Shown one piece after another: positions 1 to 64,000 of a stretch of 64,000 nucleotides of DNA. Under the pieces are notes generated by a model. It was not told the origin of the DNA. It searched no databases and saw only the letters and a list, made by a program, of their open reading frames with translations. The translations under genes were made by a program, and so were the position numbers. Every line of letters starts with the position of its first letter. The first letter of the stretch is position 1. The DNA lies in the NCBI RefSeq assembly GCF_023101085.1, contig NZ_CP064703.1, positions 6,944,001 to 7,008,000 on the forward strand, written 5' to 3'. The DNA is from Bradyrhizobium sp. 170. Lineage in GTDB: Bacteria; Pseudomonadota; Alphaproteobacteria; Rhizobiales; Xanthobacteraceae.

Positions 1-34
1 CCACATATCCCGTTCCGATCATCGCGATGCGCAT
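1..34 (-). CDS. ugd: UDP-glucose 6-dehydrogenase, N-terminus only
   Basis: The first 34 bases, read on the minus strand, give an ATG at 34-32 followed by MRIAMIGTGYV, which is the characteristic start of UDP-glucose/GDP-mannose dehydrogenases: an NAD-binding Rossmann strand with the GxGYVG loop. The rest of the gene lies outside the window. The family oxidises UDP-glucose to UDP-glucuronate, a precursor of acidic exopolysaccharide, which fits the EPS genes throughout the window. A purine-rich AAGGGCGGG stretch precedes the start. Only 11 residues are visible, so a GDP-mannose dehydrogenase of the same superfamily cannot be excluded. Confidence 0.75.
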   Translation of the reverse strand, partial: MRIAMIGTGYV

Positions 35-555
35 GTTGGTACCCGCCCTTGAAATGTGATTTGCTCGCTTCGCCACCAAGTCGCGACGGGCGCCTGCATG
101 GCTTGCGCATTCAGCTAGTGTAACGTCTCAAATTCGGCCGGCCGCTTGATATCGAACGCTTCCTTGTCCATCTCAGTCTGCAGGTCGTTCGAAGGATACC
201 AAGCCATCCTTCAGGCAATCTACAACCAAGCAGCACGCTCGTCTCGACGCGCGATGCTCTGCCGGTGCGCAAACCCTGAGCTGGCCGCCTCTCTCCATTG
301 ATCGATTAATTGCCCCTGCCAATAGTATGAAAGTAAAGAAGTTTTTCCGTTTACGGCACTACCCAATCCGAATTAATCAAACTTGGCGGGTGGCAGATGA
401 TGGCAACGAGGTGCGACGGGCGTTCGGAGCCCGGTTGGCTTACTTGGAAAAGTCCGCTGCCCAGATCCTGCGCCGGGATCACCGAATCTGCACGAGAAGC
501 CGCAGGACCGCATTGATAGGAGCGTACGGGCGTTACCGTTGACGCGGCGCCACGG
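35..555. other. Gene-free interval upstream of ugd
   Basis: No convincing gene is seen here. Short open frames lack family-like sequence. The stretch next to position 35 should contain the ugd promoter on the minus strand, but no clear -35/-10 pair could be assigned. Confidence 0.4.
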
Positions 556-815
556 TGACAGGAAGCATCTGCGTTTTGTCGCGCGCCAACCCTGCATAGT
601 GTGTGGGCGACAGCCCTGCGATCACACCACCCGCGATTTGCGCAAGCTCGCGAGCTTGCACAAAAAGTCAGCGACGAATTTATGGTCTAGCTATGCCGGG
701 CCCACCATCGCGAACTGCACCGTGCAGACAAGGAAATGAACTGGTGGACAAAGACCCGGCACCAACCCCGGCTTTGGCACCAGTCTCTGTGGCTGCTCAG
801 CCATCCGGCTTCGTC
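556..815 (+). pseudogene. Decayed HNH-like CxxC/HHxRF protein
   Basis: Reading across two frames recovers a recognisable rhizobial protein. The first frame gives KHLRFVARQPCIVCGRQPC. After a shift near 622 the next frame gives HHPRFAQARELAQKVSDEF, one in-frame TAG, then LCRAHHRELHRADKEMNWW and a tail rich in Trp and Leu. This is the small CxxC plus HHxRFAQ plus CxxHHxxxH cluster of an HNH-nuclease-like domain common in Bradyrhizobium and its phages (from memory). At least one frameshift and one stop make it non-functional. It is probably a prophage remnant and is unrelated to the EPS genes around it. Confidence 0.65.
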
Positions 816-1336
816 GCCAGTTCGTTTAACATGACAGCTGCGATGCCCTCAATGGCAGAGAAGCGAGGCTCGCGCCGGACCTCCTCCTGTTTTCCGGCGC
901 GAGGGGGCAGGACATGGTGACTTCCCGTCGCCAACATTGCCGCGTCCCATCGCCGGACCTGCTAGGAGGCTGGGAGCTCCAACATAAGCTAATAAACGTT
1001 TTGGGCCGTGTCCTGATAAATCGGCTGGGCTGATCGATGTTCGCTTGCATCCAAAAAGCGGCGTGAAAGCGGACGTTCCCGGACTTCGTATGTGAGCCAT
1101 GGGCCGACACATCGGTATGATTGATCGGGCATAAAGATCTCCAAGGACTGGAGAGCGGTGCACGCCGATCAAATTCCGAGGCAATGTTCCGCAATAGTCG
1201 CAAAGCCGTTCTCTTTGGAACTTCGTTCGCGTCGCCGCTCCACCCGAAAGTCGAGATTGAATGACGGCGCCGAACGTGATCGAGAGTGAGCAAGCCAGGA
1301 CGGTCCGTGAGTCAACGCGCCGCCGAACCATTCTGA
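816..1336. other. Interval without recognised genes
   Basis: Several overlapping open frames exist on the minus strand (for example 826-1293 and 849-1379), but they are Arg/Ser-rich, have no recognisable family features and overlap each other. I treat them as non-coding. Confidence 0.4.
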
Positions 1337-1383
1337 GGTAATCCCTACTCGCAGTTGCACAGCAAATGGAATAGCGCAATTTT
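1337..1383 (+). promoter_or_regulatory. Possible promoter of the acyl-AMP ligase gene (EPS-type motif, weak)
   Basis: GGTAATCC at 1337-1344 is followed, 13 nt after GGTAA, by TTGCAC (1355-1360). An A/T-rich AATTTT lies 17 nt further on. The GGTAA-13 nt-TTG arrangement matches the stronger copies at 5881, 31673, 58607 and 60482. The -35 and -10 here fit only loosely. Confidence 0.3.
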
Positions 1384-1477
1384 AATTTCCCTACGTGCCG
1401 CTCTTGTTACCCATGCGATTGCAGTTGCTTCGTGACGACGGTTGACACCAACCGGGGCGCGGTTCAGGGAGGGAAAT

Positions 1478-4177
1478 TTGCTCCAGCAGAACCGGACGCC
1501 GGCTCGCGTGATCAGCTCCGAGGGTGCCTTGTCCGCCCGCGATACCACAGAGCCTGAAGCCCAATTCACACTCGGCCAAGTCATCGGTAGAATCGCCAGT
1601 TTGTTCCCGCATCAGCCTGCGATCGTCTCTGCCACATTTGCGCCTCTGACGTACCGCGATCTTCAGCGCCAGTTGGACGGCATCCGCCAACAGTTGCGTT
1701 TGGCTGGGTTCGATTGCAACGCCCGGATCGGGGTACTCATGCCGAACGGCGCGGACGCGGTTCTCACCATCGTGGCAACAGCCTGCTGCAGCATCGCGGT
1801 TCCACTTGATCCTCGGCTGTCCCACGTCGAGATCGATCAGCGTCTCGACATGCTGCGCCTGAACGCTCTTCTCGTGCCGCAAGGCAATGCCTCTGAAGCT
1901 CGCCAGGCTGCTGAGCGGAGAAGGCTCGCCATCATCGAAGCCGCTCCGGTCGGACACGGTCAGCTTGGACTCAATATCTCAGTGCAGGTCTCCAACTCCC
2001 CGGCGATCGACGCTGAACCTGATCCAGGCTCGCCCGCCTTCATCCTGCAGACGTCGGGCACGACCGCGCAGCCAAAGCTCATTCCGTTCAGTCATAGCAA
2101 TATGCTGGCCGCGGCCGCACGGCTTCAGGCCTGGTTCGGCCTCACACACTGGGACCGTTGCCTGAGCGTGTCGTCCCCTTACTATTCCCATGGACTCAAA
2201 GTAACGGTCTTCACACCACTGCTGACGGGCGGCAGCATTGCCGTTCCGGCGAACAGTGTCGTCGTGGCGCTGGATGAGTGGCTCGATATCCTGCGGCCGA
2301 CGTGGTACTCGGCAGGTCCTACGCTTCACACTGCCGTGCTGGACAAGGCAGAATACCTTGAGGATGCGCCGACGGCGCACACTCTGCGGTTCGTCGTATC
2401 GGGTGGCGCGCCGCTGCTGAAGGAGGTGCAGGACGACCTGCAGCGCATTTTGGGCGTGCCGGTGCTGGAGCATTACGGCTCCAGCGAAGCCGCCCAGATC
2501 GCCGCCAACCTGCCGCCGCCCGGGCCGAACAGGCCAGGGACTTGCGGGCAACCTTGGCCTGATACCGTGGTCATTGTTGGTGAGGATGGACATCCCTTGC
2601 CAGCTGGCGAGCGAGGCGAGGTCTGGGTTCGTGGTCCCACCGTGATGTCTGGCTATCTCGATGCGCCGGAACTCAATCAAGCTGCCTTCAGAGAGGACTG
2701 GTTTCGCACGGGCGATATCGGCAGCCTCGACGGAGATGGCTTCCTGTCCCTGCACGGCCGCCTCAGTGAAATAATCAACCGCGGCGGCGAGAAGATCGCC
2801 CCGGCTGAGATCGAATCCGCGCTACTACGCCATCCAGCCATAGCCGAAGCTGCTGCTTTCGCAATCGCCCATCCACGACTTGGCGATGACGTCGCAGCCG
2901 CCGTCATTCCACATCCTGGCGTGCAGACGACGCCTGCGGAGCTACGACAGTTCCTGCAACGCGAGTTGGCCTCGTTCAAGATTCCGCGGCACATTCTGTT
3001 CCTCGACCAGCTGCCAAAGGGGGCGACGGGAAAGGTCCAACGGCGACGGCTGCGCGAGTCGCTCGACGGGCTGCTAGGTCAGGGGGCGATGCCCCTGCCT
3101 GCTGTGAACAGCGGGCCATTGGATCTGGAGGCTGAATTGCTGAGCCTATGGCGAAGGCTGCTCAAGTCCGAGGCTGTGACGGTCGACGATGATTTTTTTG
3201 CTAGCGGTGGTGATTCCCTTCTGGCGATGGAAATGCTCATCGAGGTCGAGCGGCTCGTCGGCCACCCCGTATTGGAAACGATCCTGTTCGGGGCAGAAAC
3301 AATCCGGCAACTTGCTCCCAGAATCGCCTTGCAGACGGGCACGCCAGCAACGCCGTTCTTCCAGTTCCGTGCCTGTGGCGATCGACCTCCCCTGTACTTC
3401 TTCAACGGGGACCTCGTCAGCGGCCATTCGTGTATGCGGCGGATGGTGGAGCTTTTCGGGCCCGATTACCCGATCATCTCCATCAATCCCCATGGTCTTC
3501 GTGGGGAGCCGATTCCGCCGTCGATCGAGGAGATGGCCGCCGACCGCCTGCCGCTTATCCTGGAGAGGCAGACCAGCGGTCCGTTCCTTCTGGGCGGCAA
3601 ATGCAACGGCGCCATGGTGGCGTTCGAAACAGCCCGCCTGCTGATGGCAGCCGGCCACAAGGTTGATATGGTTGCGATGGTCGACCCGCCGACTGTCTGT
3701 GCCCGTCCGGTGCCGCGGGCGATCATAGGGCTGATGAAGCCCATAGTTTCGCCTTACCTTTCGCGCTGGACGTTTGAAGTGTTGGCCGGGCTGGAGCGGT
3801 TCTTCAAGGCGAAGGCGAGCAAGCAGACTGCGATCGCCAAGCTATATAACGCTTTATCCAATCCCAATAATGAGATTCCGCCCGCGTTATGGGACGCTTA
3901 TTCCATCGCAATGTCGCAATATCTTCCCGCACCGCTCGAGCTGCCCGTGACCTTTTACGCAGCCGACCACGACGGTCGGGCGTGGTGGCATCTCAGTTCT
4001 CAACTCGAAGTGGTCCAGGTGCCTGGGGGACATTGTGGCTCCCTGACGATCGGCGCGGAACTGCTGGTTGATCATCTGCGGCAAAGGATTGACGGCCTGG
4101 CTGACGGCGCGCCTCGATCAATGAAACCGCACACGTCGCCTGACTATGCACCAAGAGTTGTGGAAGGGCGCGCCTAG
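1478..4177 (+). CDS. Acyl-AMP ligase / carrier protein / thioesterase tri-domain protein
   Basis: An NRPS-like protein of about 899 residues. The N-terminal 525 residues are an adenylate-forming domain: A3 core QTSGTTAQPK, A7 FRTGDIG, A8 INRGGEKIAPAEIE and the A10 lysine in GATGKVQRRR. The HGL motif after the fourth core is typical of acyl- or oxalyl-CoA ligases rather than amino-acid A domains. A carrier domain follows (DDDFFASGGDSLLAME, Ser580 for phosphopantetheine). The C-terminal alpha/beta-hydrolase thioesterase has Cys709 in GGKCNG where Ser is usual, with Asp830 or Asp832 and His852 (GGHCGS) as likely partners. I chose TTG at 1478 because GGGAGGGAAA lies just upstream; TTG at 1442 is the longer alternative. 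It probably loads a carboxylic acid for the cluster; the substrate is unknown. Confidence 0.88.
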   Translation: MLQQNRTPARVISSEGALSARDTTEPEAQFTLGQVIGRIASLFPHQPAIVSATFAPLTYRDLQRQLDGIRQQLRLAGFDCNARIGVLMPNGADAVLTIVATACCSIAVPLDPRLSHVEIDQRLDMLRLNALLVPQGNASEARQAAERRRLAIIEAAPVGHGQLGLNISVQVSNSPAIDAEPDPGSPAFILQTSGTTAQPKLIPFSHSNMLAAAARLQAWFGLTHWDRCLSVSSPYYSHGLKVTVFTPLLTGGSIAVPANSVVVALDEWLDILRPTWYSAGPTLHTAVLDKAEYLEDAPTAHTLRFVVSGGAPLLKEVQDDLQRILGVPVLEHYGSSEAAQIAANLPPPGPNRPGTCGQPWPDTVVIVGEDGHPLPAGERGEVWVRGPTVMSGYLDAPELNQAAFREDWFRTGDIGSLDGDGFLSLHGRLSEIINRGGEKIAPAEIESALLRHPAIAEAAAFAIAHPRLGDDVAAAVIPHPGVQTTPAELRQFLQRELASFKIPRHILFLDQLPKGATGKVQRRRLRESLDGLLGQGAMPLPAVNSGPLDLEAELLSLWRRLLKSEAVTVDDDFFASGGDSLLAMEMLIEVERLVGHPVLETILFGAETIRQLAPRIALQTGTPATPFFQFRACGDRPPLYFFNGDLVSGHSCMRRMVELFGPDYPIISINPHGLRGEPIPPSIEEMAADRLPLILERQTSGPFLLGGKCNGAMVAFETARLLMAAGHKVDMVAMVDPPTVCARPVPRAIIGLMKPIVSPYLSRWTFEVLAGLERFFKAKASKQTAIAKLYNALSNPNNEIPPALWDAYSIAMSQYLPAPLELPVTFYAADHDGRAWWHLSSQLEVVQVPGGHCGSLTIGAELLVDHLRQRIDGLADGAPRSMKPHTSPDYAPRVVEGRA

Positions 4178-4600
4178 CCTGAGCGGGCAGCCAATTGTCG
4201 GCGCCGTGGCATCGAACAACGACCGGGGCCTGTAGATTTTGAAATGACAAGCGCTGGCACGTTCTGAAATTCGGTTGTGGCGGAGGGACCCTGATCACCG
4301 GCGGTCACAGGTCCATGATTGTGCAGGTTGGTTTGCGGAGAAGCGGCTCGCGGAGTCAGAAACCGCTGGGGTAATCAGAAAGGGTCCACACATGGGATCG
4401 AATTCCAGATATAGTTCCGTTATCCGCCTCCGCCGAAGCGATGGTCAGAGACGCCCAAAAGGGCGTGTCCGCCAGAAGGATACCTGTGTGTGACCAGCCA
4501 TCCGGACCCATCGTCGGATCTTCCGCGATCATTGCAGCTGGGCCCTTCGGTCTTTCCGTCGCAGCGCGTCTGCGGTCCTCTGACGTTTGAAAAATAAGCT
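4178..4600. other. Intergenic region between ligase and GNAT genes
   Basis: No gene recognised. GGGTAATC at 4368 followed by TATAGT near 4412 could be a divergent copy of the EPS-type promoter, but it lacks the TTGAGC hexamer, so it is noted only as a possibility. Confidence 0.35.
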
Positions 4601-5767
4601 ATGCCTGAGAGGATCATCGATGTCAGCCTGGAGAACCTGAAGAGCATTGCGTGGCTAGAAACCTCGTGGAAAGAACTCGAAGCGCGGGTGAGTCACTCGT
4701 TCTTTTTGTCTTGGCTCTGGATCGGCACGTGGCTACGGCATCTCCCGGATGACGCGCAACCACACGTCCTCGTCGCTCGGTCGTCAAGCAAGATCGTTGG
4801 CTTGGCGATTATTTGCAGGCGGAGAGCGTGGAGTCTCGGGCTGCATGCGCGGGCACGTTGGCTACTCAATGAAACAGGCGATACTCGCTTCGACCGATTG
4901 TTCATCGAGTACAATAATATTCTTGCAGAGCAATCCGATGCCGTTGTAGCGGCAGGTCTCGATGCGTTGACGTCCCGCTTGCGCCGCTCGGATCAGTTAG
5001 TGCTCTCCGGAATTGGTCCGGACCTTGAGTTGGCCGCGTGTCGCGCCGCAGGCCGGGTTGGGCTCGTTACCGAGGTGAAACAGGCTGATGCGGCACTGTG
5101 GGTTGATTTCGCCAAAGTCCGCCAGCAAGGGGGGAATTATCACGCCACATTGGGCCGCAGTACTCGCCAGGCCGTGAGCCGTGCCATGCGGTTGTATACC
5201 GAACGTGGTCCCGTTGAACTTCGGATCATGGAAACGACAACGGAGGCCCTCGCCGCGTTCGATTTGCTGAGCGACTTTCATCGGTCGCGATGGGGACGCA
5301 GGGGGGCCTTCGCCAATCCGGGCTTCCGTCCGTTTCACGAGGAGCTAATTGCGCGCGGAGTCCCCATGGGGGGCGTCCGCATCTCACGGACGCTGGCTGG
5401 GGACCAGACAATTGGGGTCGTGTACAATTTCGTACATGACGGTCGTGTCCTTAACTACCAAAGCGGCTTTCTCTATGAGAGCGATGGCCGACTCAAGCCC
5501 GGGCTTGTCAGCCATGTGCTGGCTATTGAGGACAGCATCGCACGCGGGGAACGCAGCTACGACTTCCTGGCCGGTGGCGGTGGGCACAAGTCCCGTCTGG
5601 CCAATAGGGAGCATCCCATGAAGTGGATCGCAATAGGCAGAGACAGTCCAGAGCGCCGCATCGAGGCCAAGCTCCGCAGTGGCAAGCGGATGCTACGAAC
5701 GATTGCTACGGATCTTCTAGAAAAGAAGCTACGGCGCCGTATTCCGTATTTGGGGGCTAGTTCCTAG
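4601..5767 (+). CDS. CelD/BcsL-family GNAT acyl- or aminoacyl-transferase
   Basis: A protein of 388 residues with the layout of the CelD/BcsL (FemAB-like) GNAT family. An N-terminal half begins with the aromatic FFLSWLWIGTWLRHL block. The C-terminal GNAT half has RSTRQAVSRAMR, the acceptor strand around FHRSRWGRRGAF, and LNYQSGFLYESDGRLKPG leading into the family signature YDFLAGGGGHKSRL. Members occur in EPS and capsule clusters and transfer acyl or aminoacyl groups. Between a carrier-linked ligase and a phosphopantetheinyl transferase it could move a carrier-bound acyl group onto an amine, replacing the condensation domain this cluster lacks. That role is inference. The start is ATG at 4601; the ribosome site is weak. 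Confidence 0.8.
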   Translation: MPERIIDVSLENLKSIAWLETSWKELEARVSHSFFLSWLWIGTWLRHLPDDAQPHVLVARSSSKIVGLAIICRRRAWSLGLHARARWLLNETGDTRFDRLFIEYNNILAEQSDAVVAAGLDALTSRLRRSDQLVLSGIGPDLELAACRAAGRVGLVTEVKQADAALWVDFAKVRQQGGNYHATLGRSTRQAVSRAMRLYTERGPVELRIMETTTEALAAFDLLSDFHRSRWGRRGAFANPGFRPFHEELIARGVPMGGVRISRTLAGDQTIGVVYNFVHDGRVLNYQSGFLYESDGRLKPGLVSHVLAIEDSIARGERSYDFLAGGGGHKSRLANREHPMKWIAIGRDSPERRIEAKLRSGKRMLRTIATDLLEKKLRRRIPYLGASS

Positions 5768-5880
5768 GCGATCGGCCCTTTGCCTCCGCTTACGCATTGG
5801 AAGGACGCGGCACTTTGCCACCGATTCACTCATCTCAAGCGGTACAATCTGGGTCACTGGATGGGAACCGGCAACAAATA

Positions 5881-5927
5881 GGTAATTACGATGGTCCATT
5901 GAGCCATGGCAGTGCGGGATTAAAATT
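5881..5927 (+). promoter_or_regulatory. EPS-type promoter upstream of the phosphopantetheinyl transferase
   Basis: GGTAA at 5881-5885, 13 nt, TTGAGC at 5899-5904 as -35, a 16-nt spacer, then TAAAAT at 5921-5926 as -10, about 100 nt before the ATG at 6025. Roughly 80 bases around it resemble the regions at 58560-58660 and 60460-60540, next to the Wzz and Wza genes. Confidence 0.5.
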
Positions 5928-6024
5928 TCAATCAGCAATCCGCTCGAGTGCCCACCCATGACCGTTCCCAATCTACCGGTGGCAATCTGCCAGATCGAGC
6001 TTGGGTTAATAGGAAGTAGTTGTG

Positions 6025-6843
6025 ATGGCTGCTCGCATCAGAGCCTGTGAACAGAGCGACAGCGATAATGGTCGTTCGTCTGGCGCAAGAGGAGAGGAAG
6101 TGGTGTTCTGTCCCGATGATCGGGCTGTCACGCATTCGCAGTTGAGCGCCTTCAGACAACGGTGCGAGCCCTGGACGGAGCAGCTCTCGAGCTTTTTGGA
6201 TAAAACAGTCGAGCTGAGACCCGGGATCATAATGCCGGTTTTCGAGAATGATGGTTTGGAGGTCCTGGCATTCATGCTCGATGCGGAGCAGGACGTCATC
6301 CGTGAGATAGGCGTTTGCCTCAACGAAGAGGAACGTCGTCGCGCCGAGGGGTTGAGACTGGAGCGGGACCGCCGCCGCTTCGTCGCTACCCGGGGGCAGC
6401 TTCGCCGGGTCCTCGCTTCTAAACTGGGAATCTCGCCGTCCGACGTCGAACTAGAATATGGACGCCTCGGCAAACCTCACCTCTCGCACCGCATGCCTGG
6501 TCGCGATTTGCGCTTCAGTGTCTCACGATCCGGAGATGTCGCGGTCGTCGCCCACTCGACCAGGCAAGAGGTCGGGGTGGACATCGAGGCAGTTCTCCCT
6601 GTGCCGGAAGCGGACGAGATCGCCGCGCTCTGCTTTTCCGCCTCCGACTATGGGTCTTATACCGCCCTTGGTCCGGAAGACCGGCTGGAGGGCTTCCTCG
6701 GGCGCTGGACCCGGCTGGAGGCTATCTCTAAGGCCCTGGGGTGCGGCTTAGGACAGCCCCTTTCCTGGGATGAAAGGGATTGGACTGTCCGTAGGTTCGT
6801 ACCGAAATCTGGGTACATCGGGACCGTGGTAGTCCGGAAATGA
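6025..6843 (+). CDS. 4'-phosphopantetheinyl transferase, Sfp type
   Basis: A 272-residue enzyme that would transfer phosphopantetheine from CoA to the carrier-protein serines of the flanking ligase and NRPS proteins. Family signatures are visible in order: RRRFVATRGQLRRVLA, GRLGKPHL, FSVSRSGDVAVVA (usual FNxSHS), the magnesium-site GVDIEAV and WTRLEAISKALGCGL, the usual WTxKEAxxKxxGxG. The Lys of WTxKEA is Leu here, but the metal-binding Glu is kept. The start is ATG 6025 with AGGAAG 8 nt upstream; GTG at 6022 is in frame. Location inside the cluster strongly suggests that the carrier domains are used in vivo. Confidence 0.9.
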   Translation: MAARIRACEQSDSDNGRSSGARGEEVVFCPDDRAVTHSQLSAFRQRCEPWTEQLSSFLDKTVELRPGIIMPVFENDGLEVLAFMLDAEQDVIREIGVCLNEEERRRAEGLRLERDRRRFVATRGQLRRVLASKLGISPSDVELEYGRLGKPHLSHRMPGRDLRFSVSRSGDVAVVAHSTRQEVGVDIEAVLPVPEADEIAALCFSASDYGSYTALGPEDRLEGFLGRWTRLEAISKALGCGLGQPLSWDERDWTVRRFVPKSGYIGTVVVRK

Positions 6844-6889
6844 ATGGTAGCCGGAATTGATGTTTCCGCGATGGCGCACGGAGCAAGAG

Positions 6890-7945
6890 ATGGCAGTTTC
6901 ATCTATGAAAAGCCCTATATCAGCGGACTTGACGCAGGTTTCGGAGCTTTTCGCAGGCCTCGCGGCCAAGGACATCAAGGTCTGGGTAGAGGGAGACCGG
7001 CTGCGGTGCAACGCCCCAGCTGGCGCACTGACGGCGGAGTTTCGCGACCAGTTGCGGGACCGGAAGGGCGAGATCATCGCGTTTCTGAATATGGCCACGG
7101 CGGCGGCCCGGCAACAGCCTGCCATTATTCCCCTGCAGTCTCGCGGAACACGCACGCCGATTTACGCCGTAGCCGGGCATGTCGGGGCGCCCTTCACATT
7201 CTCGGACCTGTCGAAGCACCTGGGCGACGATCAGCCGTTTTACGCACTCCAACCGTCCGGCTGGGATGGGCGGAGCGAGCCGATGGACCGCGTCGAAGAT
7301 ATCGCCGAGTACTTCGCCCGTCAGATCGTCGAATGCCAGCCCACCGGTCCGTACATCATCGCCGGTTTCTGCTCTGGCGCTGCAACCGCTTTCGAACTGG
7401 CGAAAATCCTGGGTCAACGCGGAGCGGAGGTCCCATGCATAGCGCTCTTTGGCCCTCTTCACCCCACCACCTATAGGGAATTGCCGCGTCTGCTGTATTT
7501 CCTTGCTAGGCGTAGCGTCTATCCGCACCTGCAGGAGATGGCGAAGCTGCCGACATTCGGCGCCCGTCTCCGATATTTCGGCGGTCGCCTCCGGAATCTC
7601 GGCGAGCGCGTCCGCGCCCTCGTGACCCGCGTTCGCAAAAGCAAAGAGCCCGTCACTGCGGATCCGGTGCTGGCGAGCAGAGCTCGACTCAAATCCACGG
7701 CGATCACGGCTTTCCGGCGGTACATTCCCACTCCGTATTCGGGTCGAGTATGCATTTTCCTTCCGAACAAGGCCTGGCTGCGATCTGGTGCAGCACCGCT
7801 CCGATGGCTTCGAGTGGTGCCCCATGCCGAATTTTATTTCGGGCCCGAGGACTGCAACGGTTCGCTTATGCTGGAGGAACCGGATGCACCTGCCATCGCA
7901 GAGCTTTATCGCCAGGCGACCCAAAAGGCTGAACGATTGACGTGA
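6890..7945 (+). CDS. Thioesterase with N-terminal TubC docking domain
   Basis: About 351 residues. The first 65 form a TubC-type docking domain (LFAGLAAKDIKVWVEGDRLR to KGEIIAFL), the small fold that lets NRPS subunits recognise each other. Residues 80-340 are a thioesterase alpha/beta-hydrolase. Its nucleophile elbow is GFCSGA, with Cys161 in place of Ser. Where the catalytic His is expected near the C-terminus the sequence reads FGPEDCNGSLMLEEP, with no His. So the domain is either a divergent acyl-transferring enzyme or a binding/editing protein. I chose ATG 6890 because GGAGCAAGAG precedes it; ATG 6860 is in frame. It lies 46 nt after the phosphopantetheinyl transferase and 36 nt before the NRPS, so probably one operon. 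Confidence 0.82.
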   Translation: MAVSSMKSPISADLTQVSELFAGLAAKDIKVWVEGDRLRCNAPAGALTAEFRDQLRDRKGEIIAFLNMATAAARQQPAIIPLQSRGTRTPIYAVAGHVGAPFTFSDLSKHLGDDQPFYALQPSGWDGRSEPMDRVEDIAEYFARQIVECQPTGPYIIAGFCSGAATAFELAKILGQRGAEVPCIALFGPLHPTTYRELPRLLYFLARRSVYPHLQEMAKLPTFGARLRYFGGRLRNLGERVRALVTRVRKSKEPVTADPVLASRARLKSTAITAFRRYIPTPYSGRVCIFLPNKAWLRSGAAPLRWLRVVPHAEFYFGPEDCNGSLMLEEPDAPAIAELYRQATQKAERLT

Positions 7946-7981
7946 TTTGATTTTTTGATTTCCGCAATGGGAGCGTATCTC

Positions 7982-10957
7982 ATGAATGAAGTCCTACCTA
8001 TCGCGGCGGAGGGCGTAGCGCGTCCCCTGCTGAAAGATGCCGATCATCAAGCGCTGGTTGTCGAGTACAACGCCACGGCAGCGCCCTACCCGTCGGACAG
8101 GACGATCGTCGATCTCTTCCGCGACCAAGCGACGCGTAGTCCTGACGCTGAAGCGATCCGCTTCGGCGATGCAACACTGACGTACCAGCAGCTCAATGAA
8201 CGCTCCAACCAGATGGCCGCGCATCTGAGCTCGACCGGCGTAGGGCCGGGTCGGATTGCCGTTGTGTTCATGGAGCACTCCGTTGAAGTCGTCGTCGCGA
8301 TCTTAGGCGTCCTGAAGTCCGGCGCAGCCTATGTGCCGGTGGATGCGGCAACGCCGAAGGGGCGTCTCGCAACAATCCTGAAGGACATTGCCAACGGGAC
8401 CGACGAGCAGGCGCCGGTGGCGATCACTCAGGCGCGCCTGCAATCCGTCATTTCCCCGAACCTTGCCGACATTTTCGTGCTCGACGCCGATTTCGGGTCG
8501 ATTCTGAAACAGCCGGACTCGGACCGACCGTCCGCTGCCACTCCGGACGGCGCCGCCTATATCATCTTCACCTCCGGCTCGACCGGCACGCCCAAAGGGG
8601 TCGTGATCGAGCACCGGAACTTGGTGAACTACATTTGGTGGGCCGCTCGGATGTACAGTTCCGGCGAACGTCTCGCATGGCCCCTTTTCTCATCCCTCGC
8701 CTTCGACCTGACCGTCACGACGCTCTTCACGCCACTCATCACCGGCGGCCGCATCGTGGTCTATCTTGGTGATCCCGGAATCCAGAGCATGGTCGTGCTC
8801 AAGGTCATCGACGATAATGCCGTCGATATCATGAAGCTGACGCCGGCGCATCTCGCGATGATCCGCGACCGCAATCTTGAGACCACAAGGCTGCGTAAGT
8901 TCATCGTGGGGGGCGAGGACTTCAAGACCGAGTTGGCTCGCGATATCACGAAAGCCATCCCTCATCCCATCGAGATCTACAACGAGTACGGACCAACCGA
9001 GGCCACTGTGGGCTGCATGATTCACCGTTTCGACATCGACCGGGATCAATCCGCATCGGTGCCGATCGGCGTTCCGGCCGCCAATGCGGGCGTCTACGTC
9101 CTCAACAAGGCACATCAGCCCACCGCCCCCGGCGTCATCGGTGAGATGTTCATTGCCGGCGACGGTCTCGCGAGAGGCTATTTCAATCGCCCTGACCTGA
9201 CCGACGAACGTTTCCTCACGGCCACCGATCCCCGAGATGGATTTTCGAAGCTGCAGCTGTACAAGACGGGCGATCTCGCCCGCTGGAACTCGGAGGGACG
9301 CCTGGACTTTCTCGGCCGCGCCGATCATCAGGTGAAGGTTGGTGGCGCGCGTGTCGAGCTGGGCGAGATCGAAGCGCGGCTTCTGAGGCACCCGCACGTT
9401 CAGGAATGCGCAGTCGCTGCCATCGCCACCTCGGTGGCGAAGCCAGCGACACAACTGCGCTATTGCGAACGGTGCGGTGTCGCATCCGACCTGCCCGGCA
9501 CGACGTTCGATGCGGCAGGCGTCTGCAATCTATGCCGGGCCTTCGACACCTATGTCGACAAGGCGCAGACCTATTTCAAGACATCGGATGACCTCCAGGT
9601 TCTCATCGCGGAGATGCAGGCTAACCGGAAGGGACCTTACGATTGCATCGTGCTGTTGAGCGGCGGCAAAGACAGCAGTTTTATGCTGTGCAAGCTCGTC
9701 GCAATGGGGGTGAAGCCGCTCACCTTCACCCTCGACAATGGTTTCATTTCCGAAGGAGCCAAGGCCAATATCAGGCGGCTCGTAAAGTCCCTCGGCGTGG
9801 ATCACCACTGGGGAAGCACGCCGCATATGAACGAGATCTTCGTCGACAGCCTGAAACGGTTCGCGAACGTCTGCAACGGTTGCTTCAAAACGATCTACAC
9901 CCTGGCCACGAACGTCGCCCGCGAACGAGGGATCGGGTACATCGTGACGGGGTTGTCCCGCGGCCAATTCTTTGAGACGCGCCTGACTGAGGAGGTCTTC
10001 AAGCGGGACGACTACGATCCGGCCCGCTTGGACGCACTCATCGCCGAGGCGCGCAAGGAGTATCACCGCCGCGAGGATGCTGTTTCGCGCTATCTTAACG
10101 TGGATGCGTTCCGGAGCGACTCAGTATTCGAGGAAGTAAAGTTCATCGACTTCTACCGCTACTGGAGCGTCCCTCTGGAGGACATGCTCGACTTCCTGAA
10201 GACGCAGGCAGGATGGGACCGGCCTGCGGATACAGGACGCTCCACGAACTGCCTCATCAACGATGTCGGCATCTACGTTCATAAGAAGCAGCGGGGATAT
10301 CACAACTACGCTCTTCCCTACAGCTGGGATGTACGTCTTGGCCAGAAGACGCGCGACGAAGCCGTTGACGAACTCAACGACGAGCTGGACGTACCCCGCA
10401 TCAAGGAGATTATGGCCCAGATCGGCTATGTCGAACCGCCAGCGGCCGAAGACGGTATCGCACGACTTGTGGCCTACTATGTCTCGTCGAAACCCCTTAC
10501 CGTGGCCGACCTGCGCACCCACCTCGCCGAAGAACTCTTTGAGTCCATGATTCCGACGCACTATGTTCGCCTCGAACGGATGCCGCTCACGTCCAACGGC
10601 AAGATCGACCGCTCCGCGCTTCCCGAGCCGACGGCGGAAAACATCCAGCCTGCACAAGACTTCGTCGCCCCCTCGACGGAAACCGAGAAGACGCTGGCCG
10701 CGCTGTGGTGCGATCTCCTGAAGGTTGAGTCGATCGGCCGTCACGACAACTTTTTCGGCCTGGGCGGGCAGTCGCTCCTGGTGATGCGGGCGGTGTCGCG
10801 CATGCGGGAGACCTTCGGCGTCGACGTGCAGCTTCGCAACCTCTTCGAGCGCCCGACAGTGGCCGGACTGGCGGAAGTGATCGACGGAATGCTCTGGGTG
10901 GCCGATTCCAGAGCCCCTTCAGTCTCGGAAGGACCGAGAGAGGAAATCGAACTCTAG
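7982..10957 (+). CDS. Single-module NRPS: asparagine-type adenylation domain interrupted by a PP-loop domain, plus carrier
   Basis: A 991-residue protein. Residues 45-485 are an amino-acid adenylation domain (TSGSTGTPKG near 197; NEYGPTEATVG; YKTGDLARW; VKVGGARVELGEIE). Aligning cores 4-5 to GrsA by eye gives the specificity residues D-L-T-K-I-G-E-V-G-K, one change from the published asparagine code. Between A8 and A10 sits a foreign block (about 486-828) with two CxxC pairs (Cys495/498, 515/518), the PP-loop SGGKDS at 560-565 and CNGC at 631-634. It resembles N-acetyl-sugar amidotransferases of the WbpG/PseA/LegX type. A10 resumes with Lys874 (SNGKID) and the carrier has Ser931 (GLGGQSLL). 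There is no condensation domain. ATG 7982 has GGGAG upstream; TTG 7955 and ATG 7967 are alternatives. Confidence 0.92.
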   Translation: MNEVLPIAAEGVARPLLKDADHQALVVEYNATAAPYPSDRTIVDLFRDQATRSPDAEAIRFGDATLTYQQLNERSNQMAAHLSSTGVGPGRIAVVFMEHSVEVVVAILGVLKSGAAYVPVDAATPKGRLATILKDIANGTDEQAPVAITQARLQSVISPNLADIFVLDADFGSILKQPDSDRPSAATPDGAAYIIFTSGSTGTPKGVVIEHRNLVNYIWWAARMYSSGERLAWPLFSSLAFDLTVTTLFTPLITGGRIVVYLGDPGIQSMVVLKVIDDNAVDIMKLTPAHLAMIRDRNLETTRLRKFIVGGEDFKTELARDITKAIPHPIEIYNEYGPTEATVGCMIHRFDIDRDQSASVPIGVPAANAGVYVLNKAHQPTAPGVIGEMFIAGDGLARGYFNRPDLTDERFLTATDPRDGFSKLQLYKTGDLARWNSEGRLDFLGRADHQVKVGGARVELGEIEARLLRHPHVQECAVAAIATSVAKPATQLRYCERCGVASDLPGTTFDAAGVCNLCRAFDTYVDKAQTYFKTSDDLQVLIAEMQANRKGPYDCIVLLSGGKDSSFMLCKLVAMGVKPLTFTLDNGFISEGAKANIRRLVKSLGVDHHWGSTPHMNEIFVDSLKRFANVCNGCFKTIYTLATNVARERGIGYIVTGLSRGQFFETRLTEEVFKRDDYDPARLDALIAEARKEYHRREDAVSRYLNVDAFRSDSVFEEVKFIDFYRYWSVPLEDMLDFLKTQAGWDRPADTGRSTNCLINDVGIYVHKKQRGYHNYALPYSWDVRLGQKTRDEAVDELNDELDVPRIKEIMAQIGYVEPPAAEDGIARLVAYYVSSKPLTVADLRTHLAEELFESMIPTHYVRLERMPLTSNGKIDRSALPEPTAENIQPAQDFVAPSTETEKTLAALWCDLLKVESIGRHDNFFGLGGQSLLVMRAVSRMRETFGVDVQLRNLFERPTVAGLAEVIDGMLWVADSRAPSVSEGPREEIEL

Positions 10958-11039
10958 CTTACCTGAAGGCCTCCGAACGGCCTTGGGGTACCAATCCGGA
11001 CGAAAGCTTTTGCGTTGGACTGCATAGCAGAGCGGATGA

Positions 11040-12212
11040 ATGATGGACAAAGCTTGGGTACCGGCGCGAGGACCGGGGCTGCCTTGGGCGGCGGGGGAGT
11101 ATGAGCTCTTACGCGACCAGGTGCGCCGGTTCGTCGAGGAAGAGATCAAGCCCCGTGCGGACCGCTGGGAGGAAGACGGGTTCATTCCCCGTCCGATCCT
11201 ACGCCGCATGGGCGAACTCGGCTTCTTCGGCATCCGCTACCCGGCCGAGTACGGTGGTGCCGAGATGGACGCGACCGCATCCACGATCTTCGCCGAGGAG
11301 CTCGGGCGCTCGACCTATGGCGGCGTCGCCATCGCGACGCTGGTCCATACCGACATGGCTTCCGTGCATGTCTTTCACGACGGGACCAAAGCCCAGCGGG
11401 CCCGCTGGATGCCGGGCATTATCAGCGGCGAGGTGATCACCGCGATCGCCATCACGGAGCCGGATGCAGGCTCGGACGTGAAGGCCATTTGCACGCGCGC
11501 CCGCCGAGAGGGCGACTCTTACGTCCTCGACGGCACGAAGCTCTATATCACGAACGGCGTCCACGCGGATCTCTACTGCGTCGCCGCCAAGACCGATCCC
11601 TCGGCAGGAAGCCACGGGATCACGATGTTCCTCGTCGAGAAGGGTACGCCAGGCTTCAGCGTCGCCCGCGAGCTGGACAAGCACGGCTGGCGCTCCTCCG
11701 ATACCGCGGAGCTCGTCTTCGACGGTTGCCGTATCCCCGCCGAGAACGTGCTCGGCGCTGAGGGACTGGGCTTCTACTCTATCATGCGCAACTTCCAGAA
11801 CGAGCGCCTTGTCCTCGCCGGCATGGCGATAGGGGCGGCCGAGGCGGCGATCGATATGACCCTTGCCTGGGTGAAAGCTCGCCGCGCATTCGGGGGCGTC
11901 CTATGGGACATGCAGGCGATCCGTGAACGTCTCGCGATGCTCTCTGCAAAGGTAGAGGCAGGCCGCCAGTTTCTCTATGCCACCGCCTGGCGCATGGCGG
12001 CGGACGAAGATTGCCTGCGCGAGGTCTCGATGGTGAAGGCCATCTGCGGCGAACTCGTCAACGAGGTTATGTATACGTGCGTGCAGTTCCATGGCGCCAT
12101 GGGCTTGATGCGCGAGAGCCCGATCGAGCGCATGGCGCGTGACGCCCGCGTCCTATCCATCGGCGGCGGCGCGACGGAGGTGATGCTGGAGGTGGTCGCG
12201 TCGATGTCGTGA
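11040..12212 (+). CDS. Acyl-CoA-dehydrogenase-like flavoenzyme
   Basis: A 390-residue protein of normal acyl-CoA dehydrogenase length, with FAD-binding signatures AITEPDAGSD and DGTKLYITNG, and the C-terminal QFHGAMGLMRESPIERMARD. The usual base in the YEGT motif is absent (IGGGATEVM). A Glu at 255 in NFQNERLVLAG matches the alternative base position of isovaleryl- and long-chain-type enzymes, so activity is plausible. In thiotemplate clusters such enzymes desaturate carrier-bound acyl or aminoacyl groups. Here it lies 82 nt after the A-carrier protein on the same strand, so a carrier-bound asparagine derivative is a reasonable substrate (inference). ATG codons lie at 11040 and 11043. Confidence 0.88.
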   Translation: MMDKAWVPARGPGLPWAAGEYELLRDQVRRFVEEEIKPRADRWEEDGFIPRPILRRMGELGFFGIRYPAEYGGAEMDATASTIFAEELGRSTYGGVAIATLVHTDMASVHVFHDGTKAQRARWMPGIISGEVITAIAITEPDAGSDVKAICTRARREGDSYVLDGTKLYITNGVHADLYCVAAKTDPSAGSHGITMFLVEKGTPGFSVARELDKHGWRSSDTAELVFDGCRIPAENVLGAEGLGFYSIMRNFQNERLVLAGMAIGAAEAAIDMTLAWVKARRAFGGVLWDMQAIRERLAMLSAKVEAGRQFLYATAWRMAADEDCLREVSMVKAICGELVNEVMYTCVQFHGAMGLMRESPIERMARDARVLSIGGGATEVMLEVVASMS

Positions 12213-12560
12213 GCCTAATGCAGCAGTAAGGACATCGCTCTGGCGTTGATTGTAAGAGGCTCCGTGAAGGGCTCTTCGCAGGCGGATAGGGTTGGCTGAG
12301 AAGGGCCTTCGGCTGTTCGTTTCCCCCCGCTGCCTGGAGACTGAGTTTGGATTGTAGAAGCATCGGAACTGCCCCTATCACGACGGCAGCCGGCCACAAT
12401 TTAGGGCGCGCGCCATATGCCGCGTCGGCGCCGCGACCGACCCGGACGCTGTGTGGAGTCCGCGGTCCGCTTGAAAGAGGATTTCATTCGTTCAACGTGG
12501 TCGCGCCGGTGTAGCCCGTCCGCTCGGCGGGGCCTTCGAATTGCCGGGGTTACCAACTGA
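12213..12560. other. Intergenic region between convergent genes
   Basis: About 350 nt between the 3' ends of the dehydrogenase and asparagine synthetase genes. No coding signal and no strong terminator hairpin with a T-run could be identified by eye. Confidence 0.4.
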
Positions 12561-14228
12561 TCAAACGTTATCAATGGCCTGAATGTGTATACCTTTCACT
12601 GCCCTTCCAGATGGGTCATCCATGCTCGCAAATTGTTGAGACCAGAGAAACGCGGTCGGCGTGGAGCACGCGATCGAGGGACCGATGGGGACAGTCAGGC
12701 AGGCTGTCGGATTCTTGAAAATGCCATCAAAGATGGTCCTGTAGAAGTATCCTTCTTTGGAAGTCGGCGTTTGCTGCGGAAAGCGCTTGCTAGCCTCTGC
12801 GAGCATCTGATCCGAGACTTTATTCTCGGCATGATGCCTCAAGCCCTCAATCCAGCTGTACCCCACTCCGTCGGAAAACTGCTCCTTTTGACGCCACAAG
12901 ATCTCCTGCGGCAACAGATCGCTAAATGCTTCCCGCAATATGCCCTTCTCGATTTTCGCGCCAGGGCACATTTTCTCGGCGGGGTTTATCGACATCGCGT
13001 AATCTAAGAACTCCTTGTCCAGGAAGGGCACACGGGCTTCGACTCCCCACGCAGCTGTTGCCTTGTTCGCACGACAGCAATCATACCTGCTGAGTGCAAA
13101 GAGCTTTCGGACAGTCTCCTCGTGGAATTCTTCTGCTGATGGTGCCATGTGGAAGTAGAGATAGCCGCCAAATACTTCGTCAGCGCCTTCTCCGGACAAC
13201 ACCATTTTGATGCCCATTGCTTTTATTTTACGCGCCATGAGGTACATCGGCGTGCCGGCACGAATGGTGGTGACATCAAAGGTCTCCAGGTGCCGGATCA
13301 CATCTGGCAATGCGTCCAATCCTTCCTGTACAGTGAAAACAACCTCATGATGGACCGTGCCGATGTGAGCCGCCGCGTTTCGCGCATACTTCATGTCAGG
13401 TGAGTTTTCCAGGCCGACGGAGAACGAGTGTAGTCTTGGCCACCATGCTTCTTCGGTCTCTCCAGACTCGATCCGCCTGAAGCGGTGGCGTGCCGCGAGC
13501 GCCGCGATGAGGGAAGAGTCGAGCCCACCAGAAATAAGTACCCCGTAAGGCACATCGCACATCATTTGCTGCTTGACCGCAGCTTCGAGCGAAGTTCGGA
13601 GCTCGTGCAAGGACACCTTCTTGGTTGGGAGTGTATGCGCCCACTGTGGATCATACCACCTGACGAACTGTCCGTCTTTGCCGCTGTAGTAATGTCCCGG
13701 CGGAAATTCCTCGATCGTCTCGCATACGAGATCGAGAGCTTTCATTTCGCTCGCGACGTAAGTTGCGCCGTCGCCGCCCCATCCGATGTAAAGTGGAACT
13801 ATGCCGATGTGGTCTCGGGCGACGAAGAAATCGCCACTGCGTTCGTCGAAGAGGGCAAATGCAAAAATGCCACTCAGCATATTGCATAAAGCTGATCCGT
13901 ACTCGTCGTAGAGATACAAGATAATTTCGCAGTCTGATTTCGTTCTCCAGACGTGCGGCAGCTTCAGTGTGTCGCGCAAAGCGACATGATTGTAGATCTC
14001 TCCGTTCACAGCCAAAGCCCGACCCGCGGTAACGTCGAGAAGGGGTTGGGCGCCGTGCTCCACGTCGACAATGGAAAGGCGTTCGTGCGCCAGTATTGCG
14101 CACTCGCTGGAGTAAATGCCGCTCCAGTCTGGCCCGCGGTGTCTGACTGTCTTTGCCATCTCGAGAGCCCGGCTGCGTGCCGACTCAAGCGGTTCGGTAA
14201 ATCCGAAGATGCCAACGAAGCCGCACAA
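12561..14228 (-). CDS. asnB: Asparagine synthetase (glutamine-hydrolysing)
   Basis: A 555-residue protein, the length of classical AsnB. The N-terminal glutaminase has the catalytic Cys2 (MCGFVGIFG), RHRGPDWSG, HERLSIVDVEHGAQPL and VNGEIYNH. The synthetase half has the PP-loop LISGGLDSSLIAA and SGEGADEVFGGYLYF. It makes Asn from Asp, Gln and ATP. It is convergent with the NRPS cluster, whose adenylation domain is predicted here to use asparagine. It could therefore feed that pathway, or amidate a pathway intermediate. Two longer AsnB-like genes at 31747 and 40671 belong to the EPS section. Confidence 0.93.
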   Translation of the reverse strand: MCGFVGIFGFTEPLESARSRALEMAKTVRHRGPDWSGIYSSECAILAHERLSIVDVEHGAQPLLDVTAGRALAVNGEIYNHVALRDTLKLPHVWRTKSDCEIILYLYDEYGSALCNMLSGIFAFALFDERSGDFFVARDHIGIVPLYIGWGGDGATYVASEMKALDLVCETIEEFPPGHYYSGKDGQFVRWYDPQWAHTLPTKKVSLHELRTSLEAAVKQQMMCDVPYGVLISGGLDSSLIAALAARHRFRRIESGETEEAWWPRLHSFSVGLENSPDMKYARNAAAHIGTVHHEVVFTVQEGLDALPDVIRHLETFDVTTIRAGTPMYLMARKIKAMGIKMVLSGEGADEVFGGYLYFHMAPSAEEFHEETVRKLFALSRYDCCRANKATAAWGVEARVPFLDKEFLDYAMSINPAEKMCPGAKIEKGILREAFSDLLPQEILWRQKEQFSDGVGYSWIEGLRHHAENKVSDQMLAEASKRFPQQTPTSKEGYFYRTIFDGIFKNPTACLTVPIGPSIACSTPTAFLWSQQFASMDDPSGRAVKGIHIQAIDNV

Positions 14229-14454
14229 GGTGGTTAACCCTTCCTATGAGTTATGAGTTCGGATCGTAGCCTAATGCTGGCTGATACCTCGCGATGATCA
14301 GCGTGGGCGAATCAGCAGATCTCGCCGTTGCCGGTGGCACAGGAGCGCGCAGGACGTGGAAGTAGAATGGTGGTTGCGACCACTATAGGCGGCACGTACG
14401 TTGTGGCAATTTCCCTTTTTTGACTACCTCAAGTGAGGGATCGACAAACGTTCA

Positions 14455-14616
14455 TGGTTGAAGATCAATGGCCAGTTGGTGTTCGATCATACGGGCACCA
14501 CGATTGGGCAAAACGCGGCACCTATCAATCGCCTGTTCACCTCAGGCGCCTATGCGAATTATCCGGTGCAAATACATATCGATGACTTTGAGATTTGGGA
14601 TAAGGTTCCGTACTAA
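14455..14616 (+). pseudogene. C-terminal fragment of a polysaccharide-lyase/lectin-like protein
   Basis: An open stretch of 53 codons ending in TAA has strongly protein-like composition: WLKINGQLVFDHTG followed by LFTSGAYANYPVQIHIDDFEIW. The WLKxNGQLVxDHTG strand and the final DDFEIW strand resemble the end of heparin-lyase-I-like beta-sandwich proteins, as in the complete proteins at 19333-21276 and 23683-24795. A stop lies just upstream in frame and no start is present, so this looks like a 3' remnant. Confidence 0.45.
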
Positions 14617-15082
14617 TAGAGATTCCAAATAGGGTAGCCCACGCATGTGGGGCTCGCCTCATGCATGCTCCGGTATGCTGCATCCGTGCTCGCCCGAGTC
14701 GTTGTCGACATCGGAACTCCGGTGGCGAGGGTACACTCCGAGACAGGTGCAGCTCGGCAATTCGGGCTACCGTTCGCGCAGGACGTCGCGTTCGTATCTG
14801 GCGAGCGGGAGAACAGATCGCCGATGAAGCGGCGTCGCTTTTCCTGCCAACTTTGTTGTTCAAGTCCAACGCCGCTCGCCAGTTGGCTGGCGTGCGTCAC
14901 AGAGCAAACCGGATCAGGCGTGCCGATCCCACAATACGGCTTGTGGTCCGGCATGATCTCGATCGTAAGTCCACTATGGCAGTATCTGGCACGGCCGTGG
15001 TGGATTAACGCATGCCGAGCGCACCAGCTCACTCGTCATGGCCCGGTTTCCCGCAATCCTCATCGATTGTGCTCCGCTTCGT
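14617..15082. other. Interval without recognised genes
   Basis: Overlapping short open frames on both strands show no family features. This is the region downstream of the HlyD-like gene. Confidence 0.4.
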
Positions 15083-16516
15083 CTACCGCTCCCGCAAGGA
15101 CTCCTGCTTGTATCTTGCCAGCGGAGAGAGGAGATAGCTGATGATGGTTCGCGAGCCGGTCTTGATTTCGACCGTCACGGCCATTCCAGGCCCAAGCTTG
15201 ACGAGTTTCTCATCTACCTGCATGGCCGCGCGGTCGAGCGAGATGCGAGCGGCATACTCCAGTTCCTGACCTTTCGGCTCGCTGCTGTTCGTCGCCGCGC
15301 CCATGGCCCGATCATTCGAAGTGCCCTGTTGCCTGTCGCGGGTGATCGCGTCAGACGAAACGCTGAGCACGTCGCCATGAAGAAGCCCATAGCGCGTGAA
15401 GTTAAATGTATCGATCTTGATCTCCGCTTTTTGTCCCGGATGCACGAAGCCGATGTCGCGGTTGGAAAGCATGGCCTCGATCTCGAGCTGGCTCTCGCTC
15501 GGAACCAGCACGGCGAGTGCCTGAGCAGGCGTCACCACGCCTCCCACGGTATGAATGGCGAGCTGTTGCACGACGCCGTCGACAGGCGCGACCAAACGCT
15601 GGAGTTTCGTGCGCCGTTCTGCCTTGATCACCTCCTGCGCAGCGCTCGCGGTTTTCTGCTCGGCTTTCGCGAGTGCGTCATAGGTCGAGCGCCGGTACTC
15701 CGCGGCGGTCCTTTCCCTCGTTTCCTTCAGCAACGCTGTGGCTGCATCGGCTTCGCGCAGCCGGCTCTGCTGCAGGAGGAGGTCCTGCTGAAGGCCGACC
15801 AGCTCCTGGTATTCGGAGAGATAGACGACCTTCGAAGCCAGTGCCTTGTCGACCAGGTTCTTGCGGATATCCACGCGTTCCTGCAGCACCGGTATCGTCG
15901 CCTGCAGCTTCGCGACGCTCGCCGAAGTGGTCGCTCGCTCCGCTTCTTTCTGGCCCTGCTGGCGTTCGATCTCGGCGAGCTTGGCATTCTGTTCGGCGCG
16001 CTGGCTGATCAGGAACTGACGATGCATCTCGACCTCCGCGGCGCTTGCGCTCTGCGGCGGCCGGAAGGCGGCAAGCGGATCCTCTGCGAGCCCGGCGCGC
16101 AGCCGGGCGACTTCGAGTTCGGCCGCGAGGAAATCGCTCTTCTGGCGTTCGTTGTCGGCTTCCGTCATCGTCGGATCGAGTTCGATAAGAACGTCGCCAG
16201 CCTTTACGGTCTGCCCGTCGCGGACGTGGATGGCGCGGACGACGCCCGTCTCGAACGGCTGGATCAGCTTGGTGCGCCCGCCGGGCACGATCTTGCCGGT
16301 CGCGGAGGCGACGATATCGACGCTGCCGAATGTCGCCCACAGTAGCGCGAAGCAGAAGACCACGATGATGCTGGCGCCGATCGCGCGTCCGATCGGCGAC
16401 GGCGGCGTTTCAGTGATCTCGAGCGCCGCCGGCAGGAACGCGATTTCGTGCTCGCGGCGGCGAGCCGGGGCGGGAGGTTTCGGAAACGGGACGATGTTTC
16501 GGCTAGCGGACGTCAT
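15083..16516 (-). CDS. Type I secretion periplasmic adaptor, HlyD family
   Basis: A 477-residue membrane fusion protein. A short cytoplasmic N-terminus is followed by one membrane helix (IGASIIVVFCFALLWATFG, about 43-63). Then comes the first half of the lipoyl domain (VIELDP), a long coiled-coil hairpin with SEYQELVGLQQDLLLQQSRL, and the second lipoyl half VAPVDGVVQQLAIHTVGGVV. The C-terminal beta-barrel contains RYGLLHGDVLSVSSDA and GMAVTVEIKTGSRTI. It overlaps the ABC transporter gene by 14 nt and would bridge that transporter to a TolC-like outer membrane channel, which is not in the window. A decayed relative lies at 26134-26865. Confidence 0.93.
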   Translation of the reverse strand: MTSASRNIVPFPKPPAPARRREHEIAFLPAALEITETPPSPIGRAIGASIIVVFCFALLWATFGSVDIVASATGKIVPGGRTKLIQPFETGVVRAIHVRDGQTVKAGDVLIELDPTMTEADNERQKSDFLAAELEVARLRAGLAEDPLAAFRPPQSASAAEVEMHRQFLISQRAEQNAKLAEIERQQGQKEAERATTSASVAKLQATIPVLQERVDIRKNLVDKALASKVVYLSEYQELVGLQQDLLLQQSRLREADAATALLKETRERTAAEYRRSTYDALAKAEQKTASAAQEVIKAERRTKLQRLVAPVDGVVQQLAIHTVGGVVTPAQALAVLVPSESQLEIEAMLSNRDIGFVHPGQKAEIKIDTFNFTRYGLLHGDVLSVSSDAITRDRQQGTSNDRAMGAATNSSEPKGQELEYAARISLDRAAMQVDEKLVKLGPGMAVTVEIKTGSRTIISYLLSPLARYKQESLRER

Positions 16517-19214
16517 GGATACCGGCCTGCAAATAGTGGAGGTTTGCGTAACGCCCGTTCGTGCGGATCAGCTCATCATGGCTGCCGTCCTCGACAATGC
16601 GACCATGCTCGAGCGTGATGATCCGGTTCGCGTTGCGCACGGTCGAGAGCCGATGCGCGATCACGAACACGGTCCGGCCGGCGGCAATTCGCTTCATGTT
16701 CTGCTGGATGGCACGCTCGCTTTCGTAATCGAGCGCGCTGGTCGCCTCGTCGAGGATGAGAATACGCGGATCGGTAATCAGCGCGCGCGCGATCGCGACA
16801 CGCTGGCGTTGCCCGCCGGACAGGCTGCTGCCGCGTTCGCCGACGACGGTGTCGTAACCTTCGGGCAGTTCCAGGATGAAGTCATGAGCGCCGGCAAGCG
16901 ATGCTGCTTCGATAACGCGTTCCATCGGCATGGCCGGGTCGGCCAGCGCGATGTTCTCACGAATCGAACGGTTGAACAGCACGTTCTCTTGCAGGACGAC
17001 GCCGATCTGGCGCCGCAGCCAGCTCAGATCGACCATCGCGAGATCGACGCCGTCGATCAGTACCCGTCCGCTCTCCGGCACGTAGAGACGCTGGATCAGC
17101 TTGGTGATGGTGCTCTTGCCCGAGCCGGACGAGCCAACGATTCCGATGACCTGGCCGGGCTGGACGTTGAAGGATACGTTGTGCAGCACCTCGGGACCGT
17201 CGATGCGATAGCGGAACCTCGCATGCTCGAACGTGACCTGTCCGCGGATCGGCGGCAGTGCGGCACGGCCGGGACTAAAGCTCGGCTCCGGCATGGTGTT
17301 AAGGATGTCACCGAGGCGATCGATCGACAGGCGGGCCTGATGGAAATCCTGCCACATCTGGGCGAGACGCAGCACCGGCATGCTCACACGTCCGGCCAGC
17401 ATGTTGAAGGCGACGAGTTCGCCGACGGTGAGATCGCCACCGATCACAAGTCTGGCGCCGAAGTAAAGCGTTGCCGCGGTGACCAGTTTGTTGATCATCT
17501 GGACCGCCTGGCTCGCCGTGTTGTTCAGGCTGAGCACGCGGAAGCTCGCGGCCACATAGCCGGCGAGTTGCTCCTCCCACCGGCGCTGCATCTGCGGTTC
17601 GACCGCCATGGCCTTCAGCGTCTCGACGCCGGTGACGCTCTCGACCAGGAACGCCTGGTTCTCGGATCCCCGGTTGAATTTCTCATCGAGGCGCCGGCGA
17701 AACAGCGGCGCAGCGCCCACGGAAATGCCGATGTAGAACGGGAATGAGGCCAGAACGATCAGCGTCAACGTCGTCGAGTAGTAGAACATCACCACAAGGA
17801 AGACGATGGTGAACAACAGATCGATGACGAGCGTAAGCGCCGAACTCGTCAGGAACTGACGGATATTCTCCAGCTCGCGGACGCGTGCGACCGAATCGCC
17901 GACCCGGCGAGCCTGGAAGTATGCGATCGGCAACGCCATCAGGTGACGAAACAGCCGGGCGCCGAGCTCGACGTCGATGCGGTTCGTGGTGTGCGCAAAC
18001 AGATAGACCCGGAGCGTTTCGAGAACGGCCTCGAACACCGTCAGCGCCACAAGACCTATGATCAGAACGTCGAGCGTACTCATGCTTCGATGCACGAGCA
18101 CCTTGTCGATGACCACCTGGAAAAACAGCGGCGAGATGAGGGCGAATATCTGCAGGAAGAACGACGCGACCAGCACTTCGCCGAGAAGACGGCGATACTT
18201 GTGGACCGCGCCGACAAACCAGCCGATATCGAAACGGCGGGAGAGATCGGTCAGGGATGCGCGCCGCGCCATCAGGATGATGTCGCCGTCCCAGATCGCC
18301 TCGAGCTCGGCCTGCGTCATTGTTTCGGGCTGGGGAGACAATGGGCGCTGAACCAGAAGCTTGTCGTCGACGACCTTGCCCAGGATCAGGAAGCCGCCGT
18401 CGCGCAGCAGGGCGATTCCGGGCAGCGGCGTGACCGCAAGCCTGCTCCAGTTCGACTTCTGTGCCCGAGCCTTCAGCCCGAATTCCTTGGCGCAGCGCAG
18501 GATTTCGGTAACACCCAGCTTGGCCGCGCCCATGCGATGCCGGATCTGTTCAGGATCGGCCGCAATGCCATGGCATCGTAACAGGATTGCCACTGCCACG
18601 AGCCCCGACTCGTCCTCGCTCTGAGGCACGATGCTCACAGCCTCGAGGTCGGATCTGGCCGTCTGGAGGGCCATATCGCTTCTTTCGCCGAAGCACGCAC
18701 GCATCAATGAATCGCGGGCCCGCATTACGGTATCGCGAACGCGCGCTACGGGGGCGACGGCGCGGCGCGCCAGACCACGCACGGTGACACTCGTGTCAGC
18801 GAGGGCATGGAGGACCCGATTGATGACGTTCTGCGATCCCGTCAGGATCAAGCGGCCGTCCCAGATTTCCTCGAATTCCGCGCGCGTCATCAGCTCCGGA
18901 CGCGACGCAGTCGGGTGCAGCACGAGTGCCCCGTTGTCGTCGACCTTGCCGAGAAGCAAAAACCCGCCATCGCGCAGCGATGCGATCCCAGGGAGCTGGA
19001 TGCTCGCAAGTCGCTTCCAATGCGTTGTTCGCGAACGGACCTTGACGCCCAATTCGCGCGCGCAACGCAGCAAGGCACGAATACCTATTGTGCTGCTTCC
19101 GCAGCGATCGCGGAGCTGGTCCGGCTCGGCGTGGACGCCATGAAGGCGCAGGAACAGAGCCAGGGCTCGAAGCCCATGGTCTGCGGCGTGGGCATTCCCA
19201 TTCTGCATCGCCAT
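16503..19214 (-). CDS. Type I secretion ABC transporter with two C39-like domains
   Basis: A 903-residue permease/ATPase, about 180 residues longer than HlyB-type proteins. The extra length is a tandem duplication of the N-terminal peptidase-C39-like domain. The first copy (about 13-130) and second (about 200-320) share LxxLRDGGFLxLGKV and EEIWDG/EAIWDGDIIL. Both lack the catalytic Cys (GLRALALFLRLHG and GLVAVAILLRCHG), so they are substrate-binding C39-like domains rather than proteases. Six membrane helices follow, then the ATPase: Walker A GSSGSGKST, signature LSGGQRQR, Walker B ILILDEATSALD and the H-loop IAHRLS. The likely cargo is the large protein encoded immediately upstream. Confidence 0.93.
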   Translation of the reverse strand: MAMQNGNAHAADHGLRALALFLRLHGVHAEPDQLRDRCGSSTIGIRALLRCARELGVKVRSRTTHWKRLASIQLPGIASLRDGGFLLLGKVDDNGALVLHPTASRPELMTRAEFEEIWDGRLILTGSQNVINRVLHALADTSVTVRGLARRAVAPVARVRDTVMRARDSLMRACFGERSDMALQTARSDLEAVSIVPQSEDESGLVAVAILLRCHGIAADPEQIRHRMGAAKLGVTEILRCAKEFGLKARAQKSNWSRLAVTPLPGIALLRDGGFLILGKVVDDKLLVQRPLSPQPETMTQAELEAIWDGDIILMARRASLTDLSRRFDIGWFVGAVHKYRRLLGEVLVASFFLQIFALISPLFFQVVIDKVLVHRSMSTLDVLIIGLVALTVFEAVLETLRVYLFAHTTNRIDVELGARLFRHLMALPIAYFQARRVGDSVARVRELENIRQFLTSSALTLVIDLLFTIVFLVVMFYYSTTLTLIVLASFPFYIGISVGAAPLFRRRLDEKFNRGSENQAFLVESVTGVETLKAMAVEPQMQRRWEEQLAGYVAASFRVLSLNNTASQAVQMINKLVTAATLYFGARLVIGGDLTVGELVAFNMLAGRVSMPVLRLAQMWQDFHQARLSIDRLGDILNTMPEPSFSPGRAALPPIRGQVTFEHARFRYRIDGPEVLHNVSFNVQPGQVIGIVGSSGSGKSTITKLIQRLYVPESGRVLIDGVDLAMVDLSWLRRQIGVVLQENVLFNRSIRENIALADPAMPMERVIEAASLAGAHDFILELPEGYDTVVGERGSSLSGGQRQRVAIARALITDPRILILDEATSALDYESERAIQQNMKRIAAGRTVFVIAHRLSTVRNANRIITLEHGRIVEDGSHDELIRTNGRYANLHYLQAGIHDVR

Positions 19215-19290
19215 AATGTTTTAACTCAACCCTTCGCGGCTACCGGCCGCGTGTGATGTTCCTTCTCTGCATTCCCAAACTATGATGGTG

Positions 19291-19322
19291 CCGCACCCAG
19301 GCGCTGGCGCGCCCGGGTGCGG
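19291..19322 (-). terminator. Hairpin between the secreted lyase-like gene and the ABC transporter gene
   Basis: CCGCACCC (19291-19298) pairs with GGGTGCGG (19315-19322) across a GC-rich loop, 10 nt past the upstream gene's stop. There is no T-run, so it may act as an attenuator or RNA-stabilising hairpin, giving more cargo than transporter, rather than as a full terminator. Confidence 0.5.
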
Positions 19323-19332
19323 AAGTAGTGGA

Positions 19333-21276
19333 TCAGTGCGGTCTGGTCAGGATAGCGTCCTGCGTCCAACCGGCCCCTTGCGACACGGCCGACACGATCT
19401 GCCCGGAATCGACCCGGCCGGTGTTGCCGGCCAGATACTGGTTCAGCAGCGCGAAGCTCTGGCTTGCCAGGGACGCCGTGGTCGTCCCCGTCGCGAGCTG
19501 AGGATCCGTCACGATCGCCTGCGGCCTGCCAGTCGCCAGCGTGCTGGTGAATGACTCCACCTGCTGCTGCAGCCGCTCAAAGCCCTGGTTCGCCAGGAAC
19601 CCTGCGCTCGTGGCAGTCGCTAGCGCATGATCCGTACCGGTGATCGGCCGCTGCGCAGTGGGCGCTGCGGCGCTGGTGACGGGGTCCACGTGCTGCTGCA
19701 CAGTGCTTTGGCCCCGCAAGTCCGAACCCGTCGAGACCGAGGACACGGTGCTGGTCTGCGGCGCCGTTGTGGTCGTCCTAGTCGTCGGTCGCGGATCCAC
19801 CACGCTGATGGTCTGCGGCGCGGACGACGCCACAGCGCCGGTGACCGAGTCCTGCGCGCGTGCGGTCAGCGTGAGCGTTGCGACCGGCTCACCTCCGCCC
19901 CTGTAGTTCGATGTCAGCGTCAGTCCGCTGTTGACCTGCGCGGCCGACAAGGTGATGTCCCGTCCCCTGAACGTTTGACCATCGAGCGCACTGGTGATCG
20001 TCTCGTACTTTGGCAACCCCGTGATGTTCATGGTCACGCGGTCATTGGTATCGGTCGTTGTCACCTTGGTCCCCAGGTCGACCCTACCGCCTCTGCCGGC
20101 CACCCAGAGCGAGGGATCCGCGACGGTGAGGACCGGCCTCGTGACGGATGACGTAGGGGTGGTCGGCGTGGTGGGGGACGTCGGCGTGGTTGGAGACGTT
20201 GGCGTCGTCGGGGATGTCGGGGTCGCATCAATCTGAAGACCGGTGAACGTCTTCACCGCGCCCGAGAGGGTTGCCGCGGCACCGGCAGAGTCCTTGATGC
20301 TCGCGCCGGTCGGAAGGTTGACTCCCGTGATGGCGAGCGCCGAGGTGTCCCGGTCAGTCGACGCGACAGTGTTTTTGAAGATGAGCGAGCTCGTGCCTGA
20401 GCCACCGACATAGGTGGCCGTTCCGCCATCGTTGAGCGACAGCGTCGGCGTGCCGGTGACGGTCACGGCCTCGCTGAAGCCGAGCGTCATGGTGATGGTG
20501 TCGCCGTTATCTGCAATTCCTGTCCCCGGTGAAGCGGACGCTTCCGTCACGGTCGGCGCCAGGTTTACCGGCGTGGTTGGCGACGTGGGCGTGGTTGGCT
20601 GCGTCGGTGTGGGAGCCGGTGCCGACCCCGTCCAGATGTCCAGATTGCTGAAAGTCGCCGTCTGCGTTTCCGCCGCCTGTCCGCGGTAGACGCCTACCTT
20701 CCAGTAGTACTCGGAGTTAGTCGCTCCGACCGGCCCGTTGTAGTTGACGACCTGATTTCCGTCTAGCCACACACCGACATAGCCGCCCCCGCTCGGGCCC
20801 ATTTTCACCTGGAAGTCCAGGTCCATCGGTTGACCCCGCACAATGGGATCCGGGGAACGGTAGACATAAAGATTACCGGCGCTCGGGTTCTGGAGACAGA
20901 CCACCAAGTGGTCGGATGTGTCCAGCTGGATAGAGAACGGAGCATATGTTGGCGACACATTGGTGGTCGCGTGCAACTGGGTGAGGCACAGCCACGATGC
21001 AGTATTCGTCGGGCCCGGTTGAACCGTAATCGTCTCAGACATGTTGATCTGAGTGCCCGCTGCATAGAGTGGCGAAAACTGAATCTCGGAACGGTTCGCC
21101 CCACTGTCGCCGGTGCCCCATTGATCCCCGGACCGAACCGAAAATTGGAGTGTGTTGGCATCGCTCTGTGTCAGGCTCCACGGCTGGTTCGCATTCTGGG
21201 CTTGCGCGGTAATTCCATCGACGGTGAATCTAGCGCTATTTGTACCTGAGAAGTTGGTGATTGGTTCGGAAGCCAT
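19333..21276 (-). CDS. Secreted polysaccharide-lyase-like protein with Thr/Pro linkers, probable T1SS cargo
   Basis: About 647 residues. Residues 1-215 are a heparin-lyase-I-like (polysaccharide lyase superfamily) beta-sandwich: NRSEIQFSPLYAAGT, LTQLHATTN, GGGYVGVWLDGNQVVNYNGP and YYWKVGVYRG. A TPTQPTTPTSPTTP linker leads to an Ig/cadherin-like domain (GTPTLSLNDGGTATYVGGSG), a repetitive PTTPTS linker, a second all-beta domain, and a Ser/Thr/Gln-rich tail without cysteines. There is no Sec signal, and the gene sits directly upstream of the ABC and HlyD genes, so type I export is likely. It may cut the EPS made by this locus. I chose ATG 21276 (AGGA upstream) over the longer frame from 21345, whose first 23 residues look untranslated. 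Confidence 0.85.
   Translation of the reverse strand: MASEPITNFSGTNSARFTVDGITAQAQNANQPWSLTQSDANTLQFSVRSGDQWGTGDSGANRSEIQFSPLYAAGTQINMSETITVQPGPTNTASWLCLTQLHATTNVSPTYAPFSIQLDTSDHLVVCLQNPSAGNLYVYRSPDPIVRGQPMDLDFQVKMGPSGGGYVGVWLDGNQVVNYNGPVGATNSEYYWKVGVYRGQAAETQTATFSNLDIWTGSAPAPTPTQPTTPTSPTTPVNLAPTVTEASASPGTGIADNGDTITMTLGFSEAVTVTGTPTLSLNDGGTATYVGGSGTSSLIFKNTVASTDRDTSALAITGVNLPTGASIKDSAGAAATLSGAVKTFTGLQIDATPTSPTTPTSPTTPTSPTTPTTPTSSVTRPVLTVADPSLWVAGRGGRVDLGTKVTTTDTNDRVTMNITGLPKYETITSALDGQTFRGRDITLSAAQVNSGLTLTSNYRGGGEPVATLTLTARAQDSVTGAVASSAPQTISVVDPRPTTRTTTTAPQTSTVSSVSTGSDLRGQSTVQQHVDPVTSAAAPTAQRPITGTDHALATATSAGFLANQGFERLQQQVESFTSTLATGRPQAIVTDPQLATGTTTASLASQSFALLNQYLAGNTGRVDSGQIVSAVSQGAGWTQDAILTRPH
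20165..20218 (-). repeat. 18-nt tandem repeat encoding a Thr/Pro/Ser linker
   Basis: Three consecutive 18-nt units (20165, 20183, 20201) with a few mismatches encode PTSPTT-type hexapeptides between two domains of the secreted protein. Such repeats readily change copy number and so vary linker length. Confidence 0.75.
20655..21232. repeat. Copy 1 of a duplicated lyase-domain coding sequence
   Basis: Nearly the same DNA occurs at 23862-24457 in the same orientation, with long identical runs (for example around the codons for SEYYWKVGVYRG and ANQPWSLTQ). The two flanking genes otherwise differ, so a domain was copied or converted recently. Confidence 0.8.
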
Positions 21277-21374
21277 TCCGTAATCCTTTTGAACGTTGAA
21301 GATAGTGCATTCCACTGCCGCGCATCGCATTGGCGCGTGCGACATACCACATGCTCACAGCGCTCGGCGCCGTG

Positions 21375-21455
21375 AACAGATTTCAATGCACCGCAGCCTC
21401 GGACCGCGAGCAGACTTCAATGCATCGCAGCCTCGGACCGCGAGCAGATTTCAAA
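21375..21455. repeat. 34-nt tandem repeat upstream of the secreted lyase-like gene
   Basis: Units start at 21375, 21409 and 21443 (the last partial) and share the pattern of an AGCAGATTTCAATGCA block followed by CGCAGCCTCGGACCGCG. The array ends about 100 nt upstream of the ATG at 21276 and is separate from any recognised gene. It could be a set of protein-binding sites. There are too few units, and no spacers, for a CRISPR. Confidence 0.7.
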
Positions 21456-22585
21456 GCAGTGGGAATTTGTGCCCCCCGACTGCTGGCTTGGGGGTTAATA
21501 AGCAAAAATGGCGAAAAAACTTTCAAAATAAGATTTATACTCATGTATGTCGGCCCAATACGTGCCCCACGTGCCCCACATATGGCGCGGAATTCTCCTG
21601 TTCGCCTCGGCCAAATTGAGTTGGTCGGCCTTCAGTTTTGACGCTTTGGCGAGCGTTTGGCGCTAGCGCTCGCAGCACCGAAGCTGGTTCGTGTCTCGCA
21701 GAAGTCGCGATTGCGACAAGTGCGCGATCAGTCTTCCCCACTTCGGGAGAGCAAGCTGTCGTTTCGCTTCCGTCACAGTGATGGGGCTGACGATGCAGCC
21801 GCGCGGTCATCATCGTGACGTCTGTGAAGACGCCGGCCATTCCGCGAAGGCAAGGTTGCTGGCTCACGAGCGCCGAGCTGCGCTCGTGACTGATGAGAAC
21901 ATACGGGACCGGGCGAACGGCAGATAACCGAGTCGGTCTTATCGAGTTCGAGGTCCTTGCGAGCTCAATGGCGCCAACAGTGCGACCGAAGCCCCACATG
22001 TGCCGGGCGCCCGAGTAGATCCAGAAATCCAGGACGTAACGGACCTTCGAAAGCCAAGGCCCGGCCCTAGTTGGTGCGCAAGCTGGCCCGGCGCTCTCGA
22101 TCGTGACCTTGATGACATGCGCGCCGCCGCAGAGAAGACCACTGCCGCGGACCCGAAACATCGAAACAGCGCAGACGTCGCGCAAGCCATTACGGCGAAC
22201 GACATCGCGCAGCATGATCTCCGTCGTCGGTTTCGAAAAACCGTCATCTGATATCGGCTCGACCGGAGCATTTCGGCAACGGAATCGCGCGGCGGGCTGA
22301 ATACTCACCATTGGGTAGCCACTATGCCCCCGGTGAACTCCTCAACCCTTTTGCTTACACTTGCGGCGAAGTGGCACCCGCAAGGATAGGGGGAGTGATA
22401 GGTGCGTTCGATCTTCCGGTGGCGATGATCGGCGCGGGGCCATTCGGCGTCGGCCCCCATGCAATTTTCGGATTAGACAGCAATGAGGCGTTAAGCCTGA
22501 TGCATGGCACAATGATGCTCTCGCATGATGGATGAATGTCAATAGTCGAGTGCGTCGGAAATCCGGGAGGGGCGGTTTCTGCAGC
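21456..22585. other. About 1.1 kb without recognised genes
   Basis: A 256-codon minus-strand frame (21541-22311) and shorter plus-strand frames exist but have no family-like features. The first part, 21475-21560, is A/T-rich and may contain promoters. Nothing else could be assigned. Confidence 0.4.
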
Positions 22586-23647
22586 ATGGCTTCAGACCCC
22601 TGGCTGGACGGATTTCTGTTTCGGAGGTGGCCTCAAGTGAAGCAGCTGTTAAAAAATACCCTGTTCTATGGGATCGGGTCCGCTGGACTGTTTCCAGTGT
22701 TTCGCAGAATCTTCGCTGGTAGGGCAGCCATCGTGATGTTCCACGAAATTCAGCGGGATTGTCGGTCGGAATTGATGACCGGCACTTCGGCTGAACTTTT
22801 TGACTATTCGCTCAGTTGGCTGCAGCGAGAAGGATGGGCGATTGTCAGCCTTGAGGAGTGCCTTGCGCAGCTGGCCAAGAATGACCGATCGCGCCGCTAT
22901 GCGGTCCTCACGTTTGATGATGGATATCGAGATAATGTCTCGGTGGCGCTTCCCATCCTCGAGCGCCATAACGCCCCATTCATGGTGTACGTGCCCACCG
23001 CCGCCTTAACGCGGACCCTGCAGTCGTGGTGGTTAGGATTGCGCGAACTAATTCGCTCAAGAGACGATGTCACAATCGATGCAATGGGGTTGCGGTTTCG
23101 TTGTCCTGACTTTCGGAGCAAGCAATTCGCGCTGAGAAAAGTGGACCAGTGGGTGCACCACGATTTCAAACGTGTCGCAGCGCTTGCGACGACGTTCAAT
23201 AAGGCTGGTATTTCAACGTCTGCGTTGAACGACCGATACTTCCTGGACGCGCGCGCGCTCCAGGGTCTGTCGCGTCATCCTCTCGCATCAATTGGCGGGC
23301 ACACAACTTCACACGCAGCGCTAGCAACCCTGGATGCGGCTTCAGCGCGAGACGAGTTGGCCGATAACCGCAACTACCTGGAGAATTTACTTCAGTTGTC
23401 CGTTCGGCATCTCGCCTATCCGTACGGCGCATACGGTCTACGAGAAGAGCATCTTGCCAATGAAGTGGGATATGTGAGCGCCGTGACAACGCGACACTCT
23501 CAGCTAAGCGACCATCAGCCAAATCAATTCGCGCTTCCCCGCATTGGCGTTTGTAGTTCATTTGACTCAGAAACGTCATTCGCGGCACGAATGAGCGGTG
23601 TTCAGTCGGCAATGCTCAAGCTAGGCGCCTGCCTCGGCCGGGAGTAG
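22586..23647 (+). CDS. Polysaccharide deacetylase family protein (NodB homology)
   Basis: About 353 residues. The catalytic core carries AIVMFHEI, the metal/base motif VLTFDDGYRDN, ASIGGHTTSHAAL with the metal-binding histidines, and HLAYPYGAYG. This is the carbohydrate esterase 4 fold, which removes N- or O-acetyl groups from polysaccharides. A hydrophobic segment near the N-terminus (TLFYGIGSAGLFPVF) may anchor it to the membrane. Between two lyase-like genes it would fit EPS modification. GGGAGGGG lies upstream of ATG 22586; ATG 22532 is an alternative start adding 18 residues. Confidence 0.85.
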   Translation: MASDPWLDGFLFRRWPQVKQLLKNTLFYGIGSAGLFPVFRRIFAGRAAIVMFHEIQRDCRSELMTGTSAELFDYSLSWLQREGWAIVSLEECLAQLAKNDRSRRYAVLTFDDGYRDNVSVALPILERHNAPFMVYVPTAALTRTLQSWWLGLRELIRSRDDVTIDAMGLRFRCPDFRSKQFALRKVDQWVHHDFKRVAALATTFNKAGISTSALNDRYFLDARALQGLSRHPLASIGGHTTSHAALATLDAASARDELADNRNYLENLLQLSVRHLAYPYGAYGLREEHLANEVGYVSAVTTRHSQLSDHQPNQFALPRIGVCSSFDSETSFAARMSGVQSAMLKLGACLGRE

Positions 23648-23682
23648 ACCGGGATCGCTGAAGAGCGACCGTCAATCATTCG

Positions 23683-24795
23683 TCACCGTTTGAGGCGATC
23701 ACCAGTGCTGCCGCTAGAGGAGGTGCTGCCCGAGGACGTCCCGCTGGACGGGGCGTTGGTACGCGAGGATGTCGTGCCGCCCGAAGTGGTGGTAGTCCCT
23801 GACGATGATGAACTCGTGCCGCTCATGGGCACGGCTTGCGGACCGGTCGTTATCTGCACATTACTGAAATCTGCCGTCAACGTTTCCGCCGCCGACCCGC
23901 GATAGACGCCTACCTTCCAGTAGTACTCGGAGTTAGTCGCTCCGACCGGGCCGTGATAGTTGACGATCTGAGTTCCGTCTAGCCAAACACCGACATAGCC
24001 GCCCCCGCTCGGGCCCATGTTCACCTGGAAGTCCAGGTCCATCGGTTGACCCCGCACAATGGGAATCGGGGAACGGTAGACAAGATTATCCGATGATTGA
24101 TTCGGATGCTGGAGAATGACCACCAAGTGGTCGGATCGGTCCAGCCCGACAGAGAACGGAGCATATGTTGGCGCCACATTGGTGGTCGCGTGCAACTGGG
24201 TGAGGCACAGCCACGATGCAGTATTCGTCGGGCCCGGCTGAATCGTAATCGTCTCAGAAAGGTTGATCTGGGTGCCCGCTGCATAGAGTGGCGAAAACTG
24301 AATCTCGGAACGGTTCGCCCCATTATCGCTGTAACCGCCGACGCTCCAACGATCCCCGGACCGAACCGAAAATTGGAGCGTGTTGGCATTGAGCTGTGTC
24401 AGGCTCCACGGCTGGTTCGCATTCTGGGCTTGCGCGCTATATCCATCGACGGTGAATATAGAGCCATTGGCACCCGAGAACGAGTTGATGTTTGGTGCGA
24501 CCGTCGCGCCCAGGGGCGGCGACGCTCGGCGTGTGCCTCCGGAAGTGGCGTCCGCCGAATTGAACCAGTGGGCACCGCCCGACAATCTGCTGGTGGCAGG
24601 GGTCCACCGACCGCTGTCGCTTACTGTCTCCGAGCCGAGTGGCGGCGTGACATCGGACTCGCCCACCCGGCTGTTCGCCCCATCCATGCCGGGCAGCAGC
24701 AATATCGGGAGGTTACCGAGTCCATCGCTAATGATACCCGCATTGGCTGAGAGCGAGGTGATCAAGAATGGCATAATCACCCACGCGACTATCAT
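23683..24795 (-). CDS. Sec-exported polysaccharide-lyase-like protein
   Basis: A 370-residue protein whose residues 105-320 closely match the lyase-like domain of the protein at 19333-21276 (NRSEIQFSPLYAAGT, GGGYVGVWLDGTQIVNYHGP, YYWKVGVYRG). Unlike that one it starts with a Sec-type signal (MIVAWVIMPFLITSLSANAG) and ends in a low-complexity Ser/Thr/Gly tail (SSSSSGTTTTSGGTTSS). So two paralogues appear to use different export routes. It is convergent with the deacetylase gene. The fold resembles heparin-lyase-I-like proteins; catalytic activity cannot be judged from the sequence alone. Confidence 0.82.
   Translation of the reverse strand: MIVAWVIMPFLITSLSANAGIISDGLGNLPILLLPGMDGANSRVGESDVTPPLGSETVSDSGRWTPATSRLSGGAHWFNSADATSGGTRRASPPLGATVAPNINSFSGANGSIFTVDGYSAQAQNANQPWSLTQLNANTLQFSVRSGDRWSVGGYSDNGANRSEIQFSPLYAAGTQINLSETITIQPGPTNTASWLCLTQLHATTNVAPTYAPFSVGLDRSDHLVVILQHPNQSSDNLVYRSPIPIVRGQPMDLDFQVNMGPSGGGYVGVWLDGTQIVNYHGPVGATNSEYYWKVGVYRGSAAETLTADFSNVQITTGPQAVPMSGTSSSSSGTTTTSGGTTSSRTNAPSSGTSSGSTSSSGSTGDRLKR
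23862..24457. repeat. Copy 2 of the duplicated lyase-domain coding sequence
   Basis: Partner of 20655-21232 in the same orientation. Small indels alter a loop (residues NQSSDN replace SAG), while the flanks are unrelated. Confidence 0.8.
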
Positions 24796-25013
24796 GCTAG
24801 TCTTTCTTCACCAATCGTGTCCGAACGCATGTTAACAGCGTCATGGCAAAGCCTTGTTTCCATTTCTGATTAACTCGAAAGAGCGGAAACTCACAGTTGC
24901 CCCTGCTTCGGAAGTTTGCTGAGTTGAGGTTAGATTGGATGATCCAATGACTCACCCGTCATCGTGGATGACTGCAACGCGATAGTTCATGCAAAAGGCT
25001 GGAAGTCGATGCG

Positions 25014-26009
25014 ATGACCGTAGAGTCTATTCTGAACCTCGCGCGGGTGGGACGAGTTGGCCGGATTGTCAGCATTCTGAGGTATCGCCACCTAAGCCGG
25101 CACTTGAGAGTGCGCCAGCGTCCTCTTTCAACTTCTGGCAAGGAGCGTCTCGTAGCTGCTTTGACAAAGTACTACTTTCGCGATCCGCCAGACTATCTCA
25201 ACACACAGGCGGGTAAGAAGGACCTCGACGACCATGTTACTGGCCGAACTTATGTAGATCGCAGAACCATAGTTCCTTGGCTTGATACACTATTTCGTTT
25301 AGATGGCGCTAAAATTATAGAGATCGGGTGCGGTACCTGCAGCTCAACTGTCGCCCTCGCCGAACAGGGGGCCCAGGTATTTGGTTATGATATAGACGAG
25401 GCAAGTCTGGCCGTTGGCAGCGAGCGTCTTTCCATTTACGATGTTAAAGCAGAGCTGATAAAGGGGAACGCTACTGAGATTCCGGCGGCACGAATAGCGG
25501 AGGTCAACGCTGTTATATATTTTGCAACAGTGGAACATATGACCCTTGACGAAAAGTTGTCTTCATTCTCCTCCGTCTGGGGCTCCCTGCGCAGTGGCGC
25601 CTATTTGATTGTGGTGGAAACTCCCAATCGCCTTTGGTGGTTCGATACACATACCGCATTGCTGCCATTCTATCTGTGGCTGCCAGATGACTTGGCCACG
25701 CACTATTCACGGTTCAGTCCGCGTTTCCCCTTCAATGAGCGATTGAGGCCACCGATAACGGCGCAAACGCTCCTAAGCTTGACCAGAACAGGCCGGGCCG
25801 CCAGTTACCATGAATTTGAGTTGTCATTGGGGGATCTTTCCGCGCTCCAGATCAACAGCTTGAATCGCTGGAACCGCGGCAATCCGCTCCAATTTGCAAA
25901 ATGGTTCGCTTTCGATCGCTCGTTCGAGAAATTGCTGCGACGCCATGGTCCGCGAGTCGGTAATGCATTTTATGAATCCTATCTTCAACTTGCAATCCGG
26001 AAACCATAG
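25014..26009 (+). CDS. SAM-dependent class I methyltransferase
   Basis: A 331-residue protein with the SAM-binding motif I KIIEIGCGTCSS near residue 100. The acidic end of strand 2 follows (VFGYDIDEASL), then GNATEIP, and VIYFATVEHM at the motif IV position. The C-terminal 120 residues are less typical and may bind the acceptor. In an EPS locus the usual role is O- or N-methylation of a sugar or a lipid-linked intermediate; the acceptor cannot be named. The start ATG is preceded by GGAAG. Its codon use looks more A/T-rich than its neighbours, suggesting separate acquisition. Confidence 0.85.
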   Translation: MTVESILNLARVGRVGRIVSILRYRHLSRHLRVRQRPLSTSGKERLVAALTKYYFRDPPDYLNTQAGKKDLDDHVTGRTYVDRRTIVPWLDTLFRLDGAKIIEIGCGTCSSTVALAEQGAQVFGYDIDEASLAVGSERLSIYDVKAELIKGNATEIPAARIAEVNAVIYFATVEHMTLDEKLSSFSSVWGSLRSGAYLIVVETPNRLWWFDTHTALLPFYLWLPDDLATHYSRFSPRFPFNERLRPPITAQTLLSLTRTGRAASYHEFELSLGDLSALQINSLNRWNRGNPLQFAKWFAFDRSFEKLLRRHGPRVGNAFYESYLQLAIRKP

Positions 26010-26133
26010 GGCCAGCTGGTTCACGCCAAATCAGGACCGCGCTGAGCTGAGGCAGAACAACAATTAGCTTATCCGCCATCCAGCTTTTTCAGCATCTCGT
26101 GTGCTTTATCAGCCCGTCAGTCATTGCGCCGCA

Positions 26134-26865
26134 TCACCGGTCGCGTACCTCGCCCAGTACAGGGCCGATATCGGCGCCGCGTATGTAAGCCCCCGGTGAG
26201 GTCCGATGAGGGCCGCCTTCCACCGTGACCGCCATGCCCGTGCCAAGATCGACGACGTTGTCGCCCGACCGCTGGTCGATCGATATTCGGGCGGCGTAGA
26301 CGAGATCGTCCTCCCCCTGCTGGCCATTTTCCGTCGCGCCCTGAGCATGGGTCCTGGACTTGGCGACGTCTCGGCCGTCGCGCGATGGTGTCGGGCGAGA
26401 CGCTCAGCACCTTGCCACAGAGCCCCCATAGCGGGTGTAGTTGAAGGTATGGACCTTGATCTCGGCGTCCTGTTCGGCGTGAACGAAGCCGGCGTCGTCG
26501 TTCGTCAGCGTGGCTTCGATCTCGAGATGGCTATCCTGCGAGACCACGACTGCGAGCACTTGGGCCGGCGTGACGACGCCGCCTATCGTATGCACGGCAA
26601 GCTGCTGGACGCCGCCGTCGACGGGGACGACGAGATCCTGGAGCTTCGTTCGCCGGTCGGCTTTGATCTCATCCCGGGCGACGCCTGCGGACTTCTGTTC
26701 GGCTTTCGCCAGCTCGTCGTACAGCGTGCGCCGGAACTCTGCCGCGGTTCCTGTCGCGTGTCTCCTTGATCGCGGCAAGCGCTGCCTTTGCTTCCTTCAA
26801 CCTGCTTTTTGCTGAATGAGGAGGTCCTGCTGCTGGCTCACCAAGTCTTGGTAGTCGCTCAAAGT
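26134..26865 (-). pseudogene. Decayed HlyD-family secretion adaptor
   Basis: Read in several frames, this stretch matches the second half of the adaptor at 15083-16516. It contains LSDYQDLVSQQQDLLIQQ, then AEQKSAGVARDEIKADRRTK, VVPVDGGVQQLAVHTIGGVV and VHTFNYTRYG. After a frameshift near 26420 it ends with GTGMAVTVEGGP and a TGA at 26134-26136. The N-terminal membrane helix is missing. It is a truncated, frameshifted second type I adaptor, probably the relic of another secretion operon. Confidence 0.8.
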
Positions 26866-26924
26866 ATAGTGCATGCTATCACACATTTTCTGCCGGCAAC
26901 CATTGTCCTCACAATTCTGGTGTC

Positions 26925-28031
26925 TCAACATCGTGCCGCCTTTCGCCAGATCGATGCGAGGCGCGTGATGTAGGTGTTGATTTCATATCGCTCTGCATGG
27001 TCACGACGGGCAGCGTCGCCCAGACTTCGCCTCAACGCTCCATTTTCGAGCAATCGACTAAGCACCTTGGCAAGCGCCTCGGCGTCCCCAACAGGCACGA
27101 GGAGCCCGTTGCGTTCATGAGCAATGACTTCAGGAACCGCACCAACAGGTGTTGCGACCACAGGTATACCGTAAGCGAAGGCCTCGATGATTACCATTGG
27201 GAGATTTTCGACAAAGGATGGCAGCGCAAGAATATCGGTCCGCTGCAGCAACGCGGCGGTTTCTGAAGGATCAAGCCAGCCCGGCAACTCCACTCGATCG
27301 ACGATTCCCAGCCGTCGAGCCTGATCGCGGGTTTGCTCTATTTCTCCGCTTCCAGCTATGGTCGCCGTCCAGTCGGTGCGGCACGCCAGTTTTCCGAGCG
27401 CATCAACGAGTTGTGGCACACCCTTCTCTGGACGAACGTAACCGAGGAAGGTAATGCGAACTTGCCCAGATTCCGACCGGCTCCGATATTGTTGGCTCGG
27501 GGTCGTGCTCGCATTCGGAAGGATCGAAATTTTATCTCGAAGGCTGGGAAGCCGATCGAGAATGACGCGCGCACCATACTCGCCTAGCACAATAATCGCC
27601 GCACTATCCGCAAACAATCGGTTGATGCTTCGACGCAAACATGTGCCGGCACTTGCCCAGAATTCACCAAACTGGCCGGCGTGAAGATGAACGACATAAG
27701 GCACTCCAAAATAGCGCGCTATAGCCGCGATGATCAGCTTGCGGTACGCGCTCCCGCGCCATGCGAGTTGGCAGTGGATTAGGTCAACGTTACCGCGCGC
27801 TGCGGCGACACAGAATTGGACCAGCGCCCGCACAAAGACCAGCAGTGCCCAATAAGTGCTCTTCTGTCCCCTTGTTATCAGTCGCTCGGCCTTGACGCCA
27901 AGATCTTCGCGTCGGTCAAGGGTATCAATGATGAGATCCGTAACGCGATCCATTCCTCCCTCCCCATGCGCGCCGTGGGGTGTAGCTACCATCAAGCGAA
28001 GGGCATTCTGGGTCGTACTCATCAAATACAC
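26925..28031 (-). CDS. Glycosyltransferase family 4
   Basis: A 368-residue GT-B enzyme. The N-terminal acceptor half has HGAHGEGGMDRVTD and VPYVVHLHAGQF. The C-terminal nucleotide-sugar half has ITFLGYVRPEKGVPQLVDAL, LPGWLDPSETAALL and the retaining GT4 signature FVENLPMVIIEAFAYGIPVV (Glu-x7-Glu). It probably adds one sugar to the lipid-linked EPS repeat at the inner membrane face. Donor and acceptor are unknown. It is transcribed alone, away from the GMC oxidoreductase. Confidence 0.9.
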   Translation of the reverse strand: MYLMSTTQNALRLMVATPHGAHGEGGMDRVTDLIIDTLDRREDLGVKAERLITRGQKSTYWALLVFVRALVQFCVAAARGNVDLIHCQLAWRGSAYRKLIIAAIARYFGVPYVVHLHAGQFGEFWASAGTCLRRSINRLFADSAAIIVLGEYGARVILDRLPSLRDKISILPNASTTPSQQYRSRSESGQVRITFLGYVRPEKGVPQLVDALGKLACRTDWTATIAGSGEIEQTRDQARRLGIVDRVELPGWLDPSETAALLQRTDILALPSFVENLPMVIIEAFAYGIPVVATPVGAVPEVIAHERNGLLVPVGDAEALAKVLSRLLENGALRRSLGDAARRDHAERYEINTYITRLASIWRKAARC

Positions 28032-28813
28032 CGAAATCCGTCATCACTCTAAGGCGGAGCCATCGTCGGCAATTCCCGCCTAACATTGCGGGCTTTGGTG
28101 GCGAAGATCAATCCAACGCTCGAGAACGCGGCGCACCGACGCGCGATAGTTTCCGTGGCGGTGGATGGCCTGAAGGCCGTAATCCCCTCTCTATCACAAG
28201 CGTGGATCGAGAGGACAGGCCGCCTGCGTTATAGCGACGGTCCGAGAGATTGCGGATGTGGTGGGGCTCGGCGTTCACGTTGCGGGATTACGTGGACGGA
28301 AGCGAACGAAACTCGGTCCATCACCGAGTTACTCACAATTGGCTAGCCACTCAGCCCAAGGTAACAGCCCTTTTGCCCCACCTGCTCAGCTCGCCCAAGG
28401 CTATTGTAGCAGGGTGAAATATTGCGGTGTTCGGATTTGGCTATTCGGACTTGGCTAAGTCGACATGCCGCGGGCGGCGATGTGTCGTCATTCCAGGATG
28501 CCCCATTGATGTCCTGACGATGGTCGATACGGTGGAACTCGCAAGCAGGGCGACGCATGGATGCACAGATTCCCCTCCGAAGTAACGGAGCATGCTGCGC
28601 GGCAATCCGTCAGTCTTCCGCCCCAACGATGGTGCTTCGTGCCCTCGCCCGAAGTTGAGCTTGTTCGGCACCGGCAGCAGCGACAATGCGGCGTCACTGG
28701 ATGTCGCTGCATTTGCTTTTTGCTTGGCCATTCTCCGTTGGAAAATATGCTTTCAAATATCTCATCTCTCTCCGGCTCGATGGGATCTCGCTTGGATATA
28801 AGGGCTAACCAAG
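28032..28813. other. 780-nt divergent intergenic region
   Basis: It lies between the divergent GT4 and GMC genes. No gene recognised. It should contain both promoters, but I could not assign one with confidence. Confidence 0.4.
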
Positions 28814-30466
28814 GTGATCTGCACAACTTTTGATGGATTGACCGACGCGTCCCATGACGTCTGTATCATCGGCGCTGGCCCCGTCGGAATATGTCTTGCG
28901 GTGGAGCTCGAAAACCTGGGGTTCAGGGTCCTGGTTCTTGAATCGGGTCGTAGAGCAGCGGATCCCTACATCCAACAACTTTCCGACGCCGATATTGTCA
29001 GACCCGACATCCACGATGACATGGGCATTGCGATATCACGCCAACTCGGCGGAACATCGAATTTATGGGGGGGCATCTGTGTAAGATTTGACCCGATCGA
29101 TTTCGCCGAGCGACCGGGACTGGTTGGAGCGCGCTGGCCGATCACCTACGAGGAGCTGCTTCCGCACTACGGCAAGGCCTGCCGGTACACTCAATCAGGC
29201 GAGCCAATTTTTGAACTGGGAGTTCCCGGCGTCACGACCAACGACGGCACGTTCAGTTTTCATACCTTGGAGCGCGCAGTCAACCGCCAGAAGTTGCAGC
29301 AAGTTCATGGGAAAAACCTGGCAACCAGCCGCCGCATCGATGTTCGCCTCTGCGCTACGGTGGTGGGCATTGATTTCGCCCCGAACGGTCTCGTCACGGC
29401 GCTTGAGATCGTCCGTTCCGACGGTTTGCAGCGGTTGCGACTACCGGTGCGTCATCTCGTGATCGCGGCTGGGGGCTTAGAGAGCACCCGGCTGCTCCTT
29501 GCCGCCAAACGCAACTCGCCCGATCGGTTCGGCGGCAGCAATGGTCCGCTTGGCCGCTATTACATGGCGCACGTAACTGGGCACACTGGCGAGATCGTCT
29601 TTCGCAATTCGGCACTCGCTGGCGCGTTCGACTTCTTTATCGACTCGCATGGTTCCTATGTCAGGCGCCGGTTTGTTCCTAGCGAAGCAACCCAGCTCCG
29701 CGAAGGAATCCTAAACAGCGCTATGTATCCGGTGGTGCCTGCTGTATACGATCCCCGACATGGCAGTGCAATTTTGTCCTTGGCCTACTTGGCTCTGTCT
29801 TACCCTCCTGTGGGCCGCCTTATCGTCTCAGAGGTGATCAGGAAGTTGCACATTTCGCCGGAGCCGGTCGACATCCCTGCCCATATGCTCAATGTCTTGA
29901 AGGGACTCCCGAGCGCGATAGCCGTTTCGACCGACTTCGTGTGGCGCCGTTACATGGCGAAGTCGCGGCTGCCTGGCTTCTTCATTCGCAACAAGGATTT
30001 CCGCTACCGCCTTGCGTATCATGCGGAACAGACGCCGCAACCGAGCAGCCGAGTGACGCTTTCAAATGATACCGATCGGACCGGCCTCGCAAAGATTTGC
30101 GTAGACCTTCGATTCGATGAAACCGATGCGCGCTCCATGGCGCGTACGCATGAGCTGCTTTCGGATTGGTTGACCAGAACTGGTTTCGGTTACCTGGAAT
30201 GGAATGTCCCTGCTGACCAGCGCGTGGGCGCAATTCTCAGCCAAGCTAAGCACGGCGCACATCAGATTGGCACAATTCGAATGGGGACCAACAGGAATGA
30301 CGGCGTGGTCGATAAAAATCTCCGTACATTCGATTCCGCCAATCTCTTCGTAGTCAGCACAGCAGTGCTGCCGACGTCGGGACAAGCCAATCCCACCTTA
30401 ACAGCGGTTGCCCTTGCCATGCGTCTTGCAGAACGTTGGAAAGTTCATGGTTTACCGTTCCGATGA
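28814..30466 (+). CDS. GMC-family FAD-dependent oxidoreductase
   Basis: A 550-residue flavoprotein. The N-terminal FAD dinucleotide fold reads VCIIGAGPVGICLAVELENLG, followed by QLGGTSNLWGG. VIAAGGLESTRLLLA lies mid-protein, and the C-terminal GMC domain has HQIGTIRMG and STAVLPTSGQANPTLTAVAL. The family oxidises alcohols, including sugar hydroxyls. It overlaps the following aldo/keto reductase gene by about 20 nt, so the pair may act in sequence, oxidising then reducing a sugar (epimerisation-like). That is inference. The start is GTG at 28814. Confidence 0.9.
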   Translation: MICTTFDGLTDASHDVCIIGAGPVGICLAVELENLGFRVLVLESGRRAADPYIQQLSDADIVRPDIHDDMGIAISRQLGGTSNLWGGICVRFDPIDFAERPGLVGARWPITYEELLPHYGKACRYTQSGEPIFELGVPGVTTNDGTFSFHTLERAVNRQKLQQVHGKNLATSRRIDVRLCATVVGIDFAPNGLVTALEIVRSDGLQRLRLPVRHLVIAAGGLESTRLLLAAKRNSPDRFGGSNGPLGRYYMAHVTGHTGEIVFRNSALAGAFDFFIDSHGSYVRRRFVPSEATQLREGILNSAMYPVVPAVYDPRHGSAILSLAYLALSYPPVGRLIVSEVIRKLHISPEPVDIPAHMLNVLKGLPSAIAVSTDFVWRRYMAKSRLPGFFIRNKDFRYRLAYHAEQTPQPSSRVTLSNDTDRTGLAKICVDLRFDETDARSMARTHELLSDWLTRTGFGYLEWNVPADQRVGAILSQAKHGAHQIGTIRMGTNRNDGVVDKNLRTFDSANLFVVSTAVLPTSGQANPTLTAVALAMRLAERWKVHGLPFR

Positions 30467-31484
30467 AGTCAAAGTGCGCCATCTGGAAGCAAGCCATACG
30501 GCAGTACAATACGGACAAATAGTGATGCAGCTCAGTGCAAAGGATACCGGTCCTAGATCCAAAATCGGCATGGGATGTGCCTCCCTCGGCTCGCGCGTCG
30601 GTCGCCGGGAGGGGCTCAACGCACTTGCTCGCGCGTGGGATGCCGGGATCACGTGGTTTGATGTGGCACCGTCATATGGTGATGCTGAAGCCGAGGCGAT
30701 ACTTGGGGACTTTGTGCAAGGAAGGCGAGACAAGTTAAGGATCTGCACGAAGGTGGGGATCCGGCCGGCACGAACGCCGCTACTGCTGCGCGCGGCAAAG
30801 CCAGTGGTACGCGTTATCGTCGACTCCGTTCCAATGGTTCGAAAATACGTGACCAGTGCGCGTCCGAAAGCGAAGAGTCTGCCGATCACTGCGGAACTAA
30901 TCTCGGCTAGTCTCGACGAAAGCCTGCAGCGGCTGCGGACGGATCACGTCGAAGTTCTTGCCCTGCACGAAGCCGACGAGAATGAGGTGGTACGTGACGA
31001 TATTCTGGCGGTGCTGGAACGAATTATCAGAAGCGGCAAGGCAAAAACGATCTCCATTGCCTCCTCTTTAGAGGCTGGCTTGCTCGGTGTTGCACACTCG
31101 AGCATCTATCAGATCATTCAGGTTGCGAACAACCCTTTCGAGCCGTCCCTGGCGGAGGCAGCCAGACGACAGCCGCCCGGACGACCCATCACATTCGTAA
31201 CGCATAGCGCTTACGGCACATCTGGGGCTCTCGATCGCTTGCGTGAACTGATCGAGTCGAACGCGATCAGACTGCAGGTGTTGCGCGAAGCCGGCTATCG
31301 CGGAAGCAGCGAGGAGATTGCCGCGGCGTTCCTGGCGGATTACGCACTTGCGACAAACAAAGATGGAATCACGCTTTTTTCGATGTTTAAGAAAGAGCAT
31401 CTGGAGTTCAACCTCCGCCGTCTGGAGCAGATGCCCGCAAAGACACGGCTGCAAGAGCTGGCGAAGGGGCTAGCTGCAACTTGA
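30447..31484 (+). CDS. Aldo/keto reductase
   Basis: A (beta/alpha)8 reductase of about 345 residues. Recognisable parts are IGMGCASLGSRVGRREG, the active-site region ITWFDVAPSYGDAEAE (Asp and Tyr), ICTKVGI with the catalytic Lys, and VEVLALHEAD. The end is less typical but contains the usual SSEEIAAAFLADYAL helix. It would reduce a carbonyl with NAD(P)H, possibly the product of the overlapping GMC oxidoreductase. ATG 30447 has GGAAAG upstream; ATG 30525 is a shorter alternative. Confidence 0.85.
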   Translation: MVYRSDEVKVRHLEASHTAVQYGQIVMQLSAKDTGPRSKIGMGCASLGSRVGRREGLNALARAWDAGITWFDVAPSYGDAEAEAILGDFVQGRRDKLRICTKVGIRPARTPLLLRAAKPVVRVIVDSVPMVRKYVTSARPKAKSLPITAELISASLDESLQRLRTDHVEVLALHEADENEVVRDDILAVLERIIRSGKAKTISIASSLEAGLLGVAHSSIYQIIQVANNPFEPSLAEAARRQPPGRPITFVTHSAYGTSGALDRLRELIESNAIRLQVLREAGYRGSSEEIAAAFLADYALATNKDGITLFSMFKKEHLEFNLRRLEQMPAKTRLQELAKGLAAT

Positions 31485-31577
31485 ACATGGGTGGGTACAA
31501 ATGCAGAGAGAGTTCGAACTTTCCATCGGTGTAAGAACTGCGGCGATGGTCCTCACTCTGCTGCTGCTCGCCGACGC

Positions 31578-31640
31578 CGACGAGAGCGACGTGAGTTTAT
31601 AAGGCTTCTCGGCAGCGCCGCTGCCGCCCTGGGACTAGGG
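31578..31640 (+). pseudogene. Fragment of a Tat signal peptide
   Basis: RRERREFIRLLGSAAAALG matches the twin-arginine leader of rhizobial substrate-binding proteins (RREFITLLGGAAAAW type). Nothing of a mature protein follows; the frame stops before the asparagine synthetase gene. It is likely a remnant and could misplace a start call. Confidence 0.4.
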
Positions 31641-31672
31641 AGCGTGCTGATCGGCTGCGTGAGCACAAATAG

Positions 31673-31719
31673 GGTAATCCGTTTTACCCATTGAGGGTCG
31701 ATCGTAGCTCCAGCACTGT
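31673..31719 (+). promoter_or_regulatory. EPS-type promoter of the second asparagine synthetase gene
   Basis: GGTAA (31673-31677), 13 nt, TTGAGG (31691-31696), 17 nt, CACTGT (31714-31719), 27 nt before ATG 31747. The spacing equals that at 5881 and 60482. The -10 is weak, which would suit an activated promoter. Confidence 0.45.
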
Positions 31720-31746
31720 CCGGATCGCAGAAGCTGGTGATGAGCG

Positions 31747-33648
31747 ATGTGCGGGATTTTTGGCTGGATACTCCGAGGAGAGCACCGGCAAGATTACGAA
31801 ACTCTTGTCCGCCTCACCAACCTTATGAATCATAGGGGCCCCGACGGCTCGGGATATTGGCAGGCCGATACTGCGGGCGGGCGCCATCAAATCAGCTTTG
31901 GGCATCGGCGCCTCTCCATCATCGATGTCGAGGGCGGAACCCAGCCCATGTGGAGCGCTGATGGCTCTATCGCTCTCATCTTCAACGGAGAGATCTACAA
32001 TTATGTTGAGCTGCGCGATGAGCTCATCGCGCTCGGTCATGTTTTTCGCACGTCCTCCGACACGGAAGTGCTAATCGAAGCCTATCGCGCTTGGGGACTC
32101 GATTCGATTAGACGTTTCCGCGGCATGTTCGCTTTCGGATTGTGGGATGCGACGGCCCAACACCTCGTCCTGGGGCGCGACCCGTTTGGCAAGAAGCCAC
32201 TGTTCGTAGCCGAGAAATCAGGCCTCCTGTTCGCCTCAGAAATCGAGCCACTCCTCCAGTTTCCAGGCGTGGATCGCCTTATCGATCCACATGCAGTCGA
32301 GCAATATCTTCTCAATCGCTATGTGCCCGGCCCCGGGACATTTTTTCGCGCTGTGCGTAAGCTTCCACCCGGTTGCTATTTGGTGTGGGGCGAAGGTCGC
32401 ACGAACATTACCCGGTATTTCACACCACCGTTGGCGTCGGTAGAGCCAGACATCACAGATTTCGACGAAGCGGTTGGGATGTTCAAGGAGACCTTCGATG
32501 ATGCCGTACGCATCCGCATGCGGAGCGACGTTTCGTTTGGAGCCTACCTGTCCGGCGGCATCGATTCGTCTGCAGTCGTCGCTGCAATGGTCCGTCATAG
32601 TTCTGAGCGCGTACGCACTTTCTCAGTGGGCTTTCGTGAAGCTGCCTACTCCGAGCTCGATCACGCCCGCACCATCGCTCGCCAATTCGACACGAATCAC
32701 GAGGAACTCGTTCTGGAGCCGCACGACTTTTTGAAGAGCTGGCCGGCCGCCATCCTGCGTCGCGGCGCGCCTGTAGCCGAAACGGCTGACATTCCAATTA
32801 TGATGCTGTCGCATATGGCGGCAAGCAAGGTGAAAATGGTCCTCACCGGAGAAGGAGCGGACGAACTGTTGGGCGGCTATCCCAAGCATCGAGCCGAGTT
32901 GTGGATCGCGCTCTATCAGAGACTGGTGCCCCGGATCATTCATGACCGCATCATATCGCCCGTCATGCACGCACTTCCGTACGATATGCGTCGCGTCAAG
33001 ACCCTGACTACCGCAGCGGGCGAGCGGGATTGGCCGAGCCGGATGCAACTCTGGTTTGGCGGTGTCTCTATGAACGAGCGGGATCGGATTTTCGGACGTT
33101 CACTACCCATGACGCCGCCTGATCCCCATCCGTTTTCGATCCGCATCGGATCCAATGTTCGGCGTACGCTGTTCTTCGATCAGACGTCGTGGCTACCTGA
33201 CAATCTCCTTGAACGTGGCGATCGAATGATGATGGCAGGTTCGATTGAGGGCAGGATGCCATTTATGGACACTATTCTTGCCAAGCTTGTTGCACGGTTT
33301 CCGGACAATTTCCTGGTCGGCCGTGGGGGCGGCAAGTCAGTATTGCGAACCGCGATGGAGCACACGCTGCCGCCAGGGATTCTGACGCGCAAGAAAATCG
33401 GATTTCGCGTGCCGATTGAGGAGTGGTTTCGGGGTCCGTATCACGAATTTGTTGCCGATTTATTGCTCTGCGAGAGTGCGTGTGTGGCAACCTTCTGCAA
33501 CAGAGTTATCTTGAAGCGCCTGGTCCACGAGCATCTCGCCCGCCGTCAGAACCATGAAAAGATGCTTTGGTCCCTGCTCAACCTGGAGATGTTTCTGCGT
33601 ACCTTCAAGCCGTCAGGTCTGGAAAATTTAGCAATTGGGCGCGCATGA
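31747..33648 (+). CDS. asnB: AsnB-like glutamine amidotransferase
   Basis: A 633-residue protein, longer than biosynthetic AsnB and similar in length to AsnO/AsnH-type proteins of surface-polysaccharide loci. The glutaminase domain has Cys2 (MCGIFGWIL), MNHRGPDGSGYW, FGHRRLSIIDVEGG and FNGEIYNY. The synthetase domain has the PP-loop AYLSGGIDSSAVVAA, LTGEGADELLGGY and LERGDRMMMA. In EPS clusters such proteins often amidate uronic acids or other carboxyl groups rather than free aspartate. The convergent neighbours are PssE/PssD, which in known rhizobia handle glucuronate, so uronamide formation is a plausible role (inference). Confidence 0.9.
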   Translation: MCGIFGWILRGEHRQDYETLVRLTNLMNHRGPDGSGYWQADTAGGRHQISFGHRRLSIIDVEGGTQPMWSADGSIALIFNGEIYNYVELRDELIALGHVFRTSSDTEVLIEAYRAWGLDSIRRFRGMFAFGLWDATAQHLVLGRDPFGKKPLFVAEKSGLLFASEIEPLLQFPGVDRLIDPHAVEQYLLNRYVPGPGTFFRAVRKLPPGCYLVWGEGRTNITRYFTPPLASVEPDITDFDEAVGMFKETFDDAVRIRMRSDVSFGAYLSGGIDSSAVVAAMVRHSSERVRTFSVGFREAAYSELDHARTIARQFDTNHEELVLEPHDFLKSWPAAILRRGAPVAETADIPIMMLSHMAASKVKMVLTGEGADELLGGYPKHRAELWIALYQRLVPRIIHDRIISPVMHALPYDMRRVKTLTTAAGERDWPSRMQLWFGGVSMNERDRIFGRSLPMTPPDPHPFSIRIGSNVRRTLFFDQTSWLPDNLLERGDRMMMAGSIEGRMPFMDTILAKLVARFPDNFLVGRGGGKSVLRTAMEHTLPPGILTRKKIGFRVPIEEWFRGPYHEFVADLLLCESACVATFCNRVILKRLVHEHLARRQNHEKMLWSLLNLEMFLRTFKPSGLENLAIGRA

Positions 33649-33709
33649 TGAGCATCCGATCCGCGCGCGCGAGCCCGTTTCGCGTGCGGGCGCGTACAGT
33701 CGTCCAAGC

Positions 33710-34192
33710 TCATTCTACCAGGAACTGTCGAACTCTGCTCAGAAGCGGCTGGGGCGCAAATCTCTCAAATTCGCTGGCTGCAATGCCGCCTTCGGCCAGA
33801 GCCCTTTCCACGGCACACTCCAGTTCGTCTTCCGACAGCGCGACATACACTCCCGGTTTCTTGCCCAGCCACTGAGCGGTGTGAACCTGATGATCGGTCG
33901 TGTGCTCCCGGTTCGCAGCGCGCCGCGGCAGCAAAACAATTGGTTTGCCCATCTCTGTTGCCACGAGATAGCTGCCCATTCCCGCATGGGCAACCACAAT
34001 AGCCGCATTCCGGACGGTGTCGTTAAACATACTTGGCGTTAGCGTCCGCATCCAGCGCATACGGTTCGGCTGATAATTGCCATCGCCTATCTGGGCCAGG
34101 ACCTCATATTCCGAATGCTCCTGGGCCCATTTATCCATCGCGCAAATCAGGCGATCGAAAGCCATTATCGAGCCGACGGTGACAAATATCAC
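33710..34192 (-). CDS. pssE: PssE-type catalytic subunit of a two-part glycosyltransferase
   Basis: About 160 residues, Alg13-like (GT28 C-terminal half). It starts VIFVTVGSIMAFDRLICAMD, continues LAQIGDGNY, and has the UDP-sugar site AIVVAHAGMGSYLVATEMGK then PIVLLPRRAANREHTTDHQ. Its GTG start (34190-34192) overlaps the TGA of pssD, the GTGA overlap typical of translationally coupled partners. PssD/PssE in Rhizobium form a glucuronosyl-beta-1,4-glucuronosyltransferase. The longer in-frame extension to 34327 would run inside pssD and is not needed. Confidence 0.88.
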   Translation of the reverse strand: MIFVTVGSIMAFDRLICAMDKWAQEHSEYEVLAQIGDGNYQPNRMRWMRTLTPSMFNDTVRNAAIVVAHAGMGSYLVATEMGKPIVLLPRRAANREHTTDHQVHTAQWLGKKPGVYVALSEDELECAVERALAEGGIAASEFERFAPQPLLSRVRQFLVE

Positions 34193-34641
34193 AGGACCGC
34201 CCCCCAATAATCTGGGCCGCCAGCCCGTTGCAACTGGGGCCATTGGGTCAGCCATGCGTCGGAAAAGCGGCGCGCCAGGATGCCTGAGAGAGACATCTGT
34301 TCGCAGTTCGCAATGCTGTCGATCCAAATAGTTCTCGAGTGGAAGAAAAGTTTCGCGAGCGCCAGGGCAATCACCCCAGGGGCTGCACCGGTCGTGATCA
34401 CCACGTGCGGCCGTTCGATTATCAATACAAGCATAAGCTGAGCAGCTAGACGCACCAATCGCAACCGATTCCAGCGCGTCGCATTGACCACTGTATAGAA
34501 GCGGTGGCTCGAGACCGCTTCCGCGTATCTCTTGTCAACGCTTACAAACGCAACATCCAGCCCATCGAGTGCCGGCGCCAGACGGCGCATTTGAGTCCAG
34601 TGCCCGCCTCCCGAAGTCACTACGAGAATTCTGTTTCTCAT
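34189..34641 (-). CDS. pssD: PssD-type membrane subunit of a two-part glycosyltransferase
   Basis: About 150 residues, Alg14-like. It begins MRNRILVVTSGGGHWTQMRRL, has AFVSVDKRYAE, a membrane-associated helix around LVRLAAQLMLVLIIERPHVV, TTGAAPGVIALALAKLF and WIDSIANCEQMSLSGIL. It recruits the catalytic partner PssE to the inner membrane face. The ATG at 34641 matches the usual family start; an extended frame to 34776 adds 45 unlikely residues. Promoter-like elements lie about 110-150 nt upstream. Confidence 0.87.
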   Translation of the reverse strand: MRNRILVVTSGGGHWTQMRRLAPALDGLDVAFVSVDKRYAEAVSSHRFYTVVNATRWNRLRLVRLAAQLMLVLIIERPHVVITTGAAPGVIALALAKLFFHSRTIWIDSIANCEQMSLSGILARRFSDAWLTQWPQLQRAGGPDYWGAVL

Positions 34642-34747
34642 CTTTTGCCACGCTCTACTATCGCTGAGGCGGCTGATGGCCGTATCTCTGCCTCGCAAGC
34701 GCAAAGCGTGAGATCTTCCCGCCGAGCGCACTATCCAAACACCAAGT

Positions 34748-34792
34748 ATAATTCTTTCAACCGCGCTGAGCCTCAACCTTTTGCGGATTACC
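34748..34792 (-). promoter_or_regulatory. EPS-type promoter upstream of pssD
   Basis: On the minus strand GGTAATCCG (GGTAA at 34792-34788), 11 nt, TTGAGG (34776-34771), 17 nt, AATTAT (34753-34748). It resembles the promoter of the asparagine synthetase gene at 42659 (GGTAATCCGAAAGCGTTGAG), although the genes are unrelated. Confidence 0.5.
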
Positions 34793-35009
34793 TATTTCGG
34801 TTTACCTCGGGGAGACGGGCTGAAGGCGGGTTGCGGCGTTTTCACCGAGAGGTCTTTGATTGCAATCAACCCGCGAGACTTGCTAAGTTATTCGTGCAGT
34901 GTCTGCGCGCTATAGCCGTTCTAGCAGCCTGCTGAAATCTTGTTGTGGAGCCGAGTTTCTCGATGTGTGCCGCTACGGCGACGATAACACGATCGGTGGG
35001 CGCCGAACG

Positions 35010-35235
35010 ACGTCGCACGCACGATATTTGTGGCGATTTTCCTGCGCAGGCTCCCGACGGTCTTGATCCAGCCGAACAGTTCTTCGATGCGTTTCCGCTC
35101 GATGTTGCTGATGCGATGGCCGGGATGCCTGGTCGAGCGCGCATCGATCGCAGAGCGGCGTTTGGTGTTGTTCTGCGAAACGTGCGGGGTGCAGCTGCGT
35201 TCACGACAGCCGACGCAAAGTCGGCGGGGTTCTTC
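35010..35235 (-). pseudogene. IS5-family transposase fragment
   Basis: Minus-strand frame starting near 35235: VGCRERSCTPHVSQNNTKRR, then SAIDARSTRHPGHRISN and RKRIEELFGWIKTVGSLRRK. This is the conserved C-terminal third of IS5-family DDE transposases (TPHVAQN, RRSAIDGRTTRHPGY and FGWxKTVGG are the usual forms). No N-terminal part or inverted repeats were found. Confidence 0.8.
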
Positions 35236-35446
35236 CAGATACTATTGAGCACAGAGCATTGGGCTGATCGTTAAACCAGGTGATGTCGAGGGGCTCGCTT
35301 CTGACTGGGTCGCCTCATAGAGGATCCAGACTTGAGGCGGCGTCTAGGAGAAAATGAGAAGGCCTACATCGAACGCGGTTGAATGTTGGATTTTGCGCTG
35401 AACCACCTCGTTGCGACCAAATCAGTCCACTCAGGAGAGCGTTGAG

Positions 35447-36571
35447 ATGCGTATATTGCACCTTACCGACCGCCTAGGCCGGGGAGGGAAAGAACGGCAA
35501 ATCGTCGAACTGTTGAGAGGGCTTTTCGCTCACCGTGACATAAAGTCATTCGTCGCGGTTATGGACGAGGAGACGGTTCGTTACGACATTGACCGTGACC
35601 ACGCGCAAGTCATCCAGCTCGTTCGGAGGGGCAAGAGAGATTTGCGCCTTTTCAGGAGTTTGTACGAGCTGGTCTCCAATTTGAAAATAGATGTCGTTCA
35701 CTCCTGGAGCTCGATGTGCTCCATTTATGCAGCTCCGGTTGCAAGACTGTGCGGCGCAGCCTTCGTTAATGGCTTTGTGCGAGACGCGCCGCCGCATATG
35801 GCGCTGTGGAATAAACAGTATTTCAGCGGCAAGCTGACTATCCCATTTTCAGACATTGTTGTCGCCAATTCGCGCGCGGGCCTAGCCGCCTACCATATTC
35901 CCGAGCGCAAAGGTCTATGTATCTACAATGGGTTCAATCCTGAGAGAGTCTCTAACTTGACGGACGAGGCAGAGCTCCGCAGCATTCTGGGAGTGACGAC
36001 ACCCCACATCGTGGGGATGGTTGCGAACTTCGCGCCCAGAAAAGATTACGCAACCTTTGTCGAAATGGCATGCCGCATTTGCCATCTTAGGGACGATGTT
36101 ACCTTTCTGGCTGTCGGCGCCGGAGAAACGTTGCAGCGAGTGCGCGATAGCGTCCCACCAGAACCTTCGCCGCGCATAAAATTTATAGGTGAGCGGAACG
36201 ATGTAGAAAGTATCGCTAATCTCTTCACTGTCGGAGTTCTCCTTACCAACAGCCGCCTACACGGTGAGGGTATTTCCAACGCAATAACCGAATGCATGGC
36301 GTTGGGTAAGCCAATCGTGGCAACAAACGAAGGGGGCACTCCTGAACTGGTCCTGGACGGACACACAGGATTTCTTGTTCCGAGCCACGACGCAGCAATT
36401 TTGACCGATCGTGTGCTCAGACTCCTCGATGATCGTAAACTTGCTAGCGAATTCGGCAGGGAAGCGCGTCGGCGTATTGAAACAACATTTTCGCTCGACG
36501 CGATGACCAATGCGTATCTCTGCCTGTATCGGAGGGTGGCAGATAGGAGGGGAACGCGCGACTTTGATTGA
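35447..36571 (+). CDS. Glycosyltransferase family 4
   Basis: A 374-residue GT-B enzyme starting MRILHLTDRLGRGGKERQIV, with ATG 35447 preceded by AGGAGAG. The donor half contains GMVANFAPRKDYATFVEMA, FLAVGAGETLQ, FIGERNDVESI and the signature LHGEGISNAITECMALGKPI with the Glu pair. Likely transfers a hexose to the EPS repeat unit. The upstream IS5 fragment and downstream IS3 element show that the gene is flanked by insertions on both sides. Confidence 0.9.
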   Translation: MRILHLTDRLGRGGKERQIVELLRGLFAHRDIKSFVAVMDEETVRYDIDRDHAQVIQLVRRGKRDLRLFRSLYELVSNLKIDVVHSWSSMCSIYAAPVARLCGAAFVNGFVRDAPPHMALWNKQYFSGKLTIPFSDIVVANSRAGLAAYHIPERKGLCIYNGFNPERVSNLTDEAELRSILGVTTPHIVGMVANFAPRKDYATFVEMACRICHLRDDVTFLAVGAGETLQRVRDSVPPEPSPRIKFIGERNDVESIANLFTVGVLLTNSRLHGEGISNAITECMALGKPIVATNEGGTPELVLDGHTGFLVPSHDAAILTDRVLRLLDDRKLASEFGREARRRIETTFSLDAMTNAYLCLYRRVADRRGTRDFD

Positions 36572-36827
36572 GGAGCTATCGGTAGAGCTGCAAATGCTGG
36601 CGTGGAGGTCTGCTATGTCAGGATCGGATGAGGGGCGGATCGAAATACGAAGTGATAGCGGCGACGACGAAGAGGGGGCAGCGCAATTGCAATTGCTGTG
36701 CCTCATGGTTATGAGATGCACTGACCCTGCCCCCAAGTTTTATCCGGCTCTGAGTTCGCCCCGGCCGGGCCTTGAAGTGCTCCCCCAAAACTAGGCCAGC
36801 CCCAGCTGGAATTTTCTGGGGTTAGGC

Positions 36828-37690
36828 TCATGCTGGCGGGGGCGCCGATGAGCCATTCAATCGCGATATCGGCGCCTTGTTGCCGATCGCGCTGTGGGGT
36901 CGGATCTCGTTGTAGTCTCTACGCCAATCCTCCATCTTCGCGCGGGCATCGTCAAGGCTCATGAACCAATGCGTGTTGAGACACTCGGTGCGGAATTTGC
37001 CATTTGAACGATTCGATGAAGCCGTTGTCGGTTGGCTTGCCCGGCCTGGAGAAGTCCAGCGTGATGCCGCGCTGATAGGCCCACAAGTCAAGATCGCGCG
37101 ACACGAACTCGCTGCCTTGATCGACACGGATCGTCTCCGGGAATCCCACTTCATTGCAGACTCTTTCCAGCATCTCCACGACGTCGATGCCGCGGAACGT
37201 GTACCGTGGCTCCAGCGCCGGCGAGAAACGGGAGAACGTATCGATAATCGTGAGCACCCGAAGCTTGCGCCCAGTTGCCAGCTGATCATGGACAAAGTCC
37301 ATGGCCCAGGTCTCGTTCGATCGCGTCGCAGGCTTGCGGTCATCGCGCAGCTTGGCCTTGACGCGGCGCTTGGGTGTCTTGTTGCGCAATTGTAAGCCCA
37401 ATTCCTTGTAAAGCCGGTAGATGCGTTTGACGTTGACCGACCAGCCATCCCGCCGCAACAATACGTGGACGCGCCGGTAACCGTAGCGCACCCGGGTCTC
37501 GCAGATGCTTTTGATGCGATGCTTGAGGTCGGCCTGGTCGCCGCGCTTCGACTTATAGACGTAAAGTGCACGATCAATCCGGAGGGTCGAGCAGGCACGC
37601 CTGATCGAGACCTTCCAGTCGCTGCGCGACTTGTCGACAAGTTCGCGCTTGCGGCCAGGCTTCAGAGCTTTTTTGAGAGCACATCCTGCA
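36828..37690 (-). pseudogene. IS3-family orfB (integrase-type transposase), frameshifted
   Basis: DDE integrase domain with RYGYRRVHVLLRRDGW, ETWAMDFVHDQLATGRKL and the catalytic region IRVDQGSEFVSRDLD, then TDNGFIESF. Immediately afterwards the frame changes: one extra A near 37008 (TTCAAATGG where TTCAATGG is expected) puts NGKFRTECLNTHWFMSLDDA and the last catalytic Glu region in another frame. Without that base the protein would be full length. The reading frame ends at 36828. Confidence 0.85.
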
Positions 37691-37957
37691 GCATGGCCTT
37701 GTCCAACGACAGGTCGGCGACGATCCGCTTCAGCTTCGCGTTCTCTTCCTGTAAGGCCCTCAGCCGCTTGGCCTCGGAGATATCCAGGCCGCTGAATCTG
37801 GTCTTCCAGTTTAGATCGTCGCTTCGGAGATCCCGTGCTTGCGAGCCAGGTCGGCCGTCTTTACGCCGGCCTCATGCTCCTTCAACACCGCGATAATCTG
37901 CTCTTCCGTTAACCTTGCTCGCTTGATCTGTCCGTCCTTCTGCGGGCCGGACTCCAT
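37662..37957 (-). pseudogene. IS3-family orfA (helix-turn-helix), frameshifted
   Basis: Starts MESGPQKDGQIKRARLTEEQ, then IIAVLKEHEAGVKTADLARK and HGISEATI followed directly by a stop. A missing base there (ATCTAAACTGG for ATCTACAACTGG) breaks the usual YNWKTRFSG continuation, which is found in another frame through LSLDKAMLQDVLSKKL. Confidence 0.8.
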
Positions 37958-38042
37958 CTGGAGGAAATACGCAGTGGCAGGTCAACTAGGACAAATCACC
38001 AGGAGGCTTGGAGTTCACGTTAGACAATTTTGTCGGACTGGA

Positions 38043-39410
38043 TCAACTGTGATAGGTATCCAGATAGCGCAACCGCGCCAAGTTGATCATCATCGCAATG
38101 ATCGGAAATGCATACATGTTTTCATATGTTGGCAGGATGTCACGCCCAGTCGCCATGCTAATCCCATAACCAAAGATGCTCGCGAACAGAGCCCAATATA
38201 GGTCACTATTCAACCTTCGCCCAACTCGCCAGGCGGTAGCTATTCCAACGAGAAGGAAAATTAGAAGCACACCGGTTAAAATCACCCCGCAATCAAGAAA
38301 GAATTCGACAATTGCATTATGCGCTACGTTGGCCTGTATCAGGGCTCCTGTGTCCCAAAGTTGGCTCGTCCCCATTCCGTGGCGACCAGCGCCAAACAGG
38401 AACAGGCCGATATTGCTCGTCCACTCCTCTAGCAGCGGACCCCAAAGGGAATCAACCCGGCCCGTCAGCAAGGCATCGGCCGAGAAGCCGGCACTGCTAC
38501 CAAGCCCGACCGAAAGAACAGCGTTAACGGTTGGTCCGATCCAAAAGAACGATGTGACGCCAGCCGCCGCAGCACCTAGAATTAAAATGTCAAACCTGCG
38601 CCGCAGGATCAGAAACAGGGAACACGAAGCTACTACCGTGACAAGCGTGGTTCGTGACCCGAGGAGAAGAACCGCCAGGAGCGATAGACACAGGGGTGCG
38701 ATCCAGAGAGCGCCGCGCGTAAGAGCTCGATAGAGCAACAAGGGCACGGTAGAAATGTACATGCTTCCAATCACATTGTAATGGGTTCCAAAATACGCTG
38801 CGCACAACTGGGCCATTTCGTCCCTGCTAGCTAGATCCAGCCCAGCCGTTCCGCTCGAGCGTTCTGAAAGCAGAACGGACGGATTCATCAGGACGAGCGA
38901 GACGAAAGCGATTGATAGCAATAGCATCGAAAGGCAGATCACCGTCGTGATCCTCTCGAGCTCCTGAAAGGAGCACATACGCTTAAGGATAAACAGGAAG
39001 GATAGAGTGAAAAAGGTCGGCACAATACAAGCCGATAGTACAAAGTCAAAGTAGGACTCTGGAAATGAATCAGGGAAGCGACTATGCAAAAGTGGCGTGT
39101 TTGGAACTGATCGAATGAGGGCGATGGCAAGAATTGCGAAGTACAGGAGAAAAATTCTGATGGATATTCGTTCGATTTTGTCGGTCGCGTGCAGGCACGC
39201 AGTGTTAAACACCAGATAAGCCAAGACTACTGCTGATAATAAGTTGAAGGGTTTGAACCCTTGGATGCCGAACAGATTTTCCGTGAGGAATGGCACACGC
39301 TGGAAGGGCAACATGAAAACGAACAACAGAAAGAAAAAGGTTCCAGCTTGCGCGACTGGCAAGGTGAGATGATAAGGCGCTTGGCCGCTATGACTCAAAG
39401 ATCCACTCAT
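38043..39410 (-). CDS. O-antigen ligase/Wzy-type polysaccharide polymerase
   Basis: A 455-residue integral membrane protein with about 12 hydrophobic helices, for example FFFLLFVFMLPF, LSAVVLAYLVF, ILILGAAAAGVTSFFWIG and the C-terminal GVLLIFLLVGIATAW. A large periplasmic loop near residues 320-365 carries GAGRHGMGTS and ANVAHNAIVEFFLDCG, which matches the NxxHNxxLE motif of Wzy/WaaL proteins. It would join EPS repeat units on the periplasmic side. Its ATG overlaps the TGA of the preceding GT4 gene (ATGA), so the two are co-translated. Confidence 0.87.
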   Translation of the reverse strand: MSGSLSHSGQAPYHLTLPVAQAGTFFFLLFVFMLPFQRVPFLTENLFGIQGFKPFNLLSAVVLAYLVFNTACLHATDKIERISIRIFLLYFAILAIALIRSVPNTPLLHSRFPDSFPESYFDFVLSACIVPTFFTLSFLFILKRMCSFQELERITTVICLSMLLLSIAFVSLVLMNPSVLLSERSSGTAGLDLASRDEMAQLCAAYFGTHYNVIGSMYISTVPLLLYRALTRGALWIAPLCLSLLAVLLLGSRTTLVTVVASCSLFLILRRRFDILILGAAAAGVTSFFWIGPTVNAVLSVGLGSSAGFSADALLTGRVDSLWGPLLEEWTSNIGLFLFGAGRHGMGTSQLWDTGALIQANVAHNAIVEFFLDCGVILTGVLLIFLLVGIATAWRVGRRLNSDLYWALFASIFGYGISMATGRDILPTYENMYAFPIIAMMINLARLRYLDTYHS

Positions 39411-40582
39411 CGACCTATCGGAATTGGTTGCTCTAGTGGTTGCCCTGGGCGTTTTGACTTAGCGACAAGAGGCGTCAAAGCCGCAATTAACTCGCGAGCT
39501 TTTGCCGTCGGCGAGTGATTGACCTTAACGTACGTCTGACATCGCGCCGCGATTGCGTTGTATTCGTTCGTGTCCATGTCCCAAATTGTGCTCACGGATT
39601 TGGAAAGTGCCAACTCATCCTCAGCCGATGCGCCAAGGGCATGGCGCATAATGATCAGGTCTGGGTCGACAGGTCGCCGAGTTACAACAGGAGTGCCCGC
39701 AGCCAGAGCCTCCAGGAGCACGTTCGAGAAGCCCTCGACATCCGATGTGCAGAGAAGCATCGTCGCTTCTGATAGAAATTGTTGAACGTCTGCCCGCCGG
39801 ACATTGCCAACCAGTTCCACGTTTGGCAGATGGCGCAGGCCATTCACGGCATCCAGCGTCGCTTGATCAACCACTCGGTCTGGCATCCCTGCCACGCGGA
39901 ATTTGACGGCCGGAAATTCCTTGGCGATTCGAAAAAGCAATGGCAAGTTCTTTCCATCGCGGAAGACACCAAGCCAGGCGACATATCTGCGTTCTGCGCG
40001 CGGCAAAGGAGGAGCCGCCTCCTCTGCTACGACAACGGCGTTATGAATGACGTGAATAGGCTTGCCCGGAAAAAGCGCAGCCAATTTTTCGCGTTGATAC
40101 TCATTTTGACAGAGGAATGCGGCTGTTCGATGCCGAGCCCAAGAATAAGCTAACCATTCATACAATGGAAGAGCGGCTTTGCATCGTTCATCGACGTTCA
40201 TGTCGCTGACAACGCGGTGAACGAACGGAATCCCTAGCTGGCCGGCGACGAAAGCCATGATGGCGGTATGGACCCCACATACGCCTTGGATCATAATATC
40301 TGGATGATAGGCGCGGGCAGCTGCCAATACTTTTGGGATATATGAGTAGAAATACTTTGCAACCCGCACCCCATGCGCGGGATCATAGGTTTCGATAAGT
40401 TTGATTTGCTGGCCCGAACCTACATGGGCCAAAGCCCCCTTCCAGGTAAGGAGAGCGGCTTCGTGACCGGCTTTTTCAAGCGCGCGAAGCCATATTGAAA
40501 GTTGGACGGCAAAGCCGCCGATCGGATAGTCATCATCCTTCAATAGATAGGGAATGGTAAAATCTATCGAGAGAATTCGCAC
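39407..40582 (-). CDS. Glycosyltransferase family 4
   Basis: About 391 residues from GTG 40582 (GGGGTG upstream): VRILSIDFTIPYLLKDDDYP. Donor half: YVAWLGVFRDGKNLPLLFRI, FRVAGMPDRVV, ELVGNVRRADVQQFLSEA and the signature SDVEGFSNVLLEALAAGTPV. It probably adds a sugar to the EPS unit that the overlapping Wzy-like gene product polymerises. A longer in-frame extension to 40729 would overlap the asparagine synthetase gene and has no support. Confidence 0.88.
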   Translation of the reverse strand: MRILSIDFTIPYLLKDDDYPIGGFAVQLSIWLRALEKAGHEAALLTWKGALAHVGSGQQIKLIETYDPAHGVRVAKYFYSYIPKVLAAARAYHPDIMIQGVCGVHTAIMAFVAGQLGIPFVHRVVSDMNVDERCKAALPLYEWLAYSWARHRTAAFLCQNEYQREKLAALFPGKPIHVIHNAVVVAEEAAPPLPRAERRYVAWLGVFRDGKNLPLLFRIAKEFPAVKFRVAGMPDRVVDQATLDAVNGLRHLPNVELVGNVRRADVQQFLSEATMLLCTSDVEGFSNVLLEALAAGTPVVTRRPVDPDLIIMRHALGASAEDELALSKSVSTIWDMDTNEYNAIAARCQTYVKVNHSPTAKARELIAALTPLVAKSKRPGQPLEQPIPIGR

Positions 40583-40670
40583 GTGACACCCCGAGCTTAA
40601 TGGGACCGCAATATGACGGCGACTTTCGGGTAGATATGCCCGTATATCTGAGGATGTGCATTTGACATTG

Positions 40671-42659
40671 TCAGGAATCGCATACAAGGGATGCCAAGCG
40701 TTTTGTTCCGGTGTCCGCCACTGATGCATTCCGCCACCGACGATGCCACGCCTGAAACATTAGAATGTTCCAGATGAGGAAATACCGCTCATTATCTCCG
40801 CTCAAGAATTCGGCCCAGAGCGAGCGAATGGCCCCGACCTGAAAAATATCACCGGCGCTCAGGCAAGCTTCGTTCATCAGGTCTTCGGCCCAATTCCGTA
40901 ACGGACCGCGCAACCAATCTGCAAGCGGAACCGCGAACCCCATTTTCGGGCGCTCGACCAAACGATCGGGCACATAGCGGGCAAGAACACGCCGGAGCAA
41001 GTGTTTGGGGCGTGGGGCACGCGCGTTCTGAAATGACGGCAGCTTCCAGACCCATTCAACCAGACGATGGTCGAGGAATGGAACACGCACCTCAAGAGCG
41101 ACAGCCATAGAGGCACGGTCAACCTTAGTCAGGATGTTCTCGGGCAAATACGTGCACATGTCCAGGTAGCGCATACGGTCCACCGGATCTGGCAAGAGGA
41201 CCTTGAGGTTCTGCTCCCAGCAGGCTGTCCGCACCTCTTGTGATCCTTTTACAAGACTGTCTGGGTTCTGGTGGCGCGAGACAAGTTGATAGTACGCGGA
41301 ATCGATCGATGACACTGAGAGGATTTGCGCCAACCGATGGGCCTTTTGACCGACACGTGGCACCCGCCGAAAGTATGGCACATAGCGCGCTATGCTGTTG
41401 TAAGTGCTAGGCGGCACAGCGCGAATGCTTGAAGACACGAGGCGGCGCAGCCCAAGGGGAATCTTCGCACTCGGTCGCCAAACGTTCTCCGTCCATTGAT
41501 ACCCTTTGTACCCGGAAAATAATTCGTCTCCACCATCTCCTGACAGAGCTACCGTGACGCGTTTTCGCGTCAACGCGGAAACAATATGGGTCGGGATCTG
41601 GGAGGGGTCAGCGAATGGCTCGTCATACATCTCGGCCAATTTCGGCACTACAGCGAGAGCGTCAGCGCCGCTAACGGGAAACGTTGTATGGTCGGTCCCA
41701 AGATGTCGCGCGACAGCCTCAGCGTGCTTCGCTTCGTCGAATGCGGGGTTCTCAAAGCTGATGGTAAACGTCCGGACTGGTCTCAGAGAAGTTTTCTGCA
41801 TCAGTGCGACGACTGTAGATGAATCATAGCCGCCCGACAGAAAGGCGCCAAGCGGAACATCCGCTATCATGCGGCGCGATACTGCATCATGCAGCAACCC
41901 CTCGAGCTCATCGACCAGTTCCTCTTCGTCGGCTCGAAGCGTATTGCGTTGCCCCTGCGAAACAACACCGGCCAGATCCCAGTACACGCCCACTTCGGGA
42001 CCGCCGCCGCTCGCAATTTTGACGAACCCGGCGGGCGGCAGTTTGTAGACATTTTCATAGATCGTGAATGGACCCGGCACATAACTATGCCGAAGAAAGG
42101 CGGCGATCGCTCCACGATTGAGACTTGGATTCCAACCCGGATGAGCGCGCAGTGCCTTCAATTCTGATCCGAACAAAACTAGTCCATCGAAAATCGCCCA
42201 ATAAAGCGGCTTTTCGCCCATTCGATCACGAGCTAGGAACAGTTGACGCTCTCCGGCGTCCCACGCTGCAATTGCGAACATCCCGTTCAAGCGGGCGATG
42301 GTCGATTTGACGCCCCATTGGGCAAATCCTTCGACAATAACTTCTGTATCTGAATGCCCTCGAAACCGAACTCCGCAACGCTCCAATTCGGCCCTCAGTT
42401 CTCGGAAATTATATATTTCACCGTTGAACGTAATTGTATATTGCCCGTTGGCCGAGAGCATTGGTTGATGTCCCATTGGGGACAAGTCGATAATTGCCAG
42501 GCGACGCTGCCCGAAGGCAATGCTGGCTTGCTCGCTTAACCAAACTCCGCTGTCGTCCGGCCCGCGGTGACTGAGGGTTTGCGTCATTGCAGACGCCCGC
42601 CTTTTCAGATCTTGCAGGCTGCAACCATTACGCTCCCAAATACCGGAAATTCCGCACAT
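40671..42659 (-). CDS. asnB: AsnB-like glutamine amidotransferase (source of the repeated leader)
   Basis: A 662-residue protein. The glutaminase domain has Cys2 (MCGISGIWERNGCSLQDLKR), TLSHRGPDDSGVW, FGQRRLAIIDLSPMGHQPML and FNGEIYNF. The synthetase domain has AFLSGGYDSSTVVALMQ, LSGDGGDELFSGYKGY and KVDRASMAVALEVRVPFLD. Such long forms in capsule and EPS loci amidate uronic acids or similar carboxylates. It lies upstream of, and on the same strand as, the GT4-wzy pair with an 88-nt gap, so one operon is likely. Its first 25-64 codons and promoter are repeated in front of two other genes. Confidence 0.92.
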   Translation of the reverse strand: MCGISGIWERNGCSLQDLKRRASAMTQTLSHRGPDDSGVWLSEQASIAFGQRRLAIIDLSPMGHQPMLSANGQYTITFNGEIYNFRELRAELERCGVRFRGHSDTEVIVEGFAQWGVKSTIARLNGMFAIAAWDAGERQLFLARDRMGEKPLYWAIFDGLVLFGSELKALRAHPGWNPSLNRGAIAAFLRHSYVPGPFTIYENVYKLPPAGFVKIASGGGPEVGVYWDLAGVVSQGQRNTLRADEEELVDELEGLLHDAVSRRMIADVPLGAFLSGGYDSSTVVALMQKTSLRPVRTFTISFENPAFDEAKHAEAVARHLGTDHTTFPVSGADALAVVPKLAEMYDEPFADPSQIPTHIVSALTRKRVTVALSGDGGDELFSGYKGYQWTENVWRPSAKIPLGLRRLVSSSIRAVPPSTYNSIARYVPYFRRVPRVGQKAHRLAQILSVSSIDSAYYQLVSRHQNPDSLVKGSQEVRTACWEQNLKVLLPDPVDRMRYLDMCTYLPENILTKVDRASMAVALEVRVPFLDHRLVEWVWKLPSFQNARAPRPKHLLRRVLARYVPDRLVERPKMGFAVPLADWLRGPLRNWAEDLMNEACLSAGDIFQVGAIRSLWAEFLSGDNERYFLIWNILMFQAWHRRWRNASVADTGTKRLASLVCDS

Positions 42660-42797
42660 GCTTGAAACGAGCTCCCTAATGAGAGGACGTCAACGCATGC
42701 CATCCAAACTCACACCCTAGCAGCATAGTATTTTGAACCGGTCTGCGGCTCAACGCTTTCGGATTACCCACTCTCGATCACAGGAGAAGCCCAGAGC
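42590..42797 (-). repeat. Promoter plus asnB leader, copy A
   Basis: Contains the promoter and first 23-25 codons of the asparagine synthetase gene. It is nearly identical, inverted, to 43047-43253 (copy B), and is shared with 50180-50470 (copy C), where similarity extends further into the asnB frame and also to 42780-42905 versus 50515-50640 upstream. Confidence 0.85.
42725..42768 (-). promoter_or_regulatory. Promoter of the asnB-GT4-wzy operon
   Basis: On the minus strand GGTAATCC (from 42768), 10 nt, -35 TTGAGC (42753-42748), a 17-nt spacer, and -10 TACTAT (42730-42725), giving a start near 42718 and a leader of about 58 nt. It is the best-formed of the EPS-type promoters. Confidence 0.65.
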
Positions 42798-43046
42798 GCT
42801 AAGCCGGGAAGTCACCGCCATGAAGAGCTTTGGATGGCTGAGCGAGGGAACTGGTTCTCCGCCGAACGGTCCCGCAGCTCGTGCCGAGTCGCGTGTTAGA
42901 GGGATTGCCTACCTGAGCCTGCACGTATCGGCTCGCAGCGACTGAATTCGCGTCATAGTCAAAGCCACAAACCGATACTGCGCCTGCCTCTAGGGCGGCA
43001 GTTCTCAAAGCAGCTTAACCCTGTCCATTTTTTCGGGGGAAGATCA

Positions 43047-43253
43047 GGCTTCTCCTGTGATCGAGAATGGGTAACTCGAAAGGGTCGAGCCGCGGACCGG
43101 TTCAAAATACTATGCTGCTAGGGTGTGAGTTTGGATGCCAGGCGTTGACGTCCTCTCATTAGGGAGCTCTTTTCAAGCATGTGCGGAATTTCCGGTATTT
43201 GGGAGCGTAATGGTTGCAGCCTGCAAGATCTGAAAAGGCGGGCGTCTGCAATG
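43047..43253 (+). repeat. Promoter plus asnB leader, copy B (inverted)
   Basis: Inverted copy of 42590-42797. It ends at the ATG codon 43251, where the sequence switches from asnB to the TupA-like gene. Confidence 0.85.
43070..43113 (+). promoter_or_regulatory. Promoter driving the TupA-like gene
   Basis: GGTAA (43070-43074), 10 nt, TCGAGC (43085-43090), 17 nt, TACTAT (43108-43113). Copy of the asnB promoter with one change in the -35. Confidence 0.6.
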
Positions 43254-44201
43254 AAGTCTTTACTCGCTCGGTTGCGCGGGACGTTTTGGCACTGGGCTCC
43301 GGTGTACGCGTCTTGCGGTCATATATTCAACTTCTTCGAGACGATGAGCGGATATAAATATGAAAAGGCTATGTTTCTGAAATACGTAGGCTACGAGCTC
43401 GATCTGACAAATCCGAAAAGCCTCAATCAAAAAATAGTGTGGAAGAAGTTGTTCGACCGCAACCCGCTTCTTCCGCCGACGTCGGACAAATATCTTGTGC
43501 GCGAGTATGTAGAAAAGGCTTTGGGGCCGGAGGCCGATAAGATACTCGTCCCATTGTTGTATGTCGGGGATGATCCGCGGCAAATACCGTTCGATACGTT
43601 GCCTGCGGAATACGTCGTTAAAACCAATCACGATTCAGGCAGCACGATTTTAGTCCGAACTGGCGAAAACGTCGACCGACAGAAAATGATCGTAAGATTA
43701 ACGAACTGGCAAAAAATCCCGTACGGCATCTTTAAGCACGAGTGGGCATATTGGAGCATCCGCAGGAAGGTAATAGTCGAGGCACTTCTTCGTGAGGAAA
43801 ACGGGGGAATTGCGCAAGATTATAAATTTCATGTCTTTCACGGCACCTGTAAGTTCATTCACGCAACGCCGAAGATGGACGGCGAACGAAGTGGCAGACG
43901 GAGCTTATTCACGCCAGATTGGCGGCAGCTGGATGCTGGCTGGAAGTATCCAAAAGGTCCTTATATATCTCCGCCACCCCGGCTTTCCGATATGATTCGT
44001 ATTTCGGAGAAACTTGCTGCACCGTTCGATTACGTCCGAGTCGATCTATACAATCCCGACGACAGGATCTTTTTCGGCGAATTGACGCATTATCACGGAA
44101 GCGGTCGAGAATCCTTTTTCCCTGAATCTTTCGATTTTGAGGGAGGTAGCTTTTGGAATATTGCGCCGAACTACTGGATTGGGAAGACTCTTGGAAGCTA
44201 A
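43179..44201 (+). CDS. TupA-like ATP-grasp ligase fused to an AsnB leader
   Basis: The open frame starts with 25 residues identical to the AsnB protein at 42659 (MCGISGIWERNGCSLQDLKR and 5 more), then switches in frame to an ATP-grasp protein of the TupA (teichuronopeptide) family. Visible parts are KYVGYELDLTNPKSLNQKIV, TSDKYLVREYVEKALG, the ATP-site Lys in EYVVKTNHDSGSTILV, QDYKFHVFHGTCKFIHATP and YVRVDLYNPDDRIFFGELTH. These enzymes probably ligate amino acids to polysaccharide carboxylates. Translation may start at 43179 (chimera) or at ATG 43251, which is exactly at the junction. Codon use is A/T-richer than the EPS core genes. Confidence 0.85.
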   Translation: MCGISGIWERNGCSLQDLKRRASAMKSLLARLRGTFWHWAPVYASCGHIFNFFETMSGYKYEKAMFLKYVGYELDLTNPKSLNQKIVWKKLFDRNPLLPPTSDKYLVREYVEKALGPEADKILVPLLYVGDDPRQIPFDTLPAEYVVKTNHDSGSTILVRTGENVDRQKMIVRLTNWQKIPYGIFKHEWAYWSIRRKVIVEALLREENGGIAQDYKFHVFHGTCKFIHATPKMDGERSGRRSLFTPDWRQLDAGWKYPKGPYISPPPRLSDMIRISEKLAAPFDYVRVDLYNPDDRIFFGELTHYHGSGRESFFPESFDFEGGSFWNIAPNYWIGKTLGS

Positions 44202-44660
44202 CAAATCCATCAAACACGTGCGCGACTATCCCATTGCTTCACATAATGCGCGGTACAAAAAAGGCGCATTCGCCGGTGCTGAGGATTGACTACAATGAAG
44301 CCGCCTCAGAGCTTCCGGTTCCGGTAGGGGACGAGGTTATCGATTTTCTCACGCGCGCCGACGCATTGGATCGACATATAGCGAACCGAAAACCGCGTTC
44401 ACGCCGTCGCAAGGTACACAACAAAAAGTCCTAGATGCGTACGCACTCGCAGTGTTTCTTCGGCGAAGACTACGAACAACCTATCATTCGTATCTTCCAG
44501 CGACGAGGTGCGTCGAATCTATCGTGCGATTCTCAGGTTCGTGTTTGGAGGCGTAAACCTATGCTTTGTTGCCGTGTGTCTGGTCAAAAAGTGGTACAAT
44601 TCACGCAGCTCAAGAGCGCCTGGGGCCTCGATTCAGCACGTTCAAGGAAGGATAACTTAC
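44202..44660. other. Interval without recognised genes
   Basis: A 93-codon plus-strand frame (44153-44434) overlaps the end of the TupA-like gene, ends in a basic RKPRSRRRKVHNKKS tail, and is not recognised. AAGGAAGGA just before 44661 is the ribosome site of the next gene. Confidence 0.35.
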
Positions 44661-45305
44661 ATGAGTGGTACACCCTTCACGGCCGAACAGGTGGACAAAA
44701 TCCATTCGCTCGTCACCATCGCCGTTGCAACGGCGCTTCCAAAAGTAGTAGCGAAATATGATGACCCGAGCTTGGTCCTGAAGAATCTCGGCGCCCGCGG
44801 CAACGAATTCGCGCAACACATCGAAACAGCGATCGAAGAGGCCGTAAACCGAACGCTCGTGCTCATCCGGCATCGGCAAGTGTCGCTGCTCCTTTCACCG
44901 GGCACCAGCTTAGAGGTATTTGGCAGGAAGCCGAACGGTATCTATCCATGGACCGAATTCTCAAAGAATGTTCTTTTGCGCGCCAAGCCAATCGCACCCT
45001 CTACACGATTTGAGATCGGCGTCGTCGAACTCGCCCGTAATGCTACGAACGAAGAGATCATTGCGAATCTTTCTGGACGGTACGCGTTCGAAGCGGATTC
45101 CGCATGCGCGGTGATCGCGGAACTTGCGATGTCGAGTGGAGCGGGGAAGAAAGTCGACCTTCTGAACGATGAGGGCGTGAACATTTTCTTCATCGGCCCG
45201 CTAATCGTTTCGCTTTATCGATTTGGCGACAAAGGCGACTGGCGTGTCGACGCTTATCGGTATAAAATGATATTCAAAGGTTCGAGAATTTTCTGCCTCC
45301 TGTGA
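44661..45305 (+). CDS. Conserved-looking hypothetical protein
   Basis: A 214-residue soluble protein, MSGTPFTAEQVDKIHSLV onwards, with an AAGGAAGGA ribosome site. It contains KNLGARGNEFAQHIETAIEE and ends with VNIFFIGPLIVSLYRFGD, then WRVDAYRY and GSRIFCLL. The N-terminal arrangement resembles small proteins of unknown function that I associate with phages and uncultured-bacterium gene sets, but no function is assignable. It sits between an ATP-grasp ligase and a HAD protein on the same strand. An in-frame extension to 44508 adds 51 residues with no support. Confidence 0.6.
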   Translation: MSGTPFTAEQVDKIHSLVTIAVATALPKVVAKYDDPSLVLKNLGARGNEFAQHIETAIEEAVNRTLVLIRHRQVSLLLSPGTSLEVFGRKPNGIYPWTEFSKNVLLRAKPIAPSTRFEIGVVELARNATNEEIIANLSGRYAFEADSACAVIAELAMSSGAGKKVDLLNDEGVNIFFIGPLIVSLYRFGDKGDWRVDAYRYKMIFKGSRIFCLL

Positions 45306-45399
45306 TCAAGACATCATTTCGCCAGAGCCCGCTCGGCTCCGGACCTTTGGTTCCGATGCGGACCTAAGCCCTTTATTGCGTAACTTTATGGGTGAGAGT

Positions 45400-46113
45400 A
45401 TGCCGGCGCATCACATTAAGGTAGCACTATTTGACGTGTGCCAGACGCTGGTGGATGTTTACACCATCACCGATTTTACGCGGCACTTTTTACTTTCCTC
45501 TAAACACAATCCAGGTTTCGGACGCGGAAAGTTCATCAACCACTTCTTTTATCGTCTTTTTCACCGAATAGGATTGCTGAGCGGGGATACGTACCGCGCG
45601 CATTTAATTAGGCTGTATGCCGGGTATCGAGAAAGGGATCTGGGCGCAGCCGCCGAAGCGTATGCGGAGCGTCTGCACAATCGATACAAAGAAGACGTGA
45701 TCCGTCTGCTCGAAAAGCTCAAGGCGTCCGGCTTCTCTGTATATCTGGTGAGTGCAGGTCTCGATGTATATCTCCGGCCGTTCGCTCAATCGGTCGGAGC
45801 GGGGCTCATATGCACGGTCCTCGAAAGGGATTCATCTGGGACTTATACCGGTCGCATCCAGGGCACCGATTGTCTGGGTGAAGGGAAGGTCGTGAAAGTG
45901 CGCCAAGAACTACCTAACATAGGCGCGATAGAGTGGAAGGAGAGCTGGGCCTTTGGCGACAGCGCCAGCGATATTCCTTTGCTTTCACTGGTGGGAAATG
46001 CGTGTGCCGTCGACCCGGAGCCGTTCTTGGAAAGAAAAGCGCGGTCGAACCGGTGGTCAATCATCCGAACAATAGGACATATCAGCCAAACGCCAGCTGG
46101 CGCCCACCGTTAA
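45400..46113 (+). CDS. HAD-superfamily phosphatase-like protein with altered motif I
   Basis: About 237 residues, SerB-like (HAD-IB) layout. Motif I reads ALFDVCQTLVD: the nucleophile Asp is present, but the second Asp of DxDxT, the general acid/base, is Gln. Motif II is VYLVSAGLD (Ser) and motif IV is SWAFGDSASDIPLLSLVGNA. The cap is helical (residues 20-95). Many relatives in glycan loci carry DVCDT here, so Gln suggests reduced hydrolysis or a phosphotransfer or binding role. ATG 45400 has GGTGAGAG upstream; 45388 is an alternative. Confidence 0.8.
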   Translation: MPAHHIKVALFDVCQTLVDVYTITDFTRHFLLSSKHNPGFGRGKFINHFFYRLFHRIGLLSGDTYRAHLIRLYAGYRERDLGAAAEAYAERLHNRYKEDVIRLLEKLKASGFSVYLVSAGLDVYLRPFAQSVGAGLICTVLERDSSGTYTGRIQGTDCLGEGKVVKVRQELPNIGAIEWKESWAFGDSASDIPLLSLVGNACAVDPEPFLERKARSNRWSIIRTIGHISQTPAGAHR

Positions 46114-46161
46114 TATGTTAAATATAGTGGAAGAAAGATACCACCGAATGATGCCCCGCCG

Positions 46162-46390
46162 ATGCTCAAATTTGCCTTGCACATCCACACCAATCATTCG
46201 TTTGACGGATACAACACGTATGCGCGTCTTTATGAGCGAGCGCGCATGGATCGACGTGCTCTCGATGAGCGAGTGACATCATGTCCGGCGCGGCTGGGTT
46301 CCGGGGGCAGGCTGAGCCGGCGCGCGTCCACGTGATTTTGGGCGACGAAGTCACCTGCTCTGACGGCATCCCTGTCATCGGTCTGATTCT
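46162..46390 (+). pseudogene. PHP-domain phosphoesterase, frameshifted and cut by IS1182
   Basis: Begins MLKFALHIHTNHSFDGYNTY, the HxH metal motif and SxD of PHP phosphoesterases. It continues ARLYERARMD, shifts frame near 46255 (an early TGA follows VLSMSE), and resumes with VHVILGDEVTCSDGIPVIGL. The reading ends exactly where the insertion element begins at 46391. No continuation was found beyond the element at 48093. So the gene is both frameshifted and truncated by the insertion. Confidence 0.75.
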
Positions 46391-48092
46391 GACCCAGACT
46401 GTGTAAAAACGTTTTTCCTCCCCCAAAACTGCACGCAACCGGGGACGATCGGCGTCGACACGACGGTCTGAGGATATTTTTGCTTTATCGAGTCCGGAGT
46501 CAACCCGGGCGCAAGCTCGGGCCATGCTGAGCGACCTGAACGGTCACACGATGCGCAGAACAGCACGAGCTCTTCACGTCCGGATTGCCACCAGGAGCGG
46601 CTTGATGCCGACGATGTTCATTACGCGCGTGAGGTTGTAGGCGAGTACGTTCAGCGCCATTTCGGTCGCGACATTGGGCAACCGTTTCATTAGAAAGTGT
46701 GTTGCGCCCATCCGCATCTTCAGTGTGGCGAACGGATGCTCGACGGTTTCGCGGCGCACACGCATGGCTTGCGGGTTCTGATCGAGCCGCATCTGCGCGG
46801 CCTCGACGACGTGTTCGTGTTCCCAGCGTTTGATGCGGCGCTCGTTGGACGTTGTGCACTGATCCTTGAACGGGCATGCGCGGCACGCCTTCGTCAAGTA
46901 AATCCGTATTTTCTGACCATCTTCATCAGCGGTGAAGTGGTGCGCCAGCTTCTCGCCGGCCGGGCAACGATAGACGTCGTCCTTGGCCAAATAGACAAAA
47001 TCAGGTTTCCCAAAGCGGCCTGCCGACTTGGCTCCCGAGGTTTGCGGCTTGGGTAGCGTGACCGCGACCCCGGCCTGTTCGCATGCCAGGAGTTCCTCTC
47101 CTTTAAAGTAGCCCCGATCCGCAACGACGTCCAAATGATCGCTGCGCAGCGCGGCTTTCGCCGCCTGCGCCATCGTCGCCAGTTGCGATCTATCGGTGCC
47201 GACGTTGGTGACCTCGTGCGCGACTATCAGATGGTTCGTGGTGTCGACCGCACTTTGTACGTTGTAGGCGACCATGCCTGAGCCGCGCCCGCTCGTTGCC
47301 ATCGAGCGGCAATCGGGATCGGTCAGCGATATCTGCTTGTCGGGCGAGGCGAGCAATGCCTTTTCAATCGCGGCCAGCCGTTTCACTTCTTCTTCGAGCT
47401 TCGCCAGCTTTTCCCTAAGCCGCGTCTTGGTCATCAGCACCGTTTCCGACGGCTCTTCTCCTGCGGCCGTCTGGCGGTCGGCGGTGTCCAGTTGGCTCAT
47501 GTAGCGCGTCACGCTCTCTTCGATCTGCTTCTGGCGGCGCTGGATCTTGCCTTGCGTGAAGTTGTTGTCGCGACTGTTCACGGCCTTGAACTTGCTGCCG
47601 TCGATGGCAACGCTGGCCTTCGTCAGCAGGCCCATCTTGCGGCACAACTCGACGAATTGCGCGCAAACCTTTTTGATCGCTGCGCCATTGTCCTTGCGGA
47701 AGTCGGCGATGGTCTTGTGATCCGGCGCGAGCCGTCCGGTCAGCCACATCACCTCGAGATTGCGGCCAGCCTCGCGCTCCAGCCGCCGGCTCGATTGCAC
47801 CCGGTTGAGATAGCCGTAAATGTAAAGCTTGAGCATCGACGAAGGATGGTACGCCGGCCGGCCGGTCGCTGCAGGATCAACCCCATCGAACCCGAGGTCG
47901 CGCAGTTCCAACGCATCCACGAACACATCGACCGCGCGAATAGAATTGCCCTCGTCGACCCAATCATCGAGGCATTCCGGCAACAGCGTCGCTTGCTGGC
48001 GATCCGCCCCTTGAACGAAACCCTGCATCACTTCCCCCGCCGATTCAGCAAGGGAATCATAGCATCGACCGGGTTTTCACACAGCCTGGACC
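46391..48092 (-). mobile_element. IS1182-family insertion sequence
   Basis: About 1.7 kb with imperfect terminal inverted repeats of about 17 nt: CCAGACTGTGTAAAAAC from 46394 and, inward from 48089 on the other strand, CCAGGCTGTGTGAAAAC. It carries one full-length transposase. It interrupts a PHP gene, so insertion was more recent than that gene's arrival. The intact ORF and ends suggest that it may still move. Confidence 0.8.
46574..48031 (-). CDS. IS1182-family transposase
   Basis: A 485-residue DDE transposase of full length. N-terminal domain: MMQGFVQGADRQQATLLPEC, PAYHPSSMLKLYIYGYLNRV. Catalytic parts: SVAIDGSKFKAVNSRDNNFT, VVADRGYFKGEELLACEQAG, HAFT-type zinc-like cluster YRCPAGEKLAHHF with CRACPFKDQCTT, and the C-terminal HPFATLKMRMGATHFLMKRL. 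It has no internal stop or frameshift, in contrast with the other transposase genes in the window. Confidence 0.93.
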   Translation of the reverse strand: MMQGFVQGADRQQATLLPECLDDWVDEGNSIRAVDVFVDALELRDLGFDGVDPAATGRPAYHPSSMLKLYIYGYLNRVQSSRRLEREAGRNLEVMWLTGRLAPDHKTIADFRKDNGAAIKKVCAQFVELCRKMGLLTKASVAIDGSKFKAVNSRDNNFTQGKIQRRQKQIEESVTRYMSQLDTADRQTAAGEEPSETVLMTKTRLREKLAKLEEEVKRLAAIEKALLASPDKQISLTDPDCRSMATSGRGSGMVAYNVQSAVDTTNHLIVAHEVTNVGTDRSQLATMAQAAKAALRSDHLDVVADRGYFKGEELLACEQAGVAVTLPKPQTSGAKSAGRFGKPDFVYLAKDDVYRCPAGEKLAHHFTADEDGQKIRIYLTKACRACPFKDQCTTSNERRIKRWEHEHVVEAAQMRLDQNPQAMRVRRETVEHPFATLKMRMGATHFLMKRLPNVATEMALNVLAYNLTRVMNIVGIKPLLVAIRT

Positions 48093-48099
48093 CAAACAG

Positions 48100-48718
48100 G
48101 ACTAGGACATTGCTGATTGCATAATTGAGAGAGTCCATGATGTCGCTAATGAATCCGGATTGCTCGCCCTCCAAAATCCGTCGTAAACCGGAAAAAAATG
48201 ATAACTCAGCGCCGATCCGACAGCAGAAAGAATGCAGAAGAGGCCTAAAACTCGCAGCTTGCCTGCTTTTCGCGCTCTTGAAGGCTGCTGTCGCCGGATA
48301 GACAAGGCATGTGAAATAACCCATTCGCAAAATATAATCTTGAAGAAAAACGTAAGGCGTCCCGGGCAGCCAGCGCGTCCAGGACAGAAAAAGATAAAGG
48401 ACGCCGAGAACGGACCACCCCAGGAGCAGGCGACTGCGCAGCCAGACTCCGAAATAACGAACGCCATAGCCAACGTAAACGCCACATAGAACCGCAACCG
48501 CGATAAGTACTTGGGCCGATTTCGTCCTTCCAATAATAAGAGGACGCTATTGCCAGAATGATGGTGACAAAGAACAACCAATCGACAATGAACATCCTGT
48601 CTTCAACGGCCCGGCGACGAATGGCCCGAAACTTGGAAGGCGGGGAGTGCCTTTCCGAGACGGCATCCATCACTTCGCCCTCATTTCCGAGCAAAATTCC
48701 CTCCTCCTTTCCGCTCAC
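48100..48718 (-). pseudogene. Decayed small multi-span membrane protein, unidentified
   Basis: Three frames each hold part of a membrane protein. The first gives RMFIVDWLFFVTIILAIASS. Then, after a shift near 48520, comes VLIAVAVLCGVYVGYGVRYF, LLLGWSVLGVLYLFLSW, PGTPYVFLQDYILRMGYFTC. After another shift near 48280 follows LRVLGLFCILSAVGSALSYH. At least four hydrophobic helices are recoverable. No family was recognised. It lies 8 nt from the aminotransferase gene on the same strand. Either two real frameshifts or base-calling errors could explain it. Confidence 0.5.
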
Positions 48719-48726
48719 GAAGGTTT

Positions 48727-50139
48727 CTAAGCGGCGTTAGTAGCAATTGCGGTTCTGTAAGCACTGTCGGCCGCGAGAAATTTCGTGAAGCCTTCTCCTC
48801 CGCCGATTGTGGCGCGAACGAATTCGCCATCGAAATAAGCACTGCGGTCACGCAGAAAGACCCGCCGTTCCGCCATAAAAGAAAGATAACGTTCGGCGGA
48901 ATCGACTTCGTAGGAGACGAAATTCCCCGCCGAAGGGAAATAACGGATACCGCGGTCGCGGCAATAGACGTAGAATGCTTCTTTGTTGGCGTTGACCGCC
49001 GCCACAAAGGATTGCACCTTGGCATAATGATCAAGCAAATATTCCGCCGCGGTAGCGCTCAACATGGTCACGTCCTTCACATTGTCGATCCTTTCCAGTG
49101 TAGCAATCAGAGCTGGCCGCGCCAGGACATAGCCCAAGCGCATGCCGGCAAGGCCGAAGGCCTTCGAAAAGGTGCGAACAATGACAAGATTGTCATGGTC
49201 GCGTAAAAGCGGAAGGGCAGTCTCTCCGGAAAATTCCCAATATGCCTCGTCGACAACCACGAGGCCGTGGAACCTGGCCGCGCTTGACAAGAGCCGCGCA
49301 AGCCCGGCATTGATGATCTGGTAACCGATGGGATTGTTAGGATTGGTGACGTAGAGCAGACGCGGCTCTTGCCGCTCCATTTCCTTCAATAGGCCATCCA
49401 GAGAAGCGGCCGAGCCGTCGTGCATGGGATGACCGACGATTCTGTTGCCGAACCCCTGCGCTTGGGCGCGGAAATTGTCGTACGTGGGCATGATCACCAT
49501 GCACACGCTCTTATCGGTAAATGCCTGCAAAATCAGGCGAAGGCCGTTGTCGGAGCCGTGCGTAAGAAGAATATGTCCGTCAGACTCGACAGCCACGTGC
49601 GCCGCGAGTCTCTTCAAAAGGCCGGCATGGCGCGCTTCCGGATACCATTTCAGGTAATGGTCGCTCGAAAACAGCTCGCGCATGACTGCGAGCAGCTCCC
49701 GATCAGGCGCCTCGTCGGCCTCGTTCCAATCGAGCTTATAAGACGCGATTCCCTGCCGTTGATCGGCCCAGGCATGCTGCGCTGGCAGGCTGTAGCTCTC
49801 AAATGACGAGAGCTTGTAACTGCCCATCTGTCGCGAAATGATGAGCACTTTGCCGTCAGAATTGGTGAAGAATTTCTCCCGCTCTTCGATGTAGATCGGG
49901 ACGCCTTTTCCGATGTGCAGAACGAGCGCCTGTTGGAGACGCGCTTTTTCCTCTGCCGACAGAGGTTCGGAACAGCGGATGAGCGCAACAACCTCCAACG
50001 TCGAATATTGCACGAGTTGGAAGGCGCTAATTTTCGTATAGTCCCTGAACAGCGTATAGAAATCGATGGACGGCAGCCGCGCGCCGTTCAGGCCGACGAT
50101 ATACTCGTCCTTGCGGCCAAGCACCCTCTTCACGCTCAT
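48727..50139 (-). CDS. PaaK-like C-terminal domain fused to a HisC-like aminotransferase
   Basis: 470 residues in two parts. Residues 1-115 match the C-terminal lid domain of PaaK/CapK-type adenylate-forming ligases: GRKDEYIVGLNGARLPSIDF, VQYSTLEVVALIRC, the A10-like TNSDGKVLIISRQMGSYK. Residues 120-470 are a fold-type I PLP enzyme: THGSDNGLRLILQAF, TNPNNPIGYQI, VVDEAYWEFSG, the PLP lysine in TFSKAFGLAGMRLGY, and RDRSAYF near the end. Upstream of ATG 50139 the sequence switches abruptly to a partial asnB frame, so a larger ligase-aminotransferase protein may have lost its ligase core by recombination. Amination of a sugar or acyl substrate is possible. Confidence 0.82.
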   Translation of the reverse strand: MSVKRVLGRKDEYIVGLNGARLPSIDFYTLFRDYTKISAFQLVQYSTLEVVALIRCSEPLSAEEKARLQQALVLHIGKGVPIYIEEREKFFTNSDGKVLIISRQMGSYKLSSFESYSLPAQHAWADQRQGIASYKLDWNEADEAPDRELLAVMRELFSSDHYLKWYPEARHAGLLKRLAAHVAVESDGHILLTHGSDNGLRLILQAFTDKSVCMVIMPTYDNFRAQAQGFGNRIVGHPMHDGSAASLDGLLKEMERQEPRLLYVTNPNNPIGYQIINAGLARLLSSAARFHGLVVVDEAYWEFSGETALPLLRDHDNLVIVRTFSKAFGLAGMRLGYVLARPALIATLERIDNVKDVTMLSATAAEYLLDHYAKVQSFVAAVNANKEAFYVYCRDRGIRYFPSAGNFVSYEVDSAERYLSFMAERRVFLRDRSAYFDGEFVRATIGGGEGFTKFLAADSAYRTAIATNAA

Positions 50140-50179
50140 TTCCTTCCTCCGCGAAATGTTTTCCTCGTCGTGTCACAGC

Positions 50180-50371
50180 ATGTCCCATTGGCGACAAGTC
50201 GATAATTGCCAGGCGACGCTGCCCGAAGGCAATGCTGGCCTGCTCGTTTAACCAAACTCCGCTGTCGTCCGGCCCGCGGTGGCTCAGGGTTTGCGTCATT
50301 GCAGACGCCCGTCTTTTCAGATCTTGCAGGCTGCAACTATTACGCTCCCAAATACCGGAAATTCCGCACAT
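50180..50371 (-). pseudogene. Truncated AsnB N-terminus, copy C of the leader
   Basis: 64 codons almost identical to the start of the protein at 42659 (MCGISGIWERNSCSLQDLKR to IDLSPMGH). Then the frame enters unrelated sequence (AVTRRGKHFAEEGNERE) and overlaps the aminotransferase start at 50139. Transcription from the copied promoter would run straight into the aminotransferase gene. Confidence 0.85.
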
Positions 50372-50436
50372 CCTTGAAATGAGCTCCCTAATGAGAGGAC
50401 GTCAACGCATGGCATCCAAACTCACACGCTAGCAGC

Positions 50437-50480
50437 ATAGTATTTTGAACCGGTCCGCGGTTCGACCCTTTCGGGTTAAC
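50437..50480 (-). promoter_or_regulatory. Promoter copy C, upstream of the truncated asnB leader and aminotransferase gene
   Basis: Minus strand: TCGAAC (50465-50460) as -35, 17 nt, TACTAT (50442-50437), preceded by TTAACCCGAAAGGG. The upstream GGTAA has become GGTTAA, so the spacing is slightly altered. Confidence 0.5.
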
Positions 50481-50642
50481 CCATTCAAGCCCAGACCAGC
50501 AGATCGCGGAATGGGGCAAGCGCTAAACCGGGAAGTTCAATCGGCGTGGAGAGCTTTGGATCGCCGAGCGAGAGAACTGGTTCTCCGCCGAACGGCCCCG
50601 CGGCTCGTGCCGAGTCGCGTGTTCGCCAAGGGAACTAGCAGC

Positions 50643-50686
50643 ATAGTATTTTGAACCGGTCCGCGGCTCGACCCTTTCGGGTTACC
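50643..50686 (-). promoter_or_regulatory. Promoter copy D, tandem with copy C
   Basis: Minus strand: GGTAACCCG (from 50686), 10 nt, TCGAGC (50671-50666), 17 nt, TACTAT (50648-50643). No gene begins directly below it; it lies about 200 nt upstream of copy C in the same direction. Confidence 0.5.
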
Positions 50687-50953
50687 TATTCTCGATCACC
50701 AGAAGCCCGCAATAGTGCTGCTCGGCGAACCCACCTACTGTTGCTTCGTCGTTACTTGCGGTAATTGTCTTTGTTGCAGCGGATCAACTACGTCAGCGAG
50801 GCCGAGCGAACCATGTGGGAATCCCGCGGTATCGGGCACGACCTCGGAAGATGCGATCGTCAGCGTGTCTTTGAGCAGCGTTCCTTTGCTCCATTCCGCA
50901 GGAAGTACGAAAGCCTGCTGGAGCGGGCCGCACACAGGAGACGCGCGCGCGGC

Positions 50954-51206
50954 ATGAGATCGCGAATTCGCGGCAAGTCAGGATTTCTCGCGGCCGCAGG
51001 GCTGCTAGAGTATGCTCTGCAGTTTTTGGTCCCTGTCATTCTGGTCCGCCACCTGTCCACGCAGGAGTTCGGGGACTACCGCCTGGCGTGGCTGGTCGCC
51101 CAAACGGAGTTGATCCTCTTTCCCCTGTTCCTGCCGCAGTCCCTATTCTATTTCCTGCCGCGCGCCGCTCCCGGAACCCGCCCAAAGCTAGTGGGCAACA
51201 CGTTCG
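50954..51206 (+). pseudogene. N-terminal fragment of a Wzx-like polysaccharide flippase
   Basis: About 84 codons: GKSGFLAAAGLLEYALQFLV, PVILVRHLSTQEFGDYRLAW, LVAQTELILFPLFLPQSLFY. These are the first two to three helices of an oligosaccharide flippase (RfbX/Wzx type; LxxxxFGxYxLxw is typical). The sequence then loses similarity and meets an IS1380 fragment and the MurJ-like gene. The native EPS flippase of this locus may thus be lost. Confidence 0.65.
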
Positions 51207-51275
51207 CTAGTCTCTTCGCCCACAACCTTGATGGCGCCCGCAAGCTGATATCGAAAGGGTATCTGCTGCTAGCGC

Positions 51276-51386
51276 CGCGTGGTGGCCAAGGCGGAGCATC
51301 TGCCGAAGGGCGCCAATCCGCGCTTCATCGTGACCTCGCTCGCACGCGAGTCCGTTGCAGCACGGGAGCTTTATGAGACAATTTAG
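51276..51386 (+). pseudogene. IS1380-family transposase fragment
   Basis: RVVAKAEHLPKGANPRFIVT, then SLARESVAARELYET and a stop. This matches the conserved second half of IS1380-family transposases, just before the YCARGEMENRIKE motif, which is absent. The break at ELYET coincides with the left end of the inverted 2-kb duplication. Confidence 0.75.
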
Positions 51387-53387
51387 GCATGAGTACATCC
51401 ACAAACCTTCTGGAAACGGCTCCCCCGCGCGATGGCGCGCCCAAAAGCCAGGGGACCGTGATTCACGCTGGCCGCGCCATCTCGGTCGTCTTGTATGTCA
51501 CCGTTGCCGCCCGGCTGCTGAGCATCGTCAGCCAGGTGCTGACGGCTTCGGCCTTTGGCGTTGGCCCAACCATGGACGCCTATACGGTGGCGCTGATCGT
51601 GCCCACAACCATTTCTGGCGTCTTGACCGCGGCGGTAGGCGCGGCATTGATTCCGGTCTTTGTGGACTACCGCGAAAACAAAGGCGAGGCGGAGTCCATG
51701 CGCCTGCTCTGGGCCGCGATGACGCTGGGCACGCTGATTGCGCTGGTGGTGACGGTGGCGCTGGCCGCGGCCGCGCCTCTGGTGGTGACGGTCTTCGCGC
51801 GGCAGATGGATGCCCCCACGCAGACGCTGGCGGTCATCCTCCTGCGCTTCTTGATGCCCGTGCTCTTGTTGCAAGTGCTGGTGACGCTGGTTGGCTCCGT
51901 TCTGAATGCCTATGGGCGGTTTGCTCTGCCAGCGCTGGCTCCCGTCACGATTACGCTGAGCATTATCGCGTTTCTGCTGTTTGCGCGTTCCTGGGGCATC
52001 TATGCCCTGGGCTGGGCCACGATTGTGGGTTATTCGCTGAATTTCTTGCTGCTCGTCGTTGCCTATCTACGCATGGGGCTGCGCTTTCATTTCGATTTTT
52101 CCTGGCGGCATCCGGGCATTCAGCGCATTGCCGCGCTTTCCACGCCCATGCTGATTGGGGCGCTGATGGTCAACGGCAACAATCTGGTCGATCAGTTTAT
52201 GGCTTCGCTCTTGCCGCCGGGCAGCATTGCCTCGCTCAGCTACGCGATCAAGCTGGTGGATATGCCCTCGGGGATCTTTTATACGGCGCTCTCCACGGCG
52301 CTCTTGCCGGTCTTCGCGCTGCAAGTGGCCCGCCGCGAATTTACGCTCTTAACCACCACCTTCCGCCAGGTGGTCATTTTTTCCGCAATCATCCTCTTGC
52401 CCGCTGGCGCGCTGCTGAGTTCGTTGTCGCGCCCGGTGGTGGAGATTTTCTATCACCATGGCAATTTTAGCGCGCAGGCCACGGATGTGGTGGCGTCCAC
52501 CGTGATGTTTCTCGCGCCGAGTATATTCATCGTCACCTACGGCTTTATCAACGGGCGGATGTATAACGCCCTGCAAGATAATCGCACGCTACGCAACGTT
52601 GCCCTGCTTTCGCTGGTGCTCAACGCCGTCCTTGACTATCTGCTGATGCAAATCTGGGGCGTGGCAGGTATTGCGTTCGCTACCACGCTGACCTATCTGA
52701 TTGGCGCGCTGACGCTGCTGCTCATTCTCAACAAACGGCTGCAAGGGCTGCGCCTGCCGGAGCTTGGTCTTTCGCTGGGCAAAACCGCGGTGGCGGCCGC
52801 GTTCCTGTGGCTGACATGCGCGCTGCTGGCGATGCTGCCCCAGGTGGCCGCGCTGCCGCTGCTGGTACAGATCGTCTTGCTGAGCGCCGCGGGCCTGGTG
52901 ATCTATGCTGCGCTGCTGCTGGTCTTGCGCGTGCCAGAGGTCAGCCTGCTCTGGGCCATACTGTGCAGTCGGCTGCCCTGGGCCGCGCGCGGGCAAAAGC
53001 GCAGATGAGCGTCTCGATGTTTGCGTACCCTGTGAGGAAGGAAGAACTTGCATGAGTGTACAAGCGGCTGGCTCCCCGCCAAAAAGCCTTAGCCTGGCAG
53101 ACCTGGTCAGGCAGGCGCGTGCAGACGAACACGGTCGTGGACCTGCGTGCGGCTCTTCTGGTTGGGCGAGCGCAACCCTCGCCGCGTCCCCGGCGCGTTT
53201 CGCTTTCCCTTCGGGCCGGTGCGCTATATGGACGCCGGGGCGATGCTGTCGCTTTATCGTGAGATCTTTCTGGACCACGGCTATGAGGTCGCCGGATTAG
53301 GCGACGCGCCGGTGATCCTTGATTGCGGCGGGAACATCGGCATGAGTGTGATCTGGTTCAAGCAGCGCTATCCGCGTGCCCGCATCA
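51372..53387. repeat. Left arm of a 2-kb inverted duplication
   Basis: Matches 54941-56973 in inverted orientation. The MurJ-like protein is identical in both arms. Differences are confined to the FkbM part: a 16-nt deletion near 53118 and a few substitutions in this arm. Confidence 0.9.
51389..53008 (+). CDS. MurJ/MviN-like lipid-linked glycan flippase, copy 1
   Basis: A 539-residue protein with about 14 hydrophobic helices and the MVF layout: VVLYVTVAARLLSIVSQVLT, FGVGPTMDAYTVALIVPTTI, ALIPVFVDYRENKGE, PMLIGALMVNGNNLVDQFMA, GIFYTALSTALLPVFA and FYHHGNFSAQATDV. MurJ family members flip undecaprenyl-linked peptidoglycan or other glycan precursors. Its Leu/Ala-rich codon use (CTG, GCG, GGC) differs from the neighbours and the protein does not look rhizobial, so transfer from a distant donor is suspected. 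It sits where the local Wzx-like gene is truncated and could replace it. Identical to copy 2. Confidence 0.88.
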   Translation: MSTSTNLLETAPPRDGAPKSQGTVIHAGRAISVVLYVTVAARLLSIVSQVLTASAFGVGPTMDAYTVALIVPTTISGVLTAAVGAALIPVFVDYRENKGEAESMRLLWAAMTLGTLIALVVTVALAAAAPLVVTVFARQMDAPTQTLAVILLRFLMPVLLLQVLVTLVGSVLNAYGRFALPALAPVTITLSIIAFLLFARSWGIYALGWATIVGYSLNFLLLVVAYLRMGLRFHFDFSWRHPGIQRIAALSTPMLIGALMVNGNNLVDQFMASLLPPGSIASLSYAIKLVDMPSGIFYTALSTALLPVFALQVARREFTLLTTTFRQVVIFSAIILLPAGALLSSLSRPVVEIFYHHGNFSAQATDVVASTVMFLAPSIFIVTYGFINGRMYNALQDNRTLRNVALLSLVLNAVLDYLLMQIWGVAGIAFATTLTYLIGALTLLLILNKRLQGLRLPELGLSLGKTAVAAAFLWLTCALLAMLPQVAALPLLVQIVLLSAAGLVIYAALLLVLRVPEVSLLWAILCSRLPWAARGQKRR

Positions 53388-53390
53388 TTG
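53052..53390 (+). pseudogene. FkbM-family methyltransferase, frameshifted and truncated copy
   Basis: Same start as the intact gene at 55291 (MSVQAAGSPPKSLSLADLVR). A 16-nt deletion after QAR shifts the frame, MRLFWLGERNPRRVPGAFRF resumes in another frame, and the gene stops after DCGGNIGMSVIWFKQRYPRA where it joins a fragment of the Wzz gene. It lacks the second half, including the metal/acceptor region. Confidence 0.88.
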
Positions 53391-53394
53391 CGGG

Positions 53395-53700
53395 CAAGTT
53401 GGCCAAAAGCTAGAACCGTGCTCGGAATAGCGATCGCTGGAGGGCTACTTCTTGGCATCGCTGTCGCAATGCTGCGCGATCTCTTAGATCGAGGCATCCG
53501 CGCCAGCCGGCAGGAATCTCATCTAAGCAAAGATGGCGGGATCGAGCGACCTCTTCCTGACGCGGTTCGACCAGATCATCAATTTGAAGCATCGGCAAAG
53601 GCAGTGCGCCTCACGGGTTCGGGGTGAAGAGTACCATCTTCAGCAACCATCGGCATCCGCCCGGCCGGTCGTTTCGTGCTGAACACGAAGGCGTTGCGTT
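53395..53700 (+). pseudogene. Displaced copy of the Wzz/ExoP gene tail
   Basis: ARTVLGIAIAGGLLLGIAVA and MLRDLLDRGIRASRQESHLS then PLPDAVRPDHQFEASAKAVR correspond to the last 75 residues of the protein at 57087-58193. Similarity continues about 80 nt beyond the stop. It is inverted relative to the intact gene and about 85-90 percent similar by eye, older than the MurJ duplication. Confidence 0.8.
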
Positions 53701-53749
53701 TACGACCGACACCGGTCAGTGGTCCGTTAGGAAGCTGATCTGATCGTAC

Positions 53750-54330
53750 TTTGGATCGCGGGCAGCGGCCATAGGCGATCGGATCAGGCGCAATAGCGCG
53801 CCAACGAGCGGCAGCGTTTCGGCTACCGCCGGCTGTTCGTCCTGCGGCGGCAGGAGGGAGAGCCATCGGGGATCAATCGGATCTACGGGCTTTTTCGCGA
53901 GGATGGACTCGCCGTCCGCAAGCGGATCATCGGTATACGCACAAGCGGCGGGCCCGCCGGAAGGCTGTGAGGACCCGTGCTCCGAATCCTGGTCGAGGCG
54001 AGCAACGTTGGTCGCCGGACTTCGTTCACGATCGGTTTGCCACGGCCCTTCCGGATCCTCAACATGGTCGACGACGTGACCAAGGAGCGCCTGGGGCCAT
54101 TCCGGAGACGTCGTTTTCCGAGCGGCGCGCTGCCGAGAACTCACGGCGATCGTCGGAGCAGATTATCGCGGAGTTGGAGGAGCGGGGGCAAGGACGGCCG
54201 ACCTGGCTCGCAAGCATGGGATCTCCGAAGCGACAATCTACAACTGGAAGGCCAGATTCGGCGGCAGGGATGTCTCTGAGGCCAAGCGGTTGAAAGCGCT
54301 GGAACAGGAGAATGCACGCCGGGTGAGCAG
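53750..54330 (+). pseudogene. Scrambled IS3-family transposase remnants
   Basis: Pieces of orfB come first (REPSGINRIYGLFREDGLAV, ILVEASNVGR, FRILNMVDDVTKERLG), then a piece of orfA (TADLARKHGISEATIYNWKA, RDVSEAKRLKALEQENARR). orfB before orfA is the reverse of the natural order, so at least two elements or a rearrangement are involved. Several stops and shifts are present. Confidence 0.75.
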
Positions 54331-54412
54331 CTCGGCGAGCTCACAGTCACGTGTCACCATCCCGATGAAGCCGACGTCCTCTTCTGCTCATGTTAAGATG
54401 CGTCGCGAATCC

Positions 54413-55291
54413 CTACACACGCCAGGCATAGAGCCAGACGAAATATTTTGCGCTCGGTGCCGACAAAAACGGCGTGGGCATGGGTGGCCCTGGCAGTTCA
54501 TCACACACCTCTGCGCGGCTAACCGTGATGCGGAAGCCCGCTTGCGTAAGCGCCGTCCACAGTTCCGCCACCTGGTCTTGCACATCAGGATTGCAATGCA
54601 ATTCGCACGAAAGATAGTTGACCAACCTCATTTTGCCCGTGGCGCACAGGTCTTTGAGCACGCCAAATTCGCTGCCCTCAATATCGACCTTGAGATAATC
54701 CACCGGCTCGGTAATCAGGTCACTTAAACGCACGGCGTTCACCAACACCCCTGGCCGCGGCGCCAGGTCGGGCCGCTGCTTATCGCCGACATGGCCGCCC
54801 AGTGATCCCTCGGGCACAAACGATACCTTGCCAGTGGCATCGCTAACGGCGGCGCGAACCACCGTGACCGAGGTGAGGCCCAGCGCGCGCACATTCTCTT
54901 CCAGAAGGTCGGCGATTTGCGGGTCGGCCTCAAAGACGGTGATGCGGGCACGCGGATAGCGCTGCTTGAACCAGATCACACTCATGCCGATGTTCCCGCC
55001 GCAATCAAGGATCACCGGCGCGTCGCCTAATCCGGCGACCTCATAGCCGCGGTCCAGAAAGATCTCACGATAAAGCGACAGCATCGCCCCGGCGTCCATA
55101 TAGCGCACCGGCCCGAAGGGAAAGCGAAACGCGCCGGGGACGCGGCGAGGGTTGCGCTCGCCCAACCAGAAGAGGCGCACGCAAGTCCACGACCGTGTTC
55201 GTCTGATGACATGGACCATACCACGCGCCTGCCTGACCAGGTCTGCCAGGCTAAGGCTTTTTGGCGGGGAGCCAGCCGCTTGTACACTCAT
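54413..55291 (-). CDS. FkbM-family SAM-dependent methyltransferase
   Basis: 292 residues from ATG 55291 (GGAAG upstream): MSVQAAGSPPKSLSLADLVR. SAM-binding core: APVILDCGGNIGMSVIWFK, ARITVFEADPQIADLLEENV, LTSVTVVRAAVSDATG. The FkbM signature is VDYLKVDIEGSEFGVLKDL, followed by NYLSCELHCN. FkbM proteins O-methylate sugars or polyketides, and in glycan clusters they often methylate EPS sugars. It lies 43 nt downstream of the MurJ-like gene, so the two were probably transferred together. The second half (54413-54940) is unique to this arm of the duplication. Confidence 0.9.
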   Translation of the reverse strand: MSVQAAGSPPKSLSLADLVRQARGMVHVIRRTRSWTCVRLFWLGERNPRRVPGAFRFPFGPVRYMDAGAMLSLYREIFLDRGYEVAGLGDAPVILDCGGNIGMSVIWFKQRYPRARITVFEADPQIADLLEENVRALGLTSVTVVRAAVSDATGKVSFVPEGSLGGHVGDKQRPDLAPRPGVLVNAVRLSDLITEPVDYLKVDIEGSEFGVLKDLCATGKMRLVNYLSCELHCNPDVQDQVAELWTALTQAGFRITVSRAEVCDELPGPPMPTPFLSAPSAKYFVWLYAWRV

Positions 55292-56973
55292 GCAAGTTCT
55301 TCCTTCCTCACAGGGTACGCAAACATCGAGACGCTCATCTGCGCTTTTGCCCGCGCGCGGCCCAGGGCAGCCGACTGCACAGTATGGCCCAGAGCAGGCT
55401 GACCTCTGGCACGCGCAAGACCAGCAGCAGCGCAGCATAGATCACCAGGCCCGCGGCGCTCAGCAAGACGATCTGTACCAGCAGCGGCAGCGCGGCCACC
55501 TGGGGCAGCATCGCCAGCAGCGCGCATGTCAGCCACAGGAACGCGGCCGCCACCGCGGTTTTGCCCAGCGAAAGACCAAGCTCCGGCAGGCGCAGCCCTT
55601 GCAGCCGTTTGTTGAGAATGAGCAGCAGCGTCAGCGCGCCAATCAGATAGGTCAGCGTGGTAGCGAACGCAATACCTGCCACGCCCCAGATTTGCATCAG
55701 CAGATAGTCAAGGACGGCGTTGAGCACCAGCGAAAGCAGGGCAACGTTGCGTAGCGTGCGATTATCTTGCAGGGCGTTATACATCCGCCCGTTGATAAAG
55801 CCGTAGGTGACGATGAATATACTCGGCGCGAGAAACATCACGGTGGACGCCACCACATCCGTGGCCTGCGCGCTAAAATTGCCATGGTGATAGAAAATCT
55901 CCACCACCGGGCGCGACAACGAACTCAGCAGCGCGCCAGCGGGCAAGAGGATGATTGCGGAAAAAATGACCACCTGGCGGAAGGTGGTGGTTAAGAGCGT
56001 AAATTCGCGGCGGGCCACTTGCAGCGCGAAGACCGGCAAGAGCGCCGTGGAGAGCGCCGTATAAAAGATCCCCGAGGGCATATCCACCAGCTTGATCGCG
56101 TAGCTGAGCGAGGCAATGCTGCCCGGCGGCAAGAGCGAAGCCATAAACTGATCGACCAGATTGTTGCCGTTGACCATCAGCGCCCCAATCAGCATGGGCG
56201 TGGAAAGCGCGGCAATGCGCTGAATGCCCGGATGCCGCCAGGAAAAATCGAAATGAAAGCGCAGCCCCATGCGTAGATAGGCAACGACGAGCAGCAAGAA
56301 ATTCAGCGAATAACCCACAATCGTGGCCCAGCCCAGGGCATAGATGCCCCAGGAACGCGCAAACAGCAGAAACGCGATAATGCTCAGCGTAATCGTGACG
56401 GGAGCCAGCGCTGGCAGAGCAAACCGCCCATAGGCATTCAGAACGGAGCCAACCAGCGTCACCAGCACTTGCAACAAGAGCACGGGCATCAAGAAGCGCA
56501 GGAGGATGACCGCCAGCGTCTGCGTGGGGGCATCCATCTGCCGCGCGAAGACCGTCACCACCAGAGGCGCGGCCGCGGCCAGCGCCACCGTCACCACCAG
56601 CGCAATCAGCGTGCCCAGCGTCATCGCGGCCCAGAGCAGGCGCATGGACTCCGCCTCGCCTTTGTTTTCGCGGTAGTCCACAAAGACCGGAATCAATGCC
56701 GCGCCTACCGCCGCGGTCAAGACGCCAGAAATGGTTGTGGGCACGATCAGCGCCACCGTATAGGCGTCCATGGTTGGGCCAACGCCAAAGGCCGAAGCCG
56801 TCAGCACCTGGCTGACGATGCTCAGCAGCCGGGCGGCAACGGTGACATACAAGACGACCGAGATGGCGCGGCCAGCGTGAATCACGGTCCCCTGGCTTTT
56901 GGGCGCGCCATCGCGCGGGGGAGCCGTTTCCAGAAGGTTTGTGGATGTACTCATGCCTAAATTGTCTCATCTG
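54941..56973. repeat. Right arm of a 2-kb inverted duplication
   Basis: Inverted partner of 51372-53387, containing MurJ copy 2 and the 5' two-fifths of the intact FkbM gene. The centre of the palindrome (53388-54940) holds the Wzz-tail relic, IS3 remnants and the rest of FkbM. Confidence 0.9.
55335..56954 (-). CDS. MurJ/MviN-like lipid-linked glycan flippase, copy 2
   Basis: 539 residues, identical to the protein at 51389-53008 over its whole length. The ATG at 56954 has the same immediate upstream sequence (ATGAGACAATTTAGGC), after which the flanks differ: an ending RQARAASDETI frame here, an IS1380 fragment there. It is followed by the intact FkbM gene, so this is likely the original unit. 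Exact identity implies recent duplication or ongoing gene conversion, or an assembly artefact. Function as for copy 1: translocation of a lipid-linked glycan across the inner membrane. Confidence 0.88.
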   Translation of the reverse strand: MSTSTNLLETAPPRDGAPKSQGTVIHAGRAISVVLYVTVAARLLSIVSQVLTASAFGVGPTMDAYTVALIVPTTISGVLTAAVGAALIPVFVDYRENKGEAESMRLLWAAMTLGTLIALVVTVALAAAAPLVVTVFARQMDAPTQTLAVILLRFLMPVLLLQVLVTLVGSVLNAYGRFALPALAPVTITLSIIAFLLFARSWGIYALGWATIVGYSLNFLLLVVAYLRMGLRFHFDFSWRHPGIQRIAALSTPMLIGALMVNGNNLVDQFMASLLPPGSIASLSYAIKLVDMPSGIFYTALSTALLPVFALQVARREFTLLTTTFRQVVIFSAIILLPAGALLSSLSRPVVEIFYHHGNFSAQATDVVASTVMFLAPSIFIVTYGFINGRMYNALQDNRTLRNVALLSLVLNAVLDYLLMQIWGVAGIAFATTLTYLIGALTLLLILNKRLQGLRLPELGLSLGKTAVAAAFLWLTCALLAMLPQVAALPLLVQIVLLSAAGLVIYAALLLVLRVPEVSLLWAILCSRLPWAARGQKRR

Positions 56974-57086
56974 ATGCCGCGCGCGCCTGTCGGCCGTCAA
57001 TGAGACGCTGCCTAAACGCAACGCCTTGGTGTTCAGTACGAATCGACCGGTCGGGCGGATGCCGATCGTCGCTGAGATGGCGCTCT

Positions 57087-58193
57087 TCACCCAGAACCCG
57101 TGAGGCGTACTGGCGTTGCCTTTGCCGATGCTTGGGATTGATGATCTGGTCGAACCGCGTCCGGAAGCGGTCGATCGATCCTGTCATCTGGAGCACTTAG
57201 ACGAGATTCCTGCCCGCTGGTGCGGATGCCTCGATCTAGGAGATCGCGCAGAAATGCGATAGCGATGCCAACAAGTAGCCCTCCAACGATCGCTATTCCA
57301 AGCACGATTCTAGCTTTTGGCGAACTTGGCCTCAAGGGTGGCGACGCCGCAGAGACGAGACTCGCCTCGAACACCGGCGAGGATTGTTGTTGCGTCGCTA
57401 CTGTCTTACGCAGCACGTAGCGAAAATTATCATAGGCGTTTTCGGATGATTCCGCAGCGGCTGCCAATTTATCGATGGTAGCAGCGGAATCCGCTGGCTC
57501 TTTCCTATTCTTACTATAGTCCTCCAATGCCTTTTGGGCAGCTAATGCTTGAGTGCTCAATTCGTTCAGTCGGTCCTTAACCCATTGATCGTCTTGCAAG
57601 CTGCCCTTGTCCATTTGATGGGTAATATATTTTTCTGCAACGGCGTTTGCGATCTGCGCCGCTCGATCAGGATCTCTGGAACCGAAGGTAATCTCGACAA
57701 GATACGTAGGGCCGACACGCTTGGCCGAAAGCTTGCGTTCGAACGGTTCCAAGGCATAGCGCGCGGCGCTAGCTTCCGTCGCCGGTTTACTCCAACCGAG
57801 CAGCCGGGATATCATGCCGCTACCTTGGCCGGTCGTAAATTCCAGGTCTTGAGCAAGGCCGAGCTTCTCGATCACGGCGCTAGCGATGCTCTCAGACTTT
57901 ATGATTCCGATCTGGCTTTCCACGGCCGTTGACACCGACGCAGCGTCCGCAAAGGTCGCTTTCGCGTTTACGATGAGTAGCGCCTTGGCGGTGAACGTAG
58001 GTACCACGGTGATGAGGTAAAGTGTAGCAACGCCAAGCGCCGCGAAACATGTCAGCGATATGATCGGTACATGTCGTCGTATGAAGGCCAGCACGGCCAG
58101 CACGTCTGCCAGCGACACGACCGGCCCTGGACGAAATTCAGGCGGCCCATTGTCGCGATTTATCCAATTATCGGTCCTGCTGTTCTGCAACAT
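57087..58193 (-). CDS. Wzz/ExoP-type chain-length protein without kinase domain
   Basis: A 368-residue membrane protein. The first helix (VPIISLTCFAALGVATLYLI, about 43-65) follows SLADVLAVLAFIRRH. The periplasmic region contains coiled coil (QWVKDRLNELSTQALAAQKA), and the second helix is VLGIAIVGGLLVGIAIAFLR (about 306-325). It ends in a short tail (RPLPDAVRPDHQ). Full ExoP/Wzc proteins continue into a tyrosine kinase with Walker motifs; none is present. It either belongs to the kinase-less class, with a separate kinase elsewhere, or lost its C-terminus at the rearranged border. It regulates EPS polymerisation and export with the Wza-like protein. Confidence 0.87.
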   Translation of the reverse strand: MLQNSRTDNWINRDNGPPEFRPGPVVSLADVLAVLAFIRRHVPIISLTCFAALGVATLYLITVVPTFTAKALLIVNAKATFADAASVSTAVESQIGIIKSESIASAVIEKLGLAQDLEFTTGQGSGMISRLLGWSKPATEASAARYALEPFERKLSAKRVGPTYLVEITFGSRDPDRAAQIANAVAEKYITHQMDKGSLQDDQWVKDRLNELSTQALAAQKALEDYSKNRKEPADSAATIDKLAAAAESSENAYDNFRYVLRKTVATQQQSSPVFEASLVSAASPPLRPSSPKARIVLGIAIVGGLLVGIAIAFLRDLLDRGIRTSGQESRLSAPDDRIDRPLPDAVRPDHQSQASAKATPVRLTGSG

Positions 58194-58606
58194 TTCCTAC
58201 CAGCCTGATAGTGGATGCTCAATCACGTGCGCAATTTCATAACGAAGAGGTCGGTTAAGATGCAGCAGACGAAGGCACGTCAATAAACATTGCAACTACC
58301 TTACGATAAGGAAGTACTTGGCCGCCGGGACGGTGAGTACAGCAGGGACGAAACGATGATCGAGGACCGCCAAAGCCGAAGGAGCCGACGCAAGCCACTA
58401 CTGACAACGCATCTAAATGCCTTCTAGCAACGGTCGCTGGGGCCGCGCTGCCGCCATTGACAAAATGTGCCTGGAACTTGGTAGGGGGCGGCAAAAAAGT
58501 GGACAACGCATAACTCATGGTACTCTACGATCCAGTCGCTCATCTCCAGCGAGAACAGTACATTCCGGATCACTGGATGGGAATGGATGGGAATTGGCAA
58601 TAAGTG
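58194..58606. other. Upstream region of the Wzz gene
   Basis: No gene recognised. It should carry the minus-strand promoter of the Wzz gene; none matching the EPS-type motif was found in that direction. Confidence 0.4.
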
Positions 58607-58652
58607 GGTAACTACGACGGTCCATTGAGCCGCGGCACTGCCGGATTGAAGT
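58607..58652 (+). promoter_or_regulatory. EPS-type promoter motif facing away from the Wzz gene
   Basis: GGTAA (58607-58611), 13 nt, TTGAGC (58625-58630), 16 nt, TGAAGT. It is similar over about 80 nt to 5855-5935 and 60460-60540, but no plus-strand gene follows, so it is either orphaned by insertion or part of a dispersed repeat. Confidence 0.4.
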
Positions 58653-58734
58653 TCGAGCCGCAATCCGCTTGCGTACCATCCCAATGGGTCTGGCGGTGAC
58701 CCGCCACTGAGTATTTCCTCCAGGAGGATTTAGT

Positions 58735-58870
58735 CGTCCGTTAATAAGCCCGATTGAGCGGGGCTGTACAGGCGAGCGGGCGCCATAAATAGAAACAGGC
58801 ACCACAGTTCTCTCAGCCAGGCGAGGATGCGTCGGAAATTGTAGCCGACGACTGCGCAGGATACGCAACT
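58735..58870 (-). pseudogene. Possible IS5-type transposase C-terminal remnant
   Basis: One minus-strand frame reads VSCAVVGYNFRRILAWLREL and then WCLFLFMAPARL, matching the end of IS5-type transposases (AAxGYNFRxLLxWL). No catalytic part remains. Confidence 0.4.
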
Positions 58871-58902
58871 GCCGGCCGACGGAGGATTGGCCTTTCAAAT
58901 TC

Positions 58903-60387
58903 TCAATAGGCGTTCGCGTAGGCCTCTCTGGAGAAGAACGTGAGCAAAATGATTCGCAGGTCGAAAAGAAGCGACCAGTTATCGATGTAGTACAGATCGT
59001 GCTCCACACGACGCTGCATTTTCTCGAGCGTATCGGTGTCGCCGCGATAGCCGTTGACCTGAGCCCAGCCCGTAATGCCGGGCTTGACGTTGTGACGACG
59101 GAAAAACGACGAAATCAGCTCAGCGAACACCTCGTTTTGCGAGGTCGCGTGTGGACGGGGCCCGACGAGCGACATGCTACCGGCCAGGACATTGATCAAC
59201 TGCGGAAGCTCATCGATATTGGTATGGCGCAAGAAGCGTCCCAGACGAGTCACTCGTGGATCGTGTCTGACGACAGGTTTGAAATTGCCGCCATCCTCCA
59301 TCACTGTCATCGTTCGGAATTTCAGGACGCTAATGGGCTCGTTATTGTAGCCGTGCCGTGTCTGGCGAAATAGCACCGGACCGCGAGAATCGAGCTTGAT
59401 TGCGAGCGGAACGATGACGAAAAGGGGACTAACCAGAATAAGGCCAGCGATTGCGGCGGCAACGTCGAATGCTCGCTTGATTGCTCGGTTGAAAGGAGTG
59501 AGGGGGCACTGGCAGATCCGCATTGTCACCATGTTGCCGAACTGAGTGATCCGCGACACGGCCATGAGATCGATGGATCCAATAGGGACGACATGAACGT
59601 CAACTGGCAGGTCTGATAGAGCGCTGGCAAGCGCGAGAGCAGACCGAACTTCCAGCTCCGAAGTCAGAATGACAATGTCATCCGCGCGGAGGAGCCGGCA
59701 ATCCGCAACCAGTTGGCGGGTATCAGGTAGCGCTTGGACCGCGCCGGGACGGGCCACTACTGAGGTGTCGGTGCGAGCCGTCGGAAAGTCGAACGAGCGG
59801 ATGGTCCGAAGTCCTGTGGCGAATGCTCGAGCGGAAAAACGGGAGCAGTGACTCGGATCCCCTATAAGTATGATGCGCCTGGCGTCGATCAACCCTGATG
59901 CAATGGCAGGCTGTAGTAGTGAGAACCATATTGCCCGCGTGCAAAGTACCGTAATGAAAACACTCACAGCTTGGGCTACGATAGTAGCGCGCGAGTAGTC
60001 TCCCGAGACTTTCAGGAGGAATATCGTCGCGATGAAGAAGGCGAATACGAAGAGAACGCTGCTGGCGCCGCTCCAGATGAAAACGTGTCGAGGCTGCGTC
60101 TGGATCCGCGAGTATTGCCGGAGCCCTATAGAAACGAGCAAAAGCATTGTGGAAATCAGAAATGATTCCGGAATGTACTTGGCGTCGTCCGGATTCAGCA
60201 GGATCACCCGATGATAGAGGACGGCTGCGAAATAGGCCGCGACGGCTACGAGCACGAATTCGGTACTTGCTACCAATACCAATAGCGCAGCTAATCGGCC
60301 GCCCTTGCCCGCTGGGATGGCCTTGCTGCCAGCGACCAACTGGGCCGGAAGCTGGGTAGAGGTCGGCGAATTGGTAACATAACTCAC
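58903..60387 (-). CDS. Initiating polyprenyl glycosylphosphotransferase of EPS synthesis
   Basis: A 494-residue WbaP/ExoY-superfamily enzyme. Four N-terminal membrane helices (for example [35 protein letters not shown]) are followed by a CoA-binding-like domain, another helix ([20 protein letters not shown]), and the catalytic bacterial-transferase domain: [52 protein letters not shown] and [17 protein letters not shown]. It transfers a sugar-1-phosphate, usually glucose or galactose, to undecaprenyl phosphate, the first committed step. It is divergent from the Wza-like export gene. Confidence 0.93.
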
Positions 60388-60481
60388 CAGTCACCCCCAA
60401 TCGTTCCCAGTCATCCGCCTTCCAGCAAATCATTAGCATTCGGGTAACTGGGCGGAAATTGGCTATAACTGGGTAGAGAGA

Positions 60482-60527
60482 GGTAACCACGATGGCCGAT
60501 TGAGCCGGGGCGGTGCGGAGTTAAATT
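60482..60527 (+). promoter_or_regulatory. EPS-type promoter of the Wza/ExoF-like gene
   Basis: GGTAA (60482-60486), 13 nt, TTGAGC (60500-60505), 16 nt, TAAATT (60522-60527). It lies in the divergent region with the glycosylphosphotransferase gene, about 200 nt before the preferred start at 60723. Confidence 0.5.
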
Positions 60528-60722
60528 GCCGAATAATCAAGAGGACAGATCTGGCGAACATAGTGAAGAAGGCGGTGAGCGCCCGCAGCGCCAATGAGGA
60601 AACAGAACGTTGGTTTTGCGGATGGTCTGTTGGGACGGTCTGCTCCAACGGGGGACAGATTTGAACGATTTCACGGGATGAGCACGTTGGTGATGACCAC
60701 GTTGGTACAGAGAGTTTCCGCC

Positions 60723-62087
60723 ATGACGAACTCCATGCTGCGCAATTGTTCCCAGTTCGACGTGTTTGGCAGTAAGTCCGGCCGTTGCCTCAAATGGGGC
60801 CTGGTGGCTATTGCCCTGGCAATCTCTACCCAAGCAAAGGCCGAATATCGAGTAAACATCGGAGATGTCCTGGAGGTGGCCGTGGCTGGCGTACCGGAGC
60901 TACGGCATCGTGCAACCGTCCAAATGGATGGCAACATCTCGTTGCCGCTGGTCGGAATGCTTCCAGTAGCCGGCCTTCCCGTACCGCAGATTCGAGCCAA
61001 AATCGGCACCGCACTGGCCGGCAAGGTGTATCGGCAGAGGACTTCGGATGGCCGTGAGGCCGTCATCGTGATCGACGCGAATGAGGTCACGACGACCGTG
61101 GCGGAATACAGGCCCATATACATAAATGGCGACGTCTCGAGGCCGGGTGAATATCCTTATCGTCCGGCAACCACCGCACGCCAACTCGTCGCAGTTGCGG
61201 GCGGCTACGACATCATGCGTATCAGAATGAACAACCCGTATCTCGAGTCAGCAGACCTGAGAGCCGAGTATGGATCGCTTTGGACGGAGTTCGCCAAAGA
61301 GCAGGCGCACTTGTGGCGTATCAAGACGGAACTCGGAGAGGCGACCCAGATCAGTCCAAGCGCTGTGACGGACGTACCGATAGCTCGATCGGCGATTTCG
61401 GAAATCGTCAATGCAGAAACGGAGTATTTGAAGACGAGGCAGAGTGATTATCAGAAGGAAAAGACGTTCCTTCAGCGCGGCGTCCAACAGGGAGAGGACC
61501 AGGTCCGCGTGCTCTCAGAGCAGCAGAAGAAAGAGGAAGAGGGTTTTCAGGCAGACCTCGAAGAACTGCAGAAAGCGTCCGACCTCTACGGCAAGGGTTC
61601 ATTGACCAGCCCTCGCGTGACGGATGCGCGGCGCGCGGTGCTACTGTCATCAACTCGGAAGCTGCAGACCTCCGCGCAGCTCATGCAGGTAAAGACGCAA
61701 CAGGACGAGCTCACCAGAAGGCTGGGAAGGCTCGACGACCAGCGGAGGCTCGACTTGCTCCGTGAGCTGCAAGCCACCAGCTTGAGGCTCAACCAAATCC
61801 GCGAAAGGCTGCAGAGCGTCGGCGAGAAGCTTCAGTACACTGCGATGGTTCGATCACAACTCGTACGAGGAGCCGGCAGTAAGCCCGACATCGCCATCAT
61901 TAGAAAAGGCGAGAAAGGGCCGGAACGGATTATCGCGAGCGAAGATACCGAGTTGCAGCCGGGTGACGCCATCGAGGTCACCCTCCGATACCAGGACGGT
62001 CCTGACGCGCCTCCCCGAAAGCTGAGCAGTTCAAAAATCCCACCGGCGCTGACCACGGCCGATTCGCTGCGCGTCGACAGCAGGTGA
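60723..62087 (+). CDS. Polysaccharide export protein, Wza/ExoF type
   Basis: 454 residues from ATG 60723. A signal segment (CLKWGLVAIALAISTQAKA) is cleaved before EYRVNIGDVLEVAVAGVPEL, the start of the polysaccharide-export domain. It continues QMDGNISLPLVGMLPVAG, then an SLBB-like part PIYINGDVSRPGEYPYRPAT. A long coiled-coil segment (residues 190-370) precedes the C-terminal DIAIIRKGEKGPERIIASED domain, as in rhizobial ExoF. It forms or connects to the outer-membrane exit for the polymer and works with the Wzz protein. A longer frame starts at 60594, but its first 43 residues precede the signal peptide and are unlikely. Confidence 0.9.
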   Translation: MTNSMLRNCSQFDVFGSKSGRCLKWGLVAIALAISTQAKAEYRVNIGDVLEVAVAGVPELRHRATVQMDGNISLPLVGMLPVAGLPVPQIRAKIGTALAGKVYRQRTSDGREAVIVIDANEVTTTVAEYRPIYINGDVSRPGEYPYRPATTARQLVAVAGGYDIMRIRMNNPYLESADLRAEYGSLWTEFAKEQAHLWRIKTELGEATQISPSAVTDVPIARSAISEIVNAETEYLKTRQSDYQKEKTFLQRGVQQGEDQVRVLSEQQKKEEEGFQADLEELQKASDLYGKGSLTSPRVTDARRAVLLSSTRKLQTSAQLMQVKTQQDELTRRLGRLDDQRRLDLLRELQATSLRLNQIRERLQSVGEKLQYTAMVRSQLVRGAGSKPDIAIIRKGEKGPERIIASEDTELQPGDAIEVTLRYQDGPDAPPRKLSSSKIPPALTTADSLRVDSR

Positions 62088-62330
62088 TGAGGACCAGAAG
62101 CGGCGCGATCGTCGGGACCAGCAGATCCTCGTCACCGCTCATCACGCGCACGACAACAAGATCGACAAGCTCGCCGAAATCAGCGGTCAGGATTCCATCG
62201 GCATCATCTATTCTACTCTCACGCGCACCTTGGCTTTGATTGCAATCCCGACGAGTACAAAATCCATGGCAAGCTCTGCGCTTGGGCTAGTTACGCCAGG
62301 CAGCAGAGCAAAGCCGAGAGGAAAGACCTC
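62088..62330. other. Short intergenic region
   Basis: No gene recognised. CCGAGAGGAAAG near 62314 is the likely ribosome site of the next gene. Confidence 0.4.
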
Positions 62331-62714
62331 ATGTTTCAACGACTAATTAAGTTCGCTGCATGGGCCGGTCTGTGTGTCATTGCTTATTCGACCCTGTCGC
62401 CGCTTAGAGATAGGCCGGTTTTGCTGACCTCGTTGAAGCTGGAACATCTTGCGGCATTTGTCGTTCTCGGCACGCTCTTCTGCTTAGCCTATCCCCGACG
62501 CACTCGCGCCGTCCTACTCATCGTATTTGGCAGCGCCGCGTTGCTTGAGCTTCTGCAGTTGCTTACTCCGGATCGCCACGCGCGAACCTTAGACGCAATC
62601 CAAAAAATTGCTGGAGGCGCCGCTGGCGTTTTCACTGGCCGCGCTGTTCTACGTTTCGATCGAGCACGTTTCTGGTTGTTACGCGGCTCAGACACCCACC
62701 CACCCACGCCCTGA
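62331..62714 (+). CDS. VanZ-like small membrane protein
   Basis: 127 residues with four hydrophobic helices: LIKFAAWAGLCVIAYSTLSP, LEHLAAFVVLGTLFCLAYP, AVLLIVFGSAALLELLQLL and IQKIAGGAAGVFTGRAVL. The spacing and the SP, E-H and E-LQ-P residues match the VanZ-like family, and small VanZ-like proteins are common beside rhizobial EPS genes. The molecular role is unknown. It follows the Wza-like gene on the same strand after 243 nt. Confidence 0.75.
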   Translation: MFQRLIKFAAWAGLCVIAYSTLSPLRDRPVLLTSLKLEHLAAFVVLGTLFCLAYPRRTRAVLLIVFGSAALLELLQLLTPDRHARTLDAIQKIAGGAAGVFTGRAVLRFDRARFWLLRGSDTHPPTP

Positions 62715-63067
62715 AATCCGCTGCGAGGCTATCCCGCGTCGTGCTTCCCGAACTGTCGAGAAGGCCACCAACATTAGACATCATAGCTTTCGCCTCCTCG
62801 ATTCCTGCGGGGGCGGCCTTGGCATAGTGGCCTTGGCGCTTTGCTCGCATCGCCGCGGGTGCCGAAAGTTCCTCATTTCGCAAGGATCGATGGATCGTAG
62901 GTTTCTGCGAGCGCGAAGTTCGCCTGGGCGCTTCCCATCTCGACTGCGCGCTCGAGTACAAGCCGCGCCGCGCCTATGTCCGCCGCCTCGACTACGGCAA
63001 GACCTCGAACACTCCATCGCTCCGCTTTTAGGTAAATCCTATAACTCGCATCGAGGACCCCACCCAC
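62715..63067 (-). pseudogene. Sel1-repeat protein remnant
   Basis: Minus strand: DIGAARLVLERAVEMGSAQA, NFALAETYDPSILAK and a stop. In another frame AMRAKRQGHYAKAAPAGIEE and AKAMMSNVGGLLDSSG follow. This is the repeating A-A-xx-G/A pattern of Sel1-like repeats as in rhizobial caspase-like/Sel1 proteins. Frameshift near 62880; no start or catalytic domain. Confidence 0.65.
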
Positions 63068-63208
63068 CCCTTTCGGGTTAGGCTGCTGGGTGCTCTCCTC
63101 GCTGGTGAGATATCCGCAGGAAACCCTGCAGGAGCGCTAGGCACAGCGGAGCACCATCGATGAGCATTGTGGGCAACTGGAAGCTGATCTCGGGATCCAG
63201 CACCTCGC

Positions 63209-63829
63209 TCACGGCTTCACATAGGACCATCCCTTCTCCTGCAACTCCATCACGCGTACGACGCCGGACTTCACTACTTCCGCCTGCGGAACAATCGGAA
63301 TGTCCTTGTTCTCGGCCTTGTGCATTCTTTCCTGAGTGTTGCCGCAGGCCTTGAACGATACCTCCGGCCTGCTCAGCGCCATCTCCTCGATACGGGCCTT
63401 TACCGGCGATGTGTCATCGCGCAGCATATGCAGGCCGGGCCCGAACGTGACCACCTCGATTTTCACGTTCTCGCCGACATCCTTATAGTATTGAGCAACA
63501 TTCGTTGCGTTGTTGAGCGCAAGATTCATGGCGGCGGGGTCGCTCGTGTTTACCTGCAAAACTAAATGGTGCGCCTTGGAGTCCGACGCAAGCCGAGCGT
63601 TGGCGGCGAGAAGGGATCGTTCCCTCTTATGTGTGGTGACTTTACTATGTTTGGTGGCTTTACGCGTGGCGGCAGCTTTTTCTGCAACGGGCGGCTGGTA
63701 CACAGCAGGATTCGTCGTTGTCGGTACCCAGTACCGTCCGCCTCGCTCGGCCGCCGCGAATGACGGGGCGCATAGAACTGTTACGGCTCCTATGGTGGCT
63801 ACCCTCGCAATATGTTGAAACATGTTCAT
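63209..63829 (-). CDS. Exported DsrE-like protein
   Basis: A 206-residue protein with a Sec signal (MNMFQHIARVATIGAVTVLC APSFAAA), a low-complexity Ala/Lys/Thr linker to about residue 75, and a DsrE/DsrF-like domain: HHLVLQVNTSDPAAMNLALN, YYKDVGENVKIEVVTFGPGL, then SFKACGNTQERM with the single conserved Cys and VVKSGVVRVMELQEKGWSYV. Cytoplasmic DsrE proteins relay sulfur on cysteine; the exported single-domain version is widespread in rhizobia but of unknown role. It is monocistronic and not obviously tied to EPS. Confidence 0.85.
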   Translation of the reverse strand: MNMFQHIARVATIGAVTVLCAPSFAAAERGGRYWVPTTTNPAVYQPPVAEKAAATRKATKHSKVTTHKRERSLLAANARLASDSKAHHLVLQVNTSDPAAMNLALNNATNVAQYYKDVGENVKIEVVTFGPGLHMLRDDTSPVKARIEEMALSRPEVSFKACGNTQERMHKAENKDIPIVPQAEVVKSGVVRVMELQEKGWSYVKP

Positions 63830-64000
63830 CGGGCTCTCCTATGGACAAACTTCATCGGACACGATCATCTGTTCCGCTTCGCGACCGGGTGTGACCATTT
63901 ACATGCAATAGTCATCTTCGCGCGAACCGCTTCCCACCCGCCGAGCGAAAACGTTCCATCCAGCGCGGTTCCTGTGCGGGGTGCAAGGCGCACGCTGAGG
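63830..64000. other. Right end of the window
   Basis: Upstream region of the DsrE-like gene. Nothing else recognised. Confidence 0.4.

What the first reader, a model, noticed from the sequence alone, without database searches (positions are those of the whole stretch)
9440..10465. PP-loop CxxC domain inserted into an NRPS adenylation domain
Between A8 and A10 the NRPS carries about 340 extra residues with CxxC, CNLC, SGGKDS and CNGC motifs, resembling N-acetyl-sugar amidotransferases and PP-loop sulfurtransferases. Known interrupted A domains usually hold methyltransferase or oxygenase inserts. A PP-loop insert could adenylate a carbonyl on the carrier-bound substrate and install nitrogen (amidine) or sulfur (thioamide). 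This is the strongest candidate for an undescribed chemistry.
Basis: partly seen in the sequence, partly recalled or inferred. Interest (0 to 1): 0.9.

Follow-up and report, generated by a model that had tools for sequence, protein, structure and literature searches.

The report
Asparagine-modifying insert in peptide synthetase
A soil bacterium's peptide-making enzyme carries an extra ATP-using domain inside its asparagine-loading part; it matches a published type of insert that turns bound asparagine into a nitrile or rearranges it, here in a small gene cassette whose product is unknown.

Summary
The frame 7955-10957 is an A-T NRPS module whose A domain is split after A8 by about 346 residues with a PP-loop fold.

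The A domain reads as Asn, as do 153 of 154 complete codes of insert-bearing relatives. AlbIV (albicidin) has this code and a 342-aa AANH insert (PMC12283262). CysH (cystobactamid) has a 38-kDa AMDH insert with SGGKD that dehydrates carrier-bound Asn to beta-cyanoalanine in vitro; its authors found homologues only inside Asn A domains (PMC7966384).

Amidine formation is disfavoured: no HisH/HisF homologue in 45 loci, against 13 of 20 true amidotransferase loci.

New: all 44 inserts examined keep a CxxC...C triad like [4Fe-4S] PP-loop thiolases (1 of 20 true amidotransferases). CysH was reported dark brown, with no radical-SAM Fe-S motif found and the mechanism called unknown; the triad is a candidate explanation. 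A four-gene cassette without condensation domain recurs in two phyla.

The parts
7982..10957 (+). NRPS gene: A(Asn)[PP-loop insert]-T, 991 aa from the likely ATG start (open frame from 7955)
8117..9184 (+). AMP-binding part of the adenylation domain (residues 55-410), code DLTKIGEVG read as Asn
   Evidence: code listed among Asp/Asn codes in PMC12283262 passages
9455..10429 (+). inserted PP-loop (AANH) domain, AMDH type, 325-residue core
9464..9535 (+). tetracysteine C..C ... C..C, zinc site in the solved N-acetyl-sugar amidotransferase
   Evidence: zinc from PMC10607449 passages
9659..9676 (+). PP-loop SGGKDS, ATP site
9872..9883 (+). C-x-x-C of the putative [4Fe-4S] triad (CNGC)
10250..10252 (+). 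third cysteine of the triad
10454..10603 (+). A-domain C-terminal piece resuming after the insert; A10 NGKID at its end
10691..10882 (+). carrier (T) domain, PP-binding
6022..6843 (+). phosphopantetheinyl transferase, cassette gene
6857..7945 (+). TubC_N docking domain plus thioesterase with a Cys in the nucleophile motif (GFCSG), cassette gene
11040..12212 (+). acyl-CoA dehydrogenase family protein, cassette gene
12561..14228 (-). asparagine synthase B (825 bits, over the 499 cut-off); possible Asn supply, link not shown
1442..4177 (+). acyl-AMP ligase-carrier-thioesterase protein; accessory, of 16 records compared shared only with L002 (93%)
4601..5767 (+). GNAT (Acetyltransf_6) protein, accessory; of 16 records also in L002, L003 and a 25% match in L015

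Best explanation
The insert is an AMDH-type (aminomutase/amide dehydratase) PP-loop domain of the CysH/AlbIV kind. The A domain activates L-Asn and loads it on the module's own T domain. The insert then uses ATP to activate the side-chain amide of the bound Asn; loss of the activated oxygen gives carrier-bound beta-cyano-L-alanine, and an alternative outcome known from CysH is rearrangement to isoasparagine. A metal centre on the CxxC...C triad, probably a [4Fe-4S] cluster, may take part. In this locus the product would be handed on or released by the thioesterase-like protein and could be desaturated by the acyl-CoA dehydrogenase homologue. Shown here: architecture, fold, Asn code, conservation, gene cassette. 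Shown by others for CysH: Asn loading, dehydration, need of the domain for isoasparagine, brown colour. Inferred: that this homologue does the same, activation by adenylation, the cluster, and the roles of the neighbours.
For: Asn code in 153 of 154 complete codes of insert-bearing A domains (of 283 proteins, 128 too short to read and one partly read and agreeing); the CysH authors likewise found AMDH homologues all inside Asn-type A domains. In the locus set 41 of 42 insert-bearing A domains are Asn-type, while 49 insert-less AMP-binding domains there (acyl-AMP ligases included) give 33 different nine-letter codes; the one Asn code among the 49 is L042, where an in-frame stop separates A part and insert. 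Insert size and place match AlbIV's 342-aa AANH insertion with the same code and CysH's 38-kDa domain, with SGGKD, in a stand-alone A-T module. CysH with Asn shifts from +114 to +96 in vitro, and CysH without AMDH only loads Asn (passages read). PP-loop fold at high confidence. No condensation domain found in the 64-kb window with two queries, so the side-chain carboxamide is the only amide on the carrier unless another enzyme acylates it. CysH is dark brown, as a cluster on the conserved triad would make it. No HisH/HisF partner.
Against: No direct sequence comparison with CysH or AlbIV (record not held). The cassette with an acyl-CoA dehydrogenase homologue is not the cystobactamid one ('dehydrogenase' does not occur in the CysH paper's main text), so the outcome may differ. 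The closest solved fold is an amidotransferase, not a dehydratase. The window and L002 also have possible acylating genes (1442-4177, 4601-5767), so the carrier-bound group may be N-acyl-Asn. The CysH authors found no CxxCxxxC motif and left the metal open.
Confidence: 0.82

Rival explanations
1. In-cis thioamide synthetase: the PP-loop adenylates the Asn side-chain amide and a [4Fe-4S] cluster held by CxxC...C delivers sulfide, giving carrier-bound thioasparagine, as CtaC does in trans on carrier-bound backbone amides.
Against: CysH, of the same architecture, gives the mass of a nitrile. The triad also occurs in 10 of 10 CongE/OzmP-like proteins aligned, whose proposed reaction is oxazole formation without sulfur. 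No sulfur donor among the 25 families displayed (of 87) for 70 neighbours scanned, though the closthioamide cluster lacks a sulfur-mobilising enzyme too.
Confidence: 0.08
2. Cyclodehydratase: the activated amide is attacked by a group of the same carrier-bound chain, forming a ring that the acyl-CoA dehydrogenase homologue oxidises, by analogy with CongE/OzmP.
For: PP-loop proteins that are CongE/OzmP-like by context sit beside A-T modules, 12 of 12 A domains read there having Gly-type codes (formyltransferase-A-T and KS context annotated in L059 only), and share the triad. PMC4504003 proposes ATP-dependent amide activation for CongE. An acyl-CoA dehydrogenase homologue lies in at least 25 of 45 loci.
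Against: CongE's reaction is itself a proposal, and no CongE sequence was compared here. CysH gives an open-chain product. With free Asn on the carrier the possible rings lack precedent that I know of.
Confidence: 0.05
3. Amidine formation with ammonia, as in N-acetyl-sugar amidotransferases.
For: Best family and fold match; shared tetracysteine, 44 of 44 and 20 of 20.
Against: Score under the family cut-off; no HisH/HisF homologue in 45 NRPS loci against 13 of 20 amidotransferase loci, which hold about 1.5 kb each side or less; cysteine triad differs.
Confidence: 0.03
4. A degenerate, structural insert without catalysis.
For: One distant relative, L052, has SGGKGS and another A code.
Against: Each ATP-site and cysteine residue checked is kept in 43 or 44 of 44 inserts; mean pairwise identity of inserts (0.565) exceeds that of their A parts (0.435).
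Confidence: 0.02

Closest known systems
CysH AMDH domain (cystobactamid, Cystobacter velatus Cbv34)
   Same: 38-kDa insert with SGGKD in the A domain of a stand-alone A(Asn)-T module; homologues reported only in Asn A domains (PMC7966384 passages)
   Different: CysH works with an oxygenase, an O-methyltransferase and the shuttle CysB; here the recurrent partners are a PPTase, a thioesterase and an acyl-CoA dehydrogenase homologue. Sequence identity not measured.
AlbIV A domain (albicidin)
   Same: Code DLTKIGEVG(K), 342-aa AANH insertion, Asn to beta-cyanoalanine suggested in situ (PMC12283262 passages)
   Different: Other pathway; sequence not compared.
N-acetyl sugar amidotransferase (TIGR03573; LpNASAT 8WEX)
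   Different: No triad cysteines in the 8WEX alignment nor in 19 of 20 members; HisH/HisF near 13 of 20; insert below the family cut-off
CtaC and TtuA/NcsA/LarE [4Fe-4S] PP-loop thiolases
   Same: PP-loop core; CxxC seen aligned in mmLarE; CtaC triad of like spacing
   Different: Stand-alone sulfur-transfer enzymes; the mmLarE match does not extend to the tetracysteine; CtaC (sequence not seen here) acts on backbone amides
CongE/OzmP (conglobatin, oxazolomycin)
   Same: SGGKDS protein serving a Gly A-T module; CongE-like proteins by context share the triad
   Different: Acts in trans; proposed cyclodehydratase
ArtA nitrile synthetase (9LEI)
   Different: Argininosuccinate-synthetase-like, stand-alone

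Membership tests
AMDH-interrupted Asn A domain (CysH/AlbIV) | Insert between A8 and A9/A10 of an A domain | tested here: met
AMDH-interrupted Asn A domain (CysH/AlbIV) | Insert of about 340 aa, AANH superfamily with SGGKD motif | tested here: met
   about 346 residues between 487 and 834; SGGKDS; PP-loop fold
AMDH-interrupted Asn A domain (CysH/AlbIV) | A domain specific for Asn, code DLTKIGEVG | tested here: met
   by code only, no loading assay
AMDH-interrupted Asn A domain (CysH/AlbIV) | Stand-alone A-T module | tested here: met
   no C domain in the protein or, by two tblastn queries, in the window
AMDH-interrupted Asn A domain (CysH/AlbIV) | Sequence homology to CysH or AlbIV | not tested
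   CysH record not held; AlbIV not fetched
AMDH-interrupted Asn A domain (CysH/AlbIV) | Dehydrates or isomerises carrier-bound Asn | not testable with these tools
   needs protein mass spectrometry
N-acetyl sugar amidotransferase TIGR03573 | Score over the family cut-off (203.2 bits) | tested here: not met
   141.4 and 144.9 bits
N-acetyl sugar amidotransferase TIGR03573 | Tetracysteine and PP-loop | tested here: met
N-acetyl sugar amidotransferase TIGR03573 | HisH/HisF ammonia-supplying partners nearby | tested here: not met
   0 of 45 loci; control 13 of 20
[4Fe-4S] PP-loop thiolase (CtaC, TtuA, NcsA, LarE) | CxxC...C cluster ligands | tested here: met
   44 of 44 inserts by sequence position; geometry not measured
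[4Fe-4S] PP-loop thiolase (CtaC, TtuA, NcsA, LarE) | Bound Fe-S cluster and sulfur transfer | not testable with these tools
   needs anaerobic biochemistry
CongE/OzmP | Stand-alone protein beside a formyltransferase-A(Gly)-T module | tested here: not met
   fused in cis to an Asn module
Methyltransferase- or oxidase-interrupted A domain | Methyltransferase, oxidase or ketoreductase domain in the insert | tested here: not met
   three Pfam families match the protein, none of them such; none among the 25 NCBIfam rows shown of 106

The most novel reading that the evidence does not exclude
AMDH domains as a family are [4Fe-4S]-dependent PP-loop enzymes: the CxxC...C triad explains the dark-brown CysH that its authors could not place, and Asn-to-nitrile conversion and aminomutation run through ATP activation next to a cluster. 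In the C-domain-less four-gene cassettes the activated Asn amide goes to a nitrile or thioamide that the acyl-CoA dehydrogenase homologue then desaturates, giving a small Asn-derived metabolite of an undescribed kind. (I raised the odds from 0.3 after reading of the brown colour; the cluster part alone I would put near 0.55.)
Probability: 0.4. Interest if true: 0.65.

Novelty: new member of a known kind. Interest (0 to 1): 0.45.

Why it matters
The CysH authors call the AMDH mechanism unknown, report a brown protein without a recognised Fe-S motif, and say unannotated homologues abound. The conservation found here (PP-loop, tetracysteine, CxxC...C triad, Asn code) names residues to mutate and a cofactor to assay, so an open question becomes directly testable. 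The compact PPTase-thioesterase-A(Asn)[AMDH]T-dehydrogenase cassette, seen in Bradyrhizobium, Mesorhizobium, Microvirga and Gemmatimonadetes records, is a simple system for finding what the domain makes. In 20 of 45 loci a His-type A domain (9 exact DSALIAEVW, 11 variants) lies in the same locus, pointing to Asn*-His peptides of unknown product.

Tried and rejected
Thioamide synthetase was my leading idea until; it is kept as a rival. Amidine by an amidotransferase mechanism is disfavoured. The tree puts the 44 inserts in one clade (100/100), on the side of CongE-like proteins and away from the 20 true amidotransferases (branch 100/98), with warnings of long branches; in a thinned tree of 55 rows the data did not reject inserts plus amidotransferases and three kin as one clade (AU p 0.345), so kinship among PP-loop groups is unresolved. 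A search for a stand-alone close relative listed mainly NRPS fragments in its 120 of 380 rows. The whole-protein model (mean pLDDT 81, pTM 0.54) does not fix domain placement. Paper searches showed, in their listings, no title or abstract linking a PP-loop or QueC domain with interrupted A domains; the paper that did, PMC12283262, was in the listing but was opened only for A-domain codes, so those listings were a poor test of novelty. The last protein search was meant to surface CysH by name and did not among its 120 listed rows of 2096.

Asparagine synthase as a partner: close homologues of the window's asnB lie in 3 of 45 loci (window, L002 at 96%, L011 at 59%; three more loci have roughly 30% matches), too few to conclude. 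Sulfur donors: of 142 nearby unclassified genes listed 70 were scanned and 25 of 87 families were displayed, so absence is not shown.

Recalled, from no call: NRPS core-motif names, thioesterase motif lore, the ACAD reaction, and the meaning of codes other than Asn, Gly (DILQLGMIW) and His (DSALIAEVW).
Full report
Anatomy. The frame 7955-10957 encodes A-T with an insert. AMP-binding is residues 55-410, TIGR01733 76-487, the A-domain C-terminal piece 834-883, PP-binding 913-976. Between 487 and 834 lie about 346 extra residues that match TIGR03573 at 141 bits, below its cut-off of 203. A10 (NGKID) and the carrier domain follow. The closest relatives start at the equivalent of the ATG at 7982. 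The window lies in a 9.2-Mb single-contig genome with one copy. The two closest loci, both 99% identical, are Bradyrhizobium, and their coordinates agree with those of two genomes of the window's own genus, so I infer the genus Bradyrhizobium.

Residues. In 44 inserts (43 loci plus the window; nine are near-copies from alphaproteobacteria) the tetracysteine, SGGK, the PP-loop Ser and a CxxC...C triad are present in all; the PP-loop Asp in 43 (L052 has Gly). In 20 proteins over the TIGR03573 cut-off, from 200 sampled genomes, the tetracysteine is in 20 and the triad in 1, L089. 8WEX shows no cysteine at the triad positions, while mmLarE, a [4Fe-4S] enzyme, has the CxxC. The spacing resembles CtaC's C154, C157, C284 (PMC6772006, parts 1 and 2 of 3 read). 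Against a simple sulfur reading, all 10 actinobacterial stand-alone proteins aligned that are CongE/OzmP-like by context share the triad, and the proposed reaction of CongE is an oxazole-forming cyclodehydration (PMC4504003, passages). Of 13 A-like places read near stand-alone relatives, 12 beside such proteins have Gly-type codes and the thirteenth, L050, gives no NRPS code. The formyltransferase-A-T plus KS context was annotated in L059 only.

Specificity. The nine-residue code of the window is DLTKIGEVG. Of 283 proteins with the insert, 128 had too short an N-terminal part, 1 was partly readable and agreed, and 153 of 154 complete codes were Asn-type; the exception is L052. As a control, 49 insert-less AMP-binding domains from the same loci, acyl-AMP ligases among them, give 33 codes; the only Asn-type one is L042, where an in-frame stop lies between A part and insert. 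A part and insert have co-varied (Mantel r 0.91, 41 proteins, maximum of 999 permutations 0.32) and inserts form one clade (100/100). PMC12283262 (passages) treats DLTKIGEVGK with the Asp/Asn codes and gives DSALIAEVWK as His and DILQLGMIWK as Gly.

Gene context. In 13 of 16 records examined (window, L001-L007, L009-L011, L015, L017) a PPTase, a thioesterase, A(Asn)[insert]T and an acyl-CoA dehydrogenase homologue lie together; L008 (thioesterase only) and L042 (PPTase and dehydrogenase) are cut by contig ends, and L012 has none of the three partners but has a condensation domain. Two condensation-domain queries found nothing in the other 15 records, the 64-kb window included. Eight outer neighbours annotated in L006, L009, L010, L015 and L017 have no evident link to such a pathway. 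The thioesterases of all 13 four-gene records, and of L008, have Cys in the GxCxG motif (12 of the 14 members of the thioesterase cluster, plus L007 and L010); the other two cluster members are L016 with no such motif and L020 with GYSLG. The window and L002 also have a FadD-carrier-thioesterase protein; the window, L002 and L003 have a GNAT, with a 25% match in L015. In L013, the one assembly line annotated domain by domain, the module carries a condensation domain. A His-type A domain lies in 20 of 45 loci (9 exact DSALIAEVW, 11 variants; in L024, L027 and L030 on the opposite strand). Neighbour clusters over 45 loci, as lower bounds: acyl-CoA dehydrogenase 25, PPTase 17, HupE/UreJ-like membrane protein 15, thioesterase 14, ornithine cyclodeaminase 7. 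No HisH/HisF homologue was found in the 45 loci (for the window the first 22 kb), against 13 of 20 amidotransferase loci. Of 142 nearby unclassified genes I scanned 70; no sulfur donor is among the 25 of 87 families displayed.

What it is. PMC12283262 states that beta-cyanoalanine of albicidin is loaded by an A domain with an insertion of 342 aa probably affiliated with the AANH superfamily, suggesting that AlbIV converts Asn in situ. PMC7966384 (passages) reports that CysH, a stand-alone A-T module, carries a 38-kDa insert 69% identical to AlbIV's, named AMDH. CysH loaded with Asn shifts to the mass of beta-cyanoalanine, CysH without the domain only loads Asn, and domain deletion removes isoasparagine and cyanoalanine linkers. 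BLAST homologues were all inside Asn-type A domains, a core motif is SGGKD, and CysH is dark brown although no CxxCxxxC motif was found; the mechanism is left open. Place, size, superfamily, SGGKD, Asn code and A-T format match the window. I could not align CysH itself. I therefore file the insert as an AMDH-type domain by architecture, with the sequence test open.

Mechanism. Most likely the PP-loop activates the side-chain amide of carrier-bound Asn with ATP and elimination gives the nitrile, with aminomutation as the second known outcome. Adenylation rather than phosphorylation is inferred from the fold; the albicidin authors, as cited in PMC7966384, proposed phosphorylation. ATP-dependent amide-to-nitrile conversion by other enzymes, ArtA among them, has precedent (PMC13060819 passages). 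The triad suggests a cluster of the TtuA/CtaC type, and the brown colour of CysH fits; both the cluster and its role are inference. The thioesterase-like protein may act as a shuttle as CysB does (CysB resembles SyrC), and the dehydrogenase homologue may desaturate the bound product; both are inferences.

Spread. Matches number 1884 for the window's insert and 2096 for that of a gammaproteobacterial relative, 120 listed each. In the window's genus 3 of 265 genomes, its own included, match at 99-100% identity; 47 more have only weaker matches of 40% or less, so it is a patchy accessory trait there.

Verdict. Real, well conserved, and a known kind of interrupted A domain. It is of moderate interest for its unstudied cassette and for a cofactor hypothesis that makes the AMDH mechanism testable. 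On checking, the confidence in AMDH type rose from 0.78 to 0.82 and the novel case from 0.3 to 0.4 because.

Noticed in passing
window 51373-53121 and 55222-56970: A perfect 1749-nt inverted repeat (100% complementary arms, plus a 266-nt pair inside at 99%) carrying two MurJ/MatE-family genes in opposite orientation with identical Pfam scores.
   Followed up: partly
window 15083-19214 (-): HlyD-type adaptor and C39-peptidase ABC exporter side by side, suggesting type I export of a leader peptide or protein near the NRPS cassette.
   Followed up: no
window 31747-33648 and 40671-42659: Two further asparagine-synthase-like amidotransferases; a polysaccharide-export protein lies at 60594-62087.
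   Followed up: no
L052:1764-2744: Clostridial insert with SGGKGS in place of SGGKDS and A code DPWMIGTIN, 32% identical: a possible change of function.
   Followed up: partly
L042:3242-3254: In a Gemmatimonadetes contig an in-frame stop lies between the A part and the insert; sequencing error or a split gene cannot be told apart.
   Followed up: no
L089: The one protein over the TIGR03573 cut-off (329 bits) with the CxxC...C triad; it is also not among those with a HisH/HisF neighbour.
   Followed up: no
L056-L077 (Streptomyces, Frankia, Actinacidiphila): CongE/OzmP-like (by context) stand-alone PP-loop proteins carry the CxxC...C triad; the words iron and Fe-S do not occur in the conglobatin paper's main text.
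   Followed up: partly
L013-L055 assembly lines, e.g. L013:4609-14447: Recurrent acyl-AMP ligase, acyl-CoA dehydrogenase homologue, Asn[insert] module and His-type module, with HupE/UreJ-like and ornithine-cyclodeaminase genes in some: possibly a family of metal-binding lipopeptides.
   Followed up: partly
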